From contig NZ_JACIJO010000002.1 in the NCBI RefSeq assembly GCF_014206875.1, positions 620,001 through 684,000 of the forward strand: 64,000 nucleotides of DNA, given 5' to 3'. This stretch comes from Algoriphagus iocasae (GTDB lineage: Bacteria > Bacteroidota > Bacteroidia > Cytophagales > Cyclobacteriaceae). The translations under genes and the position numbers were made by a program. The notes beneath the pieces are model-generated. The model was not told where the DNA came from. It did no database searches and was given only the letters and a program-made list of their open reading frames with translations. Numbering within the stretch: position 1 is the stretch's first letter; each line of letters begins with the position of its first letter. Positions 1-64,000 of this stretch are shown here, piece after piece.

Positions 1-26
1 AAGTCTTTGATTGAATACGTGCTCAC
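1..26 (-). CDS. Possible 5' end of a further gene, cut by the left edge
   Basis: A GTG codon at 24-26 overlaps the TGA stop of the crtZ-like gene in a GTGA arrangement, and the frame stays open to the window edge for eight codons. Tight stop/start overlaps are common here, so a third carotenoid gene may begin at this point. The fragment is too short to identify, and this is inference from spacing only. Confidence 0.3.
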
Positions 27-469
27 TTTTCCTCCTCTTTAAAATATTCCCTAGGTACCAAAAACAACCCAAATGAAACTGCATCATCCTTCTTATTGGT
101 TCGATGGTGCGCTTGATGGGCTTTAAATATTCCTCTTAAAAATGCATTCTTTGGTTTCTGAAACCATTTAATCCTACGATGGATCAGAACATCGTGCAAA
201 ATGAAATACAACATTCCGTACAAACTAATCCCTATTCCTATCCAGAATCTGTAATCCAACTCCTCCACTCCCAGTAGAATTAATACAACAGCAATGCTTC
301 CAAAGAGTAAGGAAAAAAGATCATTCAGTTCAAATGCAAATTTACTAGGCTGATGATGTGTCTTATGGATCATCCATAATGGACCATGCATCAGATATTT
401 ATGAATTGCCCATCCTGATAATTCCATCAGCCCAAAACCAATTAAAATAAATCCAATGGCTTTCATCAT
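23..469 (-). CDS. crtZ: Beta-carotene hydroxylase (CrtZ-like, fatty acid hydroxylase superfamily)
   Basis: Integral-membrane di-iron hydroxylase expected to add 3-hydroxyl groups to beta-ionone rings of carotenoids. The 148-aa protein carries the four His clusters of the family: H23/H28 (HKYLMH), H35-H39 (HKTHH), then HDVLIH and HQAHH in the second half, separated by hydrophobic segments. Its length matches bacterial CrtZ. Two consecutive ATG codons open the gene; either may be used. It lies downstream of the CruF-like gene on the same strand with an 86-nt gap, which fits a carotenoid operon running off the left edge. Keto-group enzymes and the desaturase are not in this window, so the final pigment cannot be deduced, although flexixanthin-type carotenoids are known from related genera. 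Confidence 0.9.
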   Translation of the reverse strand: MMKAIGFILIGFGLMELSGWAIHKYLMHGPLWMIHKTHHQPSKFAFELNDLFSLLFGSIAVVLILLGVEELDYRFWIGIGISLYGMLYFILHDVLIHRRIKWFQKPKNAFLRGIFKAHQAHHRTNKKDDAVSFGLFLVPREYFKEEEK

Positions 470-555
470 TTAGTAGAAAACTTAAATCCTGATCTTTTGT
501 TCTAAAATTTTTTTTCGTTTGGCAAATAACTCTTTTTGGCCCAACAATACTATTT

Positions 556-1218
556 CTACACGGTGAAATTCAATACAGCAAAAAAGAGTATCATCGCAAT
601 TAACAGAAAGGGAGCCAGCGGGTTATATTTTTCAAATGTCGCCTTTCTATAAATGAGATGAATTAGAAAAGAAACTCCAAACCAGCCCAAATAGTTTTCG
701 AAAGGAATGATGTCAAATTTCCAATACCACATATCCAAGGAGGTAGCAACTGGCTCCATGACATAATCAAAGGCTGTCATGGCCACTGCTCCCATCAATG
801 CCGCATAATAATCATTTTGAATACTTCGTGAAAAAACCGAGCCAGTCAGATAAACAAGGATAAACCAATTGACCCCAATCACGAGTGGAACTTCCCAAAG
901 CATGGGCCCCAAAGTCGGCCCATAAACGTAATCACCATACAGCAAACCGGTATGGATTCCAATCAATTCCGAGCCGAAACCTATCCAAAATGCCAATGCT
1001 GCGACGATAGGAAAAGCATCTGTCCAGCCTCTATGGAAAGATAAAATCAACACCAAGGTTACTAAAAGCTGGGCCGGAGTAAGGGAAAGAAAAAATGGCC
1101 GATACTCAGGAATACTCAATCCCACAGCTCCTACCAAATACAAAGCCACCACCACGATCTTGGCAATCAACAATCTTTTATTTTGAGCCTCGGGAGGAGT
1201 TTTTGCGACTTTATGCAT
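556..1218 (-). CDS. cruF: Carotenoid biosynthesis protein, DUF422/CruF-like
   Basis: A 220-aa polytopic membrane protein of the DUF422 family, which includes CruF carotenoid 1',2'-hydratases. About seven hydrophobic segments are visible. Family-type conserved patches are the Gly/Tyr-rich stretch at residues 80-100 (GSELIGIHTG then GDYVYG), MEPVA at 154-158, the aromatic WYW at 164-166 and NYLGWF at 175-180. In this lineage the enzyme would hydrate the acyclic end of a monocyclic carotenoid; that substrate is inferred from the neighbouring crtZ. DUF422 also includes proteins related to heterodimeric lycopene cyclases, so a cyclase-like role is the main alternative. Start ATG at 1216-1218. Confidence 0.8.
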   Translation of the reverse strand: MHKVAKTPPEAQNKRLLIAKIVVVALYLVGAVGLSIPEYRPFFLSLTPAQLLVTLVLILSFHRGWTDAFPIVAALAFWIGFGSELIGIHTGLLYGDYVYGPTLGPMLWEVPLVIGVNWFILVYLTGSVFSRSIQNDYYAALMGAVAMTAFDYVMEPVATSLDMWYWKFDIIPFENYLGWFGVSFLIHLIYRKATFEKYNPLAPFLLIAMILFFAVLNFTV

Positions 1219-1329
1219 AATTCGGGGAGCTTTGAGTAGGGTAAATTCAGTTTTTCACGTTGGGATTCCTAACTTTGAAATCTCAAATCTGTTTGCAAAA
1301 AAACGAAAATACCGCTAAAATCTCTCGCT

Positions 1330-1635
1330 ATGATTCTTTACAACATCACATTCACAGTTTCCAATGACGTAGAAGAGGATTTTGTCCAGTGGATGAAGGA
1401 AACTCATATTCCTGATATTTTCGCAACAGGCTTGTTTTTGGAGCATAAATTTTTCCGTTTGCTCAATAGTCCTGATGACAATGCGACGAATTATAGCCTT
1501 CAGTTTTTTGCTGAAAGTACTGCCAAGTTAATCGAGTACGAAAGCCGGTTTGCACATGCCCTTCGATATGAAACCCAGGCTCGCTACGGAGAAAATGCCA
1601 TGGCATTCCGAACCCTGATGGAACTGGTAAAATAA
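1330..1635 (+). CDS. DUF4286 family protein
   Basis: A small soluble 101-aa protein matching the Bacteroidota DUF4286 family. It begins with MILYNITFTV and continues with a VQWMKETHIPDIFATG patch, a pattern that suggests a ferredoxin-like alpha/beta fold related to dimeric monooxygenase-like proteins. No catalytic residues can be assigned and the function is unknown. It is divergent from the carotenoid genes across a 111-nt gap. A TAACTTTG at 1270-1277 fits the Bacteroidota -7 consensus TAnnTTTG and could serve this gene, but I see no matching -33 element. A hairpin with a short T run follows the stop. Confidence 0.75.
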   Translation: MILYNITFTVSNDVEEDFVQWMKETHIPDIFATGLFLEHKFFRLLNSPDDNATNYSLQFFAESTAKLIEYESRFAHALRYETQARYGENAMAFRTLMELVK

Positions 1636-1652
1636 TTTCAGTAAGTAGCTTG

Positions 1653-1671
1653 CCTACCGGAGGTAGGTTTT
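1653..1671 (+). terminator. Weak hairpin with T run after the DUF4286 gene
   Basis: CCTACC (1653-1658) and GGTAGG (1662-1667) pair across a 3-nt loop and are followed by TTTT. It lies 17 nt after the stop at 1635. The stem is short, and the same motif resembles a dispersed Bacteroidota repeat, so termination is only a possibility. Confidence 0.35.
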
Positions 1672-1676
1672 CAATG

Positions 1677-1741
1677 TCAGCCTGAGCACTTGAGAGACGA
1701 GAGTCTCAAAATCGAAGGGTCCTCGACTCCGCTCGGACTGA
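1677..1741. repeat. Dispersed palindromic intergenic element
   Basis: A 65-nt element whose ends are imperfect inverted repeats: TCAGCCTGAGC at 1677-1687 and GCTCGGACTGA at 1731-1741 match at 9 of 11 positions. An inner hairpin GAGAC/GTCTC lies at 1694-1707. Elements with the text TCGAAGG...CTCGACTCCGCTC are widely scattered between genes in many Bacteroidota. I recognise the style but cannot count copies elsewhere in this genome. Confidence 0.6.
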
Positions 1742-1857
1742 CCCGTATATCGTACCATTAAATCAATCTGTCATTGGTAGCACTGGAGCAACAAAAGTCG
1801 AGTATATCCAGGTCAGTTTTATTAGGCAGTACTATTCGAACTATTGAAAACGAATCC

Positions 1858-1922
1858 AAATCCCCCTTGGAGAAGAATCATTTATTGAAAACAAATCGCA
1901 TTCAAAGGGGGTGGGGGGATTT
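1858..1922. repeat. C-run/G-run inverted repeat
   Basis: AAATCCCCC at 1858-1866 is the exact complement of GGGGGATTT at 1914-1922, with a second G run at 1907-1911. The arms enclose about 47 nt without coding potential. Together with the palindromic element it fills most of the 411-nt gap 1636-2046, which has no gene; the rest (1742-1857 and 1923-1975) shows nothing I can name. Confidence 0.55.
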
Positions 1923-1975
1923 ATCAAGAATTCATTGAATATGGTGGAGACTTCTAAAGTGATCAACCAGAGAGC

Positions 1976-2009
1976 TTTGACTTTTTAGATTTATTAACTA
2001 ATTATTTTG
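1976..2009 (+). promoter_or_regulatory. Candidate promoter of the lipoprotein array
   Basis: TTTG at 1976-1979 and TTATTTTG at 2002-2009 resemble the Bacteroidota -33 (TTTG) and -7 (TAnnTTTG) elements. The -7 has one mismatch and the 22-nt spacer is slightly long. It would place the start of transcription about 30 nt before the first array gene. No equally good site was seen inside the array. Confidence 0.35.
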
Positions 2010-2046
2010 CAGTGAATTAACTAAATTCCATTCTAAACTCTTTAGA

Positions 2047-3204
2047 ATGCATAGACTGCTCCTGATTTTTAGTTTGGCTTTATTTTTTTCCTGTGGAGAG
2101 TCAAGAGACTCCAAAACTTCCGGTACCCGTAATATTCTCGAAAATCTCAGCTATTCTATCGACACAGTTGTTGTTGATCCTGGTGATGAGATTATAAATA
2201 TTAAACGTGGAGCCAGATTTTCCACCGTATCACTAGACGCGCAGAAGTACTATTACTATGACTATGATAAGACTTCAATCCATGAAATTGATTTAGAAAC
2301 CCTCAAATTGACAGATACCCACCAATTCTCCAAAGAAGGTCCTAATTCCATCGGTTTTAATCCACCTAAAATTCAGCCATTGAGCGATGAAAGATTTTTA
2401 TTTGTTTCTTCTGGTATCAATGTAGGAACCTTCAATAAGAAAGGTGAAAAGGAGAAAAGTCTAAAATTTAATTTCAGGGAAATAGAAGGACTTGAAGAAG
2501 AAGGTGAGGGTCTAATTACTTACAATGCGCAAATTTCAGAAAATGAAAAATTACTATTTGCATTAACTAGACCTGACATGGTCAGTTCTGATGTTCGATT
2601 GATCATCATAGACCCTGACACCAAAACAGGAAAAAGCATATCACTTCCTGAATTCATTCCAACCTTGAATTTTAAAATAAGACTTCAAACAGAGAAAGAA
2701 GTCTGGGGAGTTGGGGAAGGAGTTAATCTAAAAATATTGAAGGATCAGCTTTTTATATCAAGTACTACTAACTCAGATACCTATATCTATGATTATCATT
2801 CAGACTCATTGCGTTTAGTCGAATTTCCTCATCAGCTAGTCCCCGACAGAAAAATTGCAGAGGTAAAAAACAAAGTAGAGGATAAGGCAGAGTTTTATGC
2901 TGAATGGGCCAAATTCAAGTATCAAATTAGCTTTGCTGAATTTCTATGGGATAAGGAACGGCAGCAATATTTTAGGTTTGCTTATCAACTGATACCGCGT
3001 GATGATCCTAATCTGGAGGATAAATCGGAAGTTTTTCTTTTTGCCTATGACAAAGATTTAAACCTGATAGGTGAGAGTCAATTAGAAAATGTTGAATACA
3101 GATTCCAATCTCCTTTCTTCAAAGACGGCAAACTCTATTCCTATGTCAACGTCGAAGACGAGCTCGGCTTCGCAGTATTCACTTTTGATTTTGAAGAAAA
3201 ATGA
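2047..3204 (+). CDS. DUF4221-like lipoprotein, array copy 1 (type A end)
   Basis: First of 14 paralogous lipoproteins. The 385-aa product has a lipoprotein signal peptide ending FFSC with Cys16 as the lipidation site, so it is probably anchored in a membrane facing the periplasm or cell surface. Family landmarks are SIDTVVVDPGDE at 36-48, KEGPNSIG at 96-103, many short beta-like repeats suggesting a propeller, and the tail FFKDGKLYSYVNVEDELGF. The usual stop is replaced, so the product gains three residues (EEK) and its stop overlaps the next start in ATGA. Its GPNS...PPKI patch is shared only with copy 2, its closest neighbour. The family assignment comes from recall of DUF4221 proteins in related genera. 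The molecular function is unknown. Confidence 0.85.
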   Translation: MHRLLLIFSLALFFSCGESRDSKTSGTRNILENLSYSIDTVVVDPGDEIINIKRGARFSTVSLDAQKYYYYDYDKTSIHEIDLETLKLTDTHQFSKEGPNSIGFNPPKIQPLSDERFLFVSSGINVGTFNKKGEKEKSLKFNFREIEGLEEEGEGLITYNAQISENEKLLFALTRPDMVSSDVRLIIIDPDTKTGKSISLPEFIPTLNFKIRLQTEKEVWGVGEGVNLKILKDQLFISSTTNSDTYIYDYHSDSLRLVEFPHQLVPDRKIAEVKNKVEDKAEFYAEWAKFKYQISFAEFLWDKERQQYFRFAYQLIPRDDPNLEDKSEVFLFAYDKDLNLIGESQLENVEYRFQSPFFKDGKLYSYVNVEDELGFAVFTFDFEEK

Positions 3205-4472
3205 GAATTGTATATCAACTAATCTTTTTATGTATCATTTTCTCATGTCAGAAAAAGGATGAATCTAAGGTTGAGTTGAATGAACCTAAGATTGTCAGAA
3301 ATCCTATAGATACATTAATGAAGGATCCTGAAAAAGAAGATTCAATCATTAGTATAGAGGAAGAGGAAGCTCAAGAAGAAATTCAGAAACCAGAAGATCT
3401 AACCCCAACCAACTATCTAGAATACCTTTCCTTTAAAATTGACACTGTGCTCACTGATTCGAAAGGGACTCTAATTTACCTACCTCAAGGTTTAAATAAT
3501 TCTGATCTATCCCCCAATAAAAAATTCTTATTTGCTTTAAATTCAAAATCAAACAAACTCTACCAGTTTGATTTAGAACGCTTTGAATTGGTGGAATCCT
3601 ACCAATTTGAAAAAGAAGGTCCTAACAGTGTTCCACCTAAAATCTGGAATTTCCAATTGCTAGATGGACAAAAAATCGGCTTTACAGACTACCATATCGC
3701 CGGAATCTATAATTTCCAAACCCAAAAACTGTTTTCCTTTCAGTTTTCAGAAAATGATTTTTCCGATTTAATAGACACACCCACCGAAGCCAAATACGAA
3801 AGACTCCAGTTTAGCGCAGATGGAAAAGAAATTTATTTTCTACACCAGAATATTGAGGGAGAAAAAGTGTATTTGGGAATATTTGATCCCAAAATAAAGA
3901 AAGAAAAGCTGGTGGACTTAGTGGAATTTGAATTCTTGACCCGACTCCGTTTTACCCATAGTGAAGGGATAGCCCATCATATTGCTGATTTCGCAACCCT
4001 TGGACTTAAAATGGAAGCTAATCGGGCCATCATCTATTCAAAAGGTACCAGTAAAGTTTATCTGTATGATCTAGCAAGTGGTTCTTTGACTTTCAAATCT
4101 CCTAAGCATGAACTTGTTCCCAATGATCAGATCCCCCCATTTTCCAATAAATTTTCATCTATTCAAGAAGTCATCGATGCCAGTGAGTCTCTTTTGTTTC
4201 AGATTTCATACCATGACATTCTATATGATGATCAACAAGAGAAATATTTCCGCTTTGGGACGATCATGGAAAAAACCGAAAACCCAAGCCCCAATACCAA
4301 AAAAGAAGTATACCTCTTTGCTTACGATCAAAATTTCAATTTAATCGGAGAGACTCAAATCAAAGAGTTAAACAAAGTACCAGCAAATCCCTTCTTCAAA
4401 GACGGTAAACTCTATTCCTATGTCAATGTCGAAGACGAGCTCGGCTTCGCAGTATTCACTTTTGATTTTTAA
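3201..4472 (+). CDS. DUF4221-like lipoprotein, array copy 2 (longest, acidic insert)
   Basis: The longest paralogue, 423 aa. A signal peptide ends at Cys16 and is followed by about 55 residues rich in Glu, Lys and Pro before the conserved core starts at KIDTVLTD (79-86). Within that linker, IDTLMKDPEKED at 36-47 looks like a degenerate second copy of the IDTV..D motif, suggesting an internal 5' duplication. The glycine motif is altered to GPNSVPP. The tail from 4391 is nearly identical in DNA to those of copies 1, 4 and 5. Start ATG overlaps the previous stop by 4 nt; the next gene follows after the 5-nt spacer AAACC. Function unknown. Confidence 0.85.
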   Translation: MRIVYQLIFLCIIFSCQKKDESKVELNEPKIVRNPIDTLMKDPEKEDSIISIEEEEAQEEIQKPEDLTPTNYLEYLSFKIDTVLTDSKGTLIYLPQGLNNSDLSPNKKFLFALNSKSNKLYQFDLERFELVESYQFEKEGPNSVPPKIWNFQLLDGQKIGFTDYHIAGIYNFQTQKLFSFQFSENDFSDLIDTPTEAKYERLQFSADGKEIYFLHQNIEGEKVYLGIFDPKIKKEKLVDLVEFEFLTRLRFTHSEGIAHHIADFATLGLKMEANRAIIYSKGTSKVYLYDLASGSLTFKSPKHELVPNDQIPPFSNKFSSIQEVIDASESLLFQISYHDILYDDQQEKYFRFGTIMEKTENPSPNTKKEVYLFAYDQNFNLIGETQIKELNKVPANPFFKDGKLYSYVNVEDELGFAVFTFDF

Positions 4473-4477
4473 AAACC

Positions 4478-5596
4478 ATGAAAAAACTACTTCCAATTAT
4501 TCTGCTCAGCATTTGCTTGGCATGTAACAGACCAACTGAAGAATCCAGTCAGGAAGAATTTGAATTTTCTTATAGCAGTGACACTGTGATGGTGGATGCA
4601 GGAGATGACTTCATTTATCTCAGAAGAGCATTGGGAATCGCAGATTTAAGCAAGGACGAAAAACAGCTGTATAATTTCAATTTCGATGCTACAGAACTGG
4701 AAGTAATCGATTTGGAACAAATGAAACTGGTCGACCGGATAAAAATGGAAAAAGAAGGCCCTCTTGGCACAGGTTTTCCTCGATACTTGAGTATCAGTGA
4801 TGATGGAAAATTTTTCTTTGTCGGCTACACAGATATTCGTGAGTTTGATCCCTCTTTGCAAAATCAGGTCCTCTATCAATTCCGAAGTGACAAGACTATT
4901 GGCCTAGAGGAGGGAGAGACGCTAGGTCAGGAATTCCAGATTTCCCAAAATGGCCAATACATTCTGGTTCCATACGGCCCTGAAAACATGGATGAGCCCA
5001 AAACCGGAATAGCGATCCTTACGCTCAATGATATGACAGTCAAAAAAATCCCTATGAATCTGTGGCAAAGGACGCAAGACTATTTGGTAACCCTATACAT
5101 AGATGGAAAATTGCAGTCCAGATCATTTGAACAAGTCGATATATTACCAAGGAAAGAGCAGGTTTTGATCTCCTCTCACAATTTTAACGAAGTATATGTG
5201 CTGGATTTAAAGACAGATTCTATCACTCACAAAACTTACCATTCCAAGATAACCGCTGATACAAAAAAGCTTCCCGCAAAAACTACTCTAGATGCTCCGG
5301 AACAAATGCGGGATGCCTTTACACAAATGAATGAAAATGTGGAATTTGGTGGATTTTATTTCGATGAAGTCAACGAGAAATTCTTTAGATTTTCTAGAGA
5401 GCTAGATCGGAAAATCGGTGATTCAACTGTTTTTAAGGAAGTAGTCACCATTTTTGATAAAGACCTAAACCAAGTACATGAAGAAATCTTCCCCATCAAT
5501 TATTATGGGTTGAAATTTTTTAAAGAGGGAAAACTCTATTCATTTCTTAACATCGATGACGAGCTTGGCTTTGCAGTATTCACTTTTGATTTTTAA
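4478..5596 (+). CDS. DUF4221-like lipoprotein, array copy 3 (chimera: type B body, type A end)
   Basis: A 372-aa lipoprotein with Cys16 (LLSICLAC). The N-terminal region (DTVMVDAGDDFIYL) and the segment FRFSRELDRKIGDSTVFKE match copies 8-11 rather than its neighbours, yet the last codons (DELGFAVFTFDF and stop) are those of copies 1-7. The glycine motif reads GPLGTG instead of GPNGxG. This mixture is best explained by recombination or gene conversion that replaced the 3' end. Spacer to the next start is ATAAA. No catalytic motif is visible. Confidence 0.85.
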   Translation: MKKLLPIILLSICLACNRPTEESSQEEFEFSYSSDTVMVDAGDDFIYLRRALGIADLSKDEKQLYNFNFDATELEVIDLEQMKLVDRIKMEKEGPLGTGFPRYLSISDDGKFFFVGYTDIREFDPSLQNQVLYQFRSDKTIGLEEGETLGQEFQISQNGQYILVPYGPENMDEPKTGIAILTLNDMTVKKIPMNLWQRTQDYLVTLYIDGKLQSRSFEQVDILPRKEQVLISSHNFNEVYVLDLKTDSITHKTYHSKITADTKKLPAKTTLDAPEQMRDAFTQMNENVEFGGFYFDEVNEKFFRFSRELDRKIGDSTVFKEVVTIFDKDLNQVHEEIFPINYYGLKFFKEGKLYSFLNIDDELGFAVFTFDF

Positions 5597-5601
5597 ATAA
5601 A

Positions 5602-6744
5602 ATGAAAAAACTATCCTATTTCTTGTTTCTAGCGCTGTTTTCATGCGGAGGTAATGAAAATTCTGAGTCTTCCAATTCTAATATTCTGGAAGATCTAACC
5701 TTCTCCGTGGATACAGTAATGATAGATCCAGGGGAGGAATTACTCGTTATTTCCAGCGGGTACCAACTGAAAAGCTCCAGCAGTTTTTCAGAGGATAATC
5801 GCTTTCTATACATTTTCAATCACCAAGATCACGTTATTGCCAAAGTGGATCTAAATGAGCTAAAATTGCGTGACTTTTTCAGCTTCGAAAAGGAAGGTCC
5901 CAATGGAACTGGTCCTTATGTTCAAAACCAACAAGTATTACCTGAAGAGCAGTTTTTAATAACAGGGTACCAATTGGCAGGTGTTTTTGAGCGGACAGGC
6001 AACAAGGTTCAGAATTTTAATTTGAACACAGAAGAATTCAGCGGTTTGGATGAAAACACACCCTTTGGGAATCAGTTGATTCTGGCTTCTGGTGCAAATT
6101 GGCTATTTTCCCTGTCTGGCTTATTCAACCAAGGGGGCAAAGACTTGGTCAAGCTCAGCCCTTCAGAAAAGACTGGAAAGCTGATTGACTTATCGGGATT
6201 GGATATTGCCGACAACTATTTCGTGGCATTGCATAGCGATCAGGGAAGTATGTTTTCGGTTCCCCAATTTAACCTTCAAGAAATCAACGGTAAACTCTAC
6301 ATCACTACGGAAGTCACCTCATCCTTGTATCAATATGATTACCAAAATGATTTGCTTCACCTAGTCACTTTTGACCATCAGATTGTCCCACCTGCCAAGA
6401 CTGGAAAATTGAAAAAGGAAGTCACCAGCAGGGACGAGTTTAATGATGAAATGCTAAAGTCTTCCTCCCAAGTTAGTTTTGAGAAATTGCTATGGGATGA
6501 GAAAACGAATCGTTTTTTTCGATTGGGTAGAAAAGTGCTTCTAGATGACCCCAGCGATGCCAACTCATATAGTTTCGAATATTACCTGTTTGTCTACGAT
6601 AAGGAATTAAATCTTCTGGGCGAAAAGTATTTGGATGGAGTCACTGACCAACTTGCTTTCTATTTTCTTAAAGAGGGCAAACTCTGGTCCTACGTCAACG
6701 TCGAAGATGAGCTCGGCTTCGCAGTATTCACTTTTGATTTTTAA
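5602..6744 (+). CDS. DUF4221-like lipoprotein, array copy 4 (type A end)
   Basis: A 380-aa lipoprotein with lipidation Cys15 (ALFSC) followed by a short Asn/Ser/Glu linker. The core opens with DLTFSVDTVMIDPGEE at about 31-46 and has a canonical EKEGPNGTG. The tail reads KLWSYVNVEDELGF, with Trp in place of the Tyr of copies 1, 2 and 7, a change shared with copy 5. Its GPNGTG-Tyr patch resembles copy 7. The spacer to copy 5 is AAACC, the same as between copies 2 and 3. Function not recognised. Confidence 0.85.
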   Translation: MKKLSYFLFLALFSCGGNENSESSNSNILEDLTFSVDTVMIDPGEELLVISSGYQLKSSSSFSEDNRFLYIFNHQDHVIAKVDLNELKLRDFFSFEKEGPNGTGPYVQNQQVLPEEQFLITGYQLAGVFERTGNKVQNFNLNTEEFSGLDENTPFGNQLILASGANWLFSLSGLFNQGGKDLVKLSPSEKTGKLIDLSGLDIADNYFVALHSDQGSMFSVPQFNLQEINGKLYITTEVTSSLYQYDYQNDLLHLVTFDHQIVPPAKTGKLKKEVTSRDEFNDEMLKSSSQVSFEKLLWDEKTNRFFRLGRKVLLDDPSDANSYSFEYYLFVYDKELNLLGEKYLDGVTDQLAFYFLKEGKLWSYVNVEDELGFAVFTFDF

Positions 6745-6749
6745 AAACC

Positions 6750-7877
6750 ATGAAAACAATTTTTTACTCAATAATTACCCTAGTCCTTTTTTCCTGTCAC
6801 GAAAAAACAAAAACAGCAAACATGCTGGAAGGCTTGAAATTGACGGTTGACACAGTCATGGTAGACCCAGGAGATTCTTTTTTTAATTTAAAATATGGGT
6901 TAGACCTTTCTGATATTTCCGAAAGCGGTAAGATTCTCATTTTTATGGAGAGGGATAATAAAAATTTATACCAAATTGATCTGGAGACATTAAAAATACT
7001 TAGCAAAACTCAGTTCGAAACTGAAGGCCCAAACGGTATTGGTCCATTTGTAACAACAATGTCGCGAGTATTTGATGATAATCTATACTTCGGCACCTAT
7101 AAATATGGAGGCATATTCAATCCTGAGGGAATTAAAATTGATCCTAAAACAATACAAACTGATCAAATCAAAGGTAAAAATGGAGAGTCAGAAATGAGTT
7201 TTCACTATTCTCCAGTGCTATCTAATAATGGGAAATTTGCTTATTCCCTTCCCAGAAATGAAGATAAGGACACATTTAGCTTTTCTTGGTTTGATTTTGA
7301 AACTAACCAAGGTGAAGTTACTGCTTTAACGAAGTTTGACTCTCTTACGCAATTTACAATCCAAGTAATTGGCGGAAGTAGAAAATTTAAATTAATGGAA
7401 TCCGCTTTTGTCCAAGCCTATGGCGAAAATGTGGTCATTAGAACTCCAGGCTATAGTGATATCTACCTCTTCAATAGCGGTACAAAGCATTTATCGCATA
7501 AAGCTTTTCCTCACCAAATTGTACCCACCCGAAGAGATCATAATTTCAACGGAAAAATTGAATCAATGCAAGAAATTAGTCTAGCCCGCGCCAGACTTTT
7601 TGAAGATATTCTTTTTGAAGAGTTCTTATTTGACGATGAGAGCAAATATTTTTTTCGATTCGGGGCTAGGAAAAAACCCAAACTAGAAAACTCTAAATCC
7701 GAAGAGAGTGAAGTATTTCTATTTATCTACGATGAAGATTTTAATCTCTTGGGAGAAACAAAAATAGATGATTTAAAAAAAGTACCGGAATACCCTTTCT
7801 TCAAAGACGGCAAACTCTGGTCCTATGTCAATGTAGAGGACGAGCTCGGCTTTGCAGTATTCACTTTTGATTTTTAA
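6750..7877 (+). CDS. DUF4221-like lipoprotein, array copy 5 (type A end)
   Basis: A 375-aa lipoprotein with Cys16 (LVLFSC) and a very short linker before LKLTVDTVMVDPGD. The glycine motif is ETEGPNGIG. The segment before the end (DLKKVPEYPFFKDGKLWSY) is close to that of copy 2 (ELNKVPANPFFKDGKLYSY), so the shared 3' block extends further upstream between these two. The body is more A+T- and Lys-rich than its neighbours. Spacer to copy 6 is ATAAA. Confidence 0.85.
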   Translation: MKTIFYSIITLVLFSCHEKTKTANMLEGLKLTVDTVMVDPGDSFFNLKYGLDLSDISESGKILIFMERDNKNLYQIDLETLKILSKTQFETEGPNGIGPFVTTMSRVFDDNLYFGTYKYGGIFNPEGIKIDPKTIQTDQIKGKNGESEMSFHYSPVLSNNGKFAYSLPRNEDKDTFSFSWFDFETNQGEVTALTKFDSLTQFTIQVIGGSRKFKLMESAFVQAYGENVVIRTPGYSDIYLFNSGTKHLSHKAFPHQIVPTRRDHNFNGKIESMQEISLARARLFEDILFEEFLFDDESKYFFRFGARKKPKLENSKSEESEVFLFIYDEDFNLLGETKIDDLKKVPEYPFFKDGKLWSYVNVEDELGFAVFTFDF

Positions 7878-7882
7878 ATAAA

Positions 7883-9031
7883 ATGAAAAAAATCCTCCCA
7901 TTTCTAAGTCTTATACTTTGCGCAGCCTGCGGTGAAAAAGGCAGTTCTGAAGACGCAAACTCAGATAATATCCTAGAGAATCTAACTTTTACAGTGGACA
8001 CGGTAGTCGTAGATCCAGGGGAGGAAATCATTGATTTATCGAATCATCTTAGATTGGCAGATATCAGTAAGGATCGAAAAAAACTCTTTTTGTTTACTGA
8101 AAGTGACAACAAACTTTCGGTCATCAACCTCGATCAATTAAATCTGGAAAAAAAGATACCCTATGAAAAAGAAGGGCCTAATGGAGTAGGAAGTTTCCTG
8201 TGGAATTTGGATCTCATTAGTGATGATAGATTCTATTTGATGACATTCAATACTGCTGCGATTTTTGATTTTAAAGGCATTAAACATGAGACAATTAATC
8301 TCGAAGAAGAGGACATCCAAGGAATCAAAGATAAAACCCTCCAAAACAACCGCTTGAAGGTAACCGAAGATCTAAAATGGTACTACACTGTGCCAGGTTC
8401 TGATTTCGATCAAGGTGATCAGTCTGCTGAATTGGCCATTATCAACAGAGAAAACAAAGAAGGGAAACTGTTCCCTTTGCCAGCCTTGGACAAAACACAC
8501 GAATATAAAGTTATTCTTACTGATGGGCCAATGATGCAAGTCTATGTGGAGGAATATTTTCTATCCGAGTTCTTCGGTAAGTTCTTTGTCACCTCCTCAG
8601 CGACAAGTGATATCTATACGATTGATCCAAAAAATGACTCACTTGTACTCCATTCTTTTGATTTAAAACATACTCCAAAAGAGAAAACTGAGCCTCCAAA
8701 AAGGAAAGAATTCACTGAAAGAGAAGCCTGGAGGGAAGAAATCAATAAAATTCATACACAAATCACATTCGGAGGATTGCTTTGGGATGAAAGCAGAAAG
8801 AATTTTTTCCGCTTTGCCAATATCCTCATCCCAAGTCTTTCTGAAGATATTCCTTCCAAAAGACAAGTTTTCCTTTTAGCCTATGATGAAAATCTAACTC
8901 TTATCGGCGAGACAGAAATAGAGGACTTATATGAGTCCCCCGAATTTCCTTTCTTCAAAAATGGCAAGCTCTACTCCTTTGTCAACATCGATGACGAGCT
9001 CGGATTCGCAGTATTCACTTTTGATTTTTAA
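7883..9031 (+). CDS. DUF4221-like lipoprotein, array copy 6 (type A end)
   Basis: A 382-aa lipoprotein with the signal peptide ending LCAAC (Cys16). Its first 50 residues, including CGEKGSSED and ILENLTFTVDTVVVDPGEE, closely resemble copy 7, so these two share both ends while their middles differ. The glycine motif is EKEGPNGVG. The tail carries SFVNIDDELGF, intermediate between the VNVEDE form of type A and the NIDDE form of type B. Spacer to copy 7 is ACACC. Confidence 0.85.
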   Translation: MKKILPFLSLILCAACGEKGSSEDANSDNILENLTFTVDTVVVDPGEEIIDLSNHLRLADISKDRKKLFLFTESDNKLSVINLDQLNLEKKIPYEKEGPNGVGSFLWNLDLISDDRFYLMTFNTAAIFDFKGIKHETINLEEEDIQGIKDKTLQNNRLKVTEDLKWYYTVPGSDFDQGDQSAELAIINRENKEGKLFPLPALDKTHEYKVILTDGPMMQVYVEEYFLSEFFGKFFVTSSATSDIYTIDPKNDSLVLHSFDLKHTPKEKTEPPKRKEFTEREAWREEINKIHTQITFGGLLWDESRKNFFRFANILIPSLSEDIPSKRQVFLLAYDENLTLIGETEIEDLYESPEFPFFKNGKLYSFVNIDDELGFAVFTFDF

Positions 9032-9036
9032 ACACC

Positions 9037-10158
9037 ATGAAAAAACTATTTCCTTTTTTTATTCTTATTCTCTTTGCTGCCTGCAGGGAAAAAGGCAGTT
9101 CTGAAGAAGTCGAATCTGGGAATCTTCTTGAAAATCTTTCCTATTCTGTGGATACAGTTATCATAGACTCAGGAGAGGAACTTTTTAATCTCTCTGGATT
9201 GATTCATTTGGAATATCAGAATCCAAACCTGCTGTATTTCTTTGATGAGAAACAATCCAAAATTCAAAAAATCAATCTTGACAACAGAGCCCTTTTGTCA
9301 ACATTTCGTTTTGAAAAAGAAGGTCCTAATGGCACCGGAACCTACCTATCAAACTTTCAATCATTGAAGAATGATCATTTTCTGATCGTATCTGATGAAT
9401 CTCAGGGGATTTTCAAATCTGATGGGACGAAGAAATTAGATCTTCGACTGTCAAATTTTTCTGATAATGAGAGTGAAACTTCTGAGGAAATTCAGTTGCC
9501 ATTTGAAATGCAATTATCTCCTGATGGAAAATTTGCCTATGCTCTAGTGGGAGATTTCTTTGAAGGGATTTGGAATTTTGTCCGAGTTAACCTTAAAGAA
9601 AAATCAATAAAAACATGGGAAATGCCAGAACTGCTTTCCTCCAGAAACTACACCATTATGCTGATGTCAGATGATGGCTTTGATTTACGGGCTGAGGATA
9701 TTCATCTAGATATAATAAATGAAAAGGTAATGATAACAATAGGCAATACCAGCTCTATCTATCATTATGACCCGGCAACAGACAGTTTACAATTTTTCGA
9801 TTTCCCTCATGTGCTCACTGCCAAAGAAAAGACAGGAAGATATCCATTGGAAGTGAATTCAAAAGAGGAATACGAGGAAATCGTAAAAGAGATAAATTCG
9901 GAAATTACCTATGACAAATTTGTTTGGGATAGCAGTAGAAGCAATTTTTTTAGAATTGGAAGAAAGACAATAAGAGATTCCAAAAAGTCTGAAGTATTCC
10001 TTTATGCCTACAACAAAAACCTAGACCTAATCGGTGAGCAAAAAATAGAGGGTCTGGATCAAACTCCAAAGAACTATTTCTTCAAAGACGGAAAGCTCTA
10101 CTCATACGTTAATGTCGAAGACGAGCTCGGATTTGCAGTATTCACTTTTGATTTTTAG
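9037..10158 (+). CDS. DUF4221-like lipoprotein, array copy 7 (last type A end)
   Basis: A 373-aa lipoprotein with Cys16 (ILFAAC), opening almost like copy 6 (EKGSSEEVESGNLLENLSYS). It has EKEGPNGTG and the conserved FFRIGRKT segment before the tail. It is the last gene with the GCAGTATTCACTTTTGAT 3' block. It ends with TAG instead of TAA and the spacer to copy 8 is 6 nt. It therefore marks the border between the two halves of the array. Confidence 0.85.
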   Translation: MKKLFPFFILILFAACREKGSSEEVESGNLLENLSYSVDTVIIDSGEELFNLSGLIHLEYQNPNLLYFFDEKQSKIQKINLDNRALLSTFRFEKEGPNGTGTYLSNFQSLKNDHFLIVSDESQGIFKSDGTKKLDLRLSNFSDNESETSEEIQLPFEMQLSPDGKFAYALVGDFFEGIWNFVRVNLKEKSIKTWEMPELLSSRNYTIMLMSDDGFDLRAEDIHLDIINEKVMITIGNTSSIYHYDPATDSLQFFDFPHVLTAKEKTGRYPLEVNSKEEYEEIVKEINSEITYDKFVWDSSRSNFFRIGRKTIRDSKKSEVFLYAYNKNLDLIGEQKIEGLDQTPKNYFFKDGKLYSYVNVEDELGFAVFTFDF

Positions 10159-10164
10159 ACAATT

Positions 10165-11322
10165 ATGAAAAATTCCAGATACCTTTTACCCCTTTTTCTG
10201 GCAGTAATGGCCAGTTGCACTTCTAAAGGAAGTTCTGATAGAATAGAAAAGAATGAAGCTTTCTCTTATACCATCGATACGGTGATGGTAGATGCAGGAG
10301 ATCAATTTATTTACCTGAATAATTTGCTGACAAGTTCGGGGCAATCGCCCGATGGTAATTACCTCTATAATTTCAACAGAAACCAGGCCACTCTTGAATT
10401 AATCAATTTAGAAACATTGAGTTTGGAGAAGATCATCCCATATGAAAAAGAGGGGCCAAATGGCATTGGGTCAGGAATGATTTCAAAAGTGGTTGACATC
10501 GGCTCCGATAAGTTGATTTTCTCTGACAGCTACCAGGTATCCACAGTTGATATGAATGGTAAAAAAATAGCTGGATTCAGTTATGCAAAGCAGGAATTTG
10601 AAGGTGAAAAACTTCCGGAAGATAAACGTATTCGGCTAGAGGAAACATTTTCCAAAGATGGAAAAACGCTTGTGGCCCTATATGGAGGTCTAAAAATAGA
10701 CGATACTGCAGATGGTCTGGCAATTTTTGACCTGGAAAATAAGCAGGTACGATATCATCCCATAGACTTATTTAAAGAGCTTGAGAAATTCCAGACTGTT
10801 TTTTATTTCGAAGGAGTTCATCCAATTCAGATGTATATGGCAGATATTAAACTACAACTAAAAGGTGATACCTTGATATACTCCAATACTGCCCAAAACA
10901 AAGTCTATTTCTTTCAACTCAGTACGAATAATCTCAATTCTAAATCGTTCTCAAGTAAATATACTTCCCAAGAAGCTGAAGGCAATTATCCCAAACGATC
11001 TGATAATGAGGAAGAATTTAAAGAGATAACTAAAGTAAAGGAGAAAGAAGTGAATTATGGAAGGTTCTTCTTTGATGATGTCAATGAGGTTTATTGGAGG
11101 TTTAGTAAAGAAATGGATAAAATGAATGGAGATTCTATTGTATTCAAAACTGTCTTGACCGCATTCGATTTCAATTTCAATCAACTTCATGAAGAATTAC
11201 TTCCTTCAAACTTTATTCTTCCTCAAAAATATTTCAGCAGAAAGGGTATGATTTACACTTTTTTGAATATCGACGATGAACTAGGTTTCGTAAGACTCAA
11301 ACCAACCATCACTTATGAGTAA
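10165..11322 (+). CDS. DUF4221-like lipoprotein, array copy 8 (first type B end)
   Basis: A 385-aa lipoprotein with Cys18 (FLAVMASC). It opens the second half of the array, whose members end in a NIDDELxFVRLKPxI motif instead of ELGFAVFTFDF. It has EKEGPNGIGSG and the type B signature YWRFSKEMDKMNGDSIVFKT. The stop overlaps the start of copy 9 by 8 nt in ATGAGTAA. Its signal peptide (LPLFLAVMASC) is very like that of copy 10, so 5' ends are also shared between non-adjacent copies. Confidence 0.85.
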   Translation: MKNSRYLLPLFLAVMASCTSKGSSDRIEKNEAFSYTIDTVMVDAGDQFIYLNNLLTSSGQSPDGNYLYNFNRNQATLELINLETLSLEKIIPYEKEGPNGIGSGMISKVVDIGSDKLIFSDSYQVSTVDMNGKKIAGFSYAKQEFEGEKLPEDKRIRLEETFSKDGKTLVALYGGLKIDDTADGLAIFDLENKQVRYHPIDLFKELEKFQTVFYFEGVHPIQMYMADIKLQLKGDTLIYSNTAQNKVYFFQLSTNNLNSKSFSSKYTSQEAEGNYPKRSDNEEEFKEITKVKEKEVNYGRFFFDDVNEVYWRFSKEMDKMNGDSIVFKTVLTAFDFNFNQLHEELLPSNFILPQKYFSRKGMIYTFLNIDDELGFVRLKPTITYE

Positions 11323-12466
11323 ATACTTTTGTTTCCTTTTTGCATTGCTATTAGTCGGGTGTAATTCCGAAAAAACCTCAGAAAACACTGACTCTGATGC
11401 GTTTGATTTTTCCTACACCATTGATACCGTAATAGTGGATTCCAAAGAGGAAATAATATTCCTCAATTGGGATTTAGAAACTTCAGCGATCTCTCTGGAC
11501 GGAAAATATCTTTATAATTATGACCATAGTAATACAGCTATTCAATTCATAGATCTAGAAAATCTGGTTTTTGAAAAATCGCTGCCTATAGAGAAGGAAG
11601 GACCAAATGGACTAGGGGGTAATCGGGTATATCACATTTATGCAGCTGAAAATGATCATCTCATCCTCACTGATAGTTACCATGTGGCAATGATAGACCT
11701 GGATGGAAACAAGTCTATGAATTTTCAATACGATAAGTTTGATTTCAAAGGGAAAAAGCTACCAGAAACCATGCGGATTACATCTCAGGAATCTGTTTCT
11801 CATGATGGAAGTACTCTAATTACCACTTACGGGGATCTGGAAATGAAGAATGCTCCATCAGGACTTGCGTTTTTTGAGCTTGAAAAAAGGGTGTTTAGTC
11901 ATATACCCATTGCTATTTTCTCAGAATTACAGCCCTACCTATTCAGATACTACCTTGATGGAAATTTGGCAGGAATGAACCAAGCTGATACCTATCTCAT
12001 CATGAAAAACGATTCGTTGATCATTACGAGTAGTGCATTTAACAAAATTAATTTCTATCAATTTCCCACAGAATCAATCACTACCAAAACCTTCCAAAGT
12101 AAATTAACCAGTAATAGCGCATCTAGTAATTATCCAAAAGAAACTCATTCTCGCCAAGAATTATTGGAGGTTGGGAAAACCATAGAAAATGAAGTCGATT
12201 TTGGCCCGTTATTATTTGATGAAGAAAATCAGGTTTACTGGAGATTCAGCAAAGAAATGGACAGAATGATTGAAGATTCCATTGTTTTCAAGACTGTATT
12301 GATGGCTTTTGATTCCAATTTTGATCATATGCAGGAAAAATTACTTTCCTCAGACTTTCAGCTTCCAAGGAAATATTTTATCAGAAATGGTATGATCTAC
12401 ACTTTTTTGAATATCGACGATGAACTGGCTTTTGTCAGACTTAAACCAACCATTAGCTATGAATAA
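11315..12466 (+). CDS. DUF4221-like lipoprotein, array copy 9 (type B end)
   Basis: A 383-aa lipoprotein with Cys16 (LLLVGC). It has EKEGPNGLGG and the type B block YWRFSKEMDRMIEDSIVFKT, nearly the same as copy 8, then YTFLNIDDELAFVRLKP. It is the closest relative of copy 8 along the whole length. Its final codons ATGAATAA contain the start of copy 10, which implies re-initiation by the same ribosomes. Confidence 0.85.
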   Translation: MSKYFCFLFALLLVGCNSEKTSENTDSDAFDFSYTIDTVIVDSKEEIIFLNWDLETSAISLDGKYLYNYDHSNTAIQFIDLENLVFEKSLPIEKEGPNGLGGNRVYHIYAAENDHLILTDSYHVAMIDLDGNKSMNFQYDKFDFKGKKLPETMRITSQESVSHDGSTLITTYGDLEMKNAPSGLAFFELEKRVFSHIPIAIFSELQPYLFRYYLDGNLAGMNQADTYLIMKNDSLIITSSAFNKINFYQFPTESITTKTFQSKLTSNSASSNYPKETHSRQELLEVGKTIENEVDFGPLLFDEENQVYWRFSKEMDRMIEDSIVFKTVLMAFDSNFDHMQEKLLSSDFQLPRKYFIRNGMIYTFLNIDDELAFVRLKPTISYE

Positions 12467-13604
12467 ATTCAAATTAATTATTCCCGTTTTTCTGGCAGTT
12501 TTGGCCAGTTGCAGTAGTAAAGAAAATACTGCCGAAAATTCATTGGAATTCTCCTACAGCATCGATACAGTGATGGTTGATTCCAAAGACCATTTCTTTT
12601 TCCTAAACTGGAGTCTGGGAATTTCAGATTTAACCCAAGATAAAAAGCTCCTCTATAACCTTAATCCTGAATCTCTTCTTTTAGAGGTTATTGATATGGA
12701 TGCATTGGCACTAAAAGAAACCGTTCAACTGGAAAAAGAAGGTCCAAATGGCGTAGGTGGTGGATATATCTCCAAACTTCAGGTACTAGGAAATGGGAAC
12801 CTGATGCTCTTTGACTTCAATAAAATTGTGGAAATAAGTCCTAAAGGCGAGTTGGTGAAAAAATACGAATTCGATAAAAATACCTTGAGCGGATATGAAT
12901 TTGGGGAAACAGATGTGGTCAGTTACATGGGGACATTTTCAATGGATGGAAAAACCTATGTTGGAGAATTGGAAGATGAAAGTTTCAGAAAACCTGCCAA
13001 AGGACTGGCTGTGATTGATCTGGAAAAGATGGAATTAAATTTCGTCCCAACAGATGCCATTTCAAAGCTAGATGAATTTCGAATCATTTTTGAAATGAAT
13101 GGAAATGCCATGATGTCTACGGGAGAAACCACTTATATGAAGTTTATCAATGGGAAGTTGGTCCTCGATAATACTGCTTTTAATGAGGTCTATATCTATG
13201 ATATTGAGACGGATAGTTTACTTCATAAATCTTTTGTAGCAAATCTCACCGGTAATGAAAGGATCAAAAACTTTCCTACACTAGTGGAGACGCAAGAAGA
13301 ACTTTTTGAAACCTCCAATGAGAAAATGAAGCAGGTTAAATTTGGACCGATGATTCTACAAAAGGAAGATAGGCTCATTTGGAGAATAAGTACAGATTTG
13401 GATCGTATGATTGCAGATTCTGTAGTGACGAAGGATGTGGTGACTTTTTTCGATACGGACTATACCATGCTGAAAGAACAACCTTTAGAAAACTACATCA
13501 CATCACCTACTCGGTTTTTCAAAGATGGAATGTTGTATAGCTTTATGAATTTAGATGATGAATTGGCCTTTGTCAGACTAAAACCAAGTATTACTTATGA
13601 ATAA
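12459..13604 (+). CDS. DUF4221-like lipoprotein, array copy 10 (type B end)
   Basis: A 381-aa lipoprotein with Cys18 (FLAVLASC). I place the start at the ATG of the ATGAATAA overlap, because this gives a clean signal peptide; an earlier in-frame start at 12420 would bury it behind 13 residues copied from the previous gene's end. It has EKEGPNGVGGG and a diverged type B block (WRISTDLDRMIADSVVTKD). The tail reads SFMNLDDELAFVRLKP. Confidence 0.85.
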   Translation: MNKFKLIIPVFLAVLASCSSKENTAENSLEFSYSIDTVMVDSKDHFFFLNWSLGISDLTQDKKLLYNLNPESLLLEVIDMDALALKETVQLEKEGPNGVGGGYISKLQVLGNGNLMLFDFNKIVEISPKGELVKKYEFDKNTLSGYEFGETDVVSYMGTFSMDGKTYVGELEDESFRKPAKGLAVIDLEKMELNFVPTDAISKLDEFRIIFEMNGNAMMSTGETTYMKFINGKLVLDNTAFNEVYIYDIETDSLLHKSFVANLTGNERIKNFPTLVETQEELFETSNEKMKQVKFGPMILQKEDRLIWRISTDLDRMIADSVVTKDVVTFFDTDYTMLKEQPLENYITSPTRFFKDGMLYSFMNLDDELAFVRLKPSITYE

Positions 13605-14733
13605 ATACATTTTTCTTTTACTCACAGTATTATCTTCTTGTAATCGACCCTCTGAGGAAGTGGAAGCACCCACTTTCTCCATTTCCATAGATACTGTAAA
13701 AGTTGATTCTAGAGGAGAAATCCTTTTTTTAAATTACTTTCTTGATATTTCGGCTGTAGATCCATCCCAGAAATTCCTGTATAATATGAACATGATGGAA
13801 AGTGTTCTTGAGAAAATAAATCTAGAAACACTCAGCTTGGATACCCTGATCCAGCTGGATCGAGAAGGTCCAAATGGGATTGGTTCACCTTTCAAAATTA
13901 TTGCACTTGAAAATGGAGGTTTTGTGTTTTCCAATAATTACACACTCCGACACATGGATGCTAATTGGCAAGTAACCAAACAAACTACACTAGCAAGAAA
14001 ACCCTATATTATGGACCTTCTTCCTGAAGGTAAAAGCATCAGCGTTCAGTCCAATGGAATCTCAATGGATGGAAAATACTTGGCTGGAATTTACGAAACT
14101 TCAAAAATGTCTGATAAACCTGATGGGATCATCTGGATAGATCTTGAAAAAGAAACGGGAAAGATAATACCGACGGCAGCGCTGGATTTCATTAGGGATA
14201 ACAACTTGACCTTGGAGTTGGATGGAAAAAAAAGAGGAGGCTTTAGCACCGCCGTGTTTTTCGAGCCTAGCGAAGATAAAATCCTTTTCTCTACCACCTC
14301 TAAAAACATGTTGATGGTCTACGATATTCCCACAGATTCTCTCATCACAAAAACTTATGAAAGCAAGCTTACTAGCAATGAGCAAAAACCGGGAGAAGCA
14401 AAAACCATCACGGACATCGACGAATTCAATAAGCTCAGGCAGGAGAACCTAAAAAAAGTCACTTTTGGGCCTTGGAATTTAGACCATAAAACGGGCTACC
14501 GCTGGAGATTTTCGAAGGAACTTGATCATACCGTCGGGGAAGATAGTCTTGTCTTCAAAACGGTAATCACGGCAATTGACAAGAATTTTGAACAAATCGG
14601 GGAATCGCAACTCCCTTCAGATTTTATATTCCCAAATAACTTCAGGATACATGATGGGATGATTTACACCTTTCTGAACATGGACGACGAGCTGGCCTTT
14701 GTCAGACTAAAACCAAGCATTAGGCATGAATAA
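13597..14733 (+). CDS. DUF4221-like lipoprotein, array copy 11 (type B end)
   Basis: A 378-aa lipoprotein with Cys15 (TVLSSC) and post-Cys NRPSEE, similar to copy 3. The glycine motif is DREGPNGIGSP. It carries WRFSKELDHTVGEDSLVFKT and ends MDDELAFVRLKPSIRHE. It is joined to both neighbours by 8-nt ATGAATAA overlaps. Nothing points to enzymatic activity. Confidence 0.85.
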   Translation: MNKYIFLLLTVLSSCNRPSEEVEAPTFSISIDTVKVDSRGEILFLNYFLDISAVDPSQKFLYNMNMMESVLEKINLETLSLDTLIQLDREGPNGIGSPFKIIALENGGFVFSNNYTLRHMDANWQVTKQTTLARKPYIMDLLPEGKSISVQSNGISMDGKYLAGIYETSKMSDKPDGIIWIDLEKETGKIIPTAALDFIRDNNLTLELDGKKRGGFSTAVFFEPSEDKILFSTTSKNMLMVYDIPTDSLITKTYESKLTSNEQKPGEAKTITDIDEFNKLRQENLKKVTFGPWNLDHKTGYRWRFSKELDHTVGEDSLVFKTVITAIDKNFEQIGESQLPSDFIFPNNFRIHDGMIYTFLNMDDELAFVRLKPSIRHE

Positions 14734-15868
14734 GTTTTATCTGTTATTCTTAGTTTTCACTTTTTTATCCTGTAAAACTGATAAATCCTCCCAAGAATTC
14801 AATACCGAAGAATTTGATTTCAGCTATAAATTGGATACTCTTCAAATAGACTCAAATGGTGAATTCTTTTTTTTAAACAATGGATTAGGGGGATCCACAG
14901 TTACACCATCAGGGTTGATTTATACATTCAACAGGCCTTTGAATAGGCTCGATGTCGTGGATCTTACAAAAAGGGAACTGGTAGATACGATTCCGCTTGA
15001 GGTGGAAGGGCCAAATGGAATAGGAGGATTAGGAATAAATCAAATCCAATTAAGTGATTCAGGAGACTTTTTCTTTTCATCTTTTACAGGATTGCGACAA
15101 TTTGGGCCAGATGGAGAATTGAAAAATTGGTTCAATTGGGATACTGAAGAGAGAATTCAAAAACAATTCGAAAATAAAGGACTGATCAGTTTCGAAGGGA
15201 TCGTCTCTCCAGAAGGTTCTACATTTTATGGTACATATTCGGCAGACGGAAGAAGTGGGTCCAGTATGGCTGACGGTTTGGCAATTATTGATTTAAGAAA
15301 CTTAGAATTAAAAACTATAGAGATTCCAAAACTCGCTGCTCTAAAGGAATATAGAATTGAACTGGAAATCGATGGAATGAAGACAGTCTCCTCTGATAAA
15401 TTTGATTTATTGCTAAATGACAATAAAATCATCTTCACCCAATCATCTGTAAATTCTATTTCCGTTTATGATCTGAAAAAGGACACATTATTAAACTTTG
15501 ACTACCAAACGAACCTCTTACCAGCAAAAAAACCAGGAAACTTCCCAAGAAAAGTGGGCACAATGGAGGCGTTTGGTGAGGCTTCCAATGAGAGAAGCAA
15601 AGAGCCTTTATTTGGAGAGATTTTATTTGATTCCAAGAACAATCTATACTACAGGGTAAGCTATCTCAAAGACCCAAAACCAGATGGGACAATTGGATGG
15701 AATGGAGTCTTTTCTGTTTTTGACAAAGAATTTAACCTGGTCCATGAGGAAGATGGGTTAGGAAGGTATACTGGTAAAAAATTTATTATTGATGGGACAG
15801 TTTATCGATTTATAAATCTTGATGATGAATTGGCATTTGAGACACTAACTCCAAGCATCGAAAAATGA
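14726..15868 (+). CDS. DUF4221-like lipoprotein, array copy 12 (diverged type B end)
   Basis: A 380-aa lipoprotein with Cys16 (FTFLSC). Its glycine motif is EVEGPNGIGGLG, and the type B block is replaced by YYRVSYLKDPKPDGTIGW. The tail NLDDELAFETLTPSIEK has lost the VRLKP motif. Its stop overlaps the copy 13 start by 4 nt (ATGA), unlike the 8-nt overlaps before it. It belongs to a more diverged tail of the array. Confidence 0.85.
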   Translation: MNKFYLLFLVFTFLSCKTDKSSQEFNTEEFDFSYKLDTLQIDSNGEFFFLNNGLGGSTVTPSGLIYTFNRPLNRLDVVDLTKRELVDTIPLEVEGPNGIGGLGINQIQLSDSGDFFFSSFTGLRQFGPDGELKNWFNWDTEERIQKQFENKGLISFEGIVSPEGSTFYGTYSADGRSGSSMADGLAIIDLRNLELKTIEIPKLAALKEYRIELEIDGMKTVSSDKFDLLLNDNKIIFTQSSVNSISVYDLKKDTLLNFDYQTNLLPAKKPGNFPRKVGTMEAFGEASNERSKEPLFGEILFDSKNNLYYRVSYLKDPKPDGTIGWNGVFSVFDKEFNLVHEEDGLGRYTGKKFIIDGTVYRFINLDDELAFETLTPSIEK

Positions 15869-17043
15869 AACGACTACTTTCTCTTCTTTTCCTATCCGTG
15901 ATTATCGGTTGCTCATCGAAAAAGGAAAAGGTGGAAGTAGTGCCCAAAACAATTACCAACAATACATTTGATTACACCTTAGATACAGTTTTTATTGATT
16001 CCGGAGATTCCTTACCCTACCTCGATATGAATTTGGTTTCTTCGGATTATGTATCCTCCGAAGGGTTATTATATAATTTGGATCCTGGAACAGGCCGGGT
16101 AGATGTCTATGATATTGATGCTCAAAAGCTGAAAAAACGCATCCAGTTTGAGGTGAATGGCCCAAACGGAATCCGAAAGTATTTCCCCACCGGGATCAAA
16201 AAAACCAATAATGGTGACATGATCATCAGGGACTATTTCGAGGTTCTTAGAATGGGTGCAGACACCAAATTAAAAGATTCTTATCTTCTTCAAAATCACA
16301 AACTAAGTGGGGATAATCTCGGAGAAAGCCAAGAGATCAATGGCATGGGTGAAATCGCAGAAGATGGGTCCTATTTCGCCAGTTATTATGGTTATTACCC
16401 CTCCAATGGACGTATTCTCGGTTTAGCAAGAGTGGATCTAACTTCCAAATCCCTGAAATTGATCCCCGTGAGTTTTAGAGATCAATCGGAAAGGTTTTTG
16501 ATCCGATGGGAATATCGAGAGGGAAAAACGATGGTGGTTCCAGAATACAAATTTCTAACCCTCGACGGTCCAAACTTCATCGCTACCAATTCCTACAAAA
16601 ATGAACTTTGGTACTATGATGCTACAAAAGATTCTCTGTATCACAGAGTTTATCAAAGTAGTCTGATATCAAATGTCAAGCGTGGAAATTATCGAAAAAA
16701 GGTTGGGTCAATGCGGGATTTAAATCTTGCCAAAAAAAGGAAATTTCAGGAGGTAGTCTTTGGCCCCATAATCAAGGATCCTAAAAATAAACGCTTCTAC
16801 CGCTATAGCCGAGAGGTCCAGCAAGAACCTGAGGAAGGTGGTAGATATTTTAGGTTTGTTTTATCTGTGTTTGATTCAAATCTTAAGATTATCCATGAGC
16901 AAAAACTGGATTTATCAGCTTTTATACCTGGAGAATATTTCGTCAATAAGACCTTTGTCCACAAAGGAATGTTGTATACTTTTTTGAATTTTAGAAATCA
17001 AATTGCGTTTGTACGACTCCGTCCAAGGTTCGAAAATGAATAG
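15865..17043 (+). CDS. DUF4221-like lipoprotein, array copy 13 (basic, diverged)
   Basis: A 392-aa lipoprotein with Cys16 (SVIIGC) followed by a Lys/Glu-rich linker. It is visibly richer in Arg and Lys than the other copies. The glycine motif degenerates to NGPNGIRKY, and the tail reads FLNFRNQIAFVRLRP, with the DDEL acidic patch lost. The last codons (ATGAATAG) contain the start of copy 14. It is clearly homologous to its neighbours but under weaker constraint at the sites conserved elsewhere. Confidence 0.82.
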   Translation: MKRLLSLLFLSVIIGCSSKKEKVEVVPKTITNNTFDYTLDTVFIDSGDSLPYLDMNLVSSDYVSSEGLLYNLDPGTGRVDVYDIDAQKLKKRIQFEVNGPNGIRKYFPTGIKKTNNGDMIIRDYFEVLRMGADTKLKDSYLLQNHKLSGDNLGESQEINGMGEIAEDGSYFASYYGYYPSNGRILGLARVDLTSKSLKLIPVSFRDQSERFLIRWEYREGKTMVVPEYKFLTLDGPNFIATNSYKNELWYYDATKDSLYHRVYQSSLISNVKRGNYRKKVGSMRDLNLAKKRKFQEVVFGPIIKDPKNKRFYRYSREVQQEPEEGGRYFRFVLSVFDSNLKIIHEQKLDLSAFIPGEYFVNKTFVHKGMLYTFLNFRNQIAFVRLRPRFENE

Positions 17044-18136
17044 AATTTTATTGTTCTTCGTTTTGATAGCTATAGTTGCTTGCGAGGAAAATGGTAGAAA
17101 AGCAGAAAATCCAATCACTTTAGAATTCGAATTTTCTTATGATACGGTAACCATTAATTCAGGAGAACATTTATTTAACCTAGGTCATGGTATACCAAAA
17201 GTTAAGCTTTCCCAAGATGAACAATACCTATATTTTTTTGATGATTATAACCTTGCCTTAGACAAAATAGATCTGGAAAAAAAAGAATTTGTACTCACTA
17301 TTCCATTTGAAAAAGAAGGTCCAAAAGGGATAGGTGCCACATTTGATTACATCCCTGACGAAAATGGAAATATCCAGCTATTAACACCTAAAAGGTTATT
17401 TTCTATTGACGAAAAAGGAGTTTTAAATAGTAATTTTCCATCCTACCATTCAATTTTCGAAATGGGTTTTGAAAGCCGATTTTTTGAAGGAGCAAGAATA
17501 TCTCCTGACAGCCAATTTCTTTTTGGTCTTACAACTTCAACAAATGGTAACCAATCCCTTGCTTGGGTAAATCTAAAAGACACTGTTTTCCATGTATCTC
17601 CTTTGGATAGCATGGCATATAGAAAATCTCTTGAAATTGATCTGGGGAGATTAACAATAAGCGGGATGCAAGAAGCAGAATATTTCGAACATCATATTTT
17701 AGTTTATCATGATGATGGAATTGACTTTTATGCCCTTGATCTAAATTCAAAGAGTTTGGAATTTCATGATTTCGAACCAACCAAAGTTCCGAAAAGAAAG
17801 GATGGAAAATATCCAAAATCAGGTTCTACTGCGGATCTAACAAAGATTTTAGAAATGGAAGGACTTGAAATTAATTATTCCCGAATAGTTTATGACTCAT
17901 CTTATAAACGATACTATCGAATAGCAAGTAAGAAAAGAGAGAACCAAGTCCGAGCTGGAATACCCAATCAATTCTTGCTTGTTTTTTCTGATGATTTTAA
18001 ACTAATCCATGAAGAAGATCTCTCAAATTTACCTTTCAGTATTACCACCTATTTTGTCCGAGAAGGAAAGTTTTGGGTTTTTAATAAAGAAACAGAAGAA
18101 CTTGAGTTTTTTGTCTTTGACTTTAACTTCAATTAG
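17036..18136 (+). CDS. DUF4221-like lipoprotein, array copy 14 (terminal, most divergent end)
   Basis: A 366-aa lipoprotein with Cys16 (LIAIVAC). The ATG in the 8-nt overlap is chosen because it directly opens the signal peptide; an in-frame codon at 17003 would add 11 residues. It keeps a DTVTINSGEHLFNL version of the core motif and EKEGPKGIG, but its C-terminus (EELEFFVFDFNFN) is neither type A nor type B, although FVFDFNF faintly echoes the AVFTFDF end. No terminator is visible behind it; transcription would run into the repeat region. Confidence 0.82.
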   Translation: MNRILLFFVLIAIVACEENGRKAENPITLEFEFSYDTVTINSGEHLFNLGHGIPKVKLSQDEQYLYFFDDYNLALDKIDLEKKEFVLTIPFEKEGPKGIGATFDYIPDENGNIQLLTPKRLFSIDEKGVLNSNFPSYHSIFEMGFESRFFEGARISPDSQFLFGLTTSTNGNQSLAWVNLKDTVFHVSPLDSMAYRKSLEIDLGRLTISGMQEAEYFEHHILVYHDDGIDFYALDLNSKSLEFHDFEPTKVPKRKDGKYPKSGSTADLTKILEMEGLEINYSRIVYDSSYKRYYRIASKKRENQVRAGIPNQFLLVFSDDFKLIHEEDLSNLPFSITTYFVREGKFWVFNKETEELEFFVFDFNFN

Positions 18137-18176
18137 ATAAATTATGGATAGGAGTTATTGCCAATTCTGCAATGAT

Positions 18177-18446
18177 CTGCGAACCTTTTCTGCGGACATC
18201 TGCGGGAGGATTCTTTTCCGTTGATTTTTTCCCGCTGATTCTCGCCGATGAAATACCGCAGATTTTCACTGAATTAATTATCATTCTGCACCGATCTGCG
18301 GATTTTCTGCGGACATCTGGGGGAGGATATTTTTCCACTGATTATTTCCCGCTGATCCTCGCTGAAGTCAAACGCAGATTTCCGCTGATAAAATTCTGTT
18401 TCTGTGCGAATCTGCGAACCTTTTCTGCAGACATCTGCGGGATCAG
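18177..18446. repeat. Tandem non-coding repeat, 2.3 units of about 117 nt
   Basis: Units start with CTGCGAACC or CTGCGGATT at 18177, 18296 and 18412, giving periods of 119 and 116 nt. Each opens with TTTTCTGCGGACATCTGCGGG-type text, contains TTTCCCGCTGAT..TCGC(C/T)GA in the middle and has inverted CGCAGATT motifs that could pair with AATCTGCG. A long frame crosses the units, but its product is just the repeat read three times. With the following short dispersed motifs, this occupies the 437-nt gene-free gap 18137-18573. Confidence 0.8.
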
Positions 18447-18450
18447 TATA

Positions 18451-18480
18451 GAAGAGATTTCTCCCTTCGGTCGAAATGAC
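18451..18480. repeat. Short dispersed intergenic motif
   Basis: Text of the type GAGATTTCTCCCTTCGG followed by TCGAAATGAC is a familiar intergenic motif in Bacteroidota genomes. Further right, three CTGAGA copies lie at 18534-18553. I cannot verify other genomic copies from this window. Confidence 0.45.
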
Positions 18481-18573
18481 ACCACCAAATTTCGCTTTAG
18501 AATTCTAATTTTCTATGTTCTAGAGCTGAAAAACTGAGACTGAGAACTGAGACTTTCTTGAAATTTCTGAATT

Positions 18574-19176
18574 CTAATCAAGCCTCGGCAAGCTCAATTT
18601 ATATTTCATTGCCAAAAACCGAATACTGATCACCAAAGACATGGATATCAACATATTGTAATTTCGGTCTACCTCGAAATAGTCCAAAACCACATACAAA
18701 ACAGCACCAGCTAGACAAGCTGAAGCATACACTTCTTTTCGGAAGAGAATCGGGATTTCATTTGTCAGGGTATCGCGGATCACGCCTCCCATCACTGCCG
18801 AAAACATTCCCATAATTGCAGCAATCTCCGGTCTCACTCCCAAACTCAATGCTTTTTCAACACCCAAAACGGTAAAAAATCCAATTCCGAGCGTATCAAA
18901 CAAAAAGAAGGTCTTTCGAAGTCTACTCAAAAAATTGGGGAAAATAAACGCTGCCAAAACCCCAGCAAGAATGGCATACAAAAATTTAACATCACCGATC
19001 CAAACCAAAGGATAACTATCCAACAAAATATCACGCAAAGTTCCCCCTCCTATGGCGGTGATAAATCCGGTAAAGCCAGCTCCGAACATATCATGCTCTC
19101 GCTCCCGGATAGCCAAAGCACCAGAAATAGCAAATACAAATGTCCCGACTAGTTCTAAGCCGTATTGTAAATCCAT
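18574..19176 (-). CDS. TRIC-like cation channel family protein (YadS/UPF0126)
   Basis: A 200-aa membrane protein made of two repeated three-helix modules plus a final helix, as in prokaryotic TRIC channels. Each half carries the Gly-rich kinked helix: GFITAIGGGTLRDILLD around 36-52 and GMFSAVMGGVIRDTLTNE in the second half. TRIC homologues form trimers that conduct monovalent cations; in bacteria the role is unsettled, and glycine uptake has also been proposed for this family. It is the last gene of a probable patatin-methyltransferase-channel operon, 17 nt behind the methyltransferase. Confidence 0.88.
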   Translation of the reverse strand: MDLQYGLELVGTFVFAISGALAIREREHDMFGAGFTGFITAIGGGTLRDILLDSYPLVWIGDVKFLYAILAGVLAAFIFPNFLSRLRKTFFLFDTLGIGFFTVLGVEKALSLGVRPEIAAIMGMFSAVMGGVIRDTLTNEIPILFRKEVYASACLAGAVLYVVLDYFEVDRNYNMLISMSLVISIRFLAMKYKLSLPRLD

Positions 19177-19193
19177 TTTTTGATTGTTTACAA

Positions 19194-19808
19194 TTAAATT
19201 TTATTCATGACAAAAACACCCATCTCTCTTTGTCCCAAAACAAGCACCGTTTTAGGACCTTCCAAAAATTCCAATCCAAATTCCTGAAATCGATCCATTT
19301 GCTCCTTGCTCAGCACAAAACGCTCCGATCCATCTGGAAGTAAATATCTACCATTTCCCAAGGATTGAGAATCCTCCAAAATCCCTCCAAAACCTGTACA
19401 CGTCCGAAACCATAAAGTGCCTCCAGGCTTCAAAACCCTCATCATTTCTTGGATCATTTGCCAGAAATTCGCCTCGTCCTTCGCAAAATGAAGCACTGCC
19501 ATGCAAATCACCGCATCGAAAGCTTCCTTGTGAAAAGGAATATTCTCCAGCTCTCCTACTTGAAATCGATGCGAATCATACCCGGGATCCAAACTTTTCG
19601 AAAGGTACCGGCAGTATTGAATCGCTGTATCATTTTGATCGATACCAAAAACCTGATAGCCGGAATTGATAAAATAAACCGCATTTCTTCCCTCTCCACA
19701 GCCTGCATCAAGGATTTTCATATCCTTACTAAATCGACCTTTCAAGATCTGGTCGAACAGGTATACATCAATATTTCCGAGTAATCTATTCAGTTCCTTA
19801 TAGTCCAT
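19194..19808 (-). CDS. Class I SAM-dependent methyltransferase
   Basis: A 204-aa soluble protein with the Rossmann SAM-binding motif I LDAGCGEGRN at about 33-42, an acidic end of strand 2 (FGIDQND), and the post-motif DAVICMAVLHFAKDE. These mark the Methyltransf_11/25 type. The substrate is unknown. The start overlaps the patatin stop by 11 nt, so the two are translationally coupled. Small-molecule or lipid methylation would fit the neighbour, but that is a guess. Confidence 0.85.
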   Translation of the reverse strand: MDYKELNRLLGNIDVYLFDQILKGRFSKDMKILDAGCGEGRNAVYFINSGYQVFGIDQNDTAIQYCRYLSKSLDPGYDSHRFQVGELENIPFHKEAFDAVICMAVLHFAKDEANFWQMIQEMMRVLKPGGTLWFRTCTGFGGILEDSQSLGNGRYLLPDGSERFVLSKEQMDRFQEFGLEFLEGPKTVLVLGQREMGVFVMNKI

Positions 19809-20697
19809 CTTCCCATTTGTCTAATGCTAATTTGGCCTTTTCTCTTCCAATTTCAACTAATTCGGCAGCTCTATGAAATTCCAGCGTTCCTGCCTGATTC
19901 CTTGCAACTCTTATTTTGATATCCACAGGATACTTTTCAATCAGCAAACTGCAAAAACGATCCTGAAGCAAATCAAAAGACCTCGTCATTAAATTGATAG
20001 AACTCAAAGAGGTCGATTTTTCTACTTTCTCCTGCTCAGGAAAATACTGTTTCATTTTGGTTCGGTACTCCTTAAGCCATCCAGGCAAAGAAATAAAGCG
20101 ATGTCCTTCCGCATCTTTTTTTGGAGGAATGATCAATTCTGAATCCGGCCCATTCAGTCCCACAACCACAATGGTTCTTTCCATGGGGTTATTCAGGAGT
20201 GAAATGGGAACAGGATTGAGAACTCCACCGTCGATCAATTCAAGTTTATGCATTTTGGCTGGTTGAAACACTGTAGGAATACTCCCAGAGGCACGGATCG
20301 CAGCATACAAACTCCCAGATCTAAAAATCACTTCCTTTCCGCTTTTGTAATCCACAGCATTGCAGGAAAAAGGGATTTGAAAATCTTCTATTTGACAGTC
20401 CTTCACTACCTTCTTCAGTGCGGTGTACACTTTTTCGCCTTTTATAAATCCCCTACTGGAAAAGGTAAAGTCCATCAACGAAAAAACATCCACCCGATCC
20501 AGATGACAAATCCAATCTTTAAACTCCTCGAGCTTACCTGCAGCGTACATTCCACCCACCAAAGCACCTGCCGAGCAACCTGCGATTTCGGCAATTTTAT
20601 ATCCCCTATGTTCCAATTCCTCTATGACCCCAACATGCGCTAATCCTCTTGCGCCACCGCTGCTCAAAACCAAAGACACTGATTTACTTTCAGACAT
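19798..20697 (-). CDS. Patatin-like phospholipase family protein
   Basis: A 299-aa single-domain patatin hydrolase, probably cytoplasmic and comparable to RssA/YchK-type proteins. The oxyanion loop SSGGARGLAHVGV lies near the N-terminus, the nucleophile elbow is GCSAG (Ser42), and the catalytic Asp is in LIDGGVLNPVP. The expected activity is acyl-ester hydrolysis on lipids. I use the ATG at 20695-20697; a TTG three codons earlier is also open. It is the first gene of a three-gene minus-strand operon and is divergent from the VOC gene across about 60 nt. Confidence 0.88.
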   Translation of the reverse strand: MSESKSVSLVLSSGGARGLAHVGVIEELEHRGYKIAEIAGCSAGALVGGMYAAGKLEEFKDWICHLDRVDVFSLMDFTFSSRGFIKGEKVYTALKKVVKDCQIEDFQIPFSCNAVDYKSGKEVIFRSGSLYAAIRASGSIPTVFQPAKMHKLELIDGGVLNPVPISLLNNPMERTIVVVGLNGPDSELIIPPKKDAEGHRFISLPGWLKEYRTKMKQYFPEQEKVEKSTSLSSINLMTRSFDLLQDRFCSLLIEKYPVDIKIRVARNQAGTLEFHRAAELVEIGREKAKLALDKWEDGL

Positions 20698-20756
20698 TTT
20701 TTTCAAAGAATAATAAACTAAATTGAAGCAGAAATATTCAAACGAAAGTACGCATT

Positions 20757-21179
20757 ATGAGCCAATTTAAACCTTTTCACCTGGCTTTCCCGATCAGGGA
20801 CATTGAAGAAACCAGAGCATTTTATGGGGAATTGCTAGGCTGCGACATCGGCAGAAGCACCGACAAATGGATCGACTTCAATTTCTTTGGCCACCAACTC
20901 TCCGCTCATATCAAACCTGAAGAGTTGGCACTTGCCAAAACCAATGCTGTAGACGGTAAAAATGTACCCGTTCGCCATTTTGGAGCAATTTTACCTTGGG
21001 ATGAATGGCATGAATTGGCGGATAAATTAAAAGCTCATGGGATCGAATTTGTCATCGAACCCTACATCCGCTTCAAAGGAGAAGTAGGAGAGCAGGCCAC
21101 CATGTTTTTTCTAGACCCATGCGGAAATGCCTTGGAATTCAAATCATTTCAGGATGAATCGCAGATTTTTGCCAAGTAA
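20757..21179 (+). CDS. VOC family (glyoxalase-like) protein
   Basis: A 140-aa protein with the vicinal-oxygen-chelate pattern: [22 protein letters not shown] at the start and [15 protein letters not shown] at the end, giving His8 and the terminal Glu as likely metal ligands. Two beta-alpha-beta modules fit the length. Members are glyoxalases, dioxygenases or resistance proteins, so the substrate is open. It begins a plus-strand cluster with an 11-nt gap to the next gene. Confidence 0.85.
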
Positions 21180-21190
21180 ACCCCAGAGAT

Positions 21191-22255
21191 TTGAAGGTTT
21201 TTAACTTAAATACCAGAATTGACCGCCAAATAATTCACCAAGGAAAAACCTACCATTATTTCAGCGGGACTTCCTATTTGGGAATAGATCTGGTACCTGA
21301 GTTCCAAGAGCAGGTAGTAATCGGGATGGAGCAATATGGCCTGAATCACGGCTTGAGCAGGATTAATTCTGTCCGACTTCAAATATTCGATCAGTTCGAA
21401 AATTATTTTGCCAAAGAAACAGAAGCAGAAGCAGCTCTCTCAATGAGTAGTGGCTATCTGGCTGGAATCGCCGCACTACAGTATCTCAGCAAAGGAACGG
21501 ACCAAATTTGGGTGGCACCTGATACCCATCCCGCAATTCTACCCATCGAATTAAAGCCAGATGCAACTCAAGAATTTGAGGATTGGAAAAATGAATGCCT
21601 GGAGAAATCGAGCAATGCAGAACCCCAAAAGATCTTGGTTCTGGGAAATGCCGTAAATCCAATGCTCCCAGAAATTCACGACTATTCCTGGTTGGTGCAA
21701 ATTGCCGAAAAACACGAAGTCAGTCTATTGATAGACGATAGCCATGCTTTTGGGATTCTTGGAAAAGGGATTTTTGGAACCTTCAGCCAATGGAAAAACC
21801 TTCCGTTAAAATTAGTAGTCACTGGGTCTCTTGGAAAAGGTCTTGGACTACCGGCAGGAATCATTCTTGGAGATCAAAATACCTGCAAAGCGATCAAAAA
21901 TCTCCCGATTTACGGAGGAGCTTCCCCTTGTCCTCCGGCCTATCTGTATGCATTTCTAAATGCAAAAATCGTTTATGAAGAAAGAAGAGTAAGGCTGATA
22001 CAATTGATCAAGTATTTCTCCAAGAAAAACAAGATTCCCGAACACATCAAAGGAGAAGAAAACTATCCTGTTTTTTCCTATCGTCCTGAGTCCTGGGTCG
22101 AAAAGTTTGAGGCAAATAAGATCATTACTTCTTCGTTTCCTTATCCTACATCTAAAGATCCATCTGTGAATAGAATAATTATTTCCGCTTTTCACAATGC
22201 AGAAGACATTGATTCTATTTGGTCTTATATCAATAAAATCTATAAGAGTAAATAA
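21191..22255 (+). CDS. Alpha-oxoamine synthase-like PLP enzyme (BioF/KBL family)
   Basis: A 354-aa fold-type I PLP enzyme. It has the family's early YLGI patch, the HG-x-SR segment (NHGLSRINS), the cofactor-binding DDSHAFGILG, and the Schiff-base Lys in VTGSLGKGLGLPAG. Relatives condense an acyl-CoA with an amino acid (8-amino-7-oxononanoate synthase, Gly C-acetyltransferase). No other biotin genes are here, so bioF is not assigned. The start appears to be TTG at 21191: no in-frame ATG exists before residue 46, which lies inside the fold. It is slightly shorter than typical BioF. Confidence 0.8.
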   Translation: MKVFNLNTRIDRQIIHQGKTYHYFSGTSYLGIDLVPEFQEQVVIGMEQYGLNHGLSRINSVRLQIFDQFENYFAKETEAEAALSMSSGYLAGIAALQYLSKGTDQIWVAPDTHPAILPIELKPDATQEFEDWKNECLEKSSNAEPQKILVLGNAVNPMLPEIHDYSWLVQIAEKHEVSLLIDDSHAFGILGKGIFGTFSQWKNLPLKLVVTGSLGKGLGLPAGIILGDQNTCKAIKNLPIYGGASPCPPAYLYAFLNAKIVYEERRVRLIQLIKYFSKKNKIPEHIKGEENYPVFSYRPESWVEKFEANKIITSSFPYPTSKDPSVNRIIISAFHNAEDIDSIWSYINKIYKSK

Positions 22256-22264
22256 CCTTGAATC

Positions 22265-23503
22265 ATGAGAATTTCTCTATTTCTGGCTTTCCTACTATTG
22301 ACAATTTCTTGTAGTACAAAAAGCGAAAATCCCTTTGAAGATGATTTTAGCAAGTATCCAACATTAGAAAAAGTTCTATCGGATCCTGAGCGATATAAAG
22401 TACAGATTCTGTATACACAGATCGATAGAAATGAACATGGAAATCCAATTTTTACGGATTATTCCTTTCATCTAAATGACTCGCTCTATTATTATCCTGC
22501 TTCAACAGTCAAACTCCCAATTGCGCTTTTGGCATTGGAATGGTTGGAGGAAAATAATGTGGATAACTTAACAAAAGAATCGATTTTTTTGGTTGATTCC
22601 GTTCGGCCTTCACAGATTCCTGCGCTTGTGGATAATTCCTCAAAAGATTCACTTCCGAGCATTGCAAACTATATCAAAAAAATTCTTTTGGTATCCGATA
22701 ACGATGCCAATAATCGACTCTATGAACTTATAGGTCAGGACTATATTCATAATAAACTGAAAGAGAAGGGCTTGTGGAAAACTGTCATCAGCCAGCGTCT
22801 TGCTTTTCCAATTTCTGCAGAGGAAAATCGCTATTTTAACCCAATTCGTTTTGTGGATAAGTCAGGAAAAGTTCTTTTGGAATTACCGGAAAGACATACA
22901 GAAATGATATATAAAGTTCCGGGAAATCCAATGATCGGAAAAGCACATATGGTCAATGATTCTCTAGTTCAGGGTCCAATGGACTTCACATTTAAGAATA
23001 AATTTCCGTTATCAGAACTTCATGGTGTTGTTCAAAGAGTAATTTTTCCACAGGCATTTCCTGAAGTAGAACAGTTTCATATCAGCGAAGAAAACAGAAA
23101 ATTTGTGCTGAAATATATGAGCATGTTTCCGGCAGAAAGTGACTTCCCAACATATGATCGGAATGAATTTTATGACGGGTATTCCAAGTTTTTCAAATTC
23201 GGAAATTCGAAAAATCCGATTCCAAAAAATTTCCGAATTTTTAATAAAACGGGTTGGTCATATGGCTTCCTAATCGATGGAAGTTATTTTGTGGATTTGG
23301 AAAACAAGGTTGAATTTTTTGTTTCCGCTGTCGTCTACGTAAATGAAAACGAAATCCTTAATGACAACGTTTATGAATTTGAGGAAATCGGCAAACCATT
23401 TTTTGCTGAGCTCGGCGATTATTTATACCAATTAGAATTGCAACGCAAAAAAACGATTCAGCCTGATTTAAGTAATTTCACTTTTGACTATGGATCTAAG
23501 TAG
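22265..23503 (+). CDS. Class A beta-lactamase-fold serine hydrolase, lipoprotein
   Basis: A 412-aa protein with a lipoprotein signal peptide (LLLTISC, Cys16). It carries the three penicillin-recognising motifs: STVK with Ser80 and Lys83, SDN at 144-146, and KTG at 328-330. The spacing between SDN and KTG is much longer than in classical class A beta-lactamases (about 290 aa total), so this is more likely a family PF13354-like hydrolase of unknown substrate than a resistance enzyme. It lies 9 nt behind the PLP enzyme and overlaps the next small gene. Confidence 0.85.
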   Translation: MRISLFLAFLLLTISCSTKSENPFEDDFSKYPTLEKVLSDPERYKVQILYTQIDRNEHGNPIFTDYSFHLNDSLYYYPASTVKLPIALLALEWLEENNVDNLTKESIFLVDSVRPSQIPALVDNSSKDSLPSIANYIKKILLVSDNDANNRLYELIGQDYIHNKLKEKGLWKTVISQRLAFPISAEENRYFNPIRFVDKSGKVLLELPERHTEMIYKVPGNPMIGKAHMVNDSLVQGPMDFTFKNKFPLSELHGVVQRVIFPQAFPEVEQFHISEENRKFVLKYMSMFPAESDFPTYDRNEFYDGYSKFFKFGNSKNPIPKNFRIFNKTGWSYGFLIDGSYFVDLENKVEFFVSAVVYVNENEILNDNVYEFEEIGKPFFAELGDYLYQLELQRKKTIQPDLSNFTFDYGSK

Positions 23504-23729
23504 ATTTAAAGAATATGGAAAAAGTAAATGGTATGTTCGAATACCATTATTCGCAATTCCTTGCACATTGATTTATCTGATGGTGGTTCACAGAACTTTC
23601 AACTTGTTAGAGATCCCCATCGATGATTTCTATTTCCAATTTGGGAAATGGATGATTTGGGCCTTTTTTATGGACCTTTTCTTTTTTTATAAAAAAAACC
23701 AGAAAACCAAGCCTAAGAATGAAGTCTAA
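23490..23729 (+). CDS. Small membrane protein, unknown
   Basis: A 79-aa protein with two hydrophobic segments (about residues 15-33 and 48-68) and a basic Lys/Asn-rich end. I choose the ATG at 23490, which overlaps the previous stop by 14 nt; a TTG two codons earlier is also possible. Its end overlaps the next gene by 11 nt. No family recognised. Confidence 0.6.
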   Translation: MDLSRFKEYGKSKWYVRIPLFAIPCTLIYLMVVHRTFNLLEIPIDDFYFQFGKWMIWAFFMDLFFFYKKNQKTKPKNEV

Positions 23730-23958
23730 TAAAATCCCATTCATTTACCGCTCATTTCTCAATTTTTGGTTGGCAATTGTTCTTCCTTCCTGTACGATAG
23801 CCTTGGTCATTTCCAAGCTTTACTACAATGGAAAAATCAATTTTGAGCCATTATCCGAAACCTACACTTGGCTTTACTTCTTATTCCTTCAGGTATTTTT
23901 GGGATTTTTCTCCTATCTATGGGTGTATAGGACGAAAGTAAAAGAATTCAAAAAATAG
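23719..23958 (+). CDS. Small membrane protein, unknown
   Basis: A 79-aa protein with two predicted membrane helices (about 12-32 and 47-66) and Lys-rich termini. It begins inside the last codons of the preceding small gene, so both are probably made together with the serine hydrolase. It has the same two-helix layout as that neighbour but no obvious sequence identity with it. Unknown function. Confidence 0.6.
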   Translation: MKSNKIPFIYRSFLNFWLAIVLPSCTIALVISKLYYNGKINFEPLSETYTWLYFLFLQVFLGFFSYLWVYRTKVKEFKK

Positions 23959-23963
23959 CCTGT

Positions 23964-24568
23964 TCAGTGTTTCGGCTCATATTTTACTCCAGCACAGATT
24001 GCAAGCTGTAAATCATTCTCACTTGGCGGAATTGGACAAGCATATCCTTCCGCATAGGCACAAAACGGATTGTACGCTTTGTTAAAATCGAGTTCCATGG
24101 TATCGCCGACAGGAATTTTTAAATCCATATACCTTCTCCACCATAAGTTTCCTCACCATTCGTCATGTCTGTAAAAGGAAGAAATAGATAATCTTGATAC
24201 TTTTCCTGAGTTCTCAGGATATGGCTTTGGTAAACATTTAAGCGGAACTCTTTCCCTTCCAAAGTAAATGTGAGGACGCCGTAAACATCGTAATCCTTGA
24301 TGGAATTGGCGGTAGTTTTCATCTGAAATAGACTTCTTGGAGGAAGTTTTTCAAATTTTGCGAGCACCTTGTATTTTTCATCAATTGAAAAAAATGGTAA
24401 CCCCTTAAACTCCTTTCTTTCTGCTGCAGATAGTGGAGATTCATCAGGATTTTTAAATTCCGCATTGAGCTCTTCCTGAAACGCAACTATTGTCTTTTTA
24501 TAATCCTGTGCTATTGAAATGCCTGAAATGAAAGCCATCAAAAGACAGGAAAGGAGTAATTTTTTCAT
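23964..24568 (-). pseudogene. DUF1684 family secreted protein, interrupted by a frameshift
   Basis: The first frame (24568 to 24119) encodes a signal peptide (start MKKLLLSCLL) and most of a DUF1684 domain but ends abnormally at ETYGGEGIWI. Shifting by one base near 24131-24138 restores the family's expected text: GRYMDLKIPVGD, NKAYNPFCAYAEGYACPIPP, then SENDLQLAICAGVKYEP and a stop at 23964. The conserved NP-CAY and CPIPP motifs thus lie in the second frame. A single missing base in a purine run explains it. It could be a real pseudogene or a sequencing error. I start at 24568 because this opens the signal peptide. Confidence 0.85.
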
Positions 24569-24737
24569 TCTAATTCTATCGTAAGTCCTCAAAATTCTGA
24601 GGTAATGTTGATTTCAAATATCGCCAATTCTCCTTCTTATTAGAATGGGTAAGATAAAATTGTCTTCTGCAAATTGGATGAATTAATGTAGAAGGGTATT
24701 TGAGAAAAATTTTATCTTGGGAATACAATTTTCCAAC

Positions 24738-25670
24738 ATGAAAAATCTACCGATCTATTTCGCCTTTCTTTTTTTAACTCCTTTGACCACTCAGGCACAA
24801 TCCCTTGCCGAAAAACTCGGCTATTCCAAGGAGGACAAATTATTGATTATTCATGGAGATGATGTGGGTGTATCCCATTCTCAAAACAAAGCAACTTTTG
24901 AGGCATTAAAATCCGGCTTGGTGACTTCTACAAGTATGATGGTGCCAAGTGCTTGGTCTGCAGAAGTAGGAGTGATGGCTAAAGAAATTCCTGATGCCGA
25001 TGTCGGGATTCATATTACTTTGACCAACGAGTGGAATAATTACAATTGGCCTCCAAAAGCTGGAAAATCAGTGGTGCCCGGACTCACAAACGAAAAAGGA
25101 TTCATGTATCCAGATTGCCCGCCGGTAACAGCGAATGCGAGTCCCGAAGAGGTAGAATTGGAAATCAGAGCACAGATAAAAGGTGCAAATGAGATGGGAA
25201 TCACACCCACTCACCTCGATTCTCATATGGGATGCATATTTTATGGAAGACCCGAATACTTGCGATCCTATCTAAAAATTGCCCAAGAGCTAAAGGTCCC
25301 TGCCATGGTCAACACCCAAATAATGGAAGGAATCATCAAACCAAACAAGGCACTTTTTGAAGGAATAAATCTGGAAAATATTCCTGTTATTAATGAAATT
25401 ATCATGGCTAATCCGGAGGATTATGAATCAGGAATGGAGGAATTTTATACCAAACAGCTAACGAATTTAAAACCCGGAGTCCATGTGATGTTGATCCATT
25501 TGGCTTTTGACGATGAGGAGATGAATGCAGTCACTGCAGGACACGACAGCTATCACGCCCCATGGAGACAAGCAGATTTTGATTTTTTCACAAGCGAAAA
25601 GGCCAAAGAATTGATCCAAAAAAACAATATCAAATTGATCACCTGGAAGGAAATCGGAAAAACACTTTAA
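24738..25670 (+). CDS. ChbG/YdjC-like carbohydrate deacetylase, secreted
   Basis: A 310-aa protein with a Sec signal peptide (cleavage near TTQAQ) and a YdjC/ChbG TIM-barrel-like domain. Metal-site motifs are IIHGDDVGVSHSQN near the N-terminus (the family's ADDFG equivalent), DVGIHITL, and THLDSHMG; HDSYHAPWRQADF follows near the end. The family removes N-acetyl groups from chito-oligosaccharides and related sugars. Export suggests action on external or periplasmic sugars. Start is set at the ATG that opens the signal peptide; a frame seven codons longer exists. Confidence 0.85.
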   Translation: MKNLPIYFAFLFLTPLTTQAQSLAEKLGYSKEDKLLIIHGDDVGVSHSQNKATFEALKSGLVTSTSMMVPSAWSAEVGVMAKEIPDADVGIHITLTNEWNNYNWPPKAGKSVVPGLTNEKGFMYPDCPPVTANASPEEVELEIRAQIKGANEMGITPTHLDSHMGCIFYGRPEYLRSYLKIAQELKVPAMVNTQIMEGIIKPNKALFEGINLENIPVINEIIMANPEDYESGMEEFYTKQLTNLKPGVHVMLIHLAFDDEEMNAVTAGHDSYHAPWRQADFDFFTSEKAKELIQKNNIKLITWKEIGKTL

Positions 25671-25673
25671 GCT

Positions 25674-26276
25674 TTGATAGGAGGTACGTTCAGAAACATT
25701 CTCAGCAAAATTTTACTTTCTTTTGGAAGTATTTTCTTGATTTTCAGATCATACGAACTGATCATGGATTGGGAAAAAGTGCAAAGCCATGAAACTTTGG
25801 AAGCTTTCATTTTCCCCTTTTTAGCAAACCTTTTTATTCTAGGAGCATTTGCTTTTGCTGGATTTGCTTGGCCTACTTATAGACTACTTCCAGACAGTTA
25901 TTATCAGATCAAAAGCCCGAATCAACTGATTTCATTTTCAAAAAAGATCGGTATAGGCTTGTTTCAAAAATTTCTGCTTTTCACTTTCTGGAGAAATAAA
26001 GACCAACAAAAACGGTATTTCAATGGAACAAAATCCGGAATCTTTCATTGGGTGAAGGAGTCAAAAATGTCGGAATTCGGTCATTTGATCCCCTTTTTCA
26101 TTCTTCTTGTTTTAAGTATCTGGAGCCTTCTATTGGGATTTTGGAAAATGGCTTTGATCAATTTAGTCTTGAATATTTTGGCAAATCTCTATCCGGTTTT
26201 GCTTCAAAGAAGCCATCGAGCCAGACTTTCTCCGATATTAAAGAGGCTTAAAGATTCAACCAGTAATTCAGCTTAA
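25674..26276 (+). CDS. Membrane protein resembling CrtO-type carotenoid acyltransferases
   Basis: A 200-aa protein with about four membrane segments. Its C-terminal half (FHWVKESKMSEFGHLIPF, then NILANLYPVLLQRSHRARL) has the layout of the glycosyl-diaponeurosporenoate acyltransferase CrtO family, including a conserved Glu/His pair and the N-YPVLLQR-x-x-R motif. Activity is not certain, because only this signature was compared by eye. The start appears to be a TTG 3 nt after the previous stop, since the first helix lies before the first ATG. Its 3' end overlaps the convergent gene by 29 nt. Confidence 0.6.
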   Translation: MIGGTFRNILSKILLSFGSIFLIFRSYELIMDWEKVQSHETLEAFIFPFLANLFILGAFAFAGFAWPTYRLLPDSYYQIKSPNQLISFSKKIGIGLFQKFLLFTFWRNKDQQKRYFNGTKSGIFHWVKESKMSEFGHLIPFFILLVLSIWSLLLGFWKMALINLVLNILANLYPVLLQRSHRARLSPILKRLKDSTSNSA

Positions 26277-28458
26277 ACACCAAAGAACGCTGTTTTGGAG
26301 TGAAGCTTTCCGGGAAATAATTATCCGTATAAACCAGGAAGAAATCAGAAACCGGAGCAAATCTCCATTGTAAACGCGTGTTGATATTCAGGTTATCAAT
26401 CTGATTATTGTACTGAATAAAGGTCGTCCAGAATAGCTTCTTAGTGAAGGTCAGGTCGATTCTTGGTCCTACCAAAACCAGATCTGCATCATTCTGAGGT
26501 TCAGGAAGTCGGATTCTAGCATAATTGAAATTCATGGAGATATTGGCAGTATATCCTATTCTCAATCCGAGTTCACTGATAACTCTTTGGAAATTTCCCG
26601 TGTAATATTGGCCTCCCTCTGCTTCCAATTTGACATTAAAAGCATTTCTCGGATTGCTGTTGTAAAGCAAGCCAATTGTTTTTGTATAATAGTCCGAGCC
26701 AGCAGGCAGCTTTTCCCCACCTGTTCTTGTCGGGTCAAAATCCTGAAATAAATAAACATATCTGTTTTTCTGGGTCAGCGTCAGTTGGGAAAATGAATTA
26801 AATCTAACACTATAGCTCAAATTAATATCCCGATCTGTTGTTCCGATATCTTCATTCCAATACCCTTCAAACTCCAGTTTTGGTCCATGCCTGTTAATCA
26901 ACTTAGATTTTGGATAAAACATGTAGGAGACATCCGGGTTAAATCGCTTGAAGTTTGACCGTGGGAGATAACCTACTTCTGGATTAAAATCCTTTCCTAT
27001 ATCTTGAAAACTCGCACTCCATGCCCAATGGATGTCACTGAAAAGCATGTAAGCATTAAATGAATATGGCTTAACGGTTTCGACTGATTCAAAAGTCCTG
27101 TGATAAAACATTTTTCCAGTCCATTTTCCATTAGCTGAGTTTAGATTATAATCCAGTCCTATCAGGCGGTTGTATTCATTTGGGTTAAATAGAGATTGGT
27201 ATTCATCCAGAGCCAAAGACTCCTTATCCACATAGATCAACCCAATATTTGATCTGGCAAAAAGCTTCTTTTGAATTGCAAAAACAGAGAAATTCTTACC
27301 TGTAATTCCTGCTTCATCATCCGTCGCAGTTTGCATATTCATCAGGCCAATTCTCCAATTTTCATTGATTTTGCCACTGAGTCTAGCTCCATAAATAATT
27401 TTACTCTGCACATTTTGGCCTGTGGCCGAATCAATATCTACCCCAATTCTTCTGGAGAAAAAAGGTCTGGATCGAGTCTGACCAAAGCTGTCAAAGAGAT
27501 CGGCATTTTCTAGAAAAAATTGTCTCCGTTCTGGAAAGAATATTTCAAATCGATCCAGATTTGTTACTTGTTGATCCACTTCAACCTGCGAAAAATCGGG
27601 GTTGAAAGTCAAATCCAGATTCATCGCCGGACCAATTCCAATTTTCGCATCTCCACCCACCGCAGGAGTAAATTTCTCGCTGGTATTCTCCAGATAATTT
27701 TTGGATGTCTTTCCTGCCACATATGGTATCAAAGAAATATTGGCAGAGTTCTTCCTGATCGGCTCTTCAAAAATCAACTTTCTGTTAAATGCAGTCGAAA
27801 TAATTGAGAAGTTTCTAGGGATAGGTGACCAGGTGCTTCTTTCCCCTTCATGGCTATCAATTCTGTAGAAATTGACATTCCAGTTTTGTCCACCATCCTT
27901 GAAGCGAATAGTCGACAAGGGAATGATGGCCTCGACCTGCCAGCGGTCTTCTTTGATGATGGCTTCTGCAAACCATTTATTATCCCAAGCTAAACTCAGG
28001 TCCTCAGACTTGGTCCCTCCATTCGATAAAAGTCCTTCTCTTTGTACTCCATAGGGGTTGATCCCGAACTGAAAGGCGTTGGTTTTATCATTGAATGTGT
28101 CAAAGACAAAAGTGATCCCGTCATTGGCCTCACCACGATAATCTCTTCTCAAAGAAGTGGAAATATAATCGCGTGGGCCATTATTCATCATTACCGCAGC
28201 CAAGTAGAGATTATTGTCATCAAAGGCTATTTTCACCCGGGTCATAATTACCGATTCTGATGTATCAGAAGGAAAATATTGCATGAAATTCCCGTTCCAT
28301 CCATCTTCTTCATTCCAGATTTCCTCATCCAATTCTCCGTCTAAAACGATTGGATTTTGGATTTTAAAGGCAAAAGCATTGTTTGCAGAAGTTGACTGAG
28401 CAACTACTGAATAAGATTGTAAAAGAAAATAGATAAAAAATAAAATATAGTTCCGCAT
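26248..28458 (-). CDS. DUF5916 protein with N-terminal CBM9-like domain
   Basis: A 736-aa exported protein. After a signal peptide ending near VVAQS comes a CBM9-like beta-sandwich (about 30-230; IVLDGELDEEIWN, FDDNNLYLAAVM) and then a long DUF5916 region with the signature FFPERRQFFLENADLF and FFSRRIG, ending in alternating aromatic strands that look like an outer-membrane barrel. Function unknown; such proteins are common in Bacteroidota and sit near peptidase or transport genes. Start chosen at the ATG opening the signal peptide. A TACTTTTG at 28476-28483 on this strand fits a -7 promoter element. Confidence 0.85.
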   Translation of the reverse strand: MRNYILFFIYFLLQSYSVVAQSTSANNAFAFKIQNPIVLDGELDEEIWNEEDGWNGNFMQYFPSDTSESVIMTRVKIAFDDNNLYLAAVMMNNGPRDYISTSLRRDYRGEANDGITFVFDTFNDKTNAFQFGINPYGVQREGLLSNGGTKSEDLSLAWDNKWFAEAIIKEDRWQVEAIIPLSTIRFKDGGQNWNVNFYRIDSHEGERSTWSPIPRNFSIISTAFNRKLIFEEPIRKNSANISLIPYVAGKTSKNYLENTSEKFTPAVGGDAKIGIGPAMNLDLTFNPDFSQVEVDQQVTNLDRFEIFFPERRQFFLENADLFDSFGQTRSRPFFSRRIGVDIDSATGQNVQSKIIYGARLSGKINENWRIGLMNMQTATDDEAGITGKNFSVFAIQKKLFARSNIGLIYVDKESLALDEYQSLFNPNEYNRLIGLDYNLNSANGKWTGKMFYHRTFESVETVKPYSFNAYMLFSDIHWAWSASFQDIGKDFNPEVGYLPRSNFKRFNPDVSYMFYPKSKLINRHGPKLEFEGYWNEDIGTTDRDINLSYSVRFNSFSQLTLTQKNRYVYLFQDFDPTRTGGEKLPAGSDYYTKTIGLLYNSNPRNAFNVKLEAEGGQYYTGNFQRVISELGLRIGYTANISMNFNYARIRLPEPQNDADLVLVGPRIDLTFTKKLFWTTFIQYNNQIDNLNINTRLQWRFAPVSDFFLVYTDNYFPESFTPKQRSLVFKLNYWLNL

Positions 28459-28554
28459 AGCCGAGTGATACCTCGCAAAAGTATCGGACAACGGTTAGGA
28501 TAGGAACATTATTATACCAATGGTCAAATTTTCGGATGGTATGTGAGATTTACC

Positions 28555-28983
28555 TTAGGTTTCGCCAAAAGCGGTCAATATCAGGTTTCTACCTGAAGCA
28601 TAACGCCGAAATTCACACAAATAGACTCCCTGCCATGTACCGAGGGCTAATTTCCCATTGGAAATAGGAATCTGAAGGCTGGAATCAAAAAAACTGGCTT
28701 TGATATGAGCGGGCATATCATCTGGACCTTCGTAGGTATGAATAAACTTCGGGTAATTTTCTGGAATCAGCTCATTGACAAAGGTTTGAAAATCTTTCCT
28801 CACCGTTGGATCCGCATTTTCATTGATGGTAAGGGCAGCAGAAGTATGCTGGATAAAAACTTGGAGGAATCCGATTTTTATTTTTCTCAGTTCCGGAAAT
28901 TCCTCTTCGATCAAATCCGTGATCAAATGGTATCCTGATGGAAAGGCTGGTAATTTTAATTTTTTCTGAAAAAACTGGCTCAT
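28555..28983 (-). CDS. yjbQ: YjbQ family protein (UPF0047)
   Basis: A 142-aa protein covering the whole UPF0047 fold. Conserved blocks are FIQHTSAALTINENADP, the GPDDMPAHIKASFF segment with the metal-type His, and LGTWQGVYLCEFR. Members are trimeric; some show weak thiamine-phosphate synthase activity in complementation tests, which is not proof of physiological role. It stands alone between a DUF5916 gene and a lipoprotein gene. The closeness to a TPP riboswitch 2 kb away is probably coincidence. Confidence 0.9.
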   Translation of the reverse strand: MSQFFQKKLKLPAFPSGYHLITDLIEEEFPELRKIKIGFLQVFIQHTSAALTINENADPTVRKDFQTFVNELIPENYPKFIHTYEGPDDMPAHIKASFFDSSLQIPISNGKLALGTWQGVYLCEFRRYASGRNLILTAFGET

Positions 28984-29003
28984 CCCTAAAAGTAAAACCA
29001 GAA

Positions 29004-29030
29004 AATAAAAAAGGAGGTAAAAACCTCCTT
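29004..29030 (-). terminator. Rho-independent terminator of the 29.0-29.4 kb lipoprotein gene
   Basis: AAGGAGGT (29011-29018) and ACCTCCTT (29023-29030) form an 8-bp stem with a 4-nt loop. Read on the minus strand it is followed by a T-rich tract and begins a few nt after the stop at 29035. Confidence 0.75.
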
Positions 29031-29034
29031 AAAA

Positions 29035-29445
29035 TTATTGTTTATCAAAGTATAATTTCGGTCCGTCACATTCATCCCATGTTCCGGTTAACTGACCTTT
29101 GCTATTGATAAAATAGTCCTCAGTTCCAGAAGAGCAACTGTGGATCAATAGGCTATTGGTGGCGGAATAAGTAAACTTATACCGTGTCAATCCATCTGAA
29201 GTACTTTGTTCATATTCTCCTTCTAATTTATAATCTCCAACTGTTTTGGTAAAAGTACCATTTGGCATCAACGCATACACATAGGCTGAATCCTGAATAT
29301 TGGTATATTCTAAATTTCCGGAAACATCGACTTGGTATCCTGCCAAAGCCCATTTTTGACTTTCATCACGTAATTCGGGCATTTCATTGAAATCGCATGA
29401 AAAGGCAACTAGTGCTATCAGCGCAAAAATTGAAAATTGTTTCAT
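29035..29445 (-). CDS. Small lipoprotein, lipocalin-like, unknown
   Basis: A 136-aa protein with a lipoprotein signal peptide (LVAFSC, Cys18). The mature part alternates short beta strands (WALAGYQVDVSG, FTKTVGDYKLEG, GLTRYKFTYSA) and ends GTWDECDGPKLYFDKQ, which resembles lipocalin-like proteins of Bacteroidota, with two late Cys that may pair. No specific function. Start set at the ATG that opens the signal peptide; a frame nine codons longer exists. A strong hairpin terminator follows. Confidence 0.7.
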   Translation of the reverse strand: MKQFSIFALIALVAFSCDFNEMPELRDESQKWALAGYQVDVSGNLEYTNIQDSAYVYALMPNGTFTKTVGDYKLEGEYEQSTSDGLTRYKFTYSATNSLLIHSCSSGTEDYFINSKGQLTGTWDECDGPKLYFDKQ

Positions 29446-29523
29446 TGGTTTAATCTGTTCTAGTAAGAGCAATCTCCTTTGATCAACTTCTTTGCCAAGA
29501 TTAAACCTCTGCTAAACTTTTAA

Positions 29524-29883
29524 TTATCTTTTTTTGCTGCTTTTTGCCAATGGATTATACTTTAAGGCCATTTCCACCCAAAACTCCCAGTCCTCATCCA
29601 AGTCAAAGCCTTCAGGATCAACGAATAAAAAACCTTTCATGGGTCTTCCGGTAAATTCCATCGGTCTACAACCTGTCCTTTTCATACACAAACCCTCAGC
29701 TTCCTCACCCACCCTTACCATCAATCGGTCTACTTTGGAATTCTTATCCTGATTGACTCCCATCAACATTTTATCATCGACCATAAAGAGCATTCCACCC
29801 ATCATTTTCTTATGGGTAAAAGCAACGCCCCTTCGTTTCAAACTAGACTGGAGACGCTCCACTAAGTATTCGTCGTAGGCCAA
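29524..29883 (-). CDS. TfoX/Sxy N-terminal domain protein
   Basis: A 119-aa protein consisting of a lone TfoX N-terminal domain: MAYDEYLVERLQSSL, then KKMMGGMLFMVDDKMLMGV and PMKGFLFVDPEG. In gamma-proteobacteria TfoX/Sxy activates competence; stand-alone N-terminal domains in Bacteroidota have no established role. The start must be TTG at 29881-29883: an in-frame stop lies two codons upstream, and the resulting N-terminus MAYDE is typical of the family. It lies 10 nt behind the FAH gene, so the two form an operon. Confidence 0.82.
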   Translation of the reverse strand: MAYDEYLVERLQSSLKRRGVAFTHKKMMGGMLFMVDDKMLMGVNQDKNSKVDRLMVRVGEEAEGLCMKRTGCRPMEFTGRPMKGFLFVDPEGFDLDEDWEFWVEMALKYNPLAKSSKKR

Positions 29884-29893
29884 AGTTTAGAAG

Positions 29894-30739
29894 TTAGATT
29901 TTACCAATAAAGTTTTCCAAAACCCCAATTCCGTCGATTCCAATTCTCACTTTGTCACCGGCTTCTAGAGTAAAATTATCTGGAACAATACCAGTTCCTG
30001 TCATCAGAAAACACCCAATCGGGAAGGTGTTTGCACGGAAAAGCCAATCCGCCAATTCTTGGGGTTTTCTTTTCAACTGCGTCAAAGCTGTTTCTCCGGC
30101 AAATGCAAGTTGGCCTTCTCTAAAAATCTCCAAGCGTACTTTTGATTCTTCAGATATTATCTCATCCTGCACCAAAATACAAGGTCCAATAGCTGCACAT
30201 CCTTGATACACTTTTGCCTGAGGCAAATAAAGAGGGTTTTCTCCTTCAATACTGCGGCTACTCATATCATTTCCTACAGTAAATCCCTGAATTCGTCCAG
30301 CTGGTGAAATCACCAAGGTCAGTTCAGGTTCCGGCACATCCCAAGTAGAATCTTTACGGATATTTACTTTACCGCCAGGAGGGGAAACTCTGCTGGCTGT
30401 CGCTTTAAAAAATAATTCTGGGCGGTCTGCAGCATACACTTTATCATAGAAATCCGCCCCACCAGCATCCTGGCTTTCTTCCATTCTTGCGGTTCTACTT
30501 CGATAATAAGTTACTCCTGCTGCCCAAATTTCTTGATCTCCCATTGGAGCCAAAACGCCCACGTCCAGTAATTTTTCAGCCTCTTCAATTTCTAGCACTC
30601 TCCATCCTTTTAACTCGAAATTCAAGTAGTCTTTCAGATTTTCTCTTCCCAATAGCTCGTTCCAATGAAGAGTTGGGCCTAGGTAATAGGAATCATTTTT
30701 TTGAAGGAGGGTTCCAGAAGGAAGCTTGTAGAGTTTCAT
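29894..30739 (-). CDS. Fumarylacetoacetate hydrolase (FAH) family protein
   Basis: A 281-aa enzyme with an FAH C-terminal domain. Likely metal ligands are in VPEPELTLVI (two Glu), followed by GFTVGNDMSSR with the conserved Asp. The N-terminal region (ELLGRENLKDYL, AAGVTYYRSRTARMEES) resembles the 2-keto-3-deoxy sugar acid dehydratase branch of the family (2-dehydro-3-deoxyarabinonate or xylonate type) more than true fumarylacetoacetase. No sugar-acid pathway genes lie next to it, so the substrate is left open. Confidence 0.85.
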   Translation of the reverse strand: MKLYKLPSGTLLQKNDSYYLGPTLHWNELLGRENLKDYLNFELKGWRVLEIEEAEKLLDVGVLAPMGDQEIWAAGVTYYRSRTARMEESQDAGGADFYDKVYAADRPELFFKATASRVSPPGGKVNIRKDSTWDVPEPELTLVISPAGRIQGFTVGNDMSSRSIEGENPLYLPQAKVYQGCAAIGPCILVQDEIISEESKVRLEIFREGQLAFAGETALTQLKRKPQELADWLFRANTFPIGCFLMTGTGIVPDNFTLEAGDKVRIGIDGIGVLENFIGKI

Positions 30740-30824
30740 AGGTTTAAGGGTTTAATGAAGCAGGAATTTAAGGAAAAGATTTGGGAAGGCTAGCTGCCGA
30801 AAACAAGGAATTTCATTTTTGAGA

Positions 30825-30855
30825 ATTGCATAAATGCTTTTCCCCATTACCTTTG
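30825..30855 (+). promoter_or_regulatory. Promoter of the TPP riboswitch unit
   Basis: TACCTTTG at 30848-30855 matches the Bacteroidota -7 consensus TAnnTTTG exactly, and ATTG at 30825-30828 gives a -33-like element at a 19-nt spacing. Transcription would start a few nt before the riboswitch begins. Confidence 0.6.
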
Positions 30856-30867
30856 CAACAAGATCAT

Positions 30868-30943
30868 AAGGGGTGCCTAAATATTTCGGGCTGAGATCAT
30901 ACCCATAAGACCTGATCCGGGTAATGCCGGCGAAGGGAAATGA
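30868..30943 (+). ncRNA. TPP (THI-box) riboswitch
   Basis: The conserved TPP aptamer parts occur in order: AAGGGGTGCC, GGGCTGAGATCATACCC, GACCTGATCCGGGTAATGCC, GGCGAAGGGAAATG. All universally conserved blocks (CTGAGA, ACCTGAT, GTAATGCCGGCG, AGGGAA) are intact. It lies 150 nt before the TonB-dependent receptor and should repress it when thiamine pyrophosphate is plentiful. In the leader behind it, ACCCGAAAGGGT at 31074-31085 could form a small hairpin that hides the G-rich stretch ahead of the start codon. Confidence 0.95.
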
Positions 30944-31092
30944 GCAGCATTAACTAGTACCAAATCGAATTCGCGAAAAGGCGCCGTTGCGCTTTCTGTT
31001 TTGTACAAGTTGTGCATACGGGTAAACAATCAAGGAAGACTTCCCCTAAGTTTTCTCATGTTTCACCTTATTGACCCGAAAGGGTAATACAC

Positions 31093-33483
31093 ATGAAAAA
31101 ATTACTGCTAAACCTGGCTTTTTGCCTGTTTACAATTTCAGCTTGGGCTCAGGAAAGTCTAAAAGGAAAAATTCTGGATGCCGATTCCGGTGAACCATTA
31201 ATCGGTGCATCTGTCTGGACCGAAAAACAAGGCAGAGGTGCCGTGACCGATGAAAATGGCAATTTTACCATCAGCAAATTAAAGTCCGGAGAAGTTTTAC
31301 TCCGGGTATCTTATGTGGGATTTGAAACTTCCGAGCAGGTAATTACTCTTCCAAGAGCAGAAGAACTTACTATTAGACTGAAGCCTACCGAGCTTTTGAC
31401 GGAGGAATTTATAGTATCCGCAACTCGTGCCTCGGCAACCACACCAACAACCTTCCAGACCATTGACAAGGCTGAACTTGCCAAAAGGAATCTGGGTCAG
31501 GACATTCCTATTCTGTTGAATTTCACCCCTTCTGTAGTCACTAACTCTGATGCAGGAGCGGGAATTGGTTACACCAGCATGAGTATTCGTGGATCGGATC
31601 AAAGCAGGATCAACGTGACTGTCAATGGAATTCCAATGAATGATGCAGAATCTCATGGAGTGTTTTATGTCAACATGCCAGATTTCGCATCCTCGGTGGA
31701 TAACCTCCAGATCCAGCGAGGTGTTGGAACCTCCACCAATGGAGCTGCGACTTTTGGTGCAAGCCTAAACATTCAAACGGATACCCGTCATGATGATCCT
31801 TATGCAGAGATTTCTAACTCTGTGGGATCCTTTAACTCTTGGAAACATACGGTGAAAGCAGGAACTGGCCTTTTGAATAATCGCTTTGCGGTAGATGCAA
31901 GACTTTCCAAAATTACTTCCGATGGTTACGTGGATCGGGCATTTTCTGATTTGAAATCCTTTTTTGTTTCTGGCGGATATTATGGTGAAAATCATGTGGT
32001 GAAATTGAACGTGTTTTCCGGAAAGGAACAAACCTATCAAGCTTGGTATGGATTGCCTGAATCAAAACTGGAGGACGACAGGACGTTCAATTATTACACT
32101 TATGACAATGAAACAGATAATTACCAGCAGGATCATTATCAGTTGATCTATACCGGAAAAATCGGAAATAACTGGAAAACCAATGCGGCGCTTCACTACA
32201 CCTATGGCCGTGGATATTACGAGCAGTACAGAGAGGATGATGACTTTGCAAGCTATGGCTTACCAGATGTAGAAATCGGAGGAGAAACCATTTCCTCTAC
32301 AGATATCATTCGCAGAAGATGGCTCGATAATGATTTCTTTGGGGGCATCGCCTCAGCCAATTACATCTCAGATGATGGAAAATGGGATGTGATTCTGGGA
32401 GGTGGAATCAATCGCTACGATGGAGATCACTTTGGGGAAATCATCTGGGCAAGAATTGCAGGAGCTACCAATATTCGGGATCGCTACTATGACAATAATG
32501 CTGTTAAAGACGATCGAAACATTTATCTAAAGGCAACTCATGAAATCAGCCCAGGATTGAATCTATTCGGAGACTTACAGTTTCGCGGGATCGATTACAC
32601 CTTTTACGGAGTCAATGACGATCAACGAATCGTTGACGGTCAGGTAAATTATGGCTTCTTCAATCCAAAATTCGGTTTGAGTTATGAGCGAAACAATGGT
32701 CAGATTTGGTATGCAAGCTATGCAGTGGCCAACAGGGAACCGAAGAGATCCGATTTTACAGATAATCCGATCACTGAAATTCCAAGACCAGAAAGATTGA
32801 ATGACATCGAGGCTGGGGTGAGAGCCCAATCTGGTAAATTCAGCTATAACGCTAATTTTTACTACATGGATTACAAAGACCAGCTTATTCTAACTGGTCA
32901 AATCAATGATGTAGGAGCTTATATCCGTGAAAATGTAGACAACTCTTACCGAGCTGGAATTGAACTTTCAGGAAATTATCAGGTCTCTAAAGCGTTTACC
33001 GTCGGTGGAAACCTGACAGTAAGCCAGAATAAAATCAAGGAGTTTACTGAATATGTCGATGATTACAGCACAGAGGAATTCCAACAGGAGGCATTCACTT
33101 ATGAAAACACGGATATCGCATTTTCGCCAAATACGATTGCTTCCGCAATAATAGAATTTAAGCCTATCGAGAATCTTTCTTTGAACTGGATGTCCAAGTA
33201 TGTTGGAAAGCAGTTTCTGGACAATTCGGCTAGTGACAGCAGATCTTTGGACGCTTTCTTCACAAACGATATTCGAATCAACTATCAAGTTCAACCGAGA
33301 TTTTTCAAAAGCCTTGAGCTAAACTTATTGGTGAATAACATCTTCAATGAATTGTACGAGCCAAATGGATATACTTTCAGCTACTTCGTTCCAGGCGACA
33401 CAGGCAGAGAATTAATTACGGAAAACTATTATTACCCGATGGCAGGCACCAACTTTATGTTGGGATTGAATTTGAAGTTTTAA
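31093..33483 (+). CDS. TonB-dependent receptor, probable thiamine or thiamine-precursor transporter
   Basis: A 796-aa outer-membrane receptor. After a signal peptide (cleavage near SAWAQ) it has a carboxypeptidase-like regulatory domain (about 22-105; GKILDADSGEPLIGASV, VLLRVSYVGFET), a plug domain (about 110-235; MSIRGSDQSRINVTVNGIPMN-type text, LQIQRGVGTSTNGA), and a 22-strand-type barrel ending in Phe (LNLKF). The TPP riboswitch in its leader, a known arrangement for thiamine-related TonB receptors in Bacteroidota, suggests uptake of thiamine or a precursor; the sequence alone does not show the ligand. A single-gene unit closed by a strong terminator. Confidence 0.92.
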   Translation: MKKLLLNLAFCLFTISAWAQESLKGKILDADSGEPLIGASVWTEKQGRGAVTDENGNFTISKLKSGEVLLRVSYVGFETSEQVITLPRAEELTIRLKPTELLTEEFIVSATRASATTPTTFQTIDKAELAKRNLGQDIPILLNFTPSVVTNSDAGAGIGYTSMSIRGSDQSRINVTVNGIPMNDAESHGVFYVNMPDFASSVDNLQIQRGVGTSTNGAATFGASLNIQTDTRHDDPYAEISNSVGSFNSWKHTVKAGTGLLNNRFAVDARLSKITSDGYVDRAFSDLKSFFVSGGYYGENHVVKLNVFSGKEQTYQAWYGLPESKLEDDRTFNYYTYDNETDNYQQDHYQLIYTGKIGNNWKTNAALHYTYGRGYYEQYREDDDFASYGLPDVEIGGETISSTDIIRRRWLDNDFFGGIASANYISDDGKWDVILGGGINRYDGDHFGEIIWARIAGATNIRDRYYDNNAVKDDRNIYLKATHEISPGLNLFGDLQFRGIDYTFYGVNDDQRIVDGQVNYGFFNPKFGLSYERNNGQIWYASYAVANREPKRSDFTDNPITEIPRPERLNDIEAGVRAQSGKFSYNANFYYMDYKDQLILTGQINDVGAYIRENVDNSYRAGIELSGNYQVSKAFTVGGNLTVSQNKIKEFTEYVDDYSTEEFQQEAFTYENTDIAFSPNTIASAIIEFKPIENLSLNWMSKYVGKQFLDNSASDSRSLDAFFTNDIRINYQVQPRFFKSLELNLLVNNIFNELYEPNGYTFSYFVPGDTGRELITENYYYPMAGTNFMLGLNLKF

Positions 33484-33495
33484 AAACCCCGAATA

Positions 33496-33535
33496 AAAAG
33501 CCCTTCAGTTTTGATAAATTGAAGGGCTTTTTTCT
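33496..33535 (+). terminator. Rho-independent terminator of the TonB receptor gene
   Basis: AAAAGCCCTTCA (33496-33507) pairs with TGAAGGGCTTTT (33520-33531), a 12-bp stem with a 12-nt loop and a T run, 12 nt after the stop. Confidence 0.88.
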
Positions 33536-33556
33536 TTAAGAAACTTTCTTTGGTAA

Positions 33557-34075
33557 TCAGGAAGGTATTTCTTCGGTAGGAACTTGGGTATCTATAATTT
33601 TTTTTACTTCCGGGTGTATCATCCAAATGCCTATTGGCCAGAAAAATAAAAGAAATGCCATTCCAATACTTTCCCCAAATGAGACCTCACTCCGTTTTTG
33701 GACGGATTTAAGAACCTTAAGAGGAAATAAAAACACATAGATTGCCGCGAAGAAAACATAAAAAATAGGCAACGCTGCAAGTCCCTCTAATTGAATTCCA
33801 TTTCCAGCAAAAAGGATATTAACAAAACAGAAAGTTCCAATCCAAATGACCCAATTTATGGTAAAGAATGTGGTACTGATTTCAACCTTTTTTGGTAGGT
33901 AATCTGGTAAAATCAATCCAATAGCGAGAGGATAAATACCGTAAATTATAATCCCACAGGAATTTAAAATTGAGGATATAAATAGGTCTTCTCCAAAGCT
34001 AATTACCATCAAAACATTTGAAAGCAACATAAGTAGAATTATTACCCAAATGGGTGCTTTTAAAAGTTGAATCAT
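33557..34075 (-). CDS. Multi-pass membrane protein, unknown
   Basis: A 172-aa protein with about five hydrophobic segments and a polar C-terminal end. I start at the ATG opening MIQLLKAPIW, right before the first helix; a frame 20 residues longer exists but its extra residues look like leader sequence. The charged loop VQKRSEVSFGES between helices 4 and 5 is the only distinctive stretch. No family recognised. It is isolated between the TonB gene terminator and another small membrane gene. Confidence 0.65.
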   Translation of the reverse strand: MIQLLKAPIWVIILLMLLSNVLMVISFGEDLFISSILNSCGIIIYGIYPLAIGLILPDYLPKKVEISTTFFTINWVIWIGTFCFVNILFAGNGIQLEGLAALPIFYVFFAAIYVFLFPLKVLKSVQKRSEVSFGESIGMAFLLFFWPIGIWMIHPEVKKIIDTQVPTEEIPS

Positions 34076-34254
34076 AGCTTTTGTTTTAGAAAATCCTATA
34101 AAGATAGAATTAGTTTTAAATTTTAAAAAAATCACTTTCTCCTATTTCAATGAAAATAAATAGAGTCTCAATTTGAGATGTAAAGGATGAAAAATAATTC
34201 GATAAAGATTTGAAAAATTAGAGGTATGAAAAAGAAAATTTCTTTAATTCATTT

Positions 34255-34740
34255 TCAAATCCCCAAACCCTGTTTTATACTTTCAATTGCCAATACTGCA
34301 TCTTTTTCCTTTCTAAAATCAAGGGCTAAAAACTTGGCACCATTTGCTAACAAGATTATTTTATAAACAGTGACCGGCCCATTCATCGTAGGTGTAATGC
34401 CGTTGGGAATAAAAGAAGTTCGGAAAGTGTGGTGTATCAATTCTACATGGTTTATTTCTGGGAGTACTTCCCATTCAGCGGATTCAAACCAGAGGATCCT
34501 CTGATATTCCTTGAATTTTCTCCTTTGGAAATCAAAAAGAATACCTGATTTAAGAGAGCTTAAAATTATTCCAATCAATATAGCTCCTCCACCAACCAAG
34601 GCAATTTTCAGCGGCTCTGTATCCAAATCTAGAAATAATGGGACAAGGATAACAATCAGCCCAGAAGCAAGAAGTATCTGGCCAAGTATTCTAGGGCCCT
34701 TTGTGCCATCATTTCGGCTTTTGTAATTGAAATTCTGCAC
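34255..34740 (-). CDS. Two-helix membrane protein with PH-like C-terminal part, unknown
   Basis: A 161-aa protein with two adjacent membrane helices (about 18-36 and 45-61), followed by a beta-rich soluble domain (KFKEYQRILWF, VYKIILLANGAKFLALDF, DAVLAIESIKQGL) resembling bacterial PH-like domains. The start is GTG at 34738-34740; an in-frame stop immediately precedes it and no early ATG exists. The gene lies 41 nt downstream of the YceI gene, so it may be co-transcribed with it. Confidence 0.65.
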   Translation of the reverse strand: MQNFNYKSRNDGTKGPRILGQILLASGLIVILVPLFLDLDTEPLKIALVGGGAILIGIILSSLKSGILFDFQRRKFKEYQRILWFESAEWEVLPEINHVELIHHTFRTSFIPNGITPTMNGPVTVYKIILLANGAKFLALDFRKEKDAVLAIESIKQGLGI

Positions 34741-34781
34741 TTAGGTTGAAGATTTTCCTCTCCAATTAAGTAAACATTCAC

Positions 34782-35417
34782 TCAATATCCCACTAGTTCT
34801 ATCCTCAGTTGTATTTCTCTATCCACCAAGGTTCGGTCAATCCAATTGCCACTGTAAGCTATATCCCAATCAAATCGATCTATTTCTAAACTTGCGCTGA
34901 AGCGATCCTCGCTAATTTGCTCAGCCTCAAACAAAACAGAATTAGTTATTCCTTTTAAATCAAGTAACCCTGAAATCTGGAATTTTCCATTTAGAGTCGG
35001 CTCAACTTTCGTGATTTGAAAATTCGAATAAGGATACTTATCCACATCGAAAAAGTCAGGGCTTTTAAGGTGGTTTGTGAGATTTCTGATCGGAATAGGA
35101 TCAGTTTCAGGGATATCTGTAACTGTGATCGTATTCATATCCACGGTGATTTCTCCTCCGCTTAATGCATTATTCTGAATGAGCAAAAATCCATTTTGAA
35201 TAGCAATTTCTCCCTCATGTTTTCCCAAACCCATCATTTTGGTGCCTTTCCAGAAAATATTGGATTTGGAAACATCGATTTTCAAGGTATCGAGAACATT
35301 GACCAATTTTGGCTCAACTTTTTCCTCTAACTCAATAGGCCTATTTTGAAGAATATTAGAGAGTCCGAAAATCAACCCTGAAAAAACCAAGACCACAAAA
35401 GCTATGTGTCTATTCAT
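34782..35417 (-). CDS. YceI family periplasmic protein
   Basis: A 211-aa protein with an N-terminal hydrophobic signal or anchor (about 4-22), then a YceI lipocalin-like domain: VSKSNIFWKGTKMMGLGKHEG, GGEITVDMNTI, HLKSPDFFDVDKYPYSNFQI and GLLDLKGITNSVLF. YceI proteins bind isoprenoid-type lipids such as polyprenols or quinones, but the ligand here is unknown. Its ATG overlaps the stop of the dioxygenase-like gene by 8 nt, so the two are coupled. Confidence 0.88.
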   Translation of the reverse strand: MNRHIAFVVLVFSGLIFGLSNILQNRPIELEEKVEPKLVNVLDTLKIDVSKSNIFWKGTKMMGLGKHEGEIAIQNGFLLIQNNALSGGEITVDMNTITVTDIPETDPIPIRNLTNHLKSPDFFDVDKYPYSNFQITKVEPTLNGKFQISGLLDLKGITNSVLFEAEQISEDRFSASLEIDRFDWDIAYSGNWIDRTLVDREIQLRIELVGY

Positions 35418-36030
35418 AACCCGGAATATTCTTCCCCAAAATAAGGTCTCGACGAATGGTCAGAATTCCATTTTCTAGAGTTGGTTTAACTATTCCCGTA
35501 CCTCCTCTATTCTCCAAGTTAATTTTTCTTTCATCGGTCAAAAGTGGGTCATCAGAGAACACAAACTCATCTAAATAATATTCTGATTTGCCAGGCTCTT
35601 TCACAGTAATGTGGATATGTTCAGGTTCATCCCGACTTGGATAGGCAGCTGGCCGAAACGTATAAAAAGTATACTTCCCTTCACCATCCGTTTTTACCCA
35701 ACCTCGGATAAAGCCATGGCGTTTTGCCCAGCCTTTTTCTTCTCCTTTGGTTTGGTAGACACCTTGCCGGTTTGTGTGATAAATGTAAATTAGCACTTCA
35801 TAAGCAGGCGATTTCCCATCGTTTTGAAATACCTGACCTGTGATTTTTAGCTTGGGTTCGGTCTCCAAAAACAGGGGCAAAGTGTCTATAGCAGTTAGCC
35901 TCTTTTTCCCATATTCAAAGATCGCTTCACAACCTTCGCAAGGACCACCAACAATTTTGTCCGGGGAATTATTTTGGCCATTGCAGGAGATCGAAACAAA
36001 CAGAAGTAGAAATAATAGGGGTTCTCTCAT
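35410..36030 (-). CDS. Intradiol ring-cleavage dioxygenase-like lipoprotein
   Basis: A 206-aa protein with a lipoprotein signal peptide (Cys16, VSISC) and an intradiol dioxygenase domain. The four iron ligands expected for protocatechuate 3,4-dioxygenase-type enzymes can be placed at Tyr92 (RQGVY), Tyr130 (AAYPSRDEPEHIH), His138 and His140. Export plus a lipid anchor is unusual for ring-cleavage enzymes but recurs in Bacteroidota; the substrate may be extracellular. The first ATG (36028-36030) is chosen over a GTG one codon earlier. Coupled to YceI and lying 78 nt behind the LytTR regulator. Confidence 0.82.
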   Translation of the reverse strand: MREPLLFLLLFVSISCNGQNNSPDKIVGGPCEGCEAIFEYGKKRLTAIDTLPLFLETEPKLKITGQVFQNDGKSPAYEVLIYIYHTNRQGVYQTKGEEKGWAKRHGFIRGWVKTDGEGKYTFYTFRPAAYPSRDEPEHIHITVKEPGKSEYYLDEFVFSDDPLLTDERKINLENRGGTGIVKPTLENGILTIRRDLILGKNIPGYE

Positions 36031-36107
36031 CACTTGATTTTTTCCAAAAGGTTGGTAAAAGAACTATCTGGAAAAAATAAACTAAGACAAGCTGTGGGAA
36101 TAATAGG

Positions 36108-36917
36108 TCAAGACGATTGAAAGTCTGAGAATCTTCGCTTGAAGTTATCCACATAATTTCTACTCAATCGAAGTTCCTGATGATTGGAAAGCTGTATGTC
36201 GTAATCACCATTTAATCTGGATTTATAGGAACTCACCTTACTGAGGTTTACGATGGTGGACTTATGTATTCTTACAAATTTCTCAGGGTCTAACTGCTCC
36301 AAGATTGATTTGAGAGTTTGGGTATGTAATTGCTTTTTGTCTATGGTATGAATCGCGATGTAAGGAGATTCCGCAGCTATAAAAAATATCTCTGAGGTAT
36401 AAATGGAGATTTTAGCCCTACCCGAGCTAATAATCACTCGATCTAAGAATTTATCCTTCGGTGCTTCTGATTCATTAGCATTCTTTTTTCTCATAAATAC
36501 CAATGAAACCACTGAATAGATGAGTAGGTATTTATACAAATCTTCAGATAATGTATATCTCAAATTCCTAAAAAAAGTAAAGGTGTGTTCATAGAAAATA
36601 GCTGAAACCAAATGCACTAAACCAGCAAAAAGTATGATATGGAAAATGGAAGCAACCACTACAAAAAGGAGCCTCTTGACCATTAAAACACGTATTCCAG
36701 CTAATACTGAAACCTTATTAAAAGTCATATTTAAAAAAACAGCTATTGGCAAAATCAGAATCCAAAACGTATTGAATAGAAAGGATTCCGAAGCATAAAA
36801 AGAGTAATCGTTGTACCGTGAGTGTAAGAAATCCTGAAAAATCGTAACCAAAAGAACAAGAACTAAGACAACAAGGTATTTAAGAGTCGCTTTAATTCTG
36901 GGTTTCTCAGGTATCAT
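36108..36917 (-). CDS. Membrane-bound LytTR-family transcription regulator
   Basis: A 269-aa protein with four membrane helices (about 15-130) and a C-terminal LytTR DNA-binding domain (about 160-265): IFFIAAESPYIAIHT, LKSILEQLDPEKFVRIHKSTIVNLSKV and LRLSRNYVDNFKRRF. There is no receiver domain, so sensing is probably through the membrane part. It lies directly upstream of the dioxygenase/YceI pair on the same strand and may control it; that is inferred from position. Confidence 0.9.
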   Translation of the reverse strand: MIPEKPRIKATLKYLVVLVLVLLVTIFQDFLHSRYNDYSFYASESFLFNTFWILILPIAVFLNMTFNKVSVLAGIRVLMVKRLLFVVVASIFHIILFAGLVHLVSAIFYEHTFTFFRNLRYTLSEDLYKYLLIYSVVSLVFMRKKNANESEAPKDKFLDRVIISSGRAKISIYTSEIFFIAAESPYIAIHTIDKKQLHTQTLKSILEQLDPEKFVRIHKSTIVNLSKVSSYKSRLNGDYDIQLSNHQELRLSRNYVDNFKRRFSDFQSS

Positions 36918-37070
36918 TAGAAAGAAATCTGGTTTTAGTTTAATAATTCCTTCTTCTAGGTGATTTAAAAATGTAAAGATTTTTAGGTTTCTTTTTCTTA
37001 AGTATTATGCTACACAAAGTTGCTTAATAAGGTTCGTTCAAGAAGTATTCGTGTATTTATTTGAAAGAAC

Positions 37071-37490
37071 TTAACTGCTTATTTTAGCGCAGATCCAAGA
37101 TGCTTCTGCAACTGGTTCATTCTTCACATACGCAATTCCTTCTTGTTTGATTAATCTATCACTTACCCGCAGGTTTTTTACACAATATTTGACTTCGGTA
37201 TCATAAGTAACCCCTTTAAAAAATCTTACCTTATCTATACTGACCAGTCCAAAAAAGCCATTTGCTAATCCCAGTTTTTTAATTCCTGCCCCGCCACATT
37301 GAGCCATAGATTCGATCAAAATCATACCTGGAATAAATCCAGAGTTTGGAAAACTTCCAGTAAGAATTTCATCCTTTTTTTTATTAAAAGTCTTTATTCC
37401 AATTATTTCTTCTGTGGAAGCACTAACAATTTCATCTACAAATAGAAAAGGAAATCTGTGAGGAATTAATGATTCAATCGAGTTATTCAT
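37071..37490 (-). CDS. FabZ-like hotdog protein lacking the catalytic His
   Basis: A 139-aa single-hotdog protein of the 3-hydroxyacyl-ACP dehydratase type: LIPHRFPFLFVDEI at the start, then GSFPNSGFIPGMILIESMAQ. In FabZ the second motif begins GHFP with the catalytic His; here Ser46 stands in that place, while the partner Glu60 is kept at the right distance of 14 residues. It may therefore bind acyl chains without dehydrating them, or act in a specialised fatty-acid or pigment pathway. A housekeeping FabZ presumably lies elsewhere. Confidence 0.82.
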   Translation of the reverse strand: MNNSIESLIPHRFPFLFVDEIVSASTEEIIGIKTFNKKKDEILTGSFPNSGFIPGMILIESMAQCGGAGIKKLGLANGFFGLVSIDKVRFFKGVTYDTEVKYCVKNLRVSDRLIKQEGIAYVKNEPVAEASWICAKISS

Positions 37491-37544
37491 TTTAGGTATC
37501 CTTTTGATGCAAATTCAATATAATGAATTAAAGGAAAAATTTAA

Positions 37545-38675
37545 TTAGTCTGGAAATACACTCTTATCCATCCCCGGAACAATACGAAGGGCATTTTTAT
37601 AATACAGCTTTTTCAGCACTTCGTCAGAAAGCCCCAAGCCATACATCGCCCAAAAAGCATGGTATTTTTTGTAATAGGGGAAATATTCATCGTCAGTTTC
37701 CAGCACACGGAAATACGTATAATACTCCTCTTTATTGTAAGCGTCTTTTCCAAATAGCACTCGATCCTGATACTTTTCAAAAAACTCTTTCGCACGTCTA
37801 GGCTGACGTCCAAATTCAGCGATCACAGCACCGATACCGAAATTCACATTTGGGTATTTTTCCAAATGAGCACTTGCTGCATCCAAGTCATTTGCCATCC
37901 AACCCATATGCGCATTGATAAATGTGGTTTCTGGATGCTTTGCAAAAACATCGTGCTGCTCAGCTATAATCTGCTCAAAAGGCGCCGGATTATCCGCGCC
38001 ACGCTGTCTGTTTGGATGAGTTTTAAGTTCTAACCATCGCTCATTATTCGCATCCATAGGCTGCCAAAACTGAGCTGGATCTGCTGAATGGATAATTACT
38101 GGAATGCCCAACTCACCGGCTTTTGCCCAGACAGCATCTAAATCCGGATGGTTGACAGGAACTCGGTTTCCATTGACATCTTTCACATTTAGGCCCAAGC
38201 TCTTATAGATTTTCAGACCACTAGCTCCTGCGGCCACATCTTCCTCTAATTCTTTGACAGCAATTCTTGTCCAGTTTTCATCGCCAAAACCCGCAAAATT
38301 CAAATTGGTAAAAACCATAAATCTTCCTGGCGCATGGGTATTAAACTCCTGGATCATTGACTTGATATATTCTTGCTGCGAATTGCTGTCTCCCCGACCA
38401 AAACCTCTTCCGCTCAAGTTTACCAAAACACCCATATTCAACTCATCCATCTCGCCAATCAGCTGATCAATTCGTTCCTCATTGATTCCTCCTTGATGGG
38501 AGTGAATATCCACAAACGGGAATTTGGCACGCATTACAGGATGCTCGGGTACCTTTAATGTTGATGGAGGATTGTATTCTTCAAAACTCATTTCCTGAGC
38601 CAAAGAAACAGAGGAAAGTCCAATGGATAAACTGAGAACAAAAAGCTTGGAACTGCTTAGTAGTGCTTTTTTCAT
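37545..38675 (-). CDS. Amidohydrolase family protein, exported
   Basis: A 376-aa TIM-barrel metal hydrolase (amidohydrolase_2 type) with a signal peptide ending SLAQE. Metal-site motifs are VDIHSH (His58, His60), VIIHSADP, TFINAHMGW and the late Asp in VLFGKDAY. Relatives include decarboxylases and lactonases; the substrate here is unknown. It is isolated: an M14 peptidase gene terminator lies upstream and the FabZ-like gene 54 nt downstream. Confidence 0.85.
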   Translation of the reverse strand: MKKALLSSSKLFVLSLSIGLSSVSLAQEMSFEEYNPPSTLKVPEHPVMRAKFPFVDIHSHQGGINEERIDQLIGEMDELNMGVLVNLSGRGFGRGDSNSQQEYIKSMIQEFNTHAPGRFMVFTNLNFAGFGDENWTRIAVKELEEDVAAGASGLKIYKSLGLNVKDVNGNRVPVNHPDLDAVWAKAGELGIPVIIHSADPAQFWQPMDANNERWLELKTHPNRQRGADNPAPFEQIIAEQHDVFAKHPETTFINAHMGWMANDLDAASAHLEKYPNVNFGIGAVIAEFGRQPRRAKEFFEKYQDRVLFGKDAYNKEEYYTYFRVLETDDEYFPYYKKYHAFWAMYGLGLSDEVLKKLYYKNALRIVPGMDKSVFPD

Positions 38676-38789
38676 AATGAGAGGGTGAATGTGAATGGTT
38701 GTTGGTTGAATAAAAAAGGAATCAAAACAATAAATGTAAAACGGAAGGTTTTAAAATTTGGTTGGAACTTTCTTAGAAAAATACCAAAT

Positions 38790-38824
38790 AAAAAGTCCCA
38801 AATCAGTTGACTTGGGACTTTTTC
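38790..38824 (-). terminator. Terminator of the M14 peptidase gene
   Basis: AAAAAGTCCCAA and TTGGGACTTTTT form a stem around a 10-nt loop, 15 nt past the stop at 38839. A-T runs on both sides would also let it work on the plus strand. Confidence 0.82.
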
Positions 38825-38838
38825 AATTTTCTCCTTAC

Positions 38839-41394
38839 TTATCTTCCTGTGCCACTTTGGATGGTTTGCCCAAAGAAGATTGCATTGAGATATAATTTAT
38901 TGGTTCCAAACCAGAAGGCCCTGAAATTCATGTTATCAGCAAATCCCACAATTCTTCCTCTTCCCAAAGATGAAATTCGGATTACTCCTCCATTTTTCAA
39001 TCCTTCTAAATTAGACGGGTGTAAATATCCAGATGCCAATGGACTATCGGTATAGACCAATGGATTGGCATAAGGATTTTCGGAAGGCTCCATAAATAAA
39101 TTATCATTTCTGAAAGTATGAATATCCGAATTGGTATATCCATATCCAATCGGATGGGTAAGATCTAATTTGGCATTGAAAATCGCTCCGCCAGTTACTT
39201 TTGCTCCAGTAGCGTTTTCATAATCAGCATAGTTCTTTTGAAGTCCTTTTTCAGGTTCTGGAGCACTTTTGAAGGTAATTGATCCAATTTCATTGTCTGC
39301 CAAAAACCTCAATGCTCCACCTTTGGCTACCAATGTGCCGCCATTTGAAACCCATTCTTTCAAAGCTGCAGCTCCTGATTTTCCTAAACCATTATAACGT
39401 CCATCAGGCATCAAAACAACATTGTATTGTTCTAGCGTATTGCCTCTGATAGCATCCATTGGTAAAAGCGTAATGGCCATTTCCATGCGCTGATCCAGCA
39501 AATGCCAAATTTCGCCAGCCTCGTAGCTGTCCACACCACCTTCTATCAACAGTGCGATTTCCGGTTTGTCCAAAGGATCAGTAAATGTCGAACCCATGTT
39601 AATGCCAGTGGTATATCCTGTGTTGATCGCATAAATATCAACATTGGAAGCAGCAGCAATTTCATTGAGTTTCTGATACATGGCATTTTCATCCAATTCA
39701 GAATTGCCTTTCCCGATCAAGATCGTTCCTCTTCCGAAAGTTTTACCTTCCGGCGTTCCAAACTCAGCATGTGCCACCCGAACTAAAAACCCGGCATTCA
39801 TTAACTTATTTGCTGCTTTTGGAGCATAATAATCCGTCCATTCCATCGCATATTGGTATGCACCTGGAGCTCCAATTACTTTACCCGGAGCAAGTTTCAA
39901 ATTCGTTTTATCCACTTTTTCCACACTCGCCAAATTCAAAATTCTGCTGTTCAATGCTTGGTATTCAAGATTGAAAGCCATCGGATATGTCCAGGCAGAG
40001 ATATCATAGAAAAGGCTGTCCTGGAATGATGTTCTAGTTTCAAACATCGCCTTGATCAATCGATATTGAGGCTGATTGGCAGGAACGATATAGGAATTTT
40101 CCTTTCGGAATTCCTGACCATTCAAGGTCACATCCTCTTTTAAACTGTAAACTTCAATGTCGTGTTGAATAATCAAATCAGCCAAGTGATAACTTCTGGC
40201 ATCGTCTTCTTTGCTGCCAAAAATGTAAGCTTTGTTTACATCAGCATCACTTTCACTTTTGATATCTGAATAGAAGTCTTTCATCCACTGATTCAGCTCC
40301 TGGCGCATTTCTTTTGCCGCCTGATAAGAAGAAAGGTTCGCAGTAAACTGATTTCTGATAGTAAATGGAAAGCTCAGCATTCCATAATCTGTTTTCTGAA
40401 GATGTCCTCTGGAACTTGCCTGCTCAAATAGAATTCCGATCGAACCTTGCACATCAGGGTAGGTAGAGCCTTTTCCATAATAGAAATCATCGTAATTCTC
40501 CTGATTGTAGTAAAGAGATCCGATTTGATCTAAAGCCTTCGCGTGATATTCACCGATCTTTTTGGTCAGCTCAAAATTCTTGGTAGGAGTAAGCGGGTGC
40601 ATTCTGGCAGGAACGCCAGGTTGGAAAAAGAAAGTACTGTTGCTTCCCATTTCGTGAAAGTCCAAATGAATGTTTGGAAGCCATTCCTGAAATACTCTTA
40701 CCCGGTTTCTTGACTCCGGGTGCTGCACAGGAAGCCAATCTCTATTCAAATCAAACCAGTAATGATTGGTTCTACCTCGTGGCCAAGCTTCATTGTATTC
40801 TCTGCCATTTGGATCGCCATTGAGGTTATAGGACTTATGGGAGTTGACCCAGGAAGCAAATCGATTCAAACCATCTGGGTTGATCGCCGGATCAAGAAGT
40901 AGCACGATGTTTTCCAATTCAGGTCCCACTTCTTTCGCTGCAGCAAAATGGTAGATTGCCAGCATCGAAGCATTGGCGCCACTTGGCTCATTTCCATGAA
41001 CAGAGTAGCCCATAAACATCACAATCGGCATTGACGCGATGTCTACTGAAGCTCCAGCATCCCGAAGTTTAGCCCGGTCAGCTTTGATCTGATTTATTTT
41101 TCCATGATTGGAAGGAGAGGTAATGGTCAATAAAACCTGCGGTCTTTTTTCGTAAGTTCGACCAGTCTCCTCGATGGTCACGCGATCCGAAGCTTCAGCT
41201 ACTGCTTTCATGTACATGACCAACTGATCATGACTTACATGCCATTCGCCAACTTCATACCCCAGTACTTCTTTGGGAGTGGGGATGCTTGGATCATAGG
41301 TAAATCCTTTTGGGAGATAGTAACTCAAATCTACTTGAGCATAGCTAAAAAGGGCAAAAACGGTCAATAAAAGTGACAAAACAGCCTTTTTCAT
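38839..41394 (-). CDS. M14 family zinc carboxypeptidase, exported
   Basis: An 851-aa protein with a signal peptide (cleavage near FSYAQ). The M14 domain carries the zinc motif HxxE at His133-Glu136 (SVHGNEPSGAN), NPDGLNRF, the third zinc ligand in LDFHEMG, and the likely catalytic Glu in GILFEQASSRG. The C-terminal 350 residues resemble a class I glutamine amidotransferase-like fold (LLIEGGVDSYEAGEIWHLLD, LKEWVSNGGTLVAKGG), as is usual for large Bacteroidota M14 proteins. Probably degrades peptides outside the cell or in the periplasm. Confidence 0.9.
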   Translation of the reverse strand: MKKAVLSLLLTVFALFSYAQVDLSYYLPKGFTYDPSIPTPKEVLGYEVGEWHVSHDQLVMYMKAVAEASDRVTIEETGRTYEKRPQVLLTITSPSNHGKINQIKADRAKLRDAGASVDIASMPIVMFMGYSVHGNEPSGANASMLAIYHFAAAKEVGPELENIVLLLDPAINPDGLNRFASWVNSHKSYNLNGDPNGREYNEAWPRGRTNHYWFDLNRDWLPVQHPESRNRVRVFQEWLPNIHLDFHEMGSNSTFFFQPGVPARMHPLTPTKNFELTKKIGEYHAKALDQIGSLYYNQENYDDFYYGKGSTYPDVQGSIGILFEQASSRGHLQKTDYGMLSFPFTIRNQFTANLSSYQAAKEMRQELNQWMKDFYSDIKSESDADVNKAYIFGSKEDDARSYHLADLIIQHDIEVYSLKEDVTLNGQEFRKENSYIVPANQPQYRLIKAMFETRTSFQDSLFYDISAWTYPMAFNLEYQALNSRILNLASVEKVDKTNLKLAPGKVIGAPGAYQYAMEWTDYYAPKAANKLMNAGFLVRVAHAEFGTPEGKTFGRGTILIGKGNSELDENAMYQKLNEIAAASNVDIYAINTGYTTGINMGSTFTDPLDKPEIALLIEGGVDSYEAGEIWHLLDQRMEMAITLLPMDAIRGNTLEQYNVVLMPDGRYNGLGKSGAAALKEWVSNGGTLVAKGGALRFLADNEIGSITFKSAPEPEKGLQKNYADYENATGAKVTGGAIFNAKLDLTHPIGYGYTNSDIHTFRNDNLFMEPSENPYANPLVYTDSPLASGYLHPSNLEGLKNGGVIRISSLGRGRIVGFADNMNFRAFWFGTNKLYLNAIFFGQTIQSGTGR

Positions 41395-41577
41395 GTGATT
41401 AAATTAATTTAGATAGCCACATGGAATCTCGCAATTTTATATAAAAACCCTATGTTTTCTAAGGTTTTTGCTCGATTCCATATAGATAGATGGTTTAAAA
41501 CTTCTGACTAAATTCCTACTTTCATTCTTTAAAAAAAACTAAATTGGTTTAGTGGTTAAAATAATTGAAGAAGAAGC

Positions 41578-41841
41578 ATGGATTTAGTAACGCACTCAAA
41601 TGGATTACTGGCTTGGCAAATGGGTGGTTTTCTAGTTATGATCTGCTATACCGGATTGATCATTTATGCCCTGATTGATATGATTCGGTCAGATTTTCAA
41701 GATCAAAACATGAAATTAATTTGGACTTTGATCATTTTGATGGTCCCAATGATTGGCTCAATTCTTTACCTTACTTTGAATCGAAAAACGAATAAGCATC
41801 GTCGAAGATTTAATCCGAATTTTTCTAATCCCAAAAATTAA
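41578..41841 (+). CDS. PLDc_N-type small membrane protein 1
   Basis: An 87-aa protein with two helices and the PLDc_N (cardiolipin-synthase N-terminal) signature: IIYALIDMIRSDFQDQNMKLIWTLIIL...GSILYLTLNRK. There is no phospholipase domain, so it stands alone as a miniature membrane protein. The first of three in a row, 3 nt before the second. Role unknown. Confidence 0.8.
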   Translation: MDLVTHSNGLLAWQMGGFLVMICYTGLIIYALIDMIRSDFQDQNMKLIWTLIILMVPMIGSILYLTLNRKTNKHRRRFNPNFSNPKN

Positions 41842-41844
41842 AAA

Positions 41845-42072
41845 ATGACATTTTTACTATTTCATAGCATGAATGCTGGCTTCTTCGGCACTTTGTTCTT
41901 TCTTTTCGGATTTATTTATTTCTGCCTTTGGGTGTACTGTTTGGTAGATATCATCCGGTCTGAATTTAAGGATCCTAACATGAAACTCATTTGGATATTA
42001 ATTATCCTTTTTGCCCAGGTAATTGGCCCCATAGCCTATTTAATTATGAGAAAAGGCACTAAATCAACTTAA
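41845..42072 (+). CDS. PLDc_N-type small membrane protein 2
   Basis: A 75-aa two-helix protein; CLVDIIRSEFKDPNMKLIWILIILFAQ followed by GPIAYLIMRKG is nearly the same as in its neighbour upstream, so this pair arose by tandem duplication. Spacing of 3 nt upstream and 9 nt downstream indicates one transcript. Confidence 0.8.
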   Translation: MTFLLFHSMNAGFFGTLFFLFGFIYFCLWVYCLVDIIRSEFKDPNMKLIWILIILFAQVIGPIAYLIMRKGTKST

Positions 42073-42081
42073 CTTAACACT

Positions 42082-42255
42082 ATGTTTGGAATCGGAATTA
42101 TCGGTTTGGCAATTTATGCTTACACCATTTATGATGTAGTTATCAGTAATTTTCACAACTCCAATGACAGGCTTATCTGGCTGTTAATTGTGATTCTAGT
42201 CCCATTTTTAGGCACCATCCTTTGGTTTTTAATCGGAAGAGGTAAGAGAATCTAA
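42082..42255 (+). CDS. PLDc_N-type small membrane protein 3 (57 aa)
   Basis: A 57-aa protein: MFGIGIIGLAIYAYTIYDVV, a short polar turn with NSNDRLIW, then LLIVILVPFLGTILWFLIGR and a basic end. The pattern (D-x-x-x-S near helix 1, N/D-R/K-LIW entering helix 2, G-T/S-I-L-x-F/Y-L-x-GR) is that of the two preceding genes in shortened form. It begins 9 nt after the second and is easily missed because of its size. Confidence 0.75.
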   Translation: MFGIGIIGLAIYAYTIYDVVISNFHNSNDRLIWLLIVILVPFLGTILWFLIGRGKRI

Positions 42256-42264
42256 ACTGAAAGA

Positions 42265-43155
42265 TTACCTGTGGAAAATATCTTTCAGCGCAGGGATCAA
42301 AATCGGGTGCTCAAATTCAAAACCTGCTTTTTGTATTTTCTGGGATGAAACCCTGTTTCCTCCAATGACCATTGCTGCCATTTCGCCTAAGATCAAATTC
42401 AAAACAAATGCTGGCACTCCAATCCCGACAAATGGTTTTCCTTTGGCTCTTGCAGCTTCTATGGTTAGACGATAGTTAGTTGCTGGATTTGGTGAAACTG
42501 CATTGAAGACACCCTGTAAAGTCGTTTTGTCCAAGGCAAAGACAAACATTCTGGCAAGATCTTCAATATGAATCCAACTCATCCATTGATCCCCTTTTCC
42601 CAAAGGTGCCGCAACAGGTGGTTTCAAGATTTCGCCAAGGGCACCTCCATTTGCATCCAAAACTATCCCGATTCGAAGCATCACTGTTCTTAAGTGCAGA
42701 CTTTCTACCTTTTTCACCTCCGCTTCCCATGCTTTTACAACTTCTGCTAAAAAATCGTTTCCAGCAGGAGAGCTTTCCTCCATTAGCGCTGCGCCGGTAT
42801 CAAAACCATAATAACCTACTGCAGAAGCAGATATAAACGTATCAGGTTTATTTGTGGCACTTTCAATAGCTTGATAAAGTAATTGGGTGGATTTGGTTCT
42901 GGATTCTAAAATCAATTTTTTTCGCTCCTCTGACCATCTCTTATCTGCTACTCCTGCACCAGCAAGATGGATGACCGCATCTGCCCATTCCATTGCTTCC
43001 GGGTCAATCTGATTTTTCCCCAAATCCCAAATAAATGATTTTTGAGACTGAGAACTTCGACTAAGCCAGGCCACACTTTTACCCTGTGCCTCCAGCATAG
43101 CAGTGATCCTTTGGCCAATTAGACCCGAACCTCCAGTGATAAGGATATTTTGCAT
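42265..43155 (-). CDS. TIGR01777 family NAD(P)-binding epimerase (SDR39U1-like)
   Basis: A 296-aa extended SDR protein: nucleotide motif ITGGSGLIGQRI at about 5-16, VIHLAGAGVADKRW, ISASAVGYYG with the catalytic-type Tyr, and the C-terminal DUF1731 region ending HPILIPALKDIF. The family (YfcH in E. coli) has no firmly known substrate. It converges on the PLDc_N genes with a 9-nt gap and diverges from the CLC gene. Confidence 0.9.
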   Translation of the reverse strand: MQNILITGGSGLIGQRITAMLEAQGKSVAWLSRSSQSQKSFIWDLGKNQIDPEAMEWADAVIHLAGAGVADKRWSEERKKLILESRTKSTQLLYQAIESATNKPDTFISASAVGYYGFDTGAALMEESSPAGNDFLAEVVKAWEAEVKKVESLHLRTVMLRIGIVLDANGGALGEILKPPVAAPLGKGDQWMSWIHIEDLARMFVFALDKTTLQGVFNAVSPNPATNYRLTIEAARAKGKPFVGIGVPAFVLNLILGEMAAMVIGGNRVSSQKIQKAGFEFEHPILIPALKDIFHR

Positions 43156-43177
43156 AGGGTTGTTATTTTTGATTTAA

Positions 43178-43226
43178 CCCGAATATCGGGATTATGTTGA
43201 TTCAAATTAAGACATTCCTGAATGTC
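43178..43226. promoter_or_regulatory. Two dyads between the epimerase and CLC genes
   Basis: CCCGAATATCGGG at 43178-43190 (5-bp arms) and GACATTCCTGAATGTC at 43211-43226 (7-bp arms, 2-nt centre) are perfect dyads in the 127-nt divergent gap. Both look like operators for dimeric regulators rather than terminators. No regulator gene is adjacent. Confidence 0.4.
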
Positions 43227-43282
43227 TGTTTATTCTGTTTCATTTTCTATGCCTAATTTGGGCAAAACTTCATGGAGAGGAA

Positions 43283-44539
43283 TTGAACTTCACATCACTG
43301 GTCGCTTATTTATTTCGTTGGATTGGATTGGGTTTGCTCATAGGCATAGTTGCAGGCTCGGCCTCTGCTTTTTTCCTTGTCGCTCTTGAGTGGGCAGGCC
43401 AGACCCGCGAAAATAATTTATGGATCATTGCCCTATTACCTCTGGGTGGGCTGCTGATTGGATGGACCTATTATCGGTTCGCCGAATCCTCAGTGCGGGG
43501 AAATAATCTACTGCTGGAAGAGCTTTACCAATCCCATAAACCCATCCCGTTGAGGATGACTCCATTGGTTCTTTTTGGTACGATTGCCACCCATCTTTTT
43601 GGAGGCTCAGCAGGCCGAGAAGGCACTGCAGTGCAAATGGGGGGCTCTTTGGCAGATCAACTGACCAAATGGTTTAATCTTAAAAAAGAGGATCGAAGGA
43701 TGGTTTTGATTGCTGGAGTATCTGCTGGTTTTGCCTCCGTTTTCGGCACTCCATTGGCCGGAGCGATCTTCGCTTTGGAGTGGATGCTCAATCGAAAATT
43801 TAGATGGAAGTCAGTTTTTCCAGCCTTTTGGACAGGCCTTGTAGCCCATTATGTTTGCGCAGTATTTTGGGGAGTAGGACATACCCATTATAGCATTCCG
43901 GAAGTTCCTGGGTTTTCAATTATTAATTTCCTTTGGATCATTCCGGCAGGGATTGCTTTCGGTTTATCAGGAAGATTATTTGCCCAAACCACGCACTTTT
44001 TTTCTCATCAATTTTCAAAATGGATTTCTTATCCCCCCTTGCGCCCGCTCATTGGCGGACTGGTGATCGCATTAATTGTATGGTTTTCGAACACTACCGT
44101 ATACATTGGTTTGGGAGTTCCGAGAATCGTCGAAGCTTTCGAAACACCGCTTCCTTGGTATGACTGGTTGGTAAAAACAGGCATGACGGGATTTACCTTG
44201 GGTGCAGGTTTTAAAGGTGGGGAAGTAACTCCTCTGTTTTTTACAGGAGCTACATTAGGAAATGCTCTTTCTACCTGGATTCCTTTGCCTTTGGCCCTAT
44301 TAGCGGGAATGGGTTTTGTAGGAGTATTTTCAGGAGCCACCAATACACCGATGGCCTGTACGGTCATGGGCATGGAATTATTCGGAATGGAATCTGGCTT
44401 ATACTTAGCAATTGCATGCTTTATTGCATACTTGTTTAGCGGAAGATCCAGCATCTATACGGCTCAAAATTTAGAAGGAAAGATTCTCCTTTTTCCTAAA
44501 AAGAGCTACTTTTCCATCGATAGGTGGTTTAAAAAGTAA
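43283..44539 (+). CDS. CLC-type anion/proton antiporter, fluoride-type (CLC-F-like)
   Basis: A 418-aa polytopic protein of the CLC family. It has the gating motif as GREGT (Glu113) rather than GREGP, and RGNN at 72-75 where chloride-type CLCs have GSGIP. GTPLAGAIFALEW and GFKGGEVTPLFF follow. These substitutions are those I associate with CLC-F fluoride/proton antiporters, so fluoride export is the favoured role; chloride transport remains possible. There is no CBS domain. No fluoride riboswitch is recognisable upstream. The start seems to be TTG at 43283; a nearby ATG at 43272 is out of frame. It opens an ion-transport block. Confidence 0.82.
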   Translation: MNFTSLVAYLFRWIGLGLLIGIVAGSASAFFLVALEWAGQTRENNLWIIALLPLGGLLIGWTYYRFAESSVRGNNLLLEELYQSHKPIPLRMTPLVLFGTIATHLFGGSAGREGTAVQMGGSLADQLTKWFNLKKEDRRMVLIAGVSAGFASVFGTPLAGAIFALEWMLNRKFRWKSVFPAFWTGLVAHYVCAVFWGVGHTHYSIPEVPGFSIINFLWIIPAGIAFGLSGRLFAQTTHFFSHQFSKWISYPPLRPLIGGLVIALIVWFSNTTVYIGLGVPRIVEAFETPLPWYDWLVKTGMTGFTLGAGFKGGEVTPLFFTGATLGNALSTWIPLPLALLAGMGFVGVFSGATNTPMACTVMGMELFGMESGLYLAIACFIAYLFSGRSSIYTAQNLEGKILLFPKKSYFSIDRWFKK

Positions 44540-44577
44540 AATTCTTTAGGTTACCTTTATTTCTTTAAAACCTTAGG

Positions 44578-46392
44578 ATGAAACCAAATTTCAGATTTTT
44601 TTCTAATCCAGATCGTAATTTATACTTCATTCGAAAGCTAAAAGCCATCGTTGAAGGGGTAGTTCGAGCGAGTAGTTTTATCACGTTTGCGCTTTTACTT
44701 TATCATCTAGGATACGATCCAGAGCCCATTACATACGCTATTTCCTCCTTTATTTTCACACTCTGCCTTATACTAATTGGAGTAGGGTATATTCTGAAAA
44801 TACTTTTGAATGAACCTTCTATCTTAGTAGGACGAGTCATTTTAGAAATTCTTTTGTCCCTATTTCTGATAGGCTTTTCACTTTTGAGATGGAATGTATT
44901 CGGAATGGAGTTTTCTGAAGGTATTCTCAACTATTCAAGGCAGTATTTTTTGGTCAATATTCTCGTTGTCATTTTATTTTTTATCGAAGTCAGTAAATAC
45001 AGTCTGAGCATAAACCGCCTCAAAGCCAGTCCTACTCTAGTTTTTATCCTCAGCTTTTTCATTTTGATTTTCATAGGAGCAATATTATTAAGCCTCCCTC
45101 ATGCTACCACAAACGGGATTTCATTTATTGATGCTTTGTTCACCTCCACTTCTGCTGTTTGTGTGACTGGTTTAATAGTTATGGATACGGCAAAAGATTT
45201 TACTTTTTTCGGCCAAATCACCATCATGATTTTATTCCAAATAGGAGGATTGGGAATGATGACCTTTACGAGTTTCTTTGGGTTCTTTTTCAAGGGAAAT
45301 TACTCTATAGAAAACCAGCTTTTTATCCGGGATTATATCAATGAAAACAATGTAGGTGAGATTTATTCCACCCTCTTAAAAATCATTTTCTTCACCGTGC
45401 TGACGGAGTTATTTGCAGCATTTCTGATTTATCATTTTACCGATGATTCTCTATTTACCTCCAAAGGAGACCAGATTTTCTTCGCTGCATTCCATGCGAT
45501 TTCCGCTTTTTGTAATGCTGGGTTTTCAACTTTAAGTAATGGATTATTTGAATCCGGATTCCGGGAGATGTATTCCATGCACTTGGTTTTGGCCATGGCA
45601 ATTATCCTAGGTGGGATCGGATTTCCTGTTTTTATCAATTATTACAATTACCTCAAGCATGTCGTGGTAGGTGGAACCAAAAAGTTTTTGGGAATTGAAG
45701 ATTACCGGCATATTCCCCGAATCTCCAATATCAGTACACGTTTATCTTTATACACAACAGGCATTCTATTGGTCATAGGTTTTGTCACTTTTGCGATTTT
45801 TGAAAGTGATAGCACATTGGAAGGCTTAAGCCCTTATGGAAAATTCGCTACAACAGTTTTCGGGGCTGTCACGCCAAGGACTGCAGGGTTTAATACGGTA
45901 GACATGACCATGCTGACCGTACCGACAATTTTGATCTATTTGATTTTGATGTGGATCGGTGCTTCTCCCGGATCTACCGGTGGTGGATTGAAAACAAGTA
46001 CTTTTGCCGTGGCAATTTTGAATACTGTCAGCATCGCAACAGGAAAGAAAAGAGTGGAAGTTTTTCGTAGACAAATTTCGAACGAAACCCTTCAAAAGGC
46101 ATTTGCCGTGATTGCTCTTTCCTTTCTAGTCATTGGTTTGGGCATATTCTTGGTCATGCTTTTTGATCCTCAACTTTCATTGATAGATGTGGCATTTGAG
46201 GTATTCTCTGCATTCTCCACAGTGGGACTTAGCTTGGGAATTACATCCCAACTCAGCACTGCGAGCAAGCTGGTCATTATGATCTGTATGTTTATGGGAA
46301 GGGTGGGAACTTTGACTATCCTGATCGCCATTGTCAGAAAAGCAGGACAGGAACGCTACAAATACCCAGAGGAAAATGTCTTTATTACTTAA
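44578..46392 (+). CDS. trkH: TrkH/KtrB family potassium uptake protein
   Basis: A 604-aa membrane protein. The four pore loops are visible: SAVCVTG (192-198), FCNAGFST, TPRTAGFN and FSTVGLSLG, each with the selectivity-filter Gly. About 140 N-terminal residues add four helices before the TrkH core, which makes it longer than KtrB but common in Bacteroidota. It should import K+ with sodium or proton coupling under control of the RCK protein encoded 86 nt downstream. Confidence 0.92.
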   Translation: MKPNFRFFSNPDRNLYFIRKLKAIVEGVVRASSFITFALLLYHLGYDPEPITYAISSFIFTLCLILIGVGYILKILLNEPSILVGRVILEILLSLFLIGFSLLRWNVFGMEFSEGILNYSRQYFLVNILVVILFFIEVSKYSLSINRLKASPTLVFILSFFILIFIGAILLSLPHATTNGISFIDALFTSTSAVCVTGLIVMDTAKDFTFFGQITIMILFQIGGLGMMTFTSFFGFFFKGNYSIENQLFIRDYINENNVGEIYSTLLKIIFFTVLTELFAAFLIYHFTDDSLFTSKGDQIFFAAFHAISAFCNAGFSTLSNGLFESGFREMYSMHLVLAMAIILGGIGFPVFINYYNYLKHVVVGGTKKFLGIEDYRHIPRISNISTRLSLYTTGILLVIGFVTFAIFESDSTLEGLSPYGKFATTVFGAVTPRTAGFNTVDMTMLTVPTILIYLILMWIGASPGSTGGGLKTSTFAVAILNTVSIATGKKRVEVFRRQISNETLQKAFAVIALSFLVIGLGIFLVMLFDPQLSLIDVAFEVFSAFSTVGLSLGITSQLSTASKLVIMICMFMGRVGTLTILIAIVRKAGQERYKYPEENVFIT

Positions 46393-46413
46393 CTTGTTTA
46401 AGCTTTGAAATAG

Positions 46414-46454
46414 ACGATTTCAATTGGGATAAAACTTAATCACGATTTCAATTG
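46414..46454 (+). promoter_or_regulatory. Direct repeat upstream of trkA
   Basis: ACGATTTCAATTG occurs twice, at 46414-46426 and 46442-46454, 28 nt apart, in the 86-nt gap between trkH and trkA. Each contains the palindrome CAATTG. It could be a regulator site or a chance duplication. Confidence 0.3.
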
Positions 46455-46478
46455 AATTTTGAAAAAAACTAGAAACTG

Positions 46479-47168
46479 ATGAAATATATCATTGTAGGTA
46501 TGGGGAACTTTGGCGGATATCTCGCCATGAGATTGACCGATCTAGGCCATGAAGTGATAGGTGTGGACAACAGCGAAAACCGAATCGATCTGGTAAAAGA
46601 TAAGATCACACACTCTGTCACCATGAATGCCACAGACACTCAGGCAGTGAAAAACTTGCCTCTAAGAGATTGCGATGTGGTGATCATTGCAATTGGTGAA
46701 GATGTCGGGGCATCGATCATGTCCACAGCCATTTTTAAACAACTTCAGGTCAAAAGAATCATCGCCCGTGCGATCAATGATCTCCACGAAACTGTGATAC
46801 GAAGCATCGGTGTGGATGAAATTATTCATCCAGAAGAGGAAACTGCCGATAGACTTTCGAAGAGATTGCAGATGAAAGGGGTAATGGATTCCTTGGAAAT
46901 CTCTGACGAATACAACATTGTAGAAGTCAAAGTCCCAAAAAGATATGTAGGGATGAAAGTCTCTGAAGCAGATATCCGAAAAGAATTTTACCTGAATATT
47001 CTGACAGTGATCAAGTTGGTGGACAAAACCAATCTGTTGGGAATCAAAACACAGGAAAAGCAGGTCGTGGGTGTCATTACTCCAGAATATCTTTTGGAAC
47101 AGGGAGATATATTATTGCTTTTTGGGAAAATCAAAAACATTCAGGAATTCCTGAATTTGGATGATTAA
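46479..47168 (+). CDS. trkA: TrkA/KtrA family potassium channel regulator (RCK)
   Basis: A 229-aa cytoplasmic protein with one RCK-N Rossmann domain (VGMGNFGGYLA at about 7-17 and the acidic VIGVDNSE end of strand 2) and one RCK-C domain (about 140-225). This single-unit form corresponds to KtrA rather than the doubled E. coli TrkA. It is expected to bind nucleotides and gate TrkH. It converges with the channel gene behind it, the two stops overlapping by 4 nt. Confidence 0.92.
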   Translation: MKYIIVGMGNFGGYLAMRLTDLGHEVIGVDNSENRIDLVKDKITHSVTMNATDTQAVKNLPLRDCDVVIIAIGEDVGASIMSTAIFKQLQVKRIIARAINDLHETVIRSIGVDEIIHPEEETADRLSKRLQMKGVMDSLEISDEYNIVEVKVPKRYVGMKVSEADIRKEFYLNILTVIKLVDKTNLLGIKTQEKQVVGVITPEYLLEQGDILLLFGKIKNIQEFLNLDD

Positions 47169-47974
47169 TGCATTTTGATCCCGCAGTTTCCACAAAAATT
47201 ATCACCAGGTCTTAAATCATCTTTCCCACAATTCGGGCAAGTCACCAACTTTGGCGCATCCATTTTTTTGCGCTGGGAAGCCATTTCAGAACTTACAATT
47301 CCCGTGGGAACAGCGATAATTGCATAACCCAGCAGCATGATTATCGATGACACAAATTGACCCAATGGGGTCGATGGCGTAATATCCCCAAAACCCACGG
47401 TCGTCAAAGTCACAATGGCCCAATACATTCCTACTGGAATACTTGTGAAACCATGTTCTGGCCCCTCGATAATAAACATCAAAGTTCCCATGATCAGGAC
47501 TATAGTCACCACAAAACCAATGAAAATCATGATCTTATGTGTACTTGCCCGTAGAGATCTTTGTAAATATTCCGCCTCAGACACATACCTTCCCAATTTC
47601 AAAATCCTGATAACTCTCAGCAATCTCAAAGCTCTTACTACCGCCAAAAGCTGAGAATTCAAAACAAAGAAACTGACGTAAGACGGTAAAATTGCCAGTA
47701 AATCTACGACTCCATAAAAGCTGAAAATATATCCATTTGGCTTTCTGGATAACCAAATCCTAAGAACATATTCCAAGGTAAATAAGGCAGTAAAAACCCA
47801 TTCCAAATACAAAAAAAGCTGACCATAACTGGCACGTATGCTGGCAACGGAATCAAGAATAGAAACCAGAATACTCCCAAAAATCAAAAAGAGCAAAACA
47901 ATATCGAAGGTCTTCGAGGCCCAGTCATCCGACTCAAAAACAATATGGGCGAGTCGCTTTTTTGTAATTTTCAT
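47165..47974 (-). CDS. Voltage-gated-like potassium channel with C-terminal zinc ribbon
   Basis: A 269-aa ion-transport protein with six helices. The voltage sensor S4 shows Arg at 114, 117, 120 and 123 (every third residue), and the pore filter is TTVGFGD at 191-197. After S6 comes a zinc-ribbon tail with Cys246, Cys249, Cys261 and Cys264. The K+ selectivity is clear from the filter. The zinc ribbon may serve assembly or regulation; that part is inference. Confidence 0.9.
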   Translation of the reverse strand: MKITKKRLAHIVFESDDWASKTFDIVLLFLIFGSILVSILDSVASIRASYGQLFLYLEWVFTALFTLEYVLRIWLSRKPNGYIFSFYGVVDLLAILPSYVSFFVLNSQLLAVVRALRLLRVIRILKLGRYVSEAEYLQRSLRASTHKIMIFIGFVVTIVLIMGTLMFIIEGPEHGFTSIPVGMYWAIVTLTTVGFGDITPSTPLGQFVSSIIMLLGYAIIAVPTGIVSSEMASQRKKMDAPKLVTCPNCGKDDLRPGDNFCGNCGIKMH

Positions 47975-48009
47975 AACTGAATTTAGAAATAATTCTTAGC
48001 CTACACCAT

Positions 48010-50478
48010 TCAATCCAGATAGTATATTCGTTTTACCCGAGTACTGATATTGGTAAGAAGCTCATATGGGATCGTTCCAATCCGATCTGCAAGCTCTTTC
48101 AGCGAAATTCCTTCTCCATAAATGATAGCCTCATCCCCAGCTTTTACATCCAGACCTGTCACATCCACCATGCACATATCCATGCAGACATTTCCGATCA
48201 CCGGAGCCTTTTTCCCTTGAATTAAAACATAGCCTTTCCCATTGGAAAAACGCCTATCATAACCATCCGCATAGCCAATGGAAAGTGTTCCGATTTTTCC
48301 TCCATCTTTCAACATTCCCTTTCTTGAATAACCAACGGTTTCGCCAGCTGGCAATTCCTTGATTTGGGAAATAGTGGTTTTCAAGGTACTGATTGATCGA
48401 AGTGATGTACCGTATTTGCCGGTAACTTCTACTCCGTAAAGCCCAATTCCTAAACGAACCATATCAAACTGAAACTCTGGAAAAGCAACAATACCAGCTG
48501 AATTCAATGCATGAAAAAGGGTCTTTTCAGGTAAAATCCCTTCCAATTCCGATTTCATTCTTTTAAACCTCTCCAATTGCTCTAAAGAGAAATCCCGATG
48601 AATTTCCTCATCCGCACCGACTAGATGCGTGTATACTGATGCTACTTGAATCTTATTTCCATTAGAAATGAGCTGTTTCAATTCATCCAATTGGTTTTCC
48701 TCAAATCCCAATCGATGCATCCCCGTGTCCAAATCGAGATGGATAGAAATGCTCTTACCATTTGCTTCGCAAAAACTCTGAACTGTCTTGTAAAATTCTG
48801 GACTGAAAACGACCGGTTCTAAATCAAATTCACTGCAAAGCTCGATCGTTTCTTCAAGAGGATTCAAAACCATAATCGGAAGAGAAATTCCATGCTTCCT
48901 CAGAATCACTCCTTCATCTGTAAAGGCAACGGCCAAATAATCAGCCCCCATGGTTTGCAGGTGATTTGCAATCTCAACAGCCCCTCCACCATAGGCAAAC
49001 GCTTTTACCATCACCATCACTTTGGTCTTTGGCTTTAGCTGCTTTTTATAAAAGTTAAAATTATGAGTTAGCGCATTTAGATTGATCTCCAGCGTGGTTC
49101 CATGAATTCGCTGCTGGAGCCTGTTCACCACTCTTTCAAAACCAAATGGTCTGGCTCCAGTAATCAGAATCAGATCATTTGAAAACCGCTCAGGATCCAA
49201 ACTTTCCAATAGCTTTTCCGAACTAGAGTAATTTTCAAATTTTCCTGAAAATCCTTTTTCTAATACTGCTATTTCTGTCCCAACTCCAATGATGAGATCC
49301 AACTGATAACTTTGAATCAACTCAGAAACTGCTGCATAAATCCTCTCAGGCGAGCCTTGCTGAAGCAAATCTGACAAAATCAGGATCTTTCGCTTCTTAG
49401 GTCGCTGTTGCTGCATAAAATCCAATGCGACTTTCAAACCAGCCAGGTCATTGTTATAGGTATCATCGATCAATAAAGAATCATTGATACCCGACTTCAA
49501 AGTCAGTCGCATATCAATTGATTTCAGGTGATCAATTCCTTTCTGGATGGATTCCGCAGCTTGGCCAAGTGTCAATGCTGCAATAATTGCATGGGTAATG
49601 TTTTCGATAGAAGCAGGATCCGAAAATGGAACCTGAAAAGTGTAGGTATTTAAATCAGATTTGACAAAAATGATTTTTGCTCCTTTTTCTAATAATTTAA
49701 CTGATCTGGTAAAATCCGCTCCAGCTTGATCAGACCAGCCTATCAGCATTTCTTCCCGAAAGTTTCTCTCAATAATTGGAGCTAAACTTTTTTGATCCCT
49801 ACAGTAAATTAAAAAATCAGAATTTTTGAAAAGCTTTAATTTTTCCAAAATCTTCTGTTCCAAACTCTCAAATCCCTCTTGATGAGCTGTTCCGATATTG
49901 GTGAAGATTCCGAGGTTAGGACGGATCATTTCTGCCAGCGCATCCATTTCACCGGATTTTGAAACTCCGGCTTCCAATATCGCAACCTGATGGTCTTCCT
50001 CTATTCCAAAGATAGAAAGTGGAACTCCCACCTGCGAATTATAACTTTTTGGGCTTTTGGCAACGTGGAATTTTTGGCTCAAAATCTGTCCCAGCCATTC
50101 TTTCACAATCGTTTTTCCATTGCTTCCTGTGATGGAAACAACTGGTTTTTCAAACTGAGATCTCTGAAAAGCAGCAATTTTTTGTAAAGCTTTTCGTGTG
50201 TCATCAACTTTTAAAAAGACTGCTTTTGATTTCAATTCCTCAGGAATGACATAATCAAAATGAACGAGTAAATTGCCCACGCCCAAATCGACAAGGGAAG
50301 GAATAAAAGAATGCCCATCAGCTTTTGCCCCTTTTAGTGCGACAAAAAGGCTTTGGGATGGATGAATGATTTGCCTAGAATCAATGGCAATCTGAGCGAT
50401 CAGATTCTTTTCCGATTCGCCAAACTTTTGTCCATTGGTGATTTCGGCAATTTGCCCGATCGACAACGACTTTAGCAT
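48010..50478 (-). CDS. Bifunctional MurF / alanine racemase
   Basis: An 822-aa fusion typical of Bacteroidota. Residues 1 to about 450 are MurF (UDP-MurNAc-tripeptide:D-Ala-D-Ala ligase) with the ATP loop SITGSNGKT and the Mur-ligase C-terminal domain. From about 455 on is alanine racemase, with the PLP Lys in MVMVKAFAYGGG and the catalytic Tyr region GYADGYDRRFSNG. One protein thus makes D-Ala and joins D-Ala-D-Ala to the peptidoglycan precursor. Third gene of the scpA operon, 1 nt behind the flippase-like gene. Confidence 0.95.
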   Translation of the reverse strand: MLKSLSIGQIAEITNGQKFGESEKNLIAQIAIDSRQIIHPSQSLFVALKGAKADGHSFIPSLVDLGVGNLLVHFDYVIPEELKSKAVFLKVDDTRKALQKIAAFQRSQFEKPVVSITGSNGKTIVKEWLGQILSQKFHVAKSPKSYNSQVGVPLSIFGIEEDHQVAILEAGVSKSGEMDALAEMIRPNLGIFTNIGTAHQEGFESLEQKILEKLKLFKNSDFLIYCRDQKSLAPIIERNFREEMLIGWSDQAGADFTRSVKLLEKGAKIIFVKSDLNTYTFQVPFSDPASIENITHAIIAALTLGQAAESIQKGIDHLKSIDMRLTLKSGINDSLLIDDTYNNDLAGLKVALDFMQQQRPKKRKILILSDLLQQGSPERIYAAVSELIQSYQLDLIIGVGTEIAVLEKGFSGKFENYSSSEKLLESLDPERFSNDLILITGARPFGFERVVNRLQQRIHGTTLEINLNALTHNFNFYKKQLKPKTKVMVMVKAFAYGGGAVEIANHLQTMGADYLAVAFTDEGVILRKHGISLPIMVLNPLEETIELCSEFDLEPVVFSPEFYKTVQSFCEANGKSISIHLDLDTGMHRLGFEENQLDELKQLISNGNKIQVASVYTHLVGADEEIHRDFSLEQLERFKRMKSELEGILPEKTLFHALNSAGIVAFPEFQFDMVRLGIGLYGVEVTGKYGTSLRSISTLKTTISQIKELPAGETVGYSRKGMLKDGGKIGTLSIGYADGYDRRFSNGKGYVLIQGKKAPVIGNVCMDMCMVDVTGLDVKAGDEAIIYGEGISLKELADRIGTIPYELLTNISTRVKRIYYLD

Positions 50479-50479
50479 A

Positions 50480-51547
50480 TTACTTGGTTTTGTCCTTCTT
50501 GTTCTTTTTAAAAAACACTTGTCTAATCCATCTCGGCAAGAATAATGCCCCGAGAATCAGATAAGGATAGTAAGAAAGAAGTCTCCACAAAATACTGGTA
50601 ACAAATGTGTATTTGGTCAGAAACTGGGTGAAGAACTGCGCAAAGAAAAACTCCGCCGTGCCACTACTGCCTGGAGTAGGTGAGATCATCATGACGATCC
50701 ACATGATCACTTGCCGCGCAAAAACAATGATATGTTCAAAGAATTCAAGTGGTACAAAAGCAGAAATCAAAGCATTAAGCATCAGATATCTGGATGTCCA
50801 GATGAAAATTGTGGCAAGGATAATCGGTAGCCAATAGTTGATTTTTTTACCTGCCAACTCTTTGGAAGCCTCAATGATCTGGTTTCCGTATTCGTCCGCA
50901 TCATGCTTCCATTTGCGGAGCCACTTGATGGAAAATATCTTTATCAACACCCATTTAAAAACTCGTGGACGATAAAATAATGCAGCAGCCATAACCAAAC
51001 TGTAAGTAGCATAAAGGGCATAACTGATCCAAAAGATAGCTTCCATACTATTCTGGAGCTGACTTTCGAGAACTTTACTTTCAGGAAAAATATTGCCTTT
51101 GGCAAAAAACAGAATGATCGGAGCACCAATGACAAAGAATAAATTGTCTAAAATGGCTGTCACCATCACATAGGCTATCGCTCTTCCAAGCTTAATTCCT
51201 TCTTTATTTAAAATAAAAATTGCTACTGCCGTTCCCCCCACTACGGATGGCGTCACAGCTGAAGCAAATTCCCATAAAATGATGACATAAATGGACCTTG
51301 TCCAAGTGAGTTGCCTATTCGTAACTTCCCTGATTCGATAGACATAACCAGCATCTCTAAAAAGTATTACTAAGACCGCTAAAAAAATCCAGGGCAAAGA
51401 AGCATCAAACACTACATCTAAGGTTTCACCATTGACCGAAGGGTCAAAATAAAACATTGCAAATACGATCCCCAACCCGATAATGACCGGAAACCATACC
51501 TTATTAGGATTCAGTGTCTGAAAGATTTTTTTATTGTCTAACTTCAT
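50480..51547 (-). CDS. Flippase-like / LPG synthase transmembrane domain protein (UPF0104)
   Basis: A 355-aa membrane protein with about eight helices of the lysylphosphatidylglycerol-synthase TM family (AglD/UPF0104). Typical patches are WEFASAVTPSVVGGTAVAIF, ISPTPGSSGTAEFFFAQFF and SYYPYLILGALFLPRW. It lacks the soluble aminoacyl-transferase domain, so it is likely a lipid or lipid-linked sugar handling protein of unknown substrate. It sits between scpA (2-nt gap) and murF-alr (1-nt gap). Confidence 0.85.
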   Translation of the reverse strand: MKLDNKKIFQTLNPNKVWFPVIIGLGIVFAMFYFDPSVNGETLDVVFDASLPWIFLAVLVILFRDAGYVYRIREVTNRQLTWTRSIYVIILWEFASAVTPSVVGGTAVAIFILNKEGIKLGRAIAYVMVTAILDNLFFVIGAPIILFFAKGNIFPESKVLESQLQNSMEAIFWISYALYATYSLVMAAALFYRPRVFKWVLIKIFSIKWLRKWKHDADEYGNQIIEASKELAGKKINYWLPIILATIFIWTSRYLMLNALISAFVPLEFFEHIIVFARQVIMWIVMMISPTPGSSGTAEFFFAQFFTQFLTKYTFVTSILWRLLSYYPYLILGALFLPRWIRQVFFKKNKKDKTK

Positions 51548-51549
51548 TC

Positions 51550-52299
51550 TTAGCCAGCGGTGATAGGCTCAGTTTTTTCAACCCAAAAATTATTGAATCC
51601 TTCTCCAATGATAATGGTCACCTTCGAGAGTTGAAGTAGTTCCAAAATGGCGAGAAAGGTATAGATTACAAAAATTTTGTCGGGTTTGTAGGTGATAAAC
51701 TCGGAAAACGGAACTTGCTTTTTGAAACTGATTTTTTCCAAAACAAAGTCCTTTTGTTGCTCAATGGTGTAAGGATATTGGATGACTGTATGGGTAGTTT
51801 CATCTCTTCTCGAGGCAAACTTGGCCATGCTACGCTGAAACACTTTGAGAAGTTTGTACAGATCAACGTTTTGCATTTCGGCATCCACATCTTCGACTTT
51901 GCTTAATTCCTGAAGTTCGAAAATTAAATTTCCTCTTTTTTCCTTCGAAAGTCGATTTTCTTCCAAAGAAGCCAAATCCTGGATTACAGACTTATACTTC
52001 TTATATTCCAAAAGGTTTCTGATGAGTTCCTCTCTCGGGTCAATTTCCTCTCCTTGCTCGTTTAGCTCAGGTCTAGGTAGCAACATTTTGGATTTGATCC
52101 GCATTAAAGTTGCTGCAAAAAGGATAAACTCACTCGCTACCTCGATTTCCATTTGCTCCAAATGATGGAGATAATCCAGGAAATCATTGGTAATCTTTGA
52201 GATGGGAATATCATATATATCCAATTCGTCCCGTTCGATGAAGAATAACATCAGATCAAACGGGCCTTCGAAAAGCGGTAATTTGATTTCGAAACTCAA
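51550..52299 (-). CDS. scpA: Segregation and condensation protein A
   Basis: A 249-aa kleisin that links SMC heads in chromosome condensation. The N-terminal signature IKLPLFEGPFDLMLFFIE and the following ERDELDIYDIPISKITNDFL are unmistakable, and the winged-helix C-terminus (FIVYTFLAILELLQLS-type) is complete. The start is TTG at 52297-52299: no ATG occurs between the upstream in-frame stop and this conserved N-terminus. First gene of a three-gene operon; scpB is not in the window. Confidence 0.92.
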   Translation of the reverse strand: MSFEIKLPLFEGPFDLMLFFIERDELDIYDIPISKITNDFLDYLHHLEQMEIEVASEFILFAATLMRIKSKMLLPRPELNEQGEEIDPREELIRNLLEYKKYKSVIQDLASLEENRLSKEKRGNLIFELQELSKVEDVDAEMQNVDLYKLLKVFQRSMAKFASRRDETTHTVIQYPYTIEQQKDFVLEKISFKKQVPFSEFITYKPDKIFVIYTFLAILELLQLSKVTIIIGEGFNNFWVEKTEPITAG

Positions 52300-52476
52300 G
52301 GGATATTTAAATTATTGGTTAATTTTGCAACCTTGTAGCCAAAGATATTCAATTAAGCGTAAATTAATTGGACTTACGTGAAAGAAAGAAAAAAGGCCTA
52401 GGAAAGAATTCATTTGTGAATTGTAACAAACTCTTCGAAAGCCAGTTATTTCTTTTTGACACAAGAACACCAAACC

Positions 52477-54390
52477 ATGCTGATTCAACCAGGAGAATTA
52501 TTAGCACAAATCAACAGCCCCGCTGATCTGAAAAAATTTCCAAAAGATAAATTGGTTCAGATCTGTGATGAACTGCGTCAGTTTATTGTGGATAATGTTT
52601 CCGTTTATGGCGGTCATTTTGGTGCTAGTTTAGGAGTAGTGGAGCTTACTGTAGCTCTTCATTACATGCTGAATACCCCAGAAGACCAATTGGTTTGGGA
52701 TGTAGGCCATCAGGCTTATGGTCATAAAATACTGACCGGAAGAAGAGATCTTTTTCATACCAACCGTGTGTACGGCGGCATTTCCGGTTTCCCAAAAAGA
52801 AAAGAAAGTGAATACGACACCTTTGGTGTTGGTCATTCCAGTACGTCGATTTCGGCAGCATTGGGCATGGCAGTCGCTTCAAAATATAAAGGAATCCAAA
52901 AGCAACATGTCGCAGTAATCGGCGATGGATCGATGACGGGAGGAATGGCATTTGAAGCCATGAATCATGCAGGTGTCAGCGACTCCAATTTGCTGATCAT
53001 TTTGAATGACAATTGCATGTCAATCGACCCCAATGTGGGAGCTTTGAAGGATTACCTGACTGATATTACCACTTCCCATACTTACAATAAGGTAAAGGAT
53101 GAAGTATGGAAGCTCCTTGGAAAATTCAGCAAATTTGGTTCTAGCGCTCAGGAAGTTATTTCCAAAGTAGAAGGTGCCATCAAATCTGCGGTACTAAACC
53201 AAAGCAATCTTTTTGAATCTCTAAATCTGAGATATTTCGGACCGGTAGATGGGCATGATGTCAATCATCTAGTCGAGATTCTCAAAGACATGAGAGACAT
53301 TCCTGGACCAAAAATCCTTCATTGTGTCACTGTAAAAGGCAAAGGATACGCTCCTGCGGAAAACGGAAATAAAACTACTTGGCATGCCCCAGGTACTTTT
53401 GATAAAGTAACCGGAGAAATATTCAAGAAAATTCCTTCTGTCCCACAAGCTCCAAAGTATCAGGATGTTTTTGGAAACACTTTGGTGGAATTGGCAGAAA
53501 TGGATGATAGAATCATGGGTGTTACCCCAGCGATGCCTTCTGGCTCTTCCATGAATATCATGATGAAAGCCATGCCAGACAGAGCTTTTGATGTCGGCAT
53601 TGCTGAGCAACATGCAGTCACTTTCTCTGCTGGACTTGCCACTCAAGGACTTGTTCCTTTCTGTAATATTTATTCCACATTTATGCAGCGGGCTTATGAT
53701 CAAGTCGTGCATGATGTGTGTTTACAAAACTTACCGGTAGTCCTTTGCTTGGATAGAGCTGGATTTGCTGGTGCTGATGGTCCGACACACCATGGCGCTT
53801 ACGACATCGCTTATTTCAGATGCATACCTAATCTAGTTGTCTCTGCTCCTATGAACGAGGAGGAACTTCGAAATATGATGTATTCTGGCTCATTGCATAA
53901 TGGTCCGTATTCTATCCGATATCCTAGAGGAAAAGGTGTGATGCCAGAATGGAAAACTCCATTTAGAAAAATACCTGCAGGTCAGGGCAGAGTGATCAAA
54001 GAAGGTGAAGAGGTTGCTATTTTGACAATCGGGCATATCGGAAATTATGCTGTCGAAGCTTGCGAAACACTTTCCAAAGAAGGCTTAAATCCAGCTCATT
54101 TTGACATGCGATTTGTAAAACCATTGGATGGGGAATTGCTACATGAAATTTTCATCAAATTCAATAAAGTCATCACTGTCGAAGACGGATGTCTGATGGG
54201 AGGCTTTGGTTCCGCAGTCATCGAATGGATGATGGATCACGGCTACCAAGCGCAAGTTAAACGTCTTGGAATTCCTGATGATGTGATTGAGCATGGGGAG
54301 CAAATTGAATTGCATAAAGAATGTGGCTTCGATCCAGAAGGAATCGCCGAGGCGGTCAGAAGTATGGCTGAGGTAGCCAAAGCACATTAA
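52477..54390 (+). CDS. dxs: 1-deoxy-D-xylulose-5-phosphate synthase
   Basis: A 637-aa thiamine-diphosphate enzyme condensing pyruvate and glyceraldehyde-3-phosphate, the first step of the MEP isoprenoid pathway that feeds carotenoids and quinones. ThDP motif GDGSMTGGMAFEAMNH, the catalytic Glu in GIAEQHAVTFSAGL, and the complete C-terminal transketolase domain are present. The ATG at 52477 is preferred over a TTG seven codons earlier. A TAATTTTG at 52320 fits a -7 element but no good -33 is in front of it. Confidence 0.96.
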   Translation: MLIQPGELLAQINSPADLKKFPKDKLVQICDELRQFIVDNVSVYGGHFGASLGVVELTVALHYMLNTPEDQLVWDVGHQAYGHKILTGRRDLFHTNRVYGGISGFPKRKESEYDTFGVGHSSTSISAALGMAVASKYKGIQKQHVAVIGDGSMTGGMAFEAMNHAGVSDSNLLIILNDNCMSIDPNVGALKDYLTDITTSHTYNKVKDEVWKLLGKFSKFGSSAQEVISKVEGAIKSAVLNQSNLFESLNLRYFGPVDGHDVNHLVEILKDMRDIPGPKILHCVTVKGKGYAPAENGNKTTWHAPGTFDKVTGEIFKKIPSVPQAPKYQDVFGNTLVELAEMDDRIMGVTPAMPSGSSMNIMMKAMPDRAFDVGIAEQHAVTFSAGLATQGLVPFCNIYSTFMQRAYDQVVHDVCLQNLPVVLCLDRAGFAGADGPTHHGAYDIAYFRCIPNLVVSAPMNEEELRNMMYSGSLHNGPYSIRYPRGKGVMPEWKTPFRKIPAGQGRVIKEGEEVAILTIGHIGNYAVEACETLSKEGLNPAHFDMRFVKPLDGELLHEIFIKFNKVITVEDGCLMGGFGSAVIEWMMDHGYQAQVKRLGIPDDVIEHGEQIELHKECGFDPEGIAEAVRSMAEVAKAH

Positions 54391-54401
54391 AAATCAAGTT
54401 C

Positions 54402-55166
54402 ATGTCGAGTATCCATTTTTTTGAAAAAGGTCAAGGCCAGCCTTTGATACTGATTCACGGTTTTTGTGAAATCGGAGCCATGTGGAAGGATTTTTCTGAA
54501 GCATTATCTTCAGATTTCCGTGTCATTTGTCCTGATCTTCCAGGCGTTGGAAAGTCTACTTTAGATCAAGAATCGCTTTCTATGGAAGAAATCGCGGTGA
54601 TTTTGGAATCCTGGATGGAAGAAAACCAAATTGACCAGCCGATAGTAATTGGCCATTCTCTGGGAGGATATGTGACTCTGGCTTTGGCTGAGTTGATGGG
54701 AACAAAGCTAAAAGCTATTGGACTTTTCCATTCTACAGCATTTCCAGATAGCCAGGAAAAGAAAGAAATGCGGGATAGAACGGTGATTTTTTTAGAAAAA
54801 CACGGAGTGGAGAAATTTGTGAGCTCCTTTGTTCCACCACTTTTTCCAGAAAACCGAAGAGCTGAGTTGGATGGGGAGATTCAATTGGCAATTGAACAGG
54901 CAAAGGAATGCTCTCTACAGGGTTTAATTGCTTTGACCAAAGCGATGCGAGATAGGAAAGATCGATTCGAAGTTTTGACAAACTTCCAAGGCCCAAAATT
55001 GATGATTGCGGGAGAATTAGACGGTGCAGTTCCTTTGGAGGCCAGCAAAAAACACCAAGACATCGTCAGTTCTTACATTGAGCTCTCAAACACAGGACAT
55101 ATGGGAATGGTAGAACAAAAAGCAGAAACTATCGAAATTTTAAGATCTTTTTGTAAAGCAGTCTGA
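54402..55166 (+). CDS. Alpha/beta hydrolase
   Basis: A 254-aa soluble hydrolase with oxyanion HG (LILIHGFCEIGAMW), nucleophile elbow GHSLGGY (Ser86), an acidic residue in the AGELDGAVP segment, and the catalytic His in NTGHMGMVEQ. The lid is small. The natural substrate is unknown. It begins 11 nt after dxs and is likely co-transcribed, though a link to isoprenoid synthesis is not implied by sequence. Confidence 0.88.
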   Translation: MSSIHFFEKGQGQPLILIHGFCEIGAMWKDFSEALSSDFRVICPDLPGVGKSTLDQESLSMEEIAVILESWMEENQIDQPIVIGHSLGGYVTLALAELMGTKLKAIGLFHSTAFPDSQEKKEMRDRTVIFLEKHGVEKFVSSFVPPLFPENRRAELDGEIQLAIEQAKECSLQGLIALTKAMRDRKDRFEVLTNFQGPKLMIAGELDGAVPLEASKKHQDIVSSYIELSNTGHMGMVEQKAETIEILRSFCKAV

Positions 55167-55190
55167 AAGAGGTAAATAACTGATTTTTAA

Positions 55191-55673
55191 TCACAAAGTC
55201 TTTTCTAAAATTCCCATCAACTTCTCCAAATATTCCTGATCTACCGAGTCAAAATCATCCAGCTTGTCGGAATCTACATCCAGCACCATTGCAACTGTTT
55301 CCTCTTTAAAAACTGGTACTACGATCTCGGATTTGGAAGCAGAGCTACAGGCAATATGTCCCGGAAATGCATCTACATCTGGAACCAATTGGGTTTTGGC
55401 TTCTTGCCAAGCTGTTCCACAAACCCCTTTGCCCAATGAAATCCTAGTACAAGCGATAGGTCCCTGAAAAGGCCCCAGCACTAATTGATTTTCTTTTACC
55501 AAGTAAAATCCAACCCAGAAGAATCCAAAAGCCTCTTTCAGCGCAGAAGAAATATTTGCCAAATTTGCATAGAGGTCCGGTTCTCCACTGATCAGCGCCT
55601 CAATTTGAGGGATTACGGATTCGTATTTTTCAGCCTTGGTAGCTGCTTCTGGAATATATAAGTTTTCAGACAT
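55191..55673 (-). CDS. msrC: Free methionine-(R)-sulfoxide reductase (GAF domain)
   Basis: A 160-aa single GAF-domain protein. The three redox Cys of the fRMsr family are in place: Cys75 (GPIAC), Cys85 (GKGVCG) and Cys109 (FPGHIAC), with the SEIVVPV strand behind. It should reduce free Met-R-sulfoxide using thioredoxin. Its ATG lies within the last codons of ribD (8-nt overlap), giving coupled translation. Confidence 0.9.
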   Translation of the reverse strand: MSENLYIPEAATKAEKYESVIPQIEALISGEPDLYANLANISSALKEAFGFFWVGFYLVKENQLVLGPFQGPIACTRISLGKGVCGTAWQEAKTQLVPDVDAFPGHIACSSASKSEIVVPVFKEETVAMVLDVDSDKLDDFDSVDQEYLEKLMGILEKTL

Positions 55674-56688
55674 GGTAGTGTATGGCTAGTCGATCTTCTT
55701 GAATAGAAAGTATTTCTGAAGCAGGTTTTGTAATGGAAGGCGCTGCAATTCCTTCTCCAAATTTATTTTGGCTGGTAAACACTCTGGCCTCGTCCCAAAG
55801 TTCAGATTCCAAAAACTTTTGTAATAGGTAAGTTCCTCCTTCAACAATCAGGCTTTGGATTTTACGCTTATGTAAATCATCCAAAATCTGTTGAATCGAG
55901 AATCCTGACTTGAATTTTACGAACTCTAAATTTCCTTTTTCTTCGGATTTGATCGTGTTATAACAAATCGTAGGAACTGCCTGATCAAATAATTTTAGAT
56001 CTTGGGGTAATTCCAATTTGCTATCAATAACCAATCTAACGGGATTTTTGCCAACCCAGTCTCTTACATTCAAAGCTGGATCATCATACTTGGCTGTATT
56101 TTTCCCTACCAAGATGGCATCTTCTTCCGCCCTCCATTTGTGAACGAGTTGGCGGCTGGAAGAATTACTGATCCATTTAGAAGAGAAATCATTTCGGGCG
56201 ACAAAACCATCTTGAGTCTGTGCCCATTTTAAAATCACATAAGGCCGATTCTTTTCTATTTGAGAGAAAAATCGACGGTTTTGCCATCTTGCTTCTTTTT
56301 CCAATAAGCCAGTCTCAACTTCGATTCCTGCATCTTTCAGGATTTGTATTCCTTTTCCTCCCACCAAAGGATTGGAATCCATGGCAGCAATAACCACTTT
56401 TCCTACTTTTTTTTCTACCAGTAAATTAGCGCAGGGAGGAGTTTTACCAAAATGAGCACAGGGCTCTAAGGTCACATATGCAGTCGACCCAATTATCGAA
56501 TTCTGATCTAAAACGGAATTCACTGCATTTACTTCAGCATGTGCCTCCCCGTATTTTTGATGATACCCTTCTCCAATTATACGGTCATCCTTGACAAGAA
56601 CACAACCCACCATTGGGTTTGGACTGACATTCCCTCTTCCCTTTTCTGCCAGCTCCAATGCTCTTTGCATATAGTGAAGATCTGTCAT
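55666..56688 (-). CDS. ribD: Bifunctional riboflavin deaminase/reductase RibD
   Basis: A 340-aa enzyme for two steps of riboflavin synthesis. The N-terminal deaminase domain has the zinc site HAE (His50, Glu52) and PCAHFGKTPPC (Cys77, Cys86). From about 150 on is the reductase domain (RPYVILKWAQTQDGF, LIVEGGTYLLQKFLES). Length is typical. It is 1 nt downstream of a DUF4382 gene and overlaps the fRMsr gene. Confidence 0.94.
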   Translation of the reverse strand: MTDLHYMQRALELAEKGRGNVSPNPMVGCVLVKDDRIIGEGYHQKYGEAHAEVNAVNSVLDQNSIIGSTAYVTLEPCAHFGKTPPCANLLVEKKVGKVVIAAMDSNPLVGGKGIQILKDAGIEVETGLLEKEARWQNRRFFSQIEKNRPYVILKWAQTQDGFVARNDFSSKWISNSSSRQLVHKWRAEEDAILVGKNTAKYDDPALNVRDWVGKNPVRLVIDSKLELPQDLKLFDQAVPTICYNTIKSEEKGNLEFVKFKSGFSIQQILDDLHKRKIQSLIVEGGTYLLQKFLESELWDEARVFTSQNKFGEGIAAPSITKPASEILSIQEDRLAIHYHV

Positions 56689-56689
56689 A

Positions 56690-57493
56690 TCAGGGTTTGA
56701 GTTTTAAGGTAACCAAGTCAATTGTCAAAGTTTCTCCAGCTAATACCTCCAAGTCATGAATCACAGTATCTGCGTAAGTTTCATTTTTAGGGTCGAAGTA
56801 AATCGAATATTTTCCTTCAGTAATTCTAAACTCATAAGTCCCTGAGGAATTGGAATGGGTGCTTACTGAGTCACCATTTTGAATAGCATAAATCGCTGGC
56901 TGGATCGCTGAAGGTTTTATTATCCCAGTAATTTCACCTGTTCCAGCTCCTTTGATAGCGGTGATTTTTGGATCCAATTGCAGAGTCAAGGGACTTTCAG
57001 AAGTAACAATAATGGATTTTTCCAGATCAAAGTCCAAAACCACATCATAGGCGATTCCTTGAATAATTTCCATTTCAAAATCAATTGGAATTTCTGTCGT
57101 AGAAGGATCAAAAAGCGGCATATTGTAGCGCTTTTCATCTAAAAAGAGATAATATTCATCTCCCAACTGTACAGTCACTTTTAAAATTTTGCCATCGGGT
57201 AATTCATCTCTGCCTAAAAGAAGAGCCTCCCCACCAATCAAGGAACTCACTTCGATTTTTTTGTCTCCAGGTTCGTATGGCAAGAAAAAAGTTTCTATCT
57301 GACCATCATCCTTTCCTGCACTGATAATTTCTATATCTACTCCTAAGATTTCCACAAAAACAGAATCCCAAGTTGCAGGAGCATCTACCAGTATGACATT
57401 GACCAAACCTTTTGGGTTGGAATCAAACTTCTCACAACTCCAAAGGCTGAAGAGTAAGAAAGCTAAAAAGAAAGAAGAGACAATTTTATTCAC
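56690..57493 (-). CDS. DUF4382 domain lipoprotein 1
   Basis: A 267-aa lipoprotein (Cys20, SLWSC) with a DUF4382 domain (about 28-175; LVNVILVDAPATWDSVFVEI) and a C-terminal carboxypeptidase-regulatory-like beta-sandwich (about 185-265; GEITGIIKPS, GTYEFRITEGKYSIYF). The start is GTG: no in-frame ATG precedes the signal peptide. Function unknown; probably an outer-membrane or surface lipoprotein. Paralogue of the next gene. Confidence 0.85.
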   Translation of the reverse strand: MNKIVSSFFLAFLLFSLWSCEKFDSNPKGLVNVILVDAPATWDSVFVEILGVDIEIISAGKDDGQIETFFLPYEPGDKKIEVSSLIGGEALLLGRDELPDGKILKVTVQLGDEYYLFLDEKRYNMPLFDPSTTEIPIDFEMEIIQGIAYDVVLDFDLEKSIIVTSESPLTLQLDPKITAIKGAGTGEITGIIKPSAIQPAIYAIQNGDSVSTHSNSSGTYEFRITEGKYSIYFDPKNETYADTVIHDLEVLAGETLTIDLVTLKLKP

Positions 57494-57551
57494 AGGGTAA
57501 ATTTAGCCTAAAACTAGTCAAAAATAAGGCTTTCCTAAAGTGACTGTTAAT

Positions 57552-57580
57552 TCAAAAAAAAAGCCGGTCGAAACCGGCTT
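57552..57580 (-). terminator. Terminator of DUF4382 gene 2
   Basis: AAGCCGGT (57561-57568) and ACCGGCTT (57573-57580) around a CGAA loop, with a run of nine T on the minus strand, 6 nt after the stop. It separates the two DUF4382 genes into different transcripts. Confidence 0.88.
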
Positions 57581-57586
57581 AATAAT

Positions 57587-58423
57587 TTATTCTTCAATTG
57601 GGAGTAGTGTGATAGGATCTATAGTCTTAACTTTCCCTTCTTCCACGACCACATTATCAATCACTAAGATCTGATAATCATCATTAGGAGTAAAGGTAAA
57701 AGTATAGACACCATCATCCATTCCTAAAATTTTGAAATTCCCATTTTCATCTACAAAGGTGTTGTATACATCATCACCTTTTTGAGCATTGACTGCCACA
57801 ACTTGAGCTTCAGCAGGGAAAACCTGACCCATCACTCCAGATGCAGCTTCTTCTACATAAGCTCTCAAAACAGGCTTAAGGTTGATATTTCCGGAATTTC
57901 CTGCGACTACAATTGATTTTGCAACGTCAAAGTCAATTACTAAATCGTAACTCATTCCTCCTTCGATGTCTGCTTCGACTTTAATTTTCAAGCCGCTTTG
58001 TTGCGCACTAGGAGTTTTCAAATCGGATCTTACTCCGTCTTTTACTACATAATTATCATCTCCTAATACCAATCTCAATTGGTCAATTTCTCCTTCAGGG
58101 AAATCTTCTGAACCTAGGAACAAAGAATTTTCTCCTGTAAGATCCATTAGGTTGACATATCTGCTAGACTCGTCGTATGGGATTTCAACCCATCCGAATT
58201 CGTCATCATCATCATCCATTCCGTCGTCGTCCATCGAATCATCCTCTGCTTTCACTCTCACAGAAAGAACTTCGACCCAAACTTCATCAAAATCTCCAGG
58301 AGCATCTACCAAGTAAAAATTTACCCTCGCGTTTCCTCCATTAGGAGTTTCATCATCATTGGAGCATGCTACAGCAAAAAGCAAAACTCCAAACATCAAT
58401 AAATAATTAAATAGATTTTTCAT
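57587..58423 (-). CDS. DUF4382 domain lipoprotein 2, with acidic insert
   Basis: A 278-aa lipoprotein (Cys20, LFAVAC) with the same two-domain layout as its paralogue: DUF4382 (about 31-190; NFYLVDAPGDFDEVWVEV) followed by a regulatory-like sandwich. Unlike the paralogue it has an Asp-rich loop at residues 61-75 (DDSMDDDGMDDDDDE), which could bind divalent cations such as calcium; that is inferred from composition. A strong terminator closes the gene. Confidence 0.87.
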   Translation of the reverse strand: MKNLFNYLLMFGVLLFAVACSNDDETPNGGNARVNFYLVDAPGDFDEVWVEVLSVRVKAEDDSMDDDGMDDDDDEFGWVEIPYDESSRYVNLMDLTGENSLFLGSEDFPEGEIDQLRLVLGDDNYVVKDGVRSDLKTPSAQQSGLKIKVEADIEGGMSYDLVIDFDVAKSIVVAGNSGNINLKPVLRAYVEEAASGVMGQVFPAEAQVVAVNAQKGDDVYNTFVDENGNFKILGMDDGVYTFTFTPNDDYQILVIDNVVVEEGKVKTIDPITLLPIEE

Positions 58424-58534
58424 CTGTAAATAGTTGGATTAATAAACCCTAAAAGCCAAGGTCCATGCCAAGTTTACTTTTTAAGATTTAGGATTTTATA
58501 AAAGGATTCTAGTAGCACCTTATTATTTTTGGGG

Positions 58535-59881
58535 ATGATGAAATGGGAAAAGCTTTTGGCCCGGGGTAGATTTGGAGATACTCCGGGTTTCATTCCAACA
58601 CAAGTAGTAAGAAGTGAGTTTGAAGTCGACTATGATCGAATCATATTTTCGGCACCGTTCAGAAATTTACAAGACAAAACCCAGGTCTTTCCTTTGCCTG
58701 AACAGGCCTTTGTTCACACCCGACTGACACATAGTTTGGAAGTCTCCAGTGTAGGCAGATCTTTGGGAAAAGCAGCAGGAGAATTATTGCTTAAAAAGTA
58801 TCCTATTTTGGAGAAAACAGGGATTTCGGCCTATGAAGTCGGTGCAATTGTCGCTGCTGCAGCGCTGACCCATGACATTGGAAATCCTCCATTTGGTCAT
58901 GCCGGTGAAGAGGCAATTTCAGACTTTTTCAAATTCCATATGGCGGGAAAATGCTGGGAATCTCATGTGAGAGGAGAGCAATGGGCTGACCTGTGTAATT
59001 TCGAAGGTAATGCTCAGGGATTCAGAATGTTAGTATCCAAATCAAATGGACTGAAACTGACTTATGCCACCTTGGCGGCATTTACCAAATACCCTAGACC
59101 AAGCTTTATTCCCCACCGGGATATCGCCAGAAGAAGTCAGAAGAAATATGGCTTTTTTATCAACCAATTAGCTGATTTTGAGCAAATGGGCGCTTTTCTG
59201 GGAATCGAAAAGTCGAGTCCGGAATGTTGGTTACGTCATCCATTGGCATTTCTGGTTGAAGCGGCAGATGATATCTGTTATAGCATCATAGACCTAGAGG
59301 ACGGCTGTACAATGGGCTTGGTTAGTTTTGATGAAACTGTCAAGCTTTTGGCGCCGATTCTCAAAGATAAATTTGATCCAAAAAAACTTAAAGATCGGAG
59401 CAATGCCCAAAACTTGGGAGCACTAAGAGCATTGGCAATCGGGGAACTCATCAATGAAACTGTAGAGGTTTTTGCGCAGTATGAGGAGAGTATGTGCAAA
59501 GGAAATTTTGACAAAGCACTCACTGATATTATCCCTTCCGCTAAAGCCCTTCAGAAAATTACTGCTGTTTCTGTGGAGAAAATCTATCGCTCCAAAGTCG
59601 TTCTGGAAAAAGAAGCAGCAGGCTTTCAGGTTTTAGAAGGATTATTATCTGTTTTCTCCCAGGCTTTATACCATCAGTTTTACCACCAAGAGAGATTTTC
59701 CGGACAGGATAAAAGCATTTTACGATTGCTACCAGAAGACTTTCCTCTGAAAGGTTGGGGCTCTGAAGTTAATCCCTATCCACTATTGAGAGCACTGGTG
59801 GACTTCATCTCAGGAATGACTGATAAATATGCCCTGAACCTCTATCGAAGAGTGAAAGGAATCTCCTTTCCAGGTTCATAA
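58535..59881 (+). CDS. dgt: Deoxyguanosinetriphosphate triphosphohydrolase (dGTPase)
   Basis: A 448-aa HD-domain enzyme hydrolysing dGTP to deoxyguanosine and triphosphate. Metal ligands are His66 (RLTHSLEVS) and His113-Asp114 (LTHDIGNPPFGHAGEEA), with a later Asp in EAADDICYSIIDLEDG. The length is that of the shorter dGTPase type. Start taken at the first of two ATGs; a TTG two codons earlier is unlikely. A TATTTTTG at 58524-58531 touches the start, so if it were a promoter the mRNA would be leaderless. Confidence 0.92.
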   Translation: MMKWEKLLARGRFGDTPGFIPTQVVRSEFEVDYDRIIFSAPFRNLQDKTQVFPLPEQAFVHTRLTHSLEVSSVGRSLGKAAGELLLKKYPILEKTGISAYEVGAIVAAAALTHDIGNPPFGHAGEEAISDFFKFHMAGKCWESHVRGEQWADLCNFEGNAQGFRMLVSKSNGLKLTYATLAAFTKYPRPSFIPHRDIARRSQKKYGFFINQLADFEQMGAFLGIEKSSPECWLRHPLAFLVEAADDICYSIIDLEDGCTMGLVSFDETVKLLAPILKDKFDPKKLKDRSNAQNLGALRALAIGELINETVEVFAQYEESMCKGNFDKALTDIIPSAKALQKITAVSVEKIYRSKVVLEKEAAGFQVLEGLLSVFSQALYHQFYHQERFSGQDKSILRLLPEDFPLKGWGSEVNPYPLLRALVDFISGMTDKYALNLYRRVKGISFPGS

Positions 59882-59899
59882 GCTATCTAAACTTACATC

Positions 59900-59931
59900 A
59901 AGGTCTTAATCAATTGGTTAAGACCTTTTTG
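59900..59931 (+). terminator. Terminator of dgt
   Basis: AAGGTCTTAA (59900-59909) pairs with TTAAGACCTT (59918-59927), followed by a T run, 19 nt after the stop. Confidence 0.85.
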
Positions 59932-60077
59932 TTTGGTATCCAAAAAATTTTTACCCCCAATCGGCTTAAAACTTGTTATATATTAAGGCCTTACGGACAT
60001 TTTCTTCGTTCATAAGGAGCCAATCAAAACGCAGTAATTTTCTCGAAAACAGCGTTAAAGCTCATTGATTAAGGATT

Positions 60078-63000
60078 ATGAAAAAGACACTCTTAATACT
60101 TTCCGGTATATTTCTATTTTTAATTGCAGCAGCAGCATCAATCCCTTTTCTATTTAAGGATAAAATTGCTGCACGAATTGACCAAGAAATTGCCCAATCT
60201 GTGAATGCACAGGTTATTTACGACTTAGATAATATCAGTTTAAGCATTTTTAGAAATTTCCCGGATATCTCGGCAACAGTTAAGGATTTTGGAATAGTTG
60301 GAAATGCTCCTTTTCAAGCAGACACCTTGGCTAGTCTGGATGAATTACAGATTGATTTTAATCTGAAATCAATACTTTTTGATGATTATCCAACTTTAAC
60401 TGGCGTTCACCTCAATGGCGGAAGCCTTTATATTAAAGTACTGAAAGATGGCACTGCCAATTATGATATAACTTATCCATCTGAGGATACAACTGCTTCT
60501 GAAGAAAGCAACATGCGAATCGGAGTAGACCTTATCGAAATCAATGACTTGAACCTGGTCTATGATGATAGACAGCTAGATTATTTCATGGCACTTGGTG
60601 GCATTGATGCCAAAGGAAATGGAGAATTTACCGCTGATGTCTATGAGCTTCCCATTGAGTTAGAAGCGTTGATCGCCGATATAACTTACGAAGGGACAAG
60701 CTATCTAAGCAATAAAACTTTCTCCGGAGAGACACTTTTAAATATTGACATGGCCAATATGAAATTTACCTTCGGTGAAGGAGATTTCAGGTTGAACGAT
60801 TTCCTTTTTGACCTTTCGGGATACATCGCCATGCCGGAAGACGATATTGAAATGGATCTGGCTATTGCAGGAAAAAACAATGAGTTCAAAAGCATTCTTT
60901 CACTAGTTCCCGGAATTTATTCAGAAAGCTTTTCGGACTTGGAGACATCCGGAACGATGGATTTTCAAGGTTCTATAAAGGGAATTTATAATGAAACCAA
61001 GTTTCCAAGCTTTGATATTGGATTGACTATCAAAGAGGGAATGTTCCAATATCCAGAACTTCCAAGACCTGTGAAAAATGTCAATCTCAACATGCAGGTA
61101 AAAAACGAGACAGACAACTTAGACAATACCTCCATTTCAATTCCAGCATTCAATTTAGCTTTTGGAGATAATCCCATTTCAGGAAGATTTATGCTTTCTG
61201 ACTTGATCAGTTATACGATCGATGCGGCTCTCAATGGAAAACTGAATCTTGAAGAGCTTACCTCCATTTTCCCAATTGAAGGGATGGCTTTAAAAGGAAA
61301 TCTGGATGTCAATGCTATAGCAAAAGGAAGGTATGATTCGATTGCTGGAGTTATACCGACAATAGATGCGAAAATGGTTCTCGCCAATGGGTATGCAAAA
61401 AGCGCTGAATATCATGCTCCGATAGAAAATATAAATGTGCAGGCCCTAATTGAGAATAAGACCGGAAAAATGAATGATTTTTTGGTCAACCTCAGTCAGT
61501 TTGGTTTCGAATTAGAGGATGAAAAAATCCAGGGATTCATGAAGATTTCTGATTTTGAAGACCTTAACTGGGATGGGGAAGTCAAAGGTGGTGTAGATCT
61601 GAAAAAAATCCTGGCCATTTTCCCTATGGATGACATGACTATGGAGGGAAGAATCCAAGCAGATATTTTAACCAAAGGGTCTTATGCGGCAGTGGAAACT
61701 GGAAGATATCAGCAATTGGAAACCAAAGGAAAAATGGAGGTAGATAACTTTAAATATTCCTCCACTGATGTTCCTCAAGGGGTAGAAATTTCCAAAGCCA
61801 TCGCAGAGTTCAGTCCGGCAAGCATCAATTTGACTCAATTTGATTCTAAACTTGGTCAAAGTCCTGTTCAGGCAAAAGGCTCTTTGACTAATTATATGGA
61901 CTATTTCCTAGGAGAAAATGGAACCTTAAAAGGTCAATTGATCCTGAATAGTCCCAAGTTTAATGTCAATGAATGGATGACGGAAGATGCTACCACTGAC
62001 ACGGTCAATACAGAAATGACTGTTATCGAACTTCCGGAAAACATCGATTTTAACATGTCAGTTGCTGCAAACGAAGTGATTTATGACAATATGAATCTGA
62101 GAGAGGTAAAGGGGAATATGACCTTGAGAAATGGAGTCTTGAATTTTAATGATGCCTCCATGAAAACATTGGGCGGAAACATTGGACTTCAAGGAACCTA
62201 TGATCCTAGAGATGTCTCAGCACCGAAATTTAACTTCAGTTTGGATATTGCTGATTTAAGTATTGCTGAAGCTTTTAAAACATTTAATACTGTAAAAGCT
62301 TTTGCTCCGATTGCACAAAATTTGACTGGAAAATTCAATTCAAATTTGAGTTTCTCTGGTAATCTTGGACAGGACATGATGCCTCTATTGGCAAGTCTAG
62401 ATGGTTCTGGGCTTTTAAAAATCGCAGAAACTGCTTTGAGAGATAGCAAAATTTTGGAAGGAATTACTACGCTTACCAAGCTGAAGGATGCAAATACCCT
62501 ATCCCTTAAAAACATCAGCATCCCGATATCAATCGAAAATGGAGTGATGGACGTGAAACCATTTGATGTGAAACTTTGGGACTATGAAGCAAATGTTCAG
62601 GGTTCTGCAGGATTTGATGGATCGATCAATTATTTAGTCAACATGCAGATACCAGCTGGAAAATTTGGAGCACAGGCAAATTCTCTGTTAGCGACTATTT
62701 CGGGAACGCAAGTGGATGAAAATACCACTATCCCGCTAGCGCTTAATTTATCAGGTACCTATAACTCTCCAAAAATCGCTTTAGCCGGTGGAAATAGTAT
62801 TGAGACTTTATTGGCCAATGCGCTCAAAGCGCGGGTAAGTGGAGAATCTCAAGCCCTTCAGGCACAGGCAACTGAACAATTCAATGCTGCTCAGGATAGT
62901 ATCAAAAAAGAAATGAAGCTAAAAGCGGAAGTTGTTCAGGACAGTGTCAAAAAGGTGATAGAATCCCAAACTAATGCGACGAAGGATAAAGCCGTTGAGG

Positions 63001-63080
63001 AAGCTAAAAAATTATTGAAAGGATTCCTTTCTGTCCCAAAAGAAACCAAACCGGATACCACGAAAACTAAAGAAAACTAG
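60078..63080 (+). CDS. AsmA family protein, large
   Basis: A 1000-aa protein with an N-terminal membrane anchor (about 5-25) and a very long periplasmic part of repeating beta strands typical of AsmA/TamB-like lipid-transfer proteins. An N-terminal AsmA block lies around 25-150 and an AsmA_2-like block around 750-900 (DASMKTLGGNIGLQGTY, NLTGKFNSNLSFSG). The last 90 residues are Lys/Glu/Ala-rich and probably helical. Relatives help move phospholipids towards the outer membrane; this member's partner is unknown. Confidence 0.88.
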   Translation: MKKTLLILSGIFLFLIAAAASIPFLFKDKIAARIDQEIAQSVNAQVIYDLDNISLSIFRNFPDISATVKDFGIVGNAPFQADTLASLDELQIDFNLKSILFDDYPTLTGVHLNGGSLYIKVLKDGTANYDITYPSEDTTASEESNMRIGVDLIEINDLNLVYDDRQLDYFMALGGIDAKGNGEFTADVYELPIELEALIADITYEGTSYLSNKTFSGETLLNIDMANMKFTFGEGDFRLNDFLFDLSGYIAMPEDDIEMDLAIAGKNNEFKSILSLVPGIYSESFSDLETSGTMDFQGSIKGIYNETKFPSFDIGLTIKEGMFQYPELPRPVKNVNLNMQVKNETDNLDNTSISIPAFNLAFGDNPISGRFMLSDLISYTIDAALNGKLNLEELTSIFPIEGMALKGNLDVNAIAKGRYDSIAGVIPTIDAKMVLANGYAKSAEYHAPIENINVQALIENKTGKMNDFLVNLSQFGFELEDEKIQGFMKISDFEDLNWDGEVKGGVDLKKILAIFPMDDMTMEGRIQADILTKGSYAAVETGRYQQLETKGKMEVDNFKYSSTDVPQGVEISKAIAEFSPASINLTQFDSKLGQSPVQAKGSLTNYMDYFLGENGTLKGQLILNSPKFNVNEWMTEDATTDTVNTEMTVIELPENIDFNMSVAANEVIYDNMNLREVKGNMTLRNGVLNFNDASMKTLGGNIGLQGTYDPRDVSAPKFNFSLDIADLSIAEAFKTFNTVKAFAPIAQNLTGKFNSNLSFSGNLGQDMMPLLASLDGSGLLKIAETALRDSKILEGITTLTKLKDANTLSLKNISIPISIENGVMDVKPFDVKLWDYEANVQGSAGFDGSINYLVNMQIPAGKFGAQANSLLATISGTQVDENTTIPLALNLSGTYNSPKIALAGGNSIETLLANALKARVSGESQALQAQATEQFNAAQDSIKKEMKLKAEVVQDSVKKVIESQTNATKDKAVEEAKKLLKGFLSVPKETKPDTTKTKEN

Positions 63081-63085
63081 GAAGC

Positions 63086-63119
63086 CAAAAAAAGCCCTGA
63101 ACCTTTCGGCCCAGGGCTT
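63086..63119 (-). terminator. Terminator of the cytochrome c gene
   Basis: AAGCCCTG (63092-63099) and CAGGGCTT (63112-63119) form a stem; on the minus strand a run of T follows (63086-63093). It is about 70 nt past the stop at 63190. Confidence 0.72.
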
Positions 63120-63189
63120 GGCTATTCCGGGTTTGTATCTTATTTCCTCATTGCGAAAGCTATTGAGGGAGTGATTCAAACGTGGTTAT

Positions 63190-64000
63190 TTAATTTTTAA
63201 ACTCTATTTCATTGATGGATACCAGAATATCTTCTGATTTCGCATCTGAATTTTTAAATATAAAATAAATATCATGTCTTCCATTCACTTCAGAGATCTT
63301 GGCAAAAGGTTTTGCTGAATTTTGTCTCATCCATTCAAGTCTTGACATTCCTGCCGGTGGTCTAAACCCTCCAGCTGGCGCACTGGTTACTTTTTCGGTC
63401 TGACCAATTACAGTTCCAGTTGGCGAATCAATTCTAATTTCTACAGATGCACCTTTGGCATTATTTCTTGCACTGATTCCTAAATAGAGCATGATTTCCT
63501 TAACACCAGTCATATCGAGGTCTTTGAAACCAATGTAAGACTGATCACCCATCATGAAGAAATTAATACTCGGAGTAGTCAAAAGCTGAACTCCTTTTCT
63601 TACTTCAGAAAGCGTTGGATTAAGGAATGGATTTCTCAAGGCAACAAAATCTTCACCTGTTAGTGACTGAATATTTCCTGCGCCTTTGTCAGAATAGTAA
63701 GCTCTCAATAGATAACCTCCTTGACCATCTTCTCCTTCCGGAACTTCTGGACTTACTTTTCCTTCCAACGGAAGCGAAGTCACAGTTGGTTTTACCTCAT
63801 TCATTGAGAAGATATAATCAATCATTCTCTTGGCATCAGCTTCGGAAAGTTGAGGGTGCGCACTCATCGCATGATCTCCCCATACGCCACTTCCACCATT
63901 GATAACTTTGCCTACCAGCATGCTTACATTTGCTGGAGTATTTGGATACTTTTTAGCAACATCTGCATAGCTAGGCCCAATAGAAGTAGAATCATACTGA
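63190..64000 (-). CDS. Cytochrome c domain protein, C-terminal part, cut by the right edge
   Basis: The frame is open to the window edge (about 270 codons seen); the internal Met at 63921 is not the real start. The visible N-terminal end (QYDSTSIGPSYADVAKKYP, then GGSGVWGDHAMSAHPQLSEADAKRM) is the second half of a class I cytochrome c, with the axial Met in AMSAHPQ; the CxxCH heme site must lie just outside. The rest (about 180 aa) resembles a CBM6-like beta-sandwich with MLYLGISARNNAKGASVEIR. In Bacteroidota such pieces end large secreted ThuA- or sorbosone-dehydrogenase-type proteins; which one cannot be told here. Confidence 0.85.
   Translation of the reverse strand, partial: QYDSTSIGPSYADVAKKYPNTPANVSMLVGKVINGGSGVWGDHAMSAHPQLSEADAKRMIDYIFSMNEVKPTVTSLPLEGKVSPEVPEGEDGQGGYLLRAYYSDKGAGNIQSLTGEDFVALRNPFLNPTLSEVRKGVQLLTTPSINFFMMGDQSYIGFKDLDMTGVKEIMLYLGISARNNAKGASVEIRIDSPTGTVIGQTEKVTSAPAGGFRPPAGMSRLEWMRQNSAKPFAKISEVNGRHDIYFIFKNSDAKSEDILVSINEIEFKN

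Follow-up and report, generated by a model that had tools for sequence, protein, structure and literature searches.

A stretch of 64,000 nucleotides from Algoriphagus iocasae (the window) contains a long row of lipoprotein genes of a single family. How does such a row arise, what keeps its members different from one another, and what might the species gain from it?

Fourteen lipoprotein genes on one strand

Inspection of the open reading frames in the window reveals fourteen lipoprotein genes between positions 2047 and 18136, all on the + strand and uninterrupted by other genes, with products of 366-423 aa, as the initial annotation had described. Two starts were moved on the basis of the lipobox, from 12420 to 12459 (ATG) in gene 10 and from 17003 to 17036 (ATG) in gene 14; with these corrections the 13 junctions comprise five 5-nt gaps, one 6-nt gap, and seven overlaps of 4 or 8 nt, in agreement with the spacing proposed earlier (5-6 nt apart or overlapping). 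Such spacing fits an operon, and the genes may be co-transcribed.

The first seven genes end in a shared segment that we refer to as the type A tail. These are gene 1 (2047..3204), which adds a short C-terminal extension, gene 2 (3201..4472), with an acidic insert of ~40 residues following the lipobox, and genes 3 (4478..5596), 4 (5602..6744), 5 (6750..7877), 6 (7883..9031; the member chosen for structure prediction) and 7 (9037..10158). A different ending, the type B tail (FVRLKP in gene 8), is present in genes 8 (10165..11322), 9 (11315..12466), 10 (12459..13604) and 11 (13597..14733), and gene 12 (14726..15868) has a tail of neither type. Gene 13 (15865..17043) has an A. pacificus orthologue with 90% identity, and gene 14 (17036..18136) belongs to subfamily K, which is the final gene in all eight of the fetched arrays that hold it. 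The usual 5′ neighbour of the array is a DUF4286 gene (1330..1635, + strand; 24 of 31 genomes), and a gene of the Gly_transporter family (PF03458; 18574..19176, - strand) follows at the 3′ side, directly or some genes on, in 18 of 31.

All 14 proteins match the Pfam DUF4221 profile (PF13970) over nearly the whole of its 311 positions at 134-255 bits (curated cut-off 23.4 bits), which bears out the family assignment of the initial annotation. A Pfam-A scan to E 0.01 returned DUF4221 alone, together with a sub-cut-off Cytochrom_D1 match in gene 4, and a search of six array proteins against NCBIfam gave sub-cut-off matches only. Identity to gene 1 is 18-37%. The two motifs noted previously, (I/V)DTV..D and an EGPNG type, do have invariant cores (D39-T40 and G98-P99) flanked by nearly invariant V41, D44 and E97, but the second is less uniform than its name implies, reading EGPLG in gene 3, NGPNG in gene 13 and EGPKG in gene 14.

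A lipobox cysteine is present by sequence pattern in all 14 proteins, and a lipobox signal peptide in 265 of the 269 members collected from 31 genomes and contig C8 of the same genome, a set that excludes members shorter than 340 aa. These proteins are probably located in the outer membrane or periplasm; acidic residues are common following the cysteine, which proves nothing about lipidation or surface exposure. The structure model of gene 6 is a beta-propeller (pLDDT 86.1, pTM 0.84) whose first-ranked PDB match is 3S9J (Foldseek E 3.8e-16; VIA Z 22.9, 3.8 A over 325 residues), and the sequence of gene 6 has no PDB match up to E 1. This confident model of one member of the 14 supports the propeller fold put forward earlier, and the array proteins are predicted to be DUF4221 beta-propellers. 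A literature search found no paper mentioning DUF4221.

A pool of old subfamilies sampled differently by each species

DUF4221 arrays are present in 30 further Algoriphagus genomes, mostly at the same chromosomal site, and because of this recurrence the array is beyond chance. The arrays were taken from 30 genomes of a genus search (40 positive of 59, among the matches listed, with weakly matching genomes under-represented) and from genome G250. Across 31 genomes they contain 2-22 full-length genes, mostly at one site; these counts are minima, because several arrays (e.g. in G030, G032 and G051) end at contig or fetched-region ends, and 18 matches shorter than 330 aa were classed as fragments. 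Every species has its own selection from a set of at least 28 old subfamilies, counted as clusters with at least three members and present in at least three genomes, the number depending on the chosen tree cut. Gene order is conserved, with 1298 of 1520 comparisons in agreement for reciprocal-best pairs above 40% identity, although between-genome pair counts are non-independent. Content is not: A. pacificus has flanks of ~78% identical DNA, yet clear orthologues for only 4 of 16 array genes. Because number and membership differ even between close relatives, the suggestion that the row encodes a multi-subunit assembly is unlikely. The alternative suggestion of ligand diversification agrees with the many distinct old subfamilies, although orthologues are constrained (median dN/dS 0.12) and we found no evidence of ligands.

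That the family duplicated long ago, at the base of the genus, is certain. A natural explanation for the array would be ordinary local tandem duplication and divergence within its own lineage, with the shared tail a remnant of copying, and the common strand, common family, close spacing and similar tails all agree with this. However, only 5 of 267 genes have a nearest tree neighbour from their own genome, which disfavours a recent 14-fold duplication, and the tails are alike whatever the relationship of the bodies, as is not expected of a remnant; we regard this explanation as quite improbable.

One cassette is far younger than its surroundings. Shared by genomes G025 and G051, one of them a metagenome bin, it has a dS of 0.005 compared with 0.51 for three flanking genes. 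Near-identity starts at the junction behind two non-orthologous genes and extends ~75 nt past the start of the following gene. In this one clear transfer the gene that moved carries a type-B-like tail of its own, and only the upstream border falls in a type A tail. A suspected hybrid gene in G023 was unconvincing on close alignment. Turnover of tail-bearing genes is at best weakly quicker than that of others (45 of 111 retained versus 71 of 138). Elsewhere in the A. iocasae genome, contig C8 repeats the region upstream of gene 1 and the start of that gene (231 nt, 86.6%), and a second pair of DUF4221 genes is located on a small contig carrying a gene of DUF4304, a family found near toxin immunity genes.

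A shared 3′ tail uncoupled from the gene bodies

The initial annotation described the genes and their family correctly and said nothing of turnover among the cassettes or of 3′ tails that the genes share. The tail of gene 1 spans 81 nt (3115..3195, + strand; 81 of 81 positions of the tail query matched, 95%), and genes 2-7 carry similar DNA near their 3′ ends; contig C8 has it twice more, giving nine places in the genome, seven of them in the window. Nearly half of the array genes have type A tails; selection by amino-acid pattern gave 82 genes in 18 genomes, a second tail variant 28 genes in 15 genomes, and both sets combined 120 genes in 30 genomes. Within the last ~80 nt, inside the coding end and ahead of the stop codon, a stretch of ~33 nt is conserved at the nucleotide level genus-wide and consists mostly of rare codons; in the tail as a whole, two conserved blocks flank a freely varying one.

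Several ordinary causes of this conservation were considered and set aside. Codon optimisation fails, as the codons favoured in the tail are rare in seven highly expressed genes, where CTC, GTC and GGC have shares of 0.01, 0.04 and 0.08 among the codons for their own amino acids, versus 0.90, 0.85 and 0.76 in the tail. Neighbouring-residue context lifts the expectation at some positions (TTC to 0.65, TAT to 0.80), and does not account for the tail codons at those positions for which it was computed (11 of 26). The control motifs, EGPNG and the type B tail, are near codon expectation. RNA structure gives no excess signal in the tails of the 82 genes (mean z 0.05 for the tail alone, -0.33 to 0.39 in two test variants) or of the 28 second-variant genes (mean z -0.66). 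Constraint alone is also insufficient, as dS in close orthologue pairs is not lowered in the tail (0.38-0.52 in residue windows 346-382 versus 0.27-0.49 elsewhere).

Tails and gene bodies are uncoupled, and within a genome the tails are homogenised. Similarity in the tail middle is 0.574 within and 0.430 between genomes (0 of 300 permutations as large), with no such difference in the EGPNG control (0.442 versus 0.439). The DTV control also shows a small excess (0.424 versus 0.403; 0 of 300 permutations as large), and part of the within-genome excesses is therefore attributable to genome codon usage. Among orthologues with 75-85% body identity (n=30), the stretch preceding the tail is 0.42 above the non-orthologue background, whereas the tail core and tail middle exceed it by only 0.01 and 0.02; in the closest pairs (n=13), codon identity is 0.88 in the body and 0.63 in the tail middle. 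Nor do the tails go with the cassette that follows them (excess 0.001, n=149), so a simple model of one cassette with a leading tail fails.

The tail could instead have its nucleotides kept as a signal on the coding strand that lets the gene behind it be expressed, whether through translation restart, mRNA processing or promoter activity. We consider this unlikely, even though at genes 2-7 in the window the following start is only 5-6 nt away and two conserved blocks enclose a freely varying one, since in four cases the core is kept with no further intact DUF4221 gene downstream (0.85, 0.97, 1.0 and 1.0, compared with a mean of 0.93 in 114 genes having a close neighbour). Nor is there excess RNA structure or a tail upstream of the first gene, and type B junctions are equally tight without a type A tail. 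Still less to be expected is a role of the proteins in conflict with phages or competitors, be it in immunity, as decoys or in receptor variation. Sampling from a patchy pool would suit a defence repertoire, as would the DUF4304 gene beside the second pair; against it, orthologues are constrained rather than showing an arms-race signal, no toxin gene was noticed by eye beside the six non-array loci of the same genome, and PADLOC gave no match for the 6 of 14 array proteins run. Gene 6 is unmatched in plasmid and phage records, and no viral contig with the pattern was found that would point to a phage or plasmid vector.

The data support both the turnover of cassettes and the reshuffling of tails. 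As the best explanation of the whole, held with somewhat better than even confidence, we propose that a recombining cassette array sets a species-specific repertoire of envelope binding propellers. Each cassette would be one lipid-anchored DUF4221 beta-propeller gene in a chromosomal array, drawn from the 28 or more old subfamilies that the genus has in common and that each species samples differently, usually at one site. Cassettes would be gained, lost and occasionally transferred between species via homologous recombination in near-identical gene ends, the putative exchange segments being the 3′ tail of ~81 nt and the beginning of the gene behind it; many tails would be reshuffled through gene conversion, and the general homologous machinery would presumably carry out the recombination. 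Several results weigh against this proposal: tail-bearing genes do not clearly turn over faster, tails show no link to the cassette behind them, the one clear transfer has just its upstream border in a type A tail, and dS is not lowered in the tail windows of close orthologues. Only fold, anchoring and family size point to ligand binding: each protein may bind a different molecule, whether nutrient, glycan or partner, and the array may set the binding repertoire of the species. A bolder version would make the ~33-nt in-frame stretch a handle dedicated to DNA exchange and the locus an integron-like protein-cassette platform, with recombination, and not protein or RNA, as the reason for the conserved 3′ ends; in our judgement this is doubtful.

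Nucleotide conservation within a coding tail is odd in itself, and makes it possible to test whether a coding end can be kept for recombination. Same-site DUF4221 arrays of up to 22 genes in Algoriphagus could be removed as a block and rebuilt singly, and if the repertoire is swappable, comparison of species with known cassette contents would provide a route from subfamily to ligand.

Relationship to known systems

The solved DUF4221 protein, 3S9J (BVU_1028), has the same Pfam family and fold as gene 6 at 12% identity; a literature search found no paper naming BVU_1028. Another lipid-anchored surface propeller of Bacteroidota, of the BtuG2 type (8PTF), is also among the Foldseek matches of gene 6 (E 3.7e-7), although with a TM-score of only 0.35-0.39. 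This vitamin B12 protein is a possible model for surface ligand capture by the array proteins; no transporter of the BtuG2 kind was recognised by Pfam scan among five flanking genes. Integron gene cassettes have a recombination site following the ORF, in contrast to the Algoriphagus element, which lies inside the coding end and before the stop.

The Algoriphagus locus is head-to-tail, varies in membership and has a shared exchange segment, as in a recombining tandem lipoprotein array, and the nearest known kind appears to be the tandem lipoprotein arrays represented by Staphylococcus aureus lpl and Borrelia PFam54. Pfam-A scans to E 0.01 placed the array proteins in neither of these protein families. 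The lpl genes of the nuSa-alpha island are paralogous lipoprotein genes in tandem, varying in number at a fixed place in the chromosome, with a highly conserved stretch inside the variable genes proposed to permit shuffling and duplication (PMC4470592). The Algoriphagus array resembles them in tandem paralogy, variable number and a conserved stretch in variable genes, and differs in its unrelated protein family, in having that stretch at the 3′ end rather than between 5′ and 3′ variable parts, and in drawing on a genus-wide pool rather than one species. PFam54 on lp54 is a single head-to-tail array of 6-11 lipoprotein genes, constant at its ends and variable between them, containing pseudogenes, keeping many divergent variants at one locus, and with recent within-species duplications reported (PMC11389397). 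The Algoriphagus locus is likewise a head-to-tail lipoprotein array of divergent variants, whereas PFam54 is plasmid-borne, of an unrelated family and host-linked in function, and its recent duplications contrast with the rarity of same-genome nearest neighbours in Algoriphagus.

The array and its chromosomal site

The region at 2047-18136 contains 14 open reading frames on one strand and is free of other gene types, as the initial annotation had described. Start codons were reset for two of the genes (gene 10 to 12459 and gene 14 to 17036), and at each of the 13 junctions the neighbours either lie 5-6 nt apart or overlap by 4 or 8 nt. The proposed family and lipoprotein assignments are borne out, with Pfam placing all 14 proteins in DUF4221 and a lipobox present in every one; their identity to the product of gene 1 is 18-37%. 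The suggested propeller fold also agrees with structure prediction for the one member modelled, gene 6, which gives a beta-propeller (pLDDT 86.1 and pTM 0.84 with a 14-row alignment); the top match to this model is 3S9J, a DUF4221 protein of known structure (Foldseek E 3.8e-16; VIA Z 22.9, rmsd 3.8, 325 residues). In gene 2 (3201-4472) an acidic insert of ~40 residues separates the lipobox from the domain, and a similar extension is present in another genome, G018 (L011, 13649). Directly 3′ of the array, at 18175-18442, a short repeat that looks non-coding occurs three times with a spacing of ~117 nt.

DUF4221 matches are found in 40 of 59 genomes of the genus (36 of the 39 of good quality) and in 15 of 296 in a phylum sample, 13 of them exceeding the cut-off; among named relatives, the nearest one detected is A. 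pacificus, with 79% at gene 6. Fetched arrays have 2-22 full-length genes, on a single strand within each. A DUF4286 gene lies 5′ of the array in 24 of 31 genomes, preceded by carotenoid genes wherever the fetched stretch extends that far; among the other seven, two reach a contig or fetch end, one has the carotenoid gene as its immediate predecessor, and the remaining four show a different 5′ neighbour. At the 3′ end, 18 genomes have a Gly_transporter-family gene, immediately or a few genes on, and seven have a different shared gene; neither was seen in six. In L009, L010 and L022 a small transposase-like ORF separates the DUF4286 gene from the array, and in ten other arrays a TspO-like ORF occupies this 5′ edge (both by eye). 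Of seven flank markers tested, DUF4221 loci in other genera have none, apart from a single one at L097. Five loci of other genera (L102, L103, L105, L106 and L110) have groups of 5-8 DUF4221 genes on one strand within the fetched stretch, not adjoining Algoriphagus flank markers.

The A. iocasae genome has 24 DUF4221 matches: 14 in the array, two on an 11.6 kb contig (C8, L029), and eight elsewhere, two of which are pieces of one broken gene. At 7843-12401 of L032, two DUF4221 genes are arranged as a segment duplication would leave them: behind each lies the same short-chain dehydrogenase-like ORF (by eye), complete or in part. The C8 pair has 231 nt in common with array gene 1 (86.6%), spanning the upstream region and gene start, and the first C8 gene begins like gene 1. 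The pair's neighbours are mostly unassigned small genes with one DUF4304 gene; small ORFs at 4590 and 9119 are identical in sequence, and an IS110-like transposase fragment (by eye) lies at the contig end.

Subfamilies and gene order

Judged from sequence comparisons, the array does not appear to be the product of recent duplication. In a tree built from gene bodies only (269 members, 267 once C8 is excluded), 5 of 267 genes find their nearest neighbour within their own genome, and each of the 28 clusters with at least three members, a figure that depends on our choice of tree cut, is found in at least three genomes. One subfamily (K) provides the final gene in all eight fetched arrays that possess it, another (A) opens 15 of 31 arrays, and gene order is consistent in 1298 of 1520 comparisons of reciprocal-best pairs (>40% identity). 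The A. pacificus array has clear orthologues (64-90%) here for 4 of its 16 genes, corresponding to window genes 1, 6, 10 and 13, in flanking DNA that is ~78% identical. Across nine close species pairs, array orthologues evolve faster than flanking genes, yet are constrained (median dN/dS 0.12, range 0.06-0.78, 42 pairs, versus 0.03, 45 pairs). Eighteen array matches are shorter than 330 aa (in L011, L013, L016, L019, L020, L038, L040, L041 and L043), and because these are mostly adjacent pieces resembling split members, array genes are likely still being lost.

The 3′ tail and probable cassette exchange

The C-terminal residues of genes 1-7 are nearly alike (consensus FFKDGKLYSYVNVEDELGFAVFTFDF), and the DNA of this ~80 nt tail is likewise near-identical. 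Among 82 genes from 18 genomes, tail codons depart widely from general usage: CTC for Leu (0.90 vs 0.13), GGC for Gly (0.76 vs 0.18) and GTC for Val (0.85 vs 0.22). Averaged over 89 genome pairs, between-genome codon identity at identical residues reaches 0.74 across codons -26 to -15 and 0.84 across the final six, but only 0.45 across those intervening; the value for flanking orthologues is 0.46. In 87 of the pairs the tail as a whole scores higher than the flanks. A second variant (28 genes, 15 genomes) retains the first conserved block, and the codon effect is weaker outside the genus (57 genes). When up to three mismatches are allowed, a 33-nt tail pattern is present in 34 of the 59 genomes of the genus, and its reversed control in none of the 59. 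Within the first set's fetched stretches there are 107 matches, every one of them on the coding strand inside a DUF4221 gene and none elsewhere. Neither residue context (11 positions computed) nor highly expressed codon usage explains the codon choice, and RNA structure does not explain the conservation.

Array tails are reshuffled. Likeness of the tail middle is 0.574 within versus 0.430 between genomes (120 genes; a difference reached in none of 300 permutations), while control stretches at two family motifs show no within-genome excess (EGPNG, 0.442 vs 0.439) or a slight one (DTV, 0.424 vs 0.403). Where orthologues have bodies that are 75-85% identical (n=30), the sequence immediately preceding the tail stands +0.42 over the non-orthologue background, EGPNG +0.16 and DTV +0.09, versus +0.01 for the tail core, +0.02 for the middle and +0.10 for the last codons. 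In the 13 closest orthologue pairs codon identity is 0.88 in the body, 0.87 in the core and 0.63 in the middle, values that would be compatible with a mixed history: about 60% of these tails replaced since the species diverged, and further constraint acting on the core. In one gene shared by G025 and G051, one of which is a metagenome bin, dS is 0.005 versus 0.51 in three flanking genes; near-identity starts at the junction following two non-orthologous genes, whose tails match at 36-38 of 40 positions, and stops ~75 nt inside the next gene.

Proposed role and comparison with known systems

The data support envelope-directed propellers in constrained subfamilies and species-specific sets, and we think it probable that single genes behave as exchangeable cassettes. 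That each protein binds a different molecule, the array being the species' binding repertoire, is a tentative proposal; cassette dynamics and binding role taken together form an explanation that we favour by a modest degree. The multi-subunit assembly raised in the initial annotation is disfavoured as a fixed complex, because the set and number of genes vary, and an immunity or decoy role for the proteins, a less likely possibility, lacks support.

Literature searches found no report on DUF4221 or BVU_1028 (3S9J) and, judged by title, none of such an array of paralogous lipoproteins in Algoriphagus; for tandem arrays of paralogous lipoproteins in Bacteroidetes they gave polymorphic toxins and no report of this array. 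The protein family, the pool that spans the genus Algoriphagus and the tail conserved at nucleotide level seem to be new. The array works similarly to two known systems: the Staphylococcus aureus lpl cluster, in which shuffling has been proposed to occur through a conserved intragenic stretch (PMC4470592), and the Borrelia PFam54 array (PMC11389397), whose ends are constant and whose middle varies. By Pfam, the proteins here belong to neither the lpl nor the PFam54 family.
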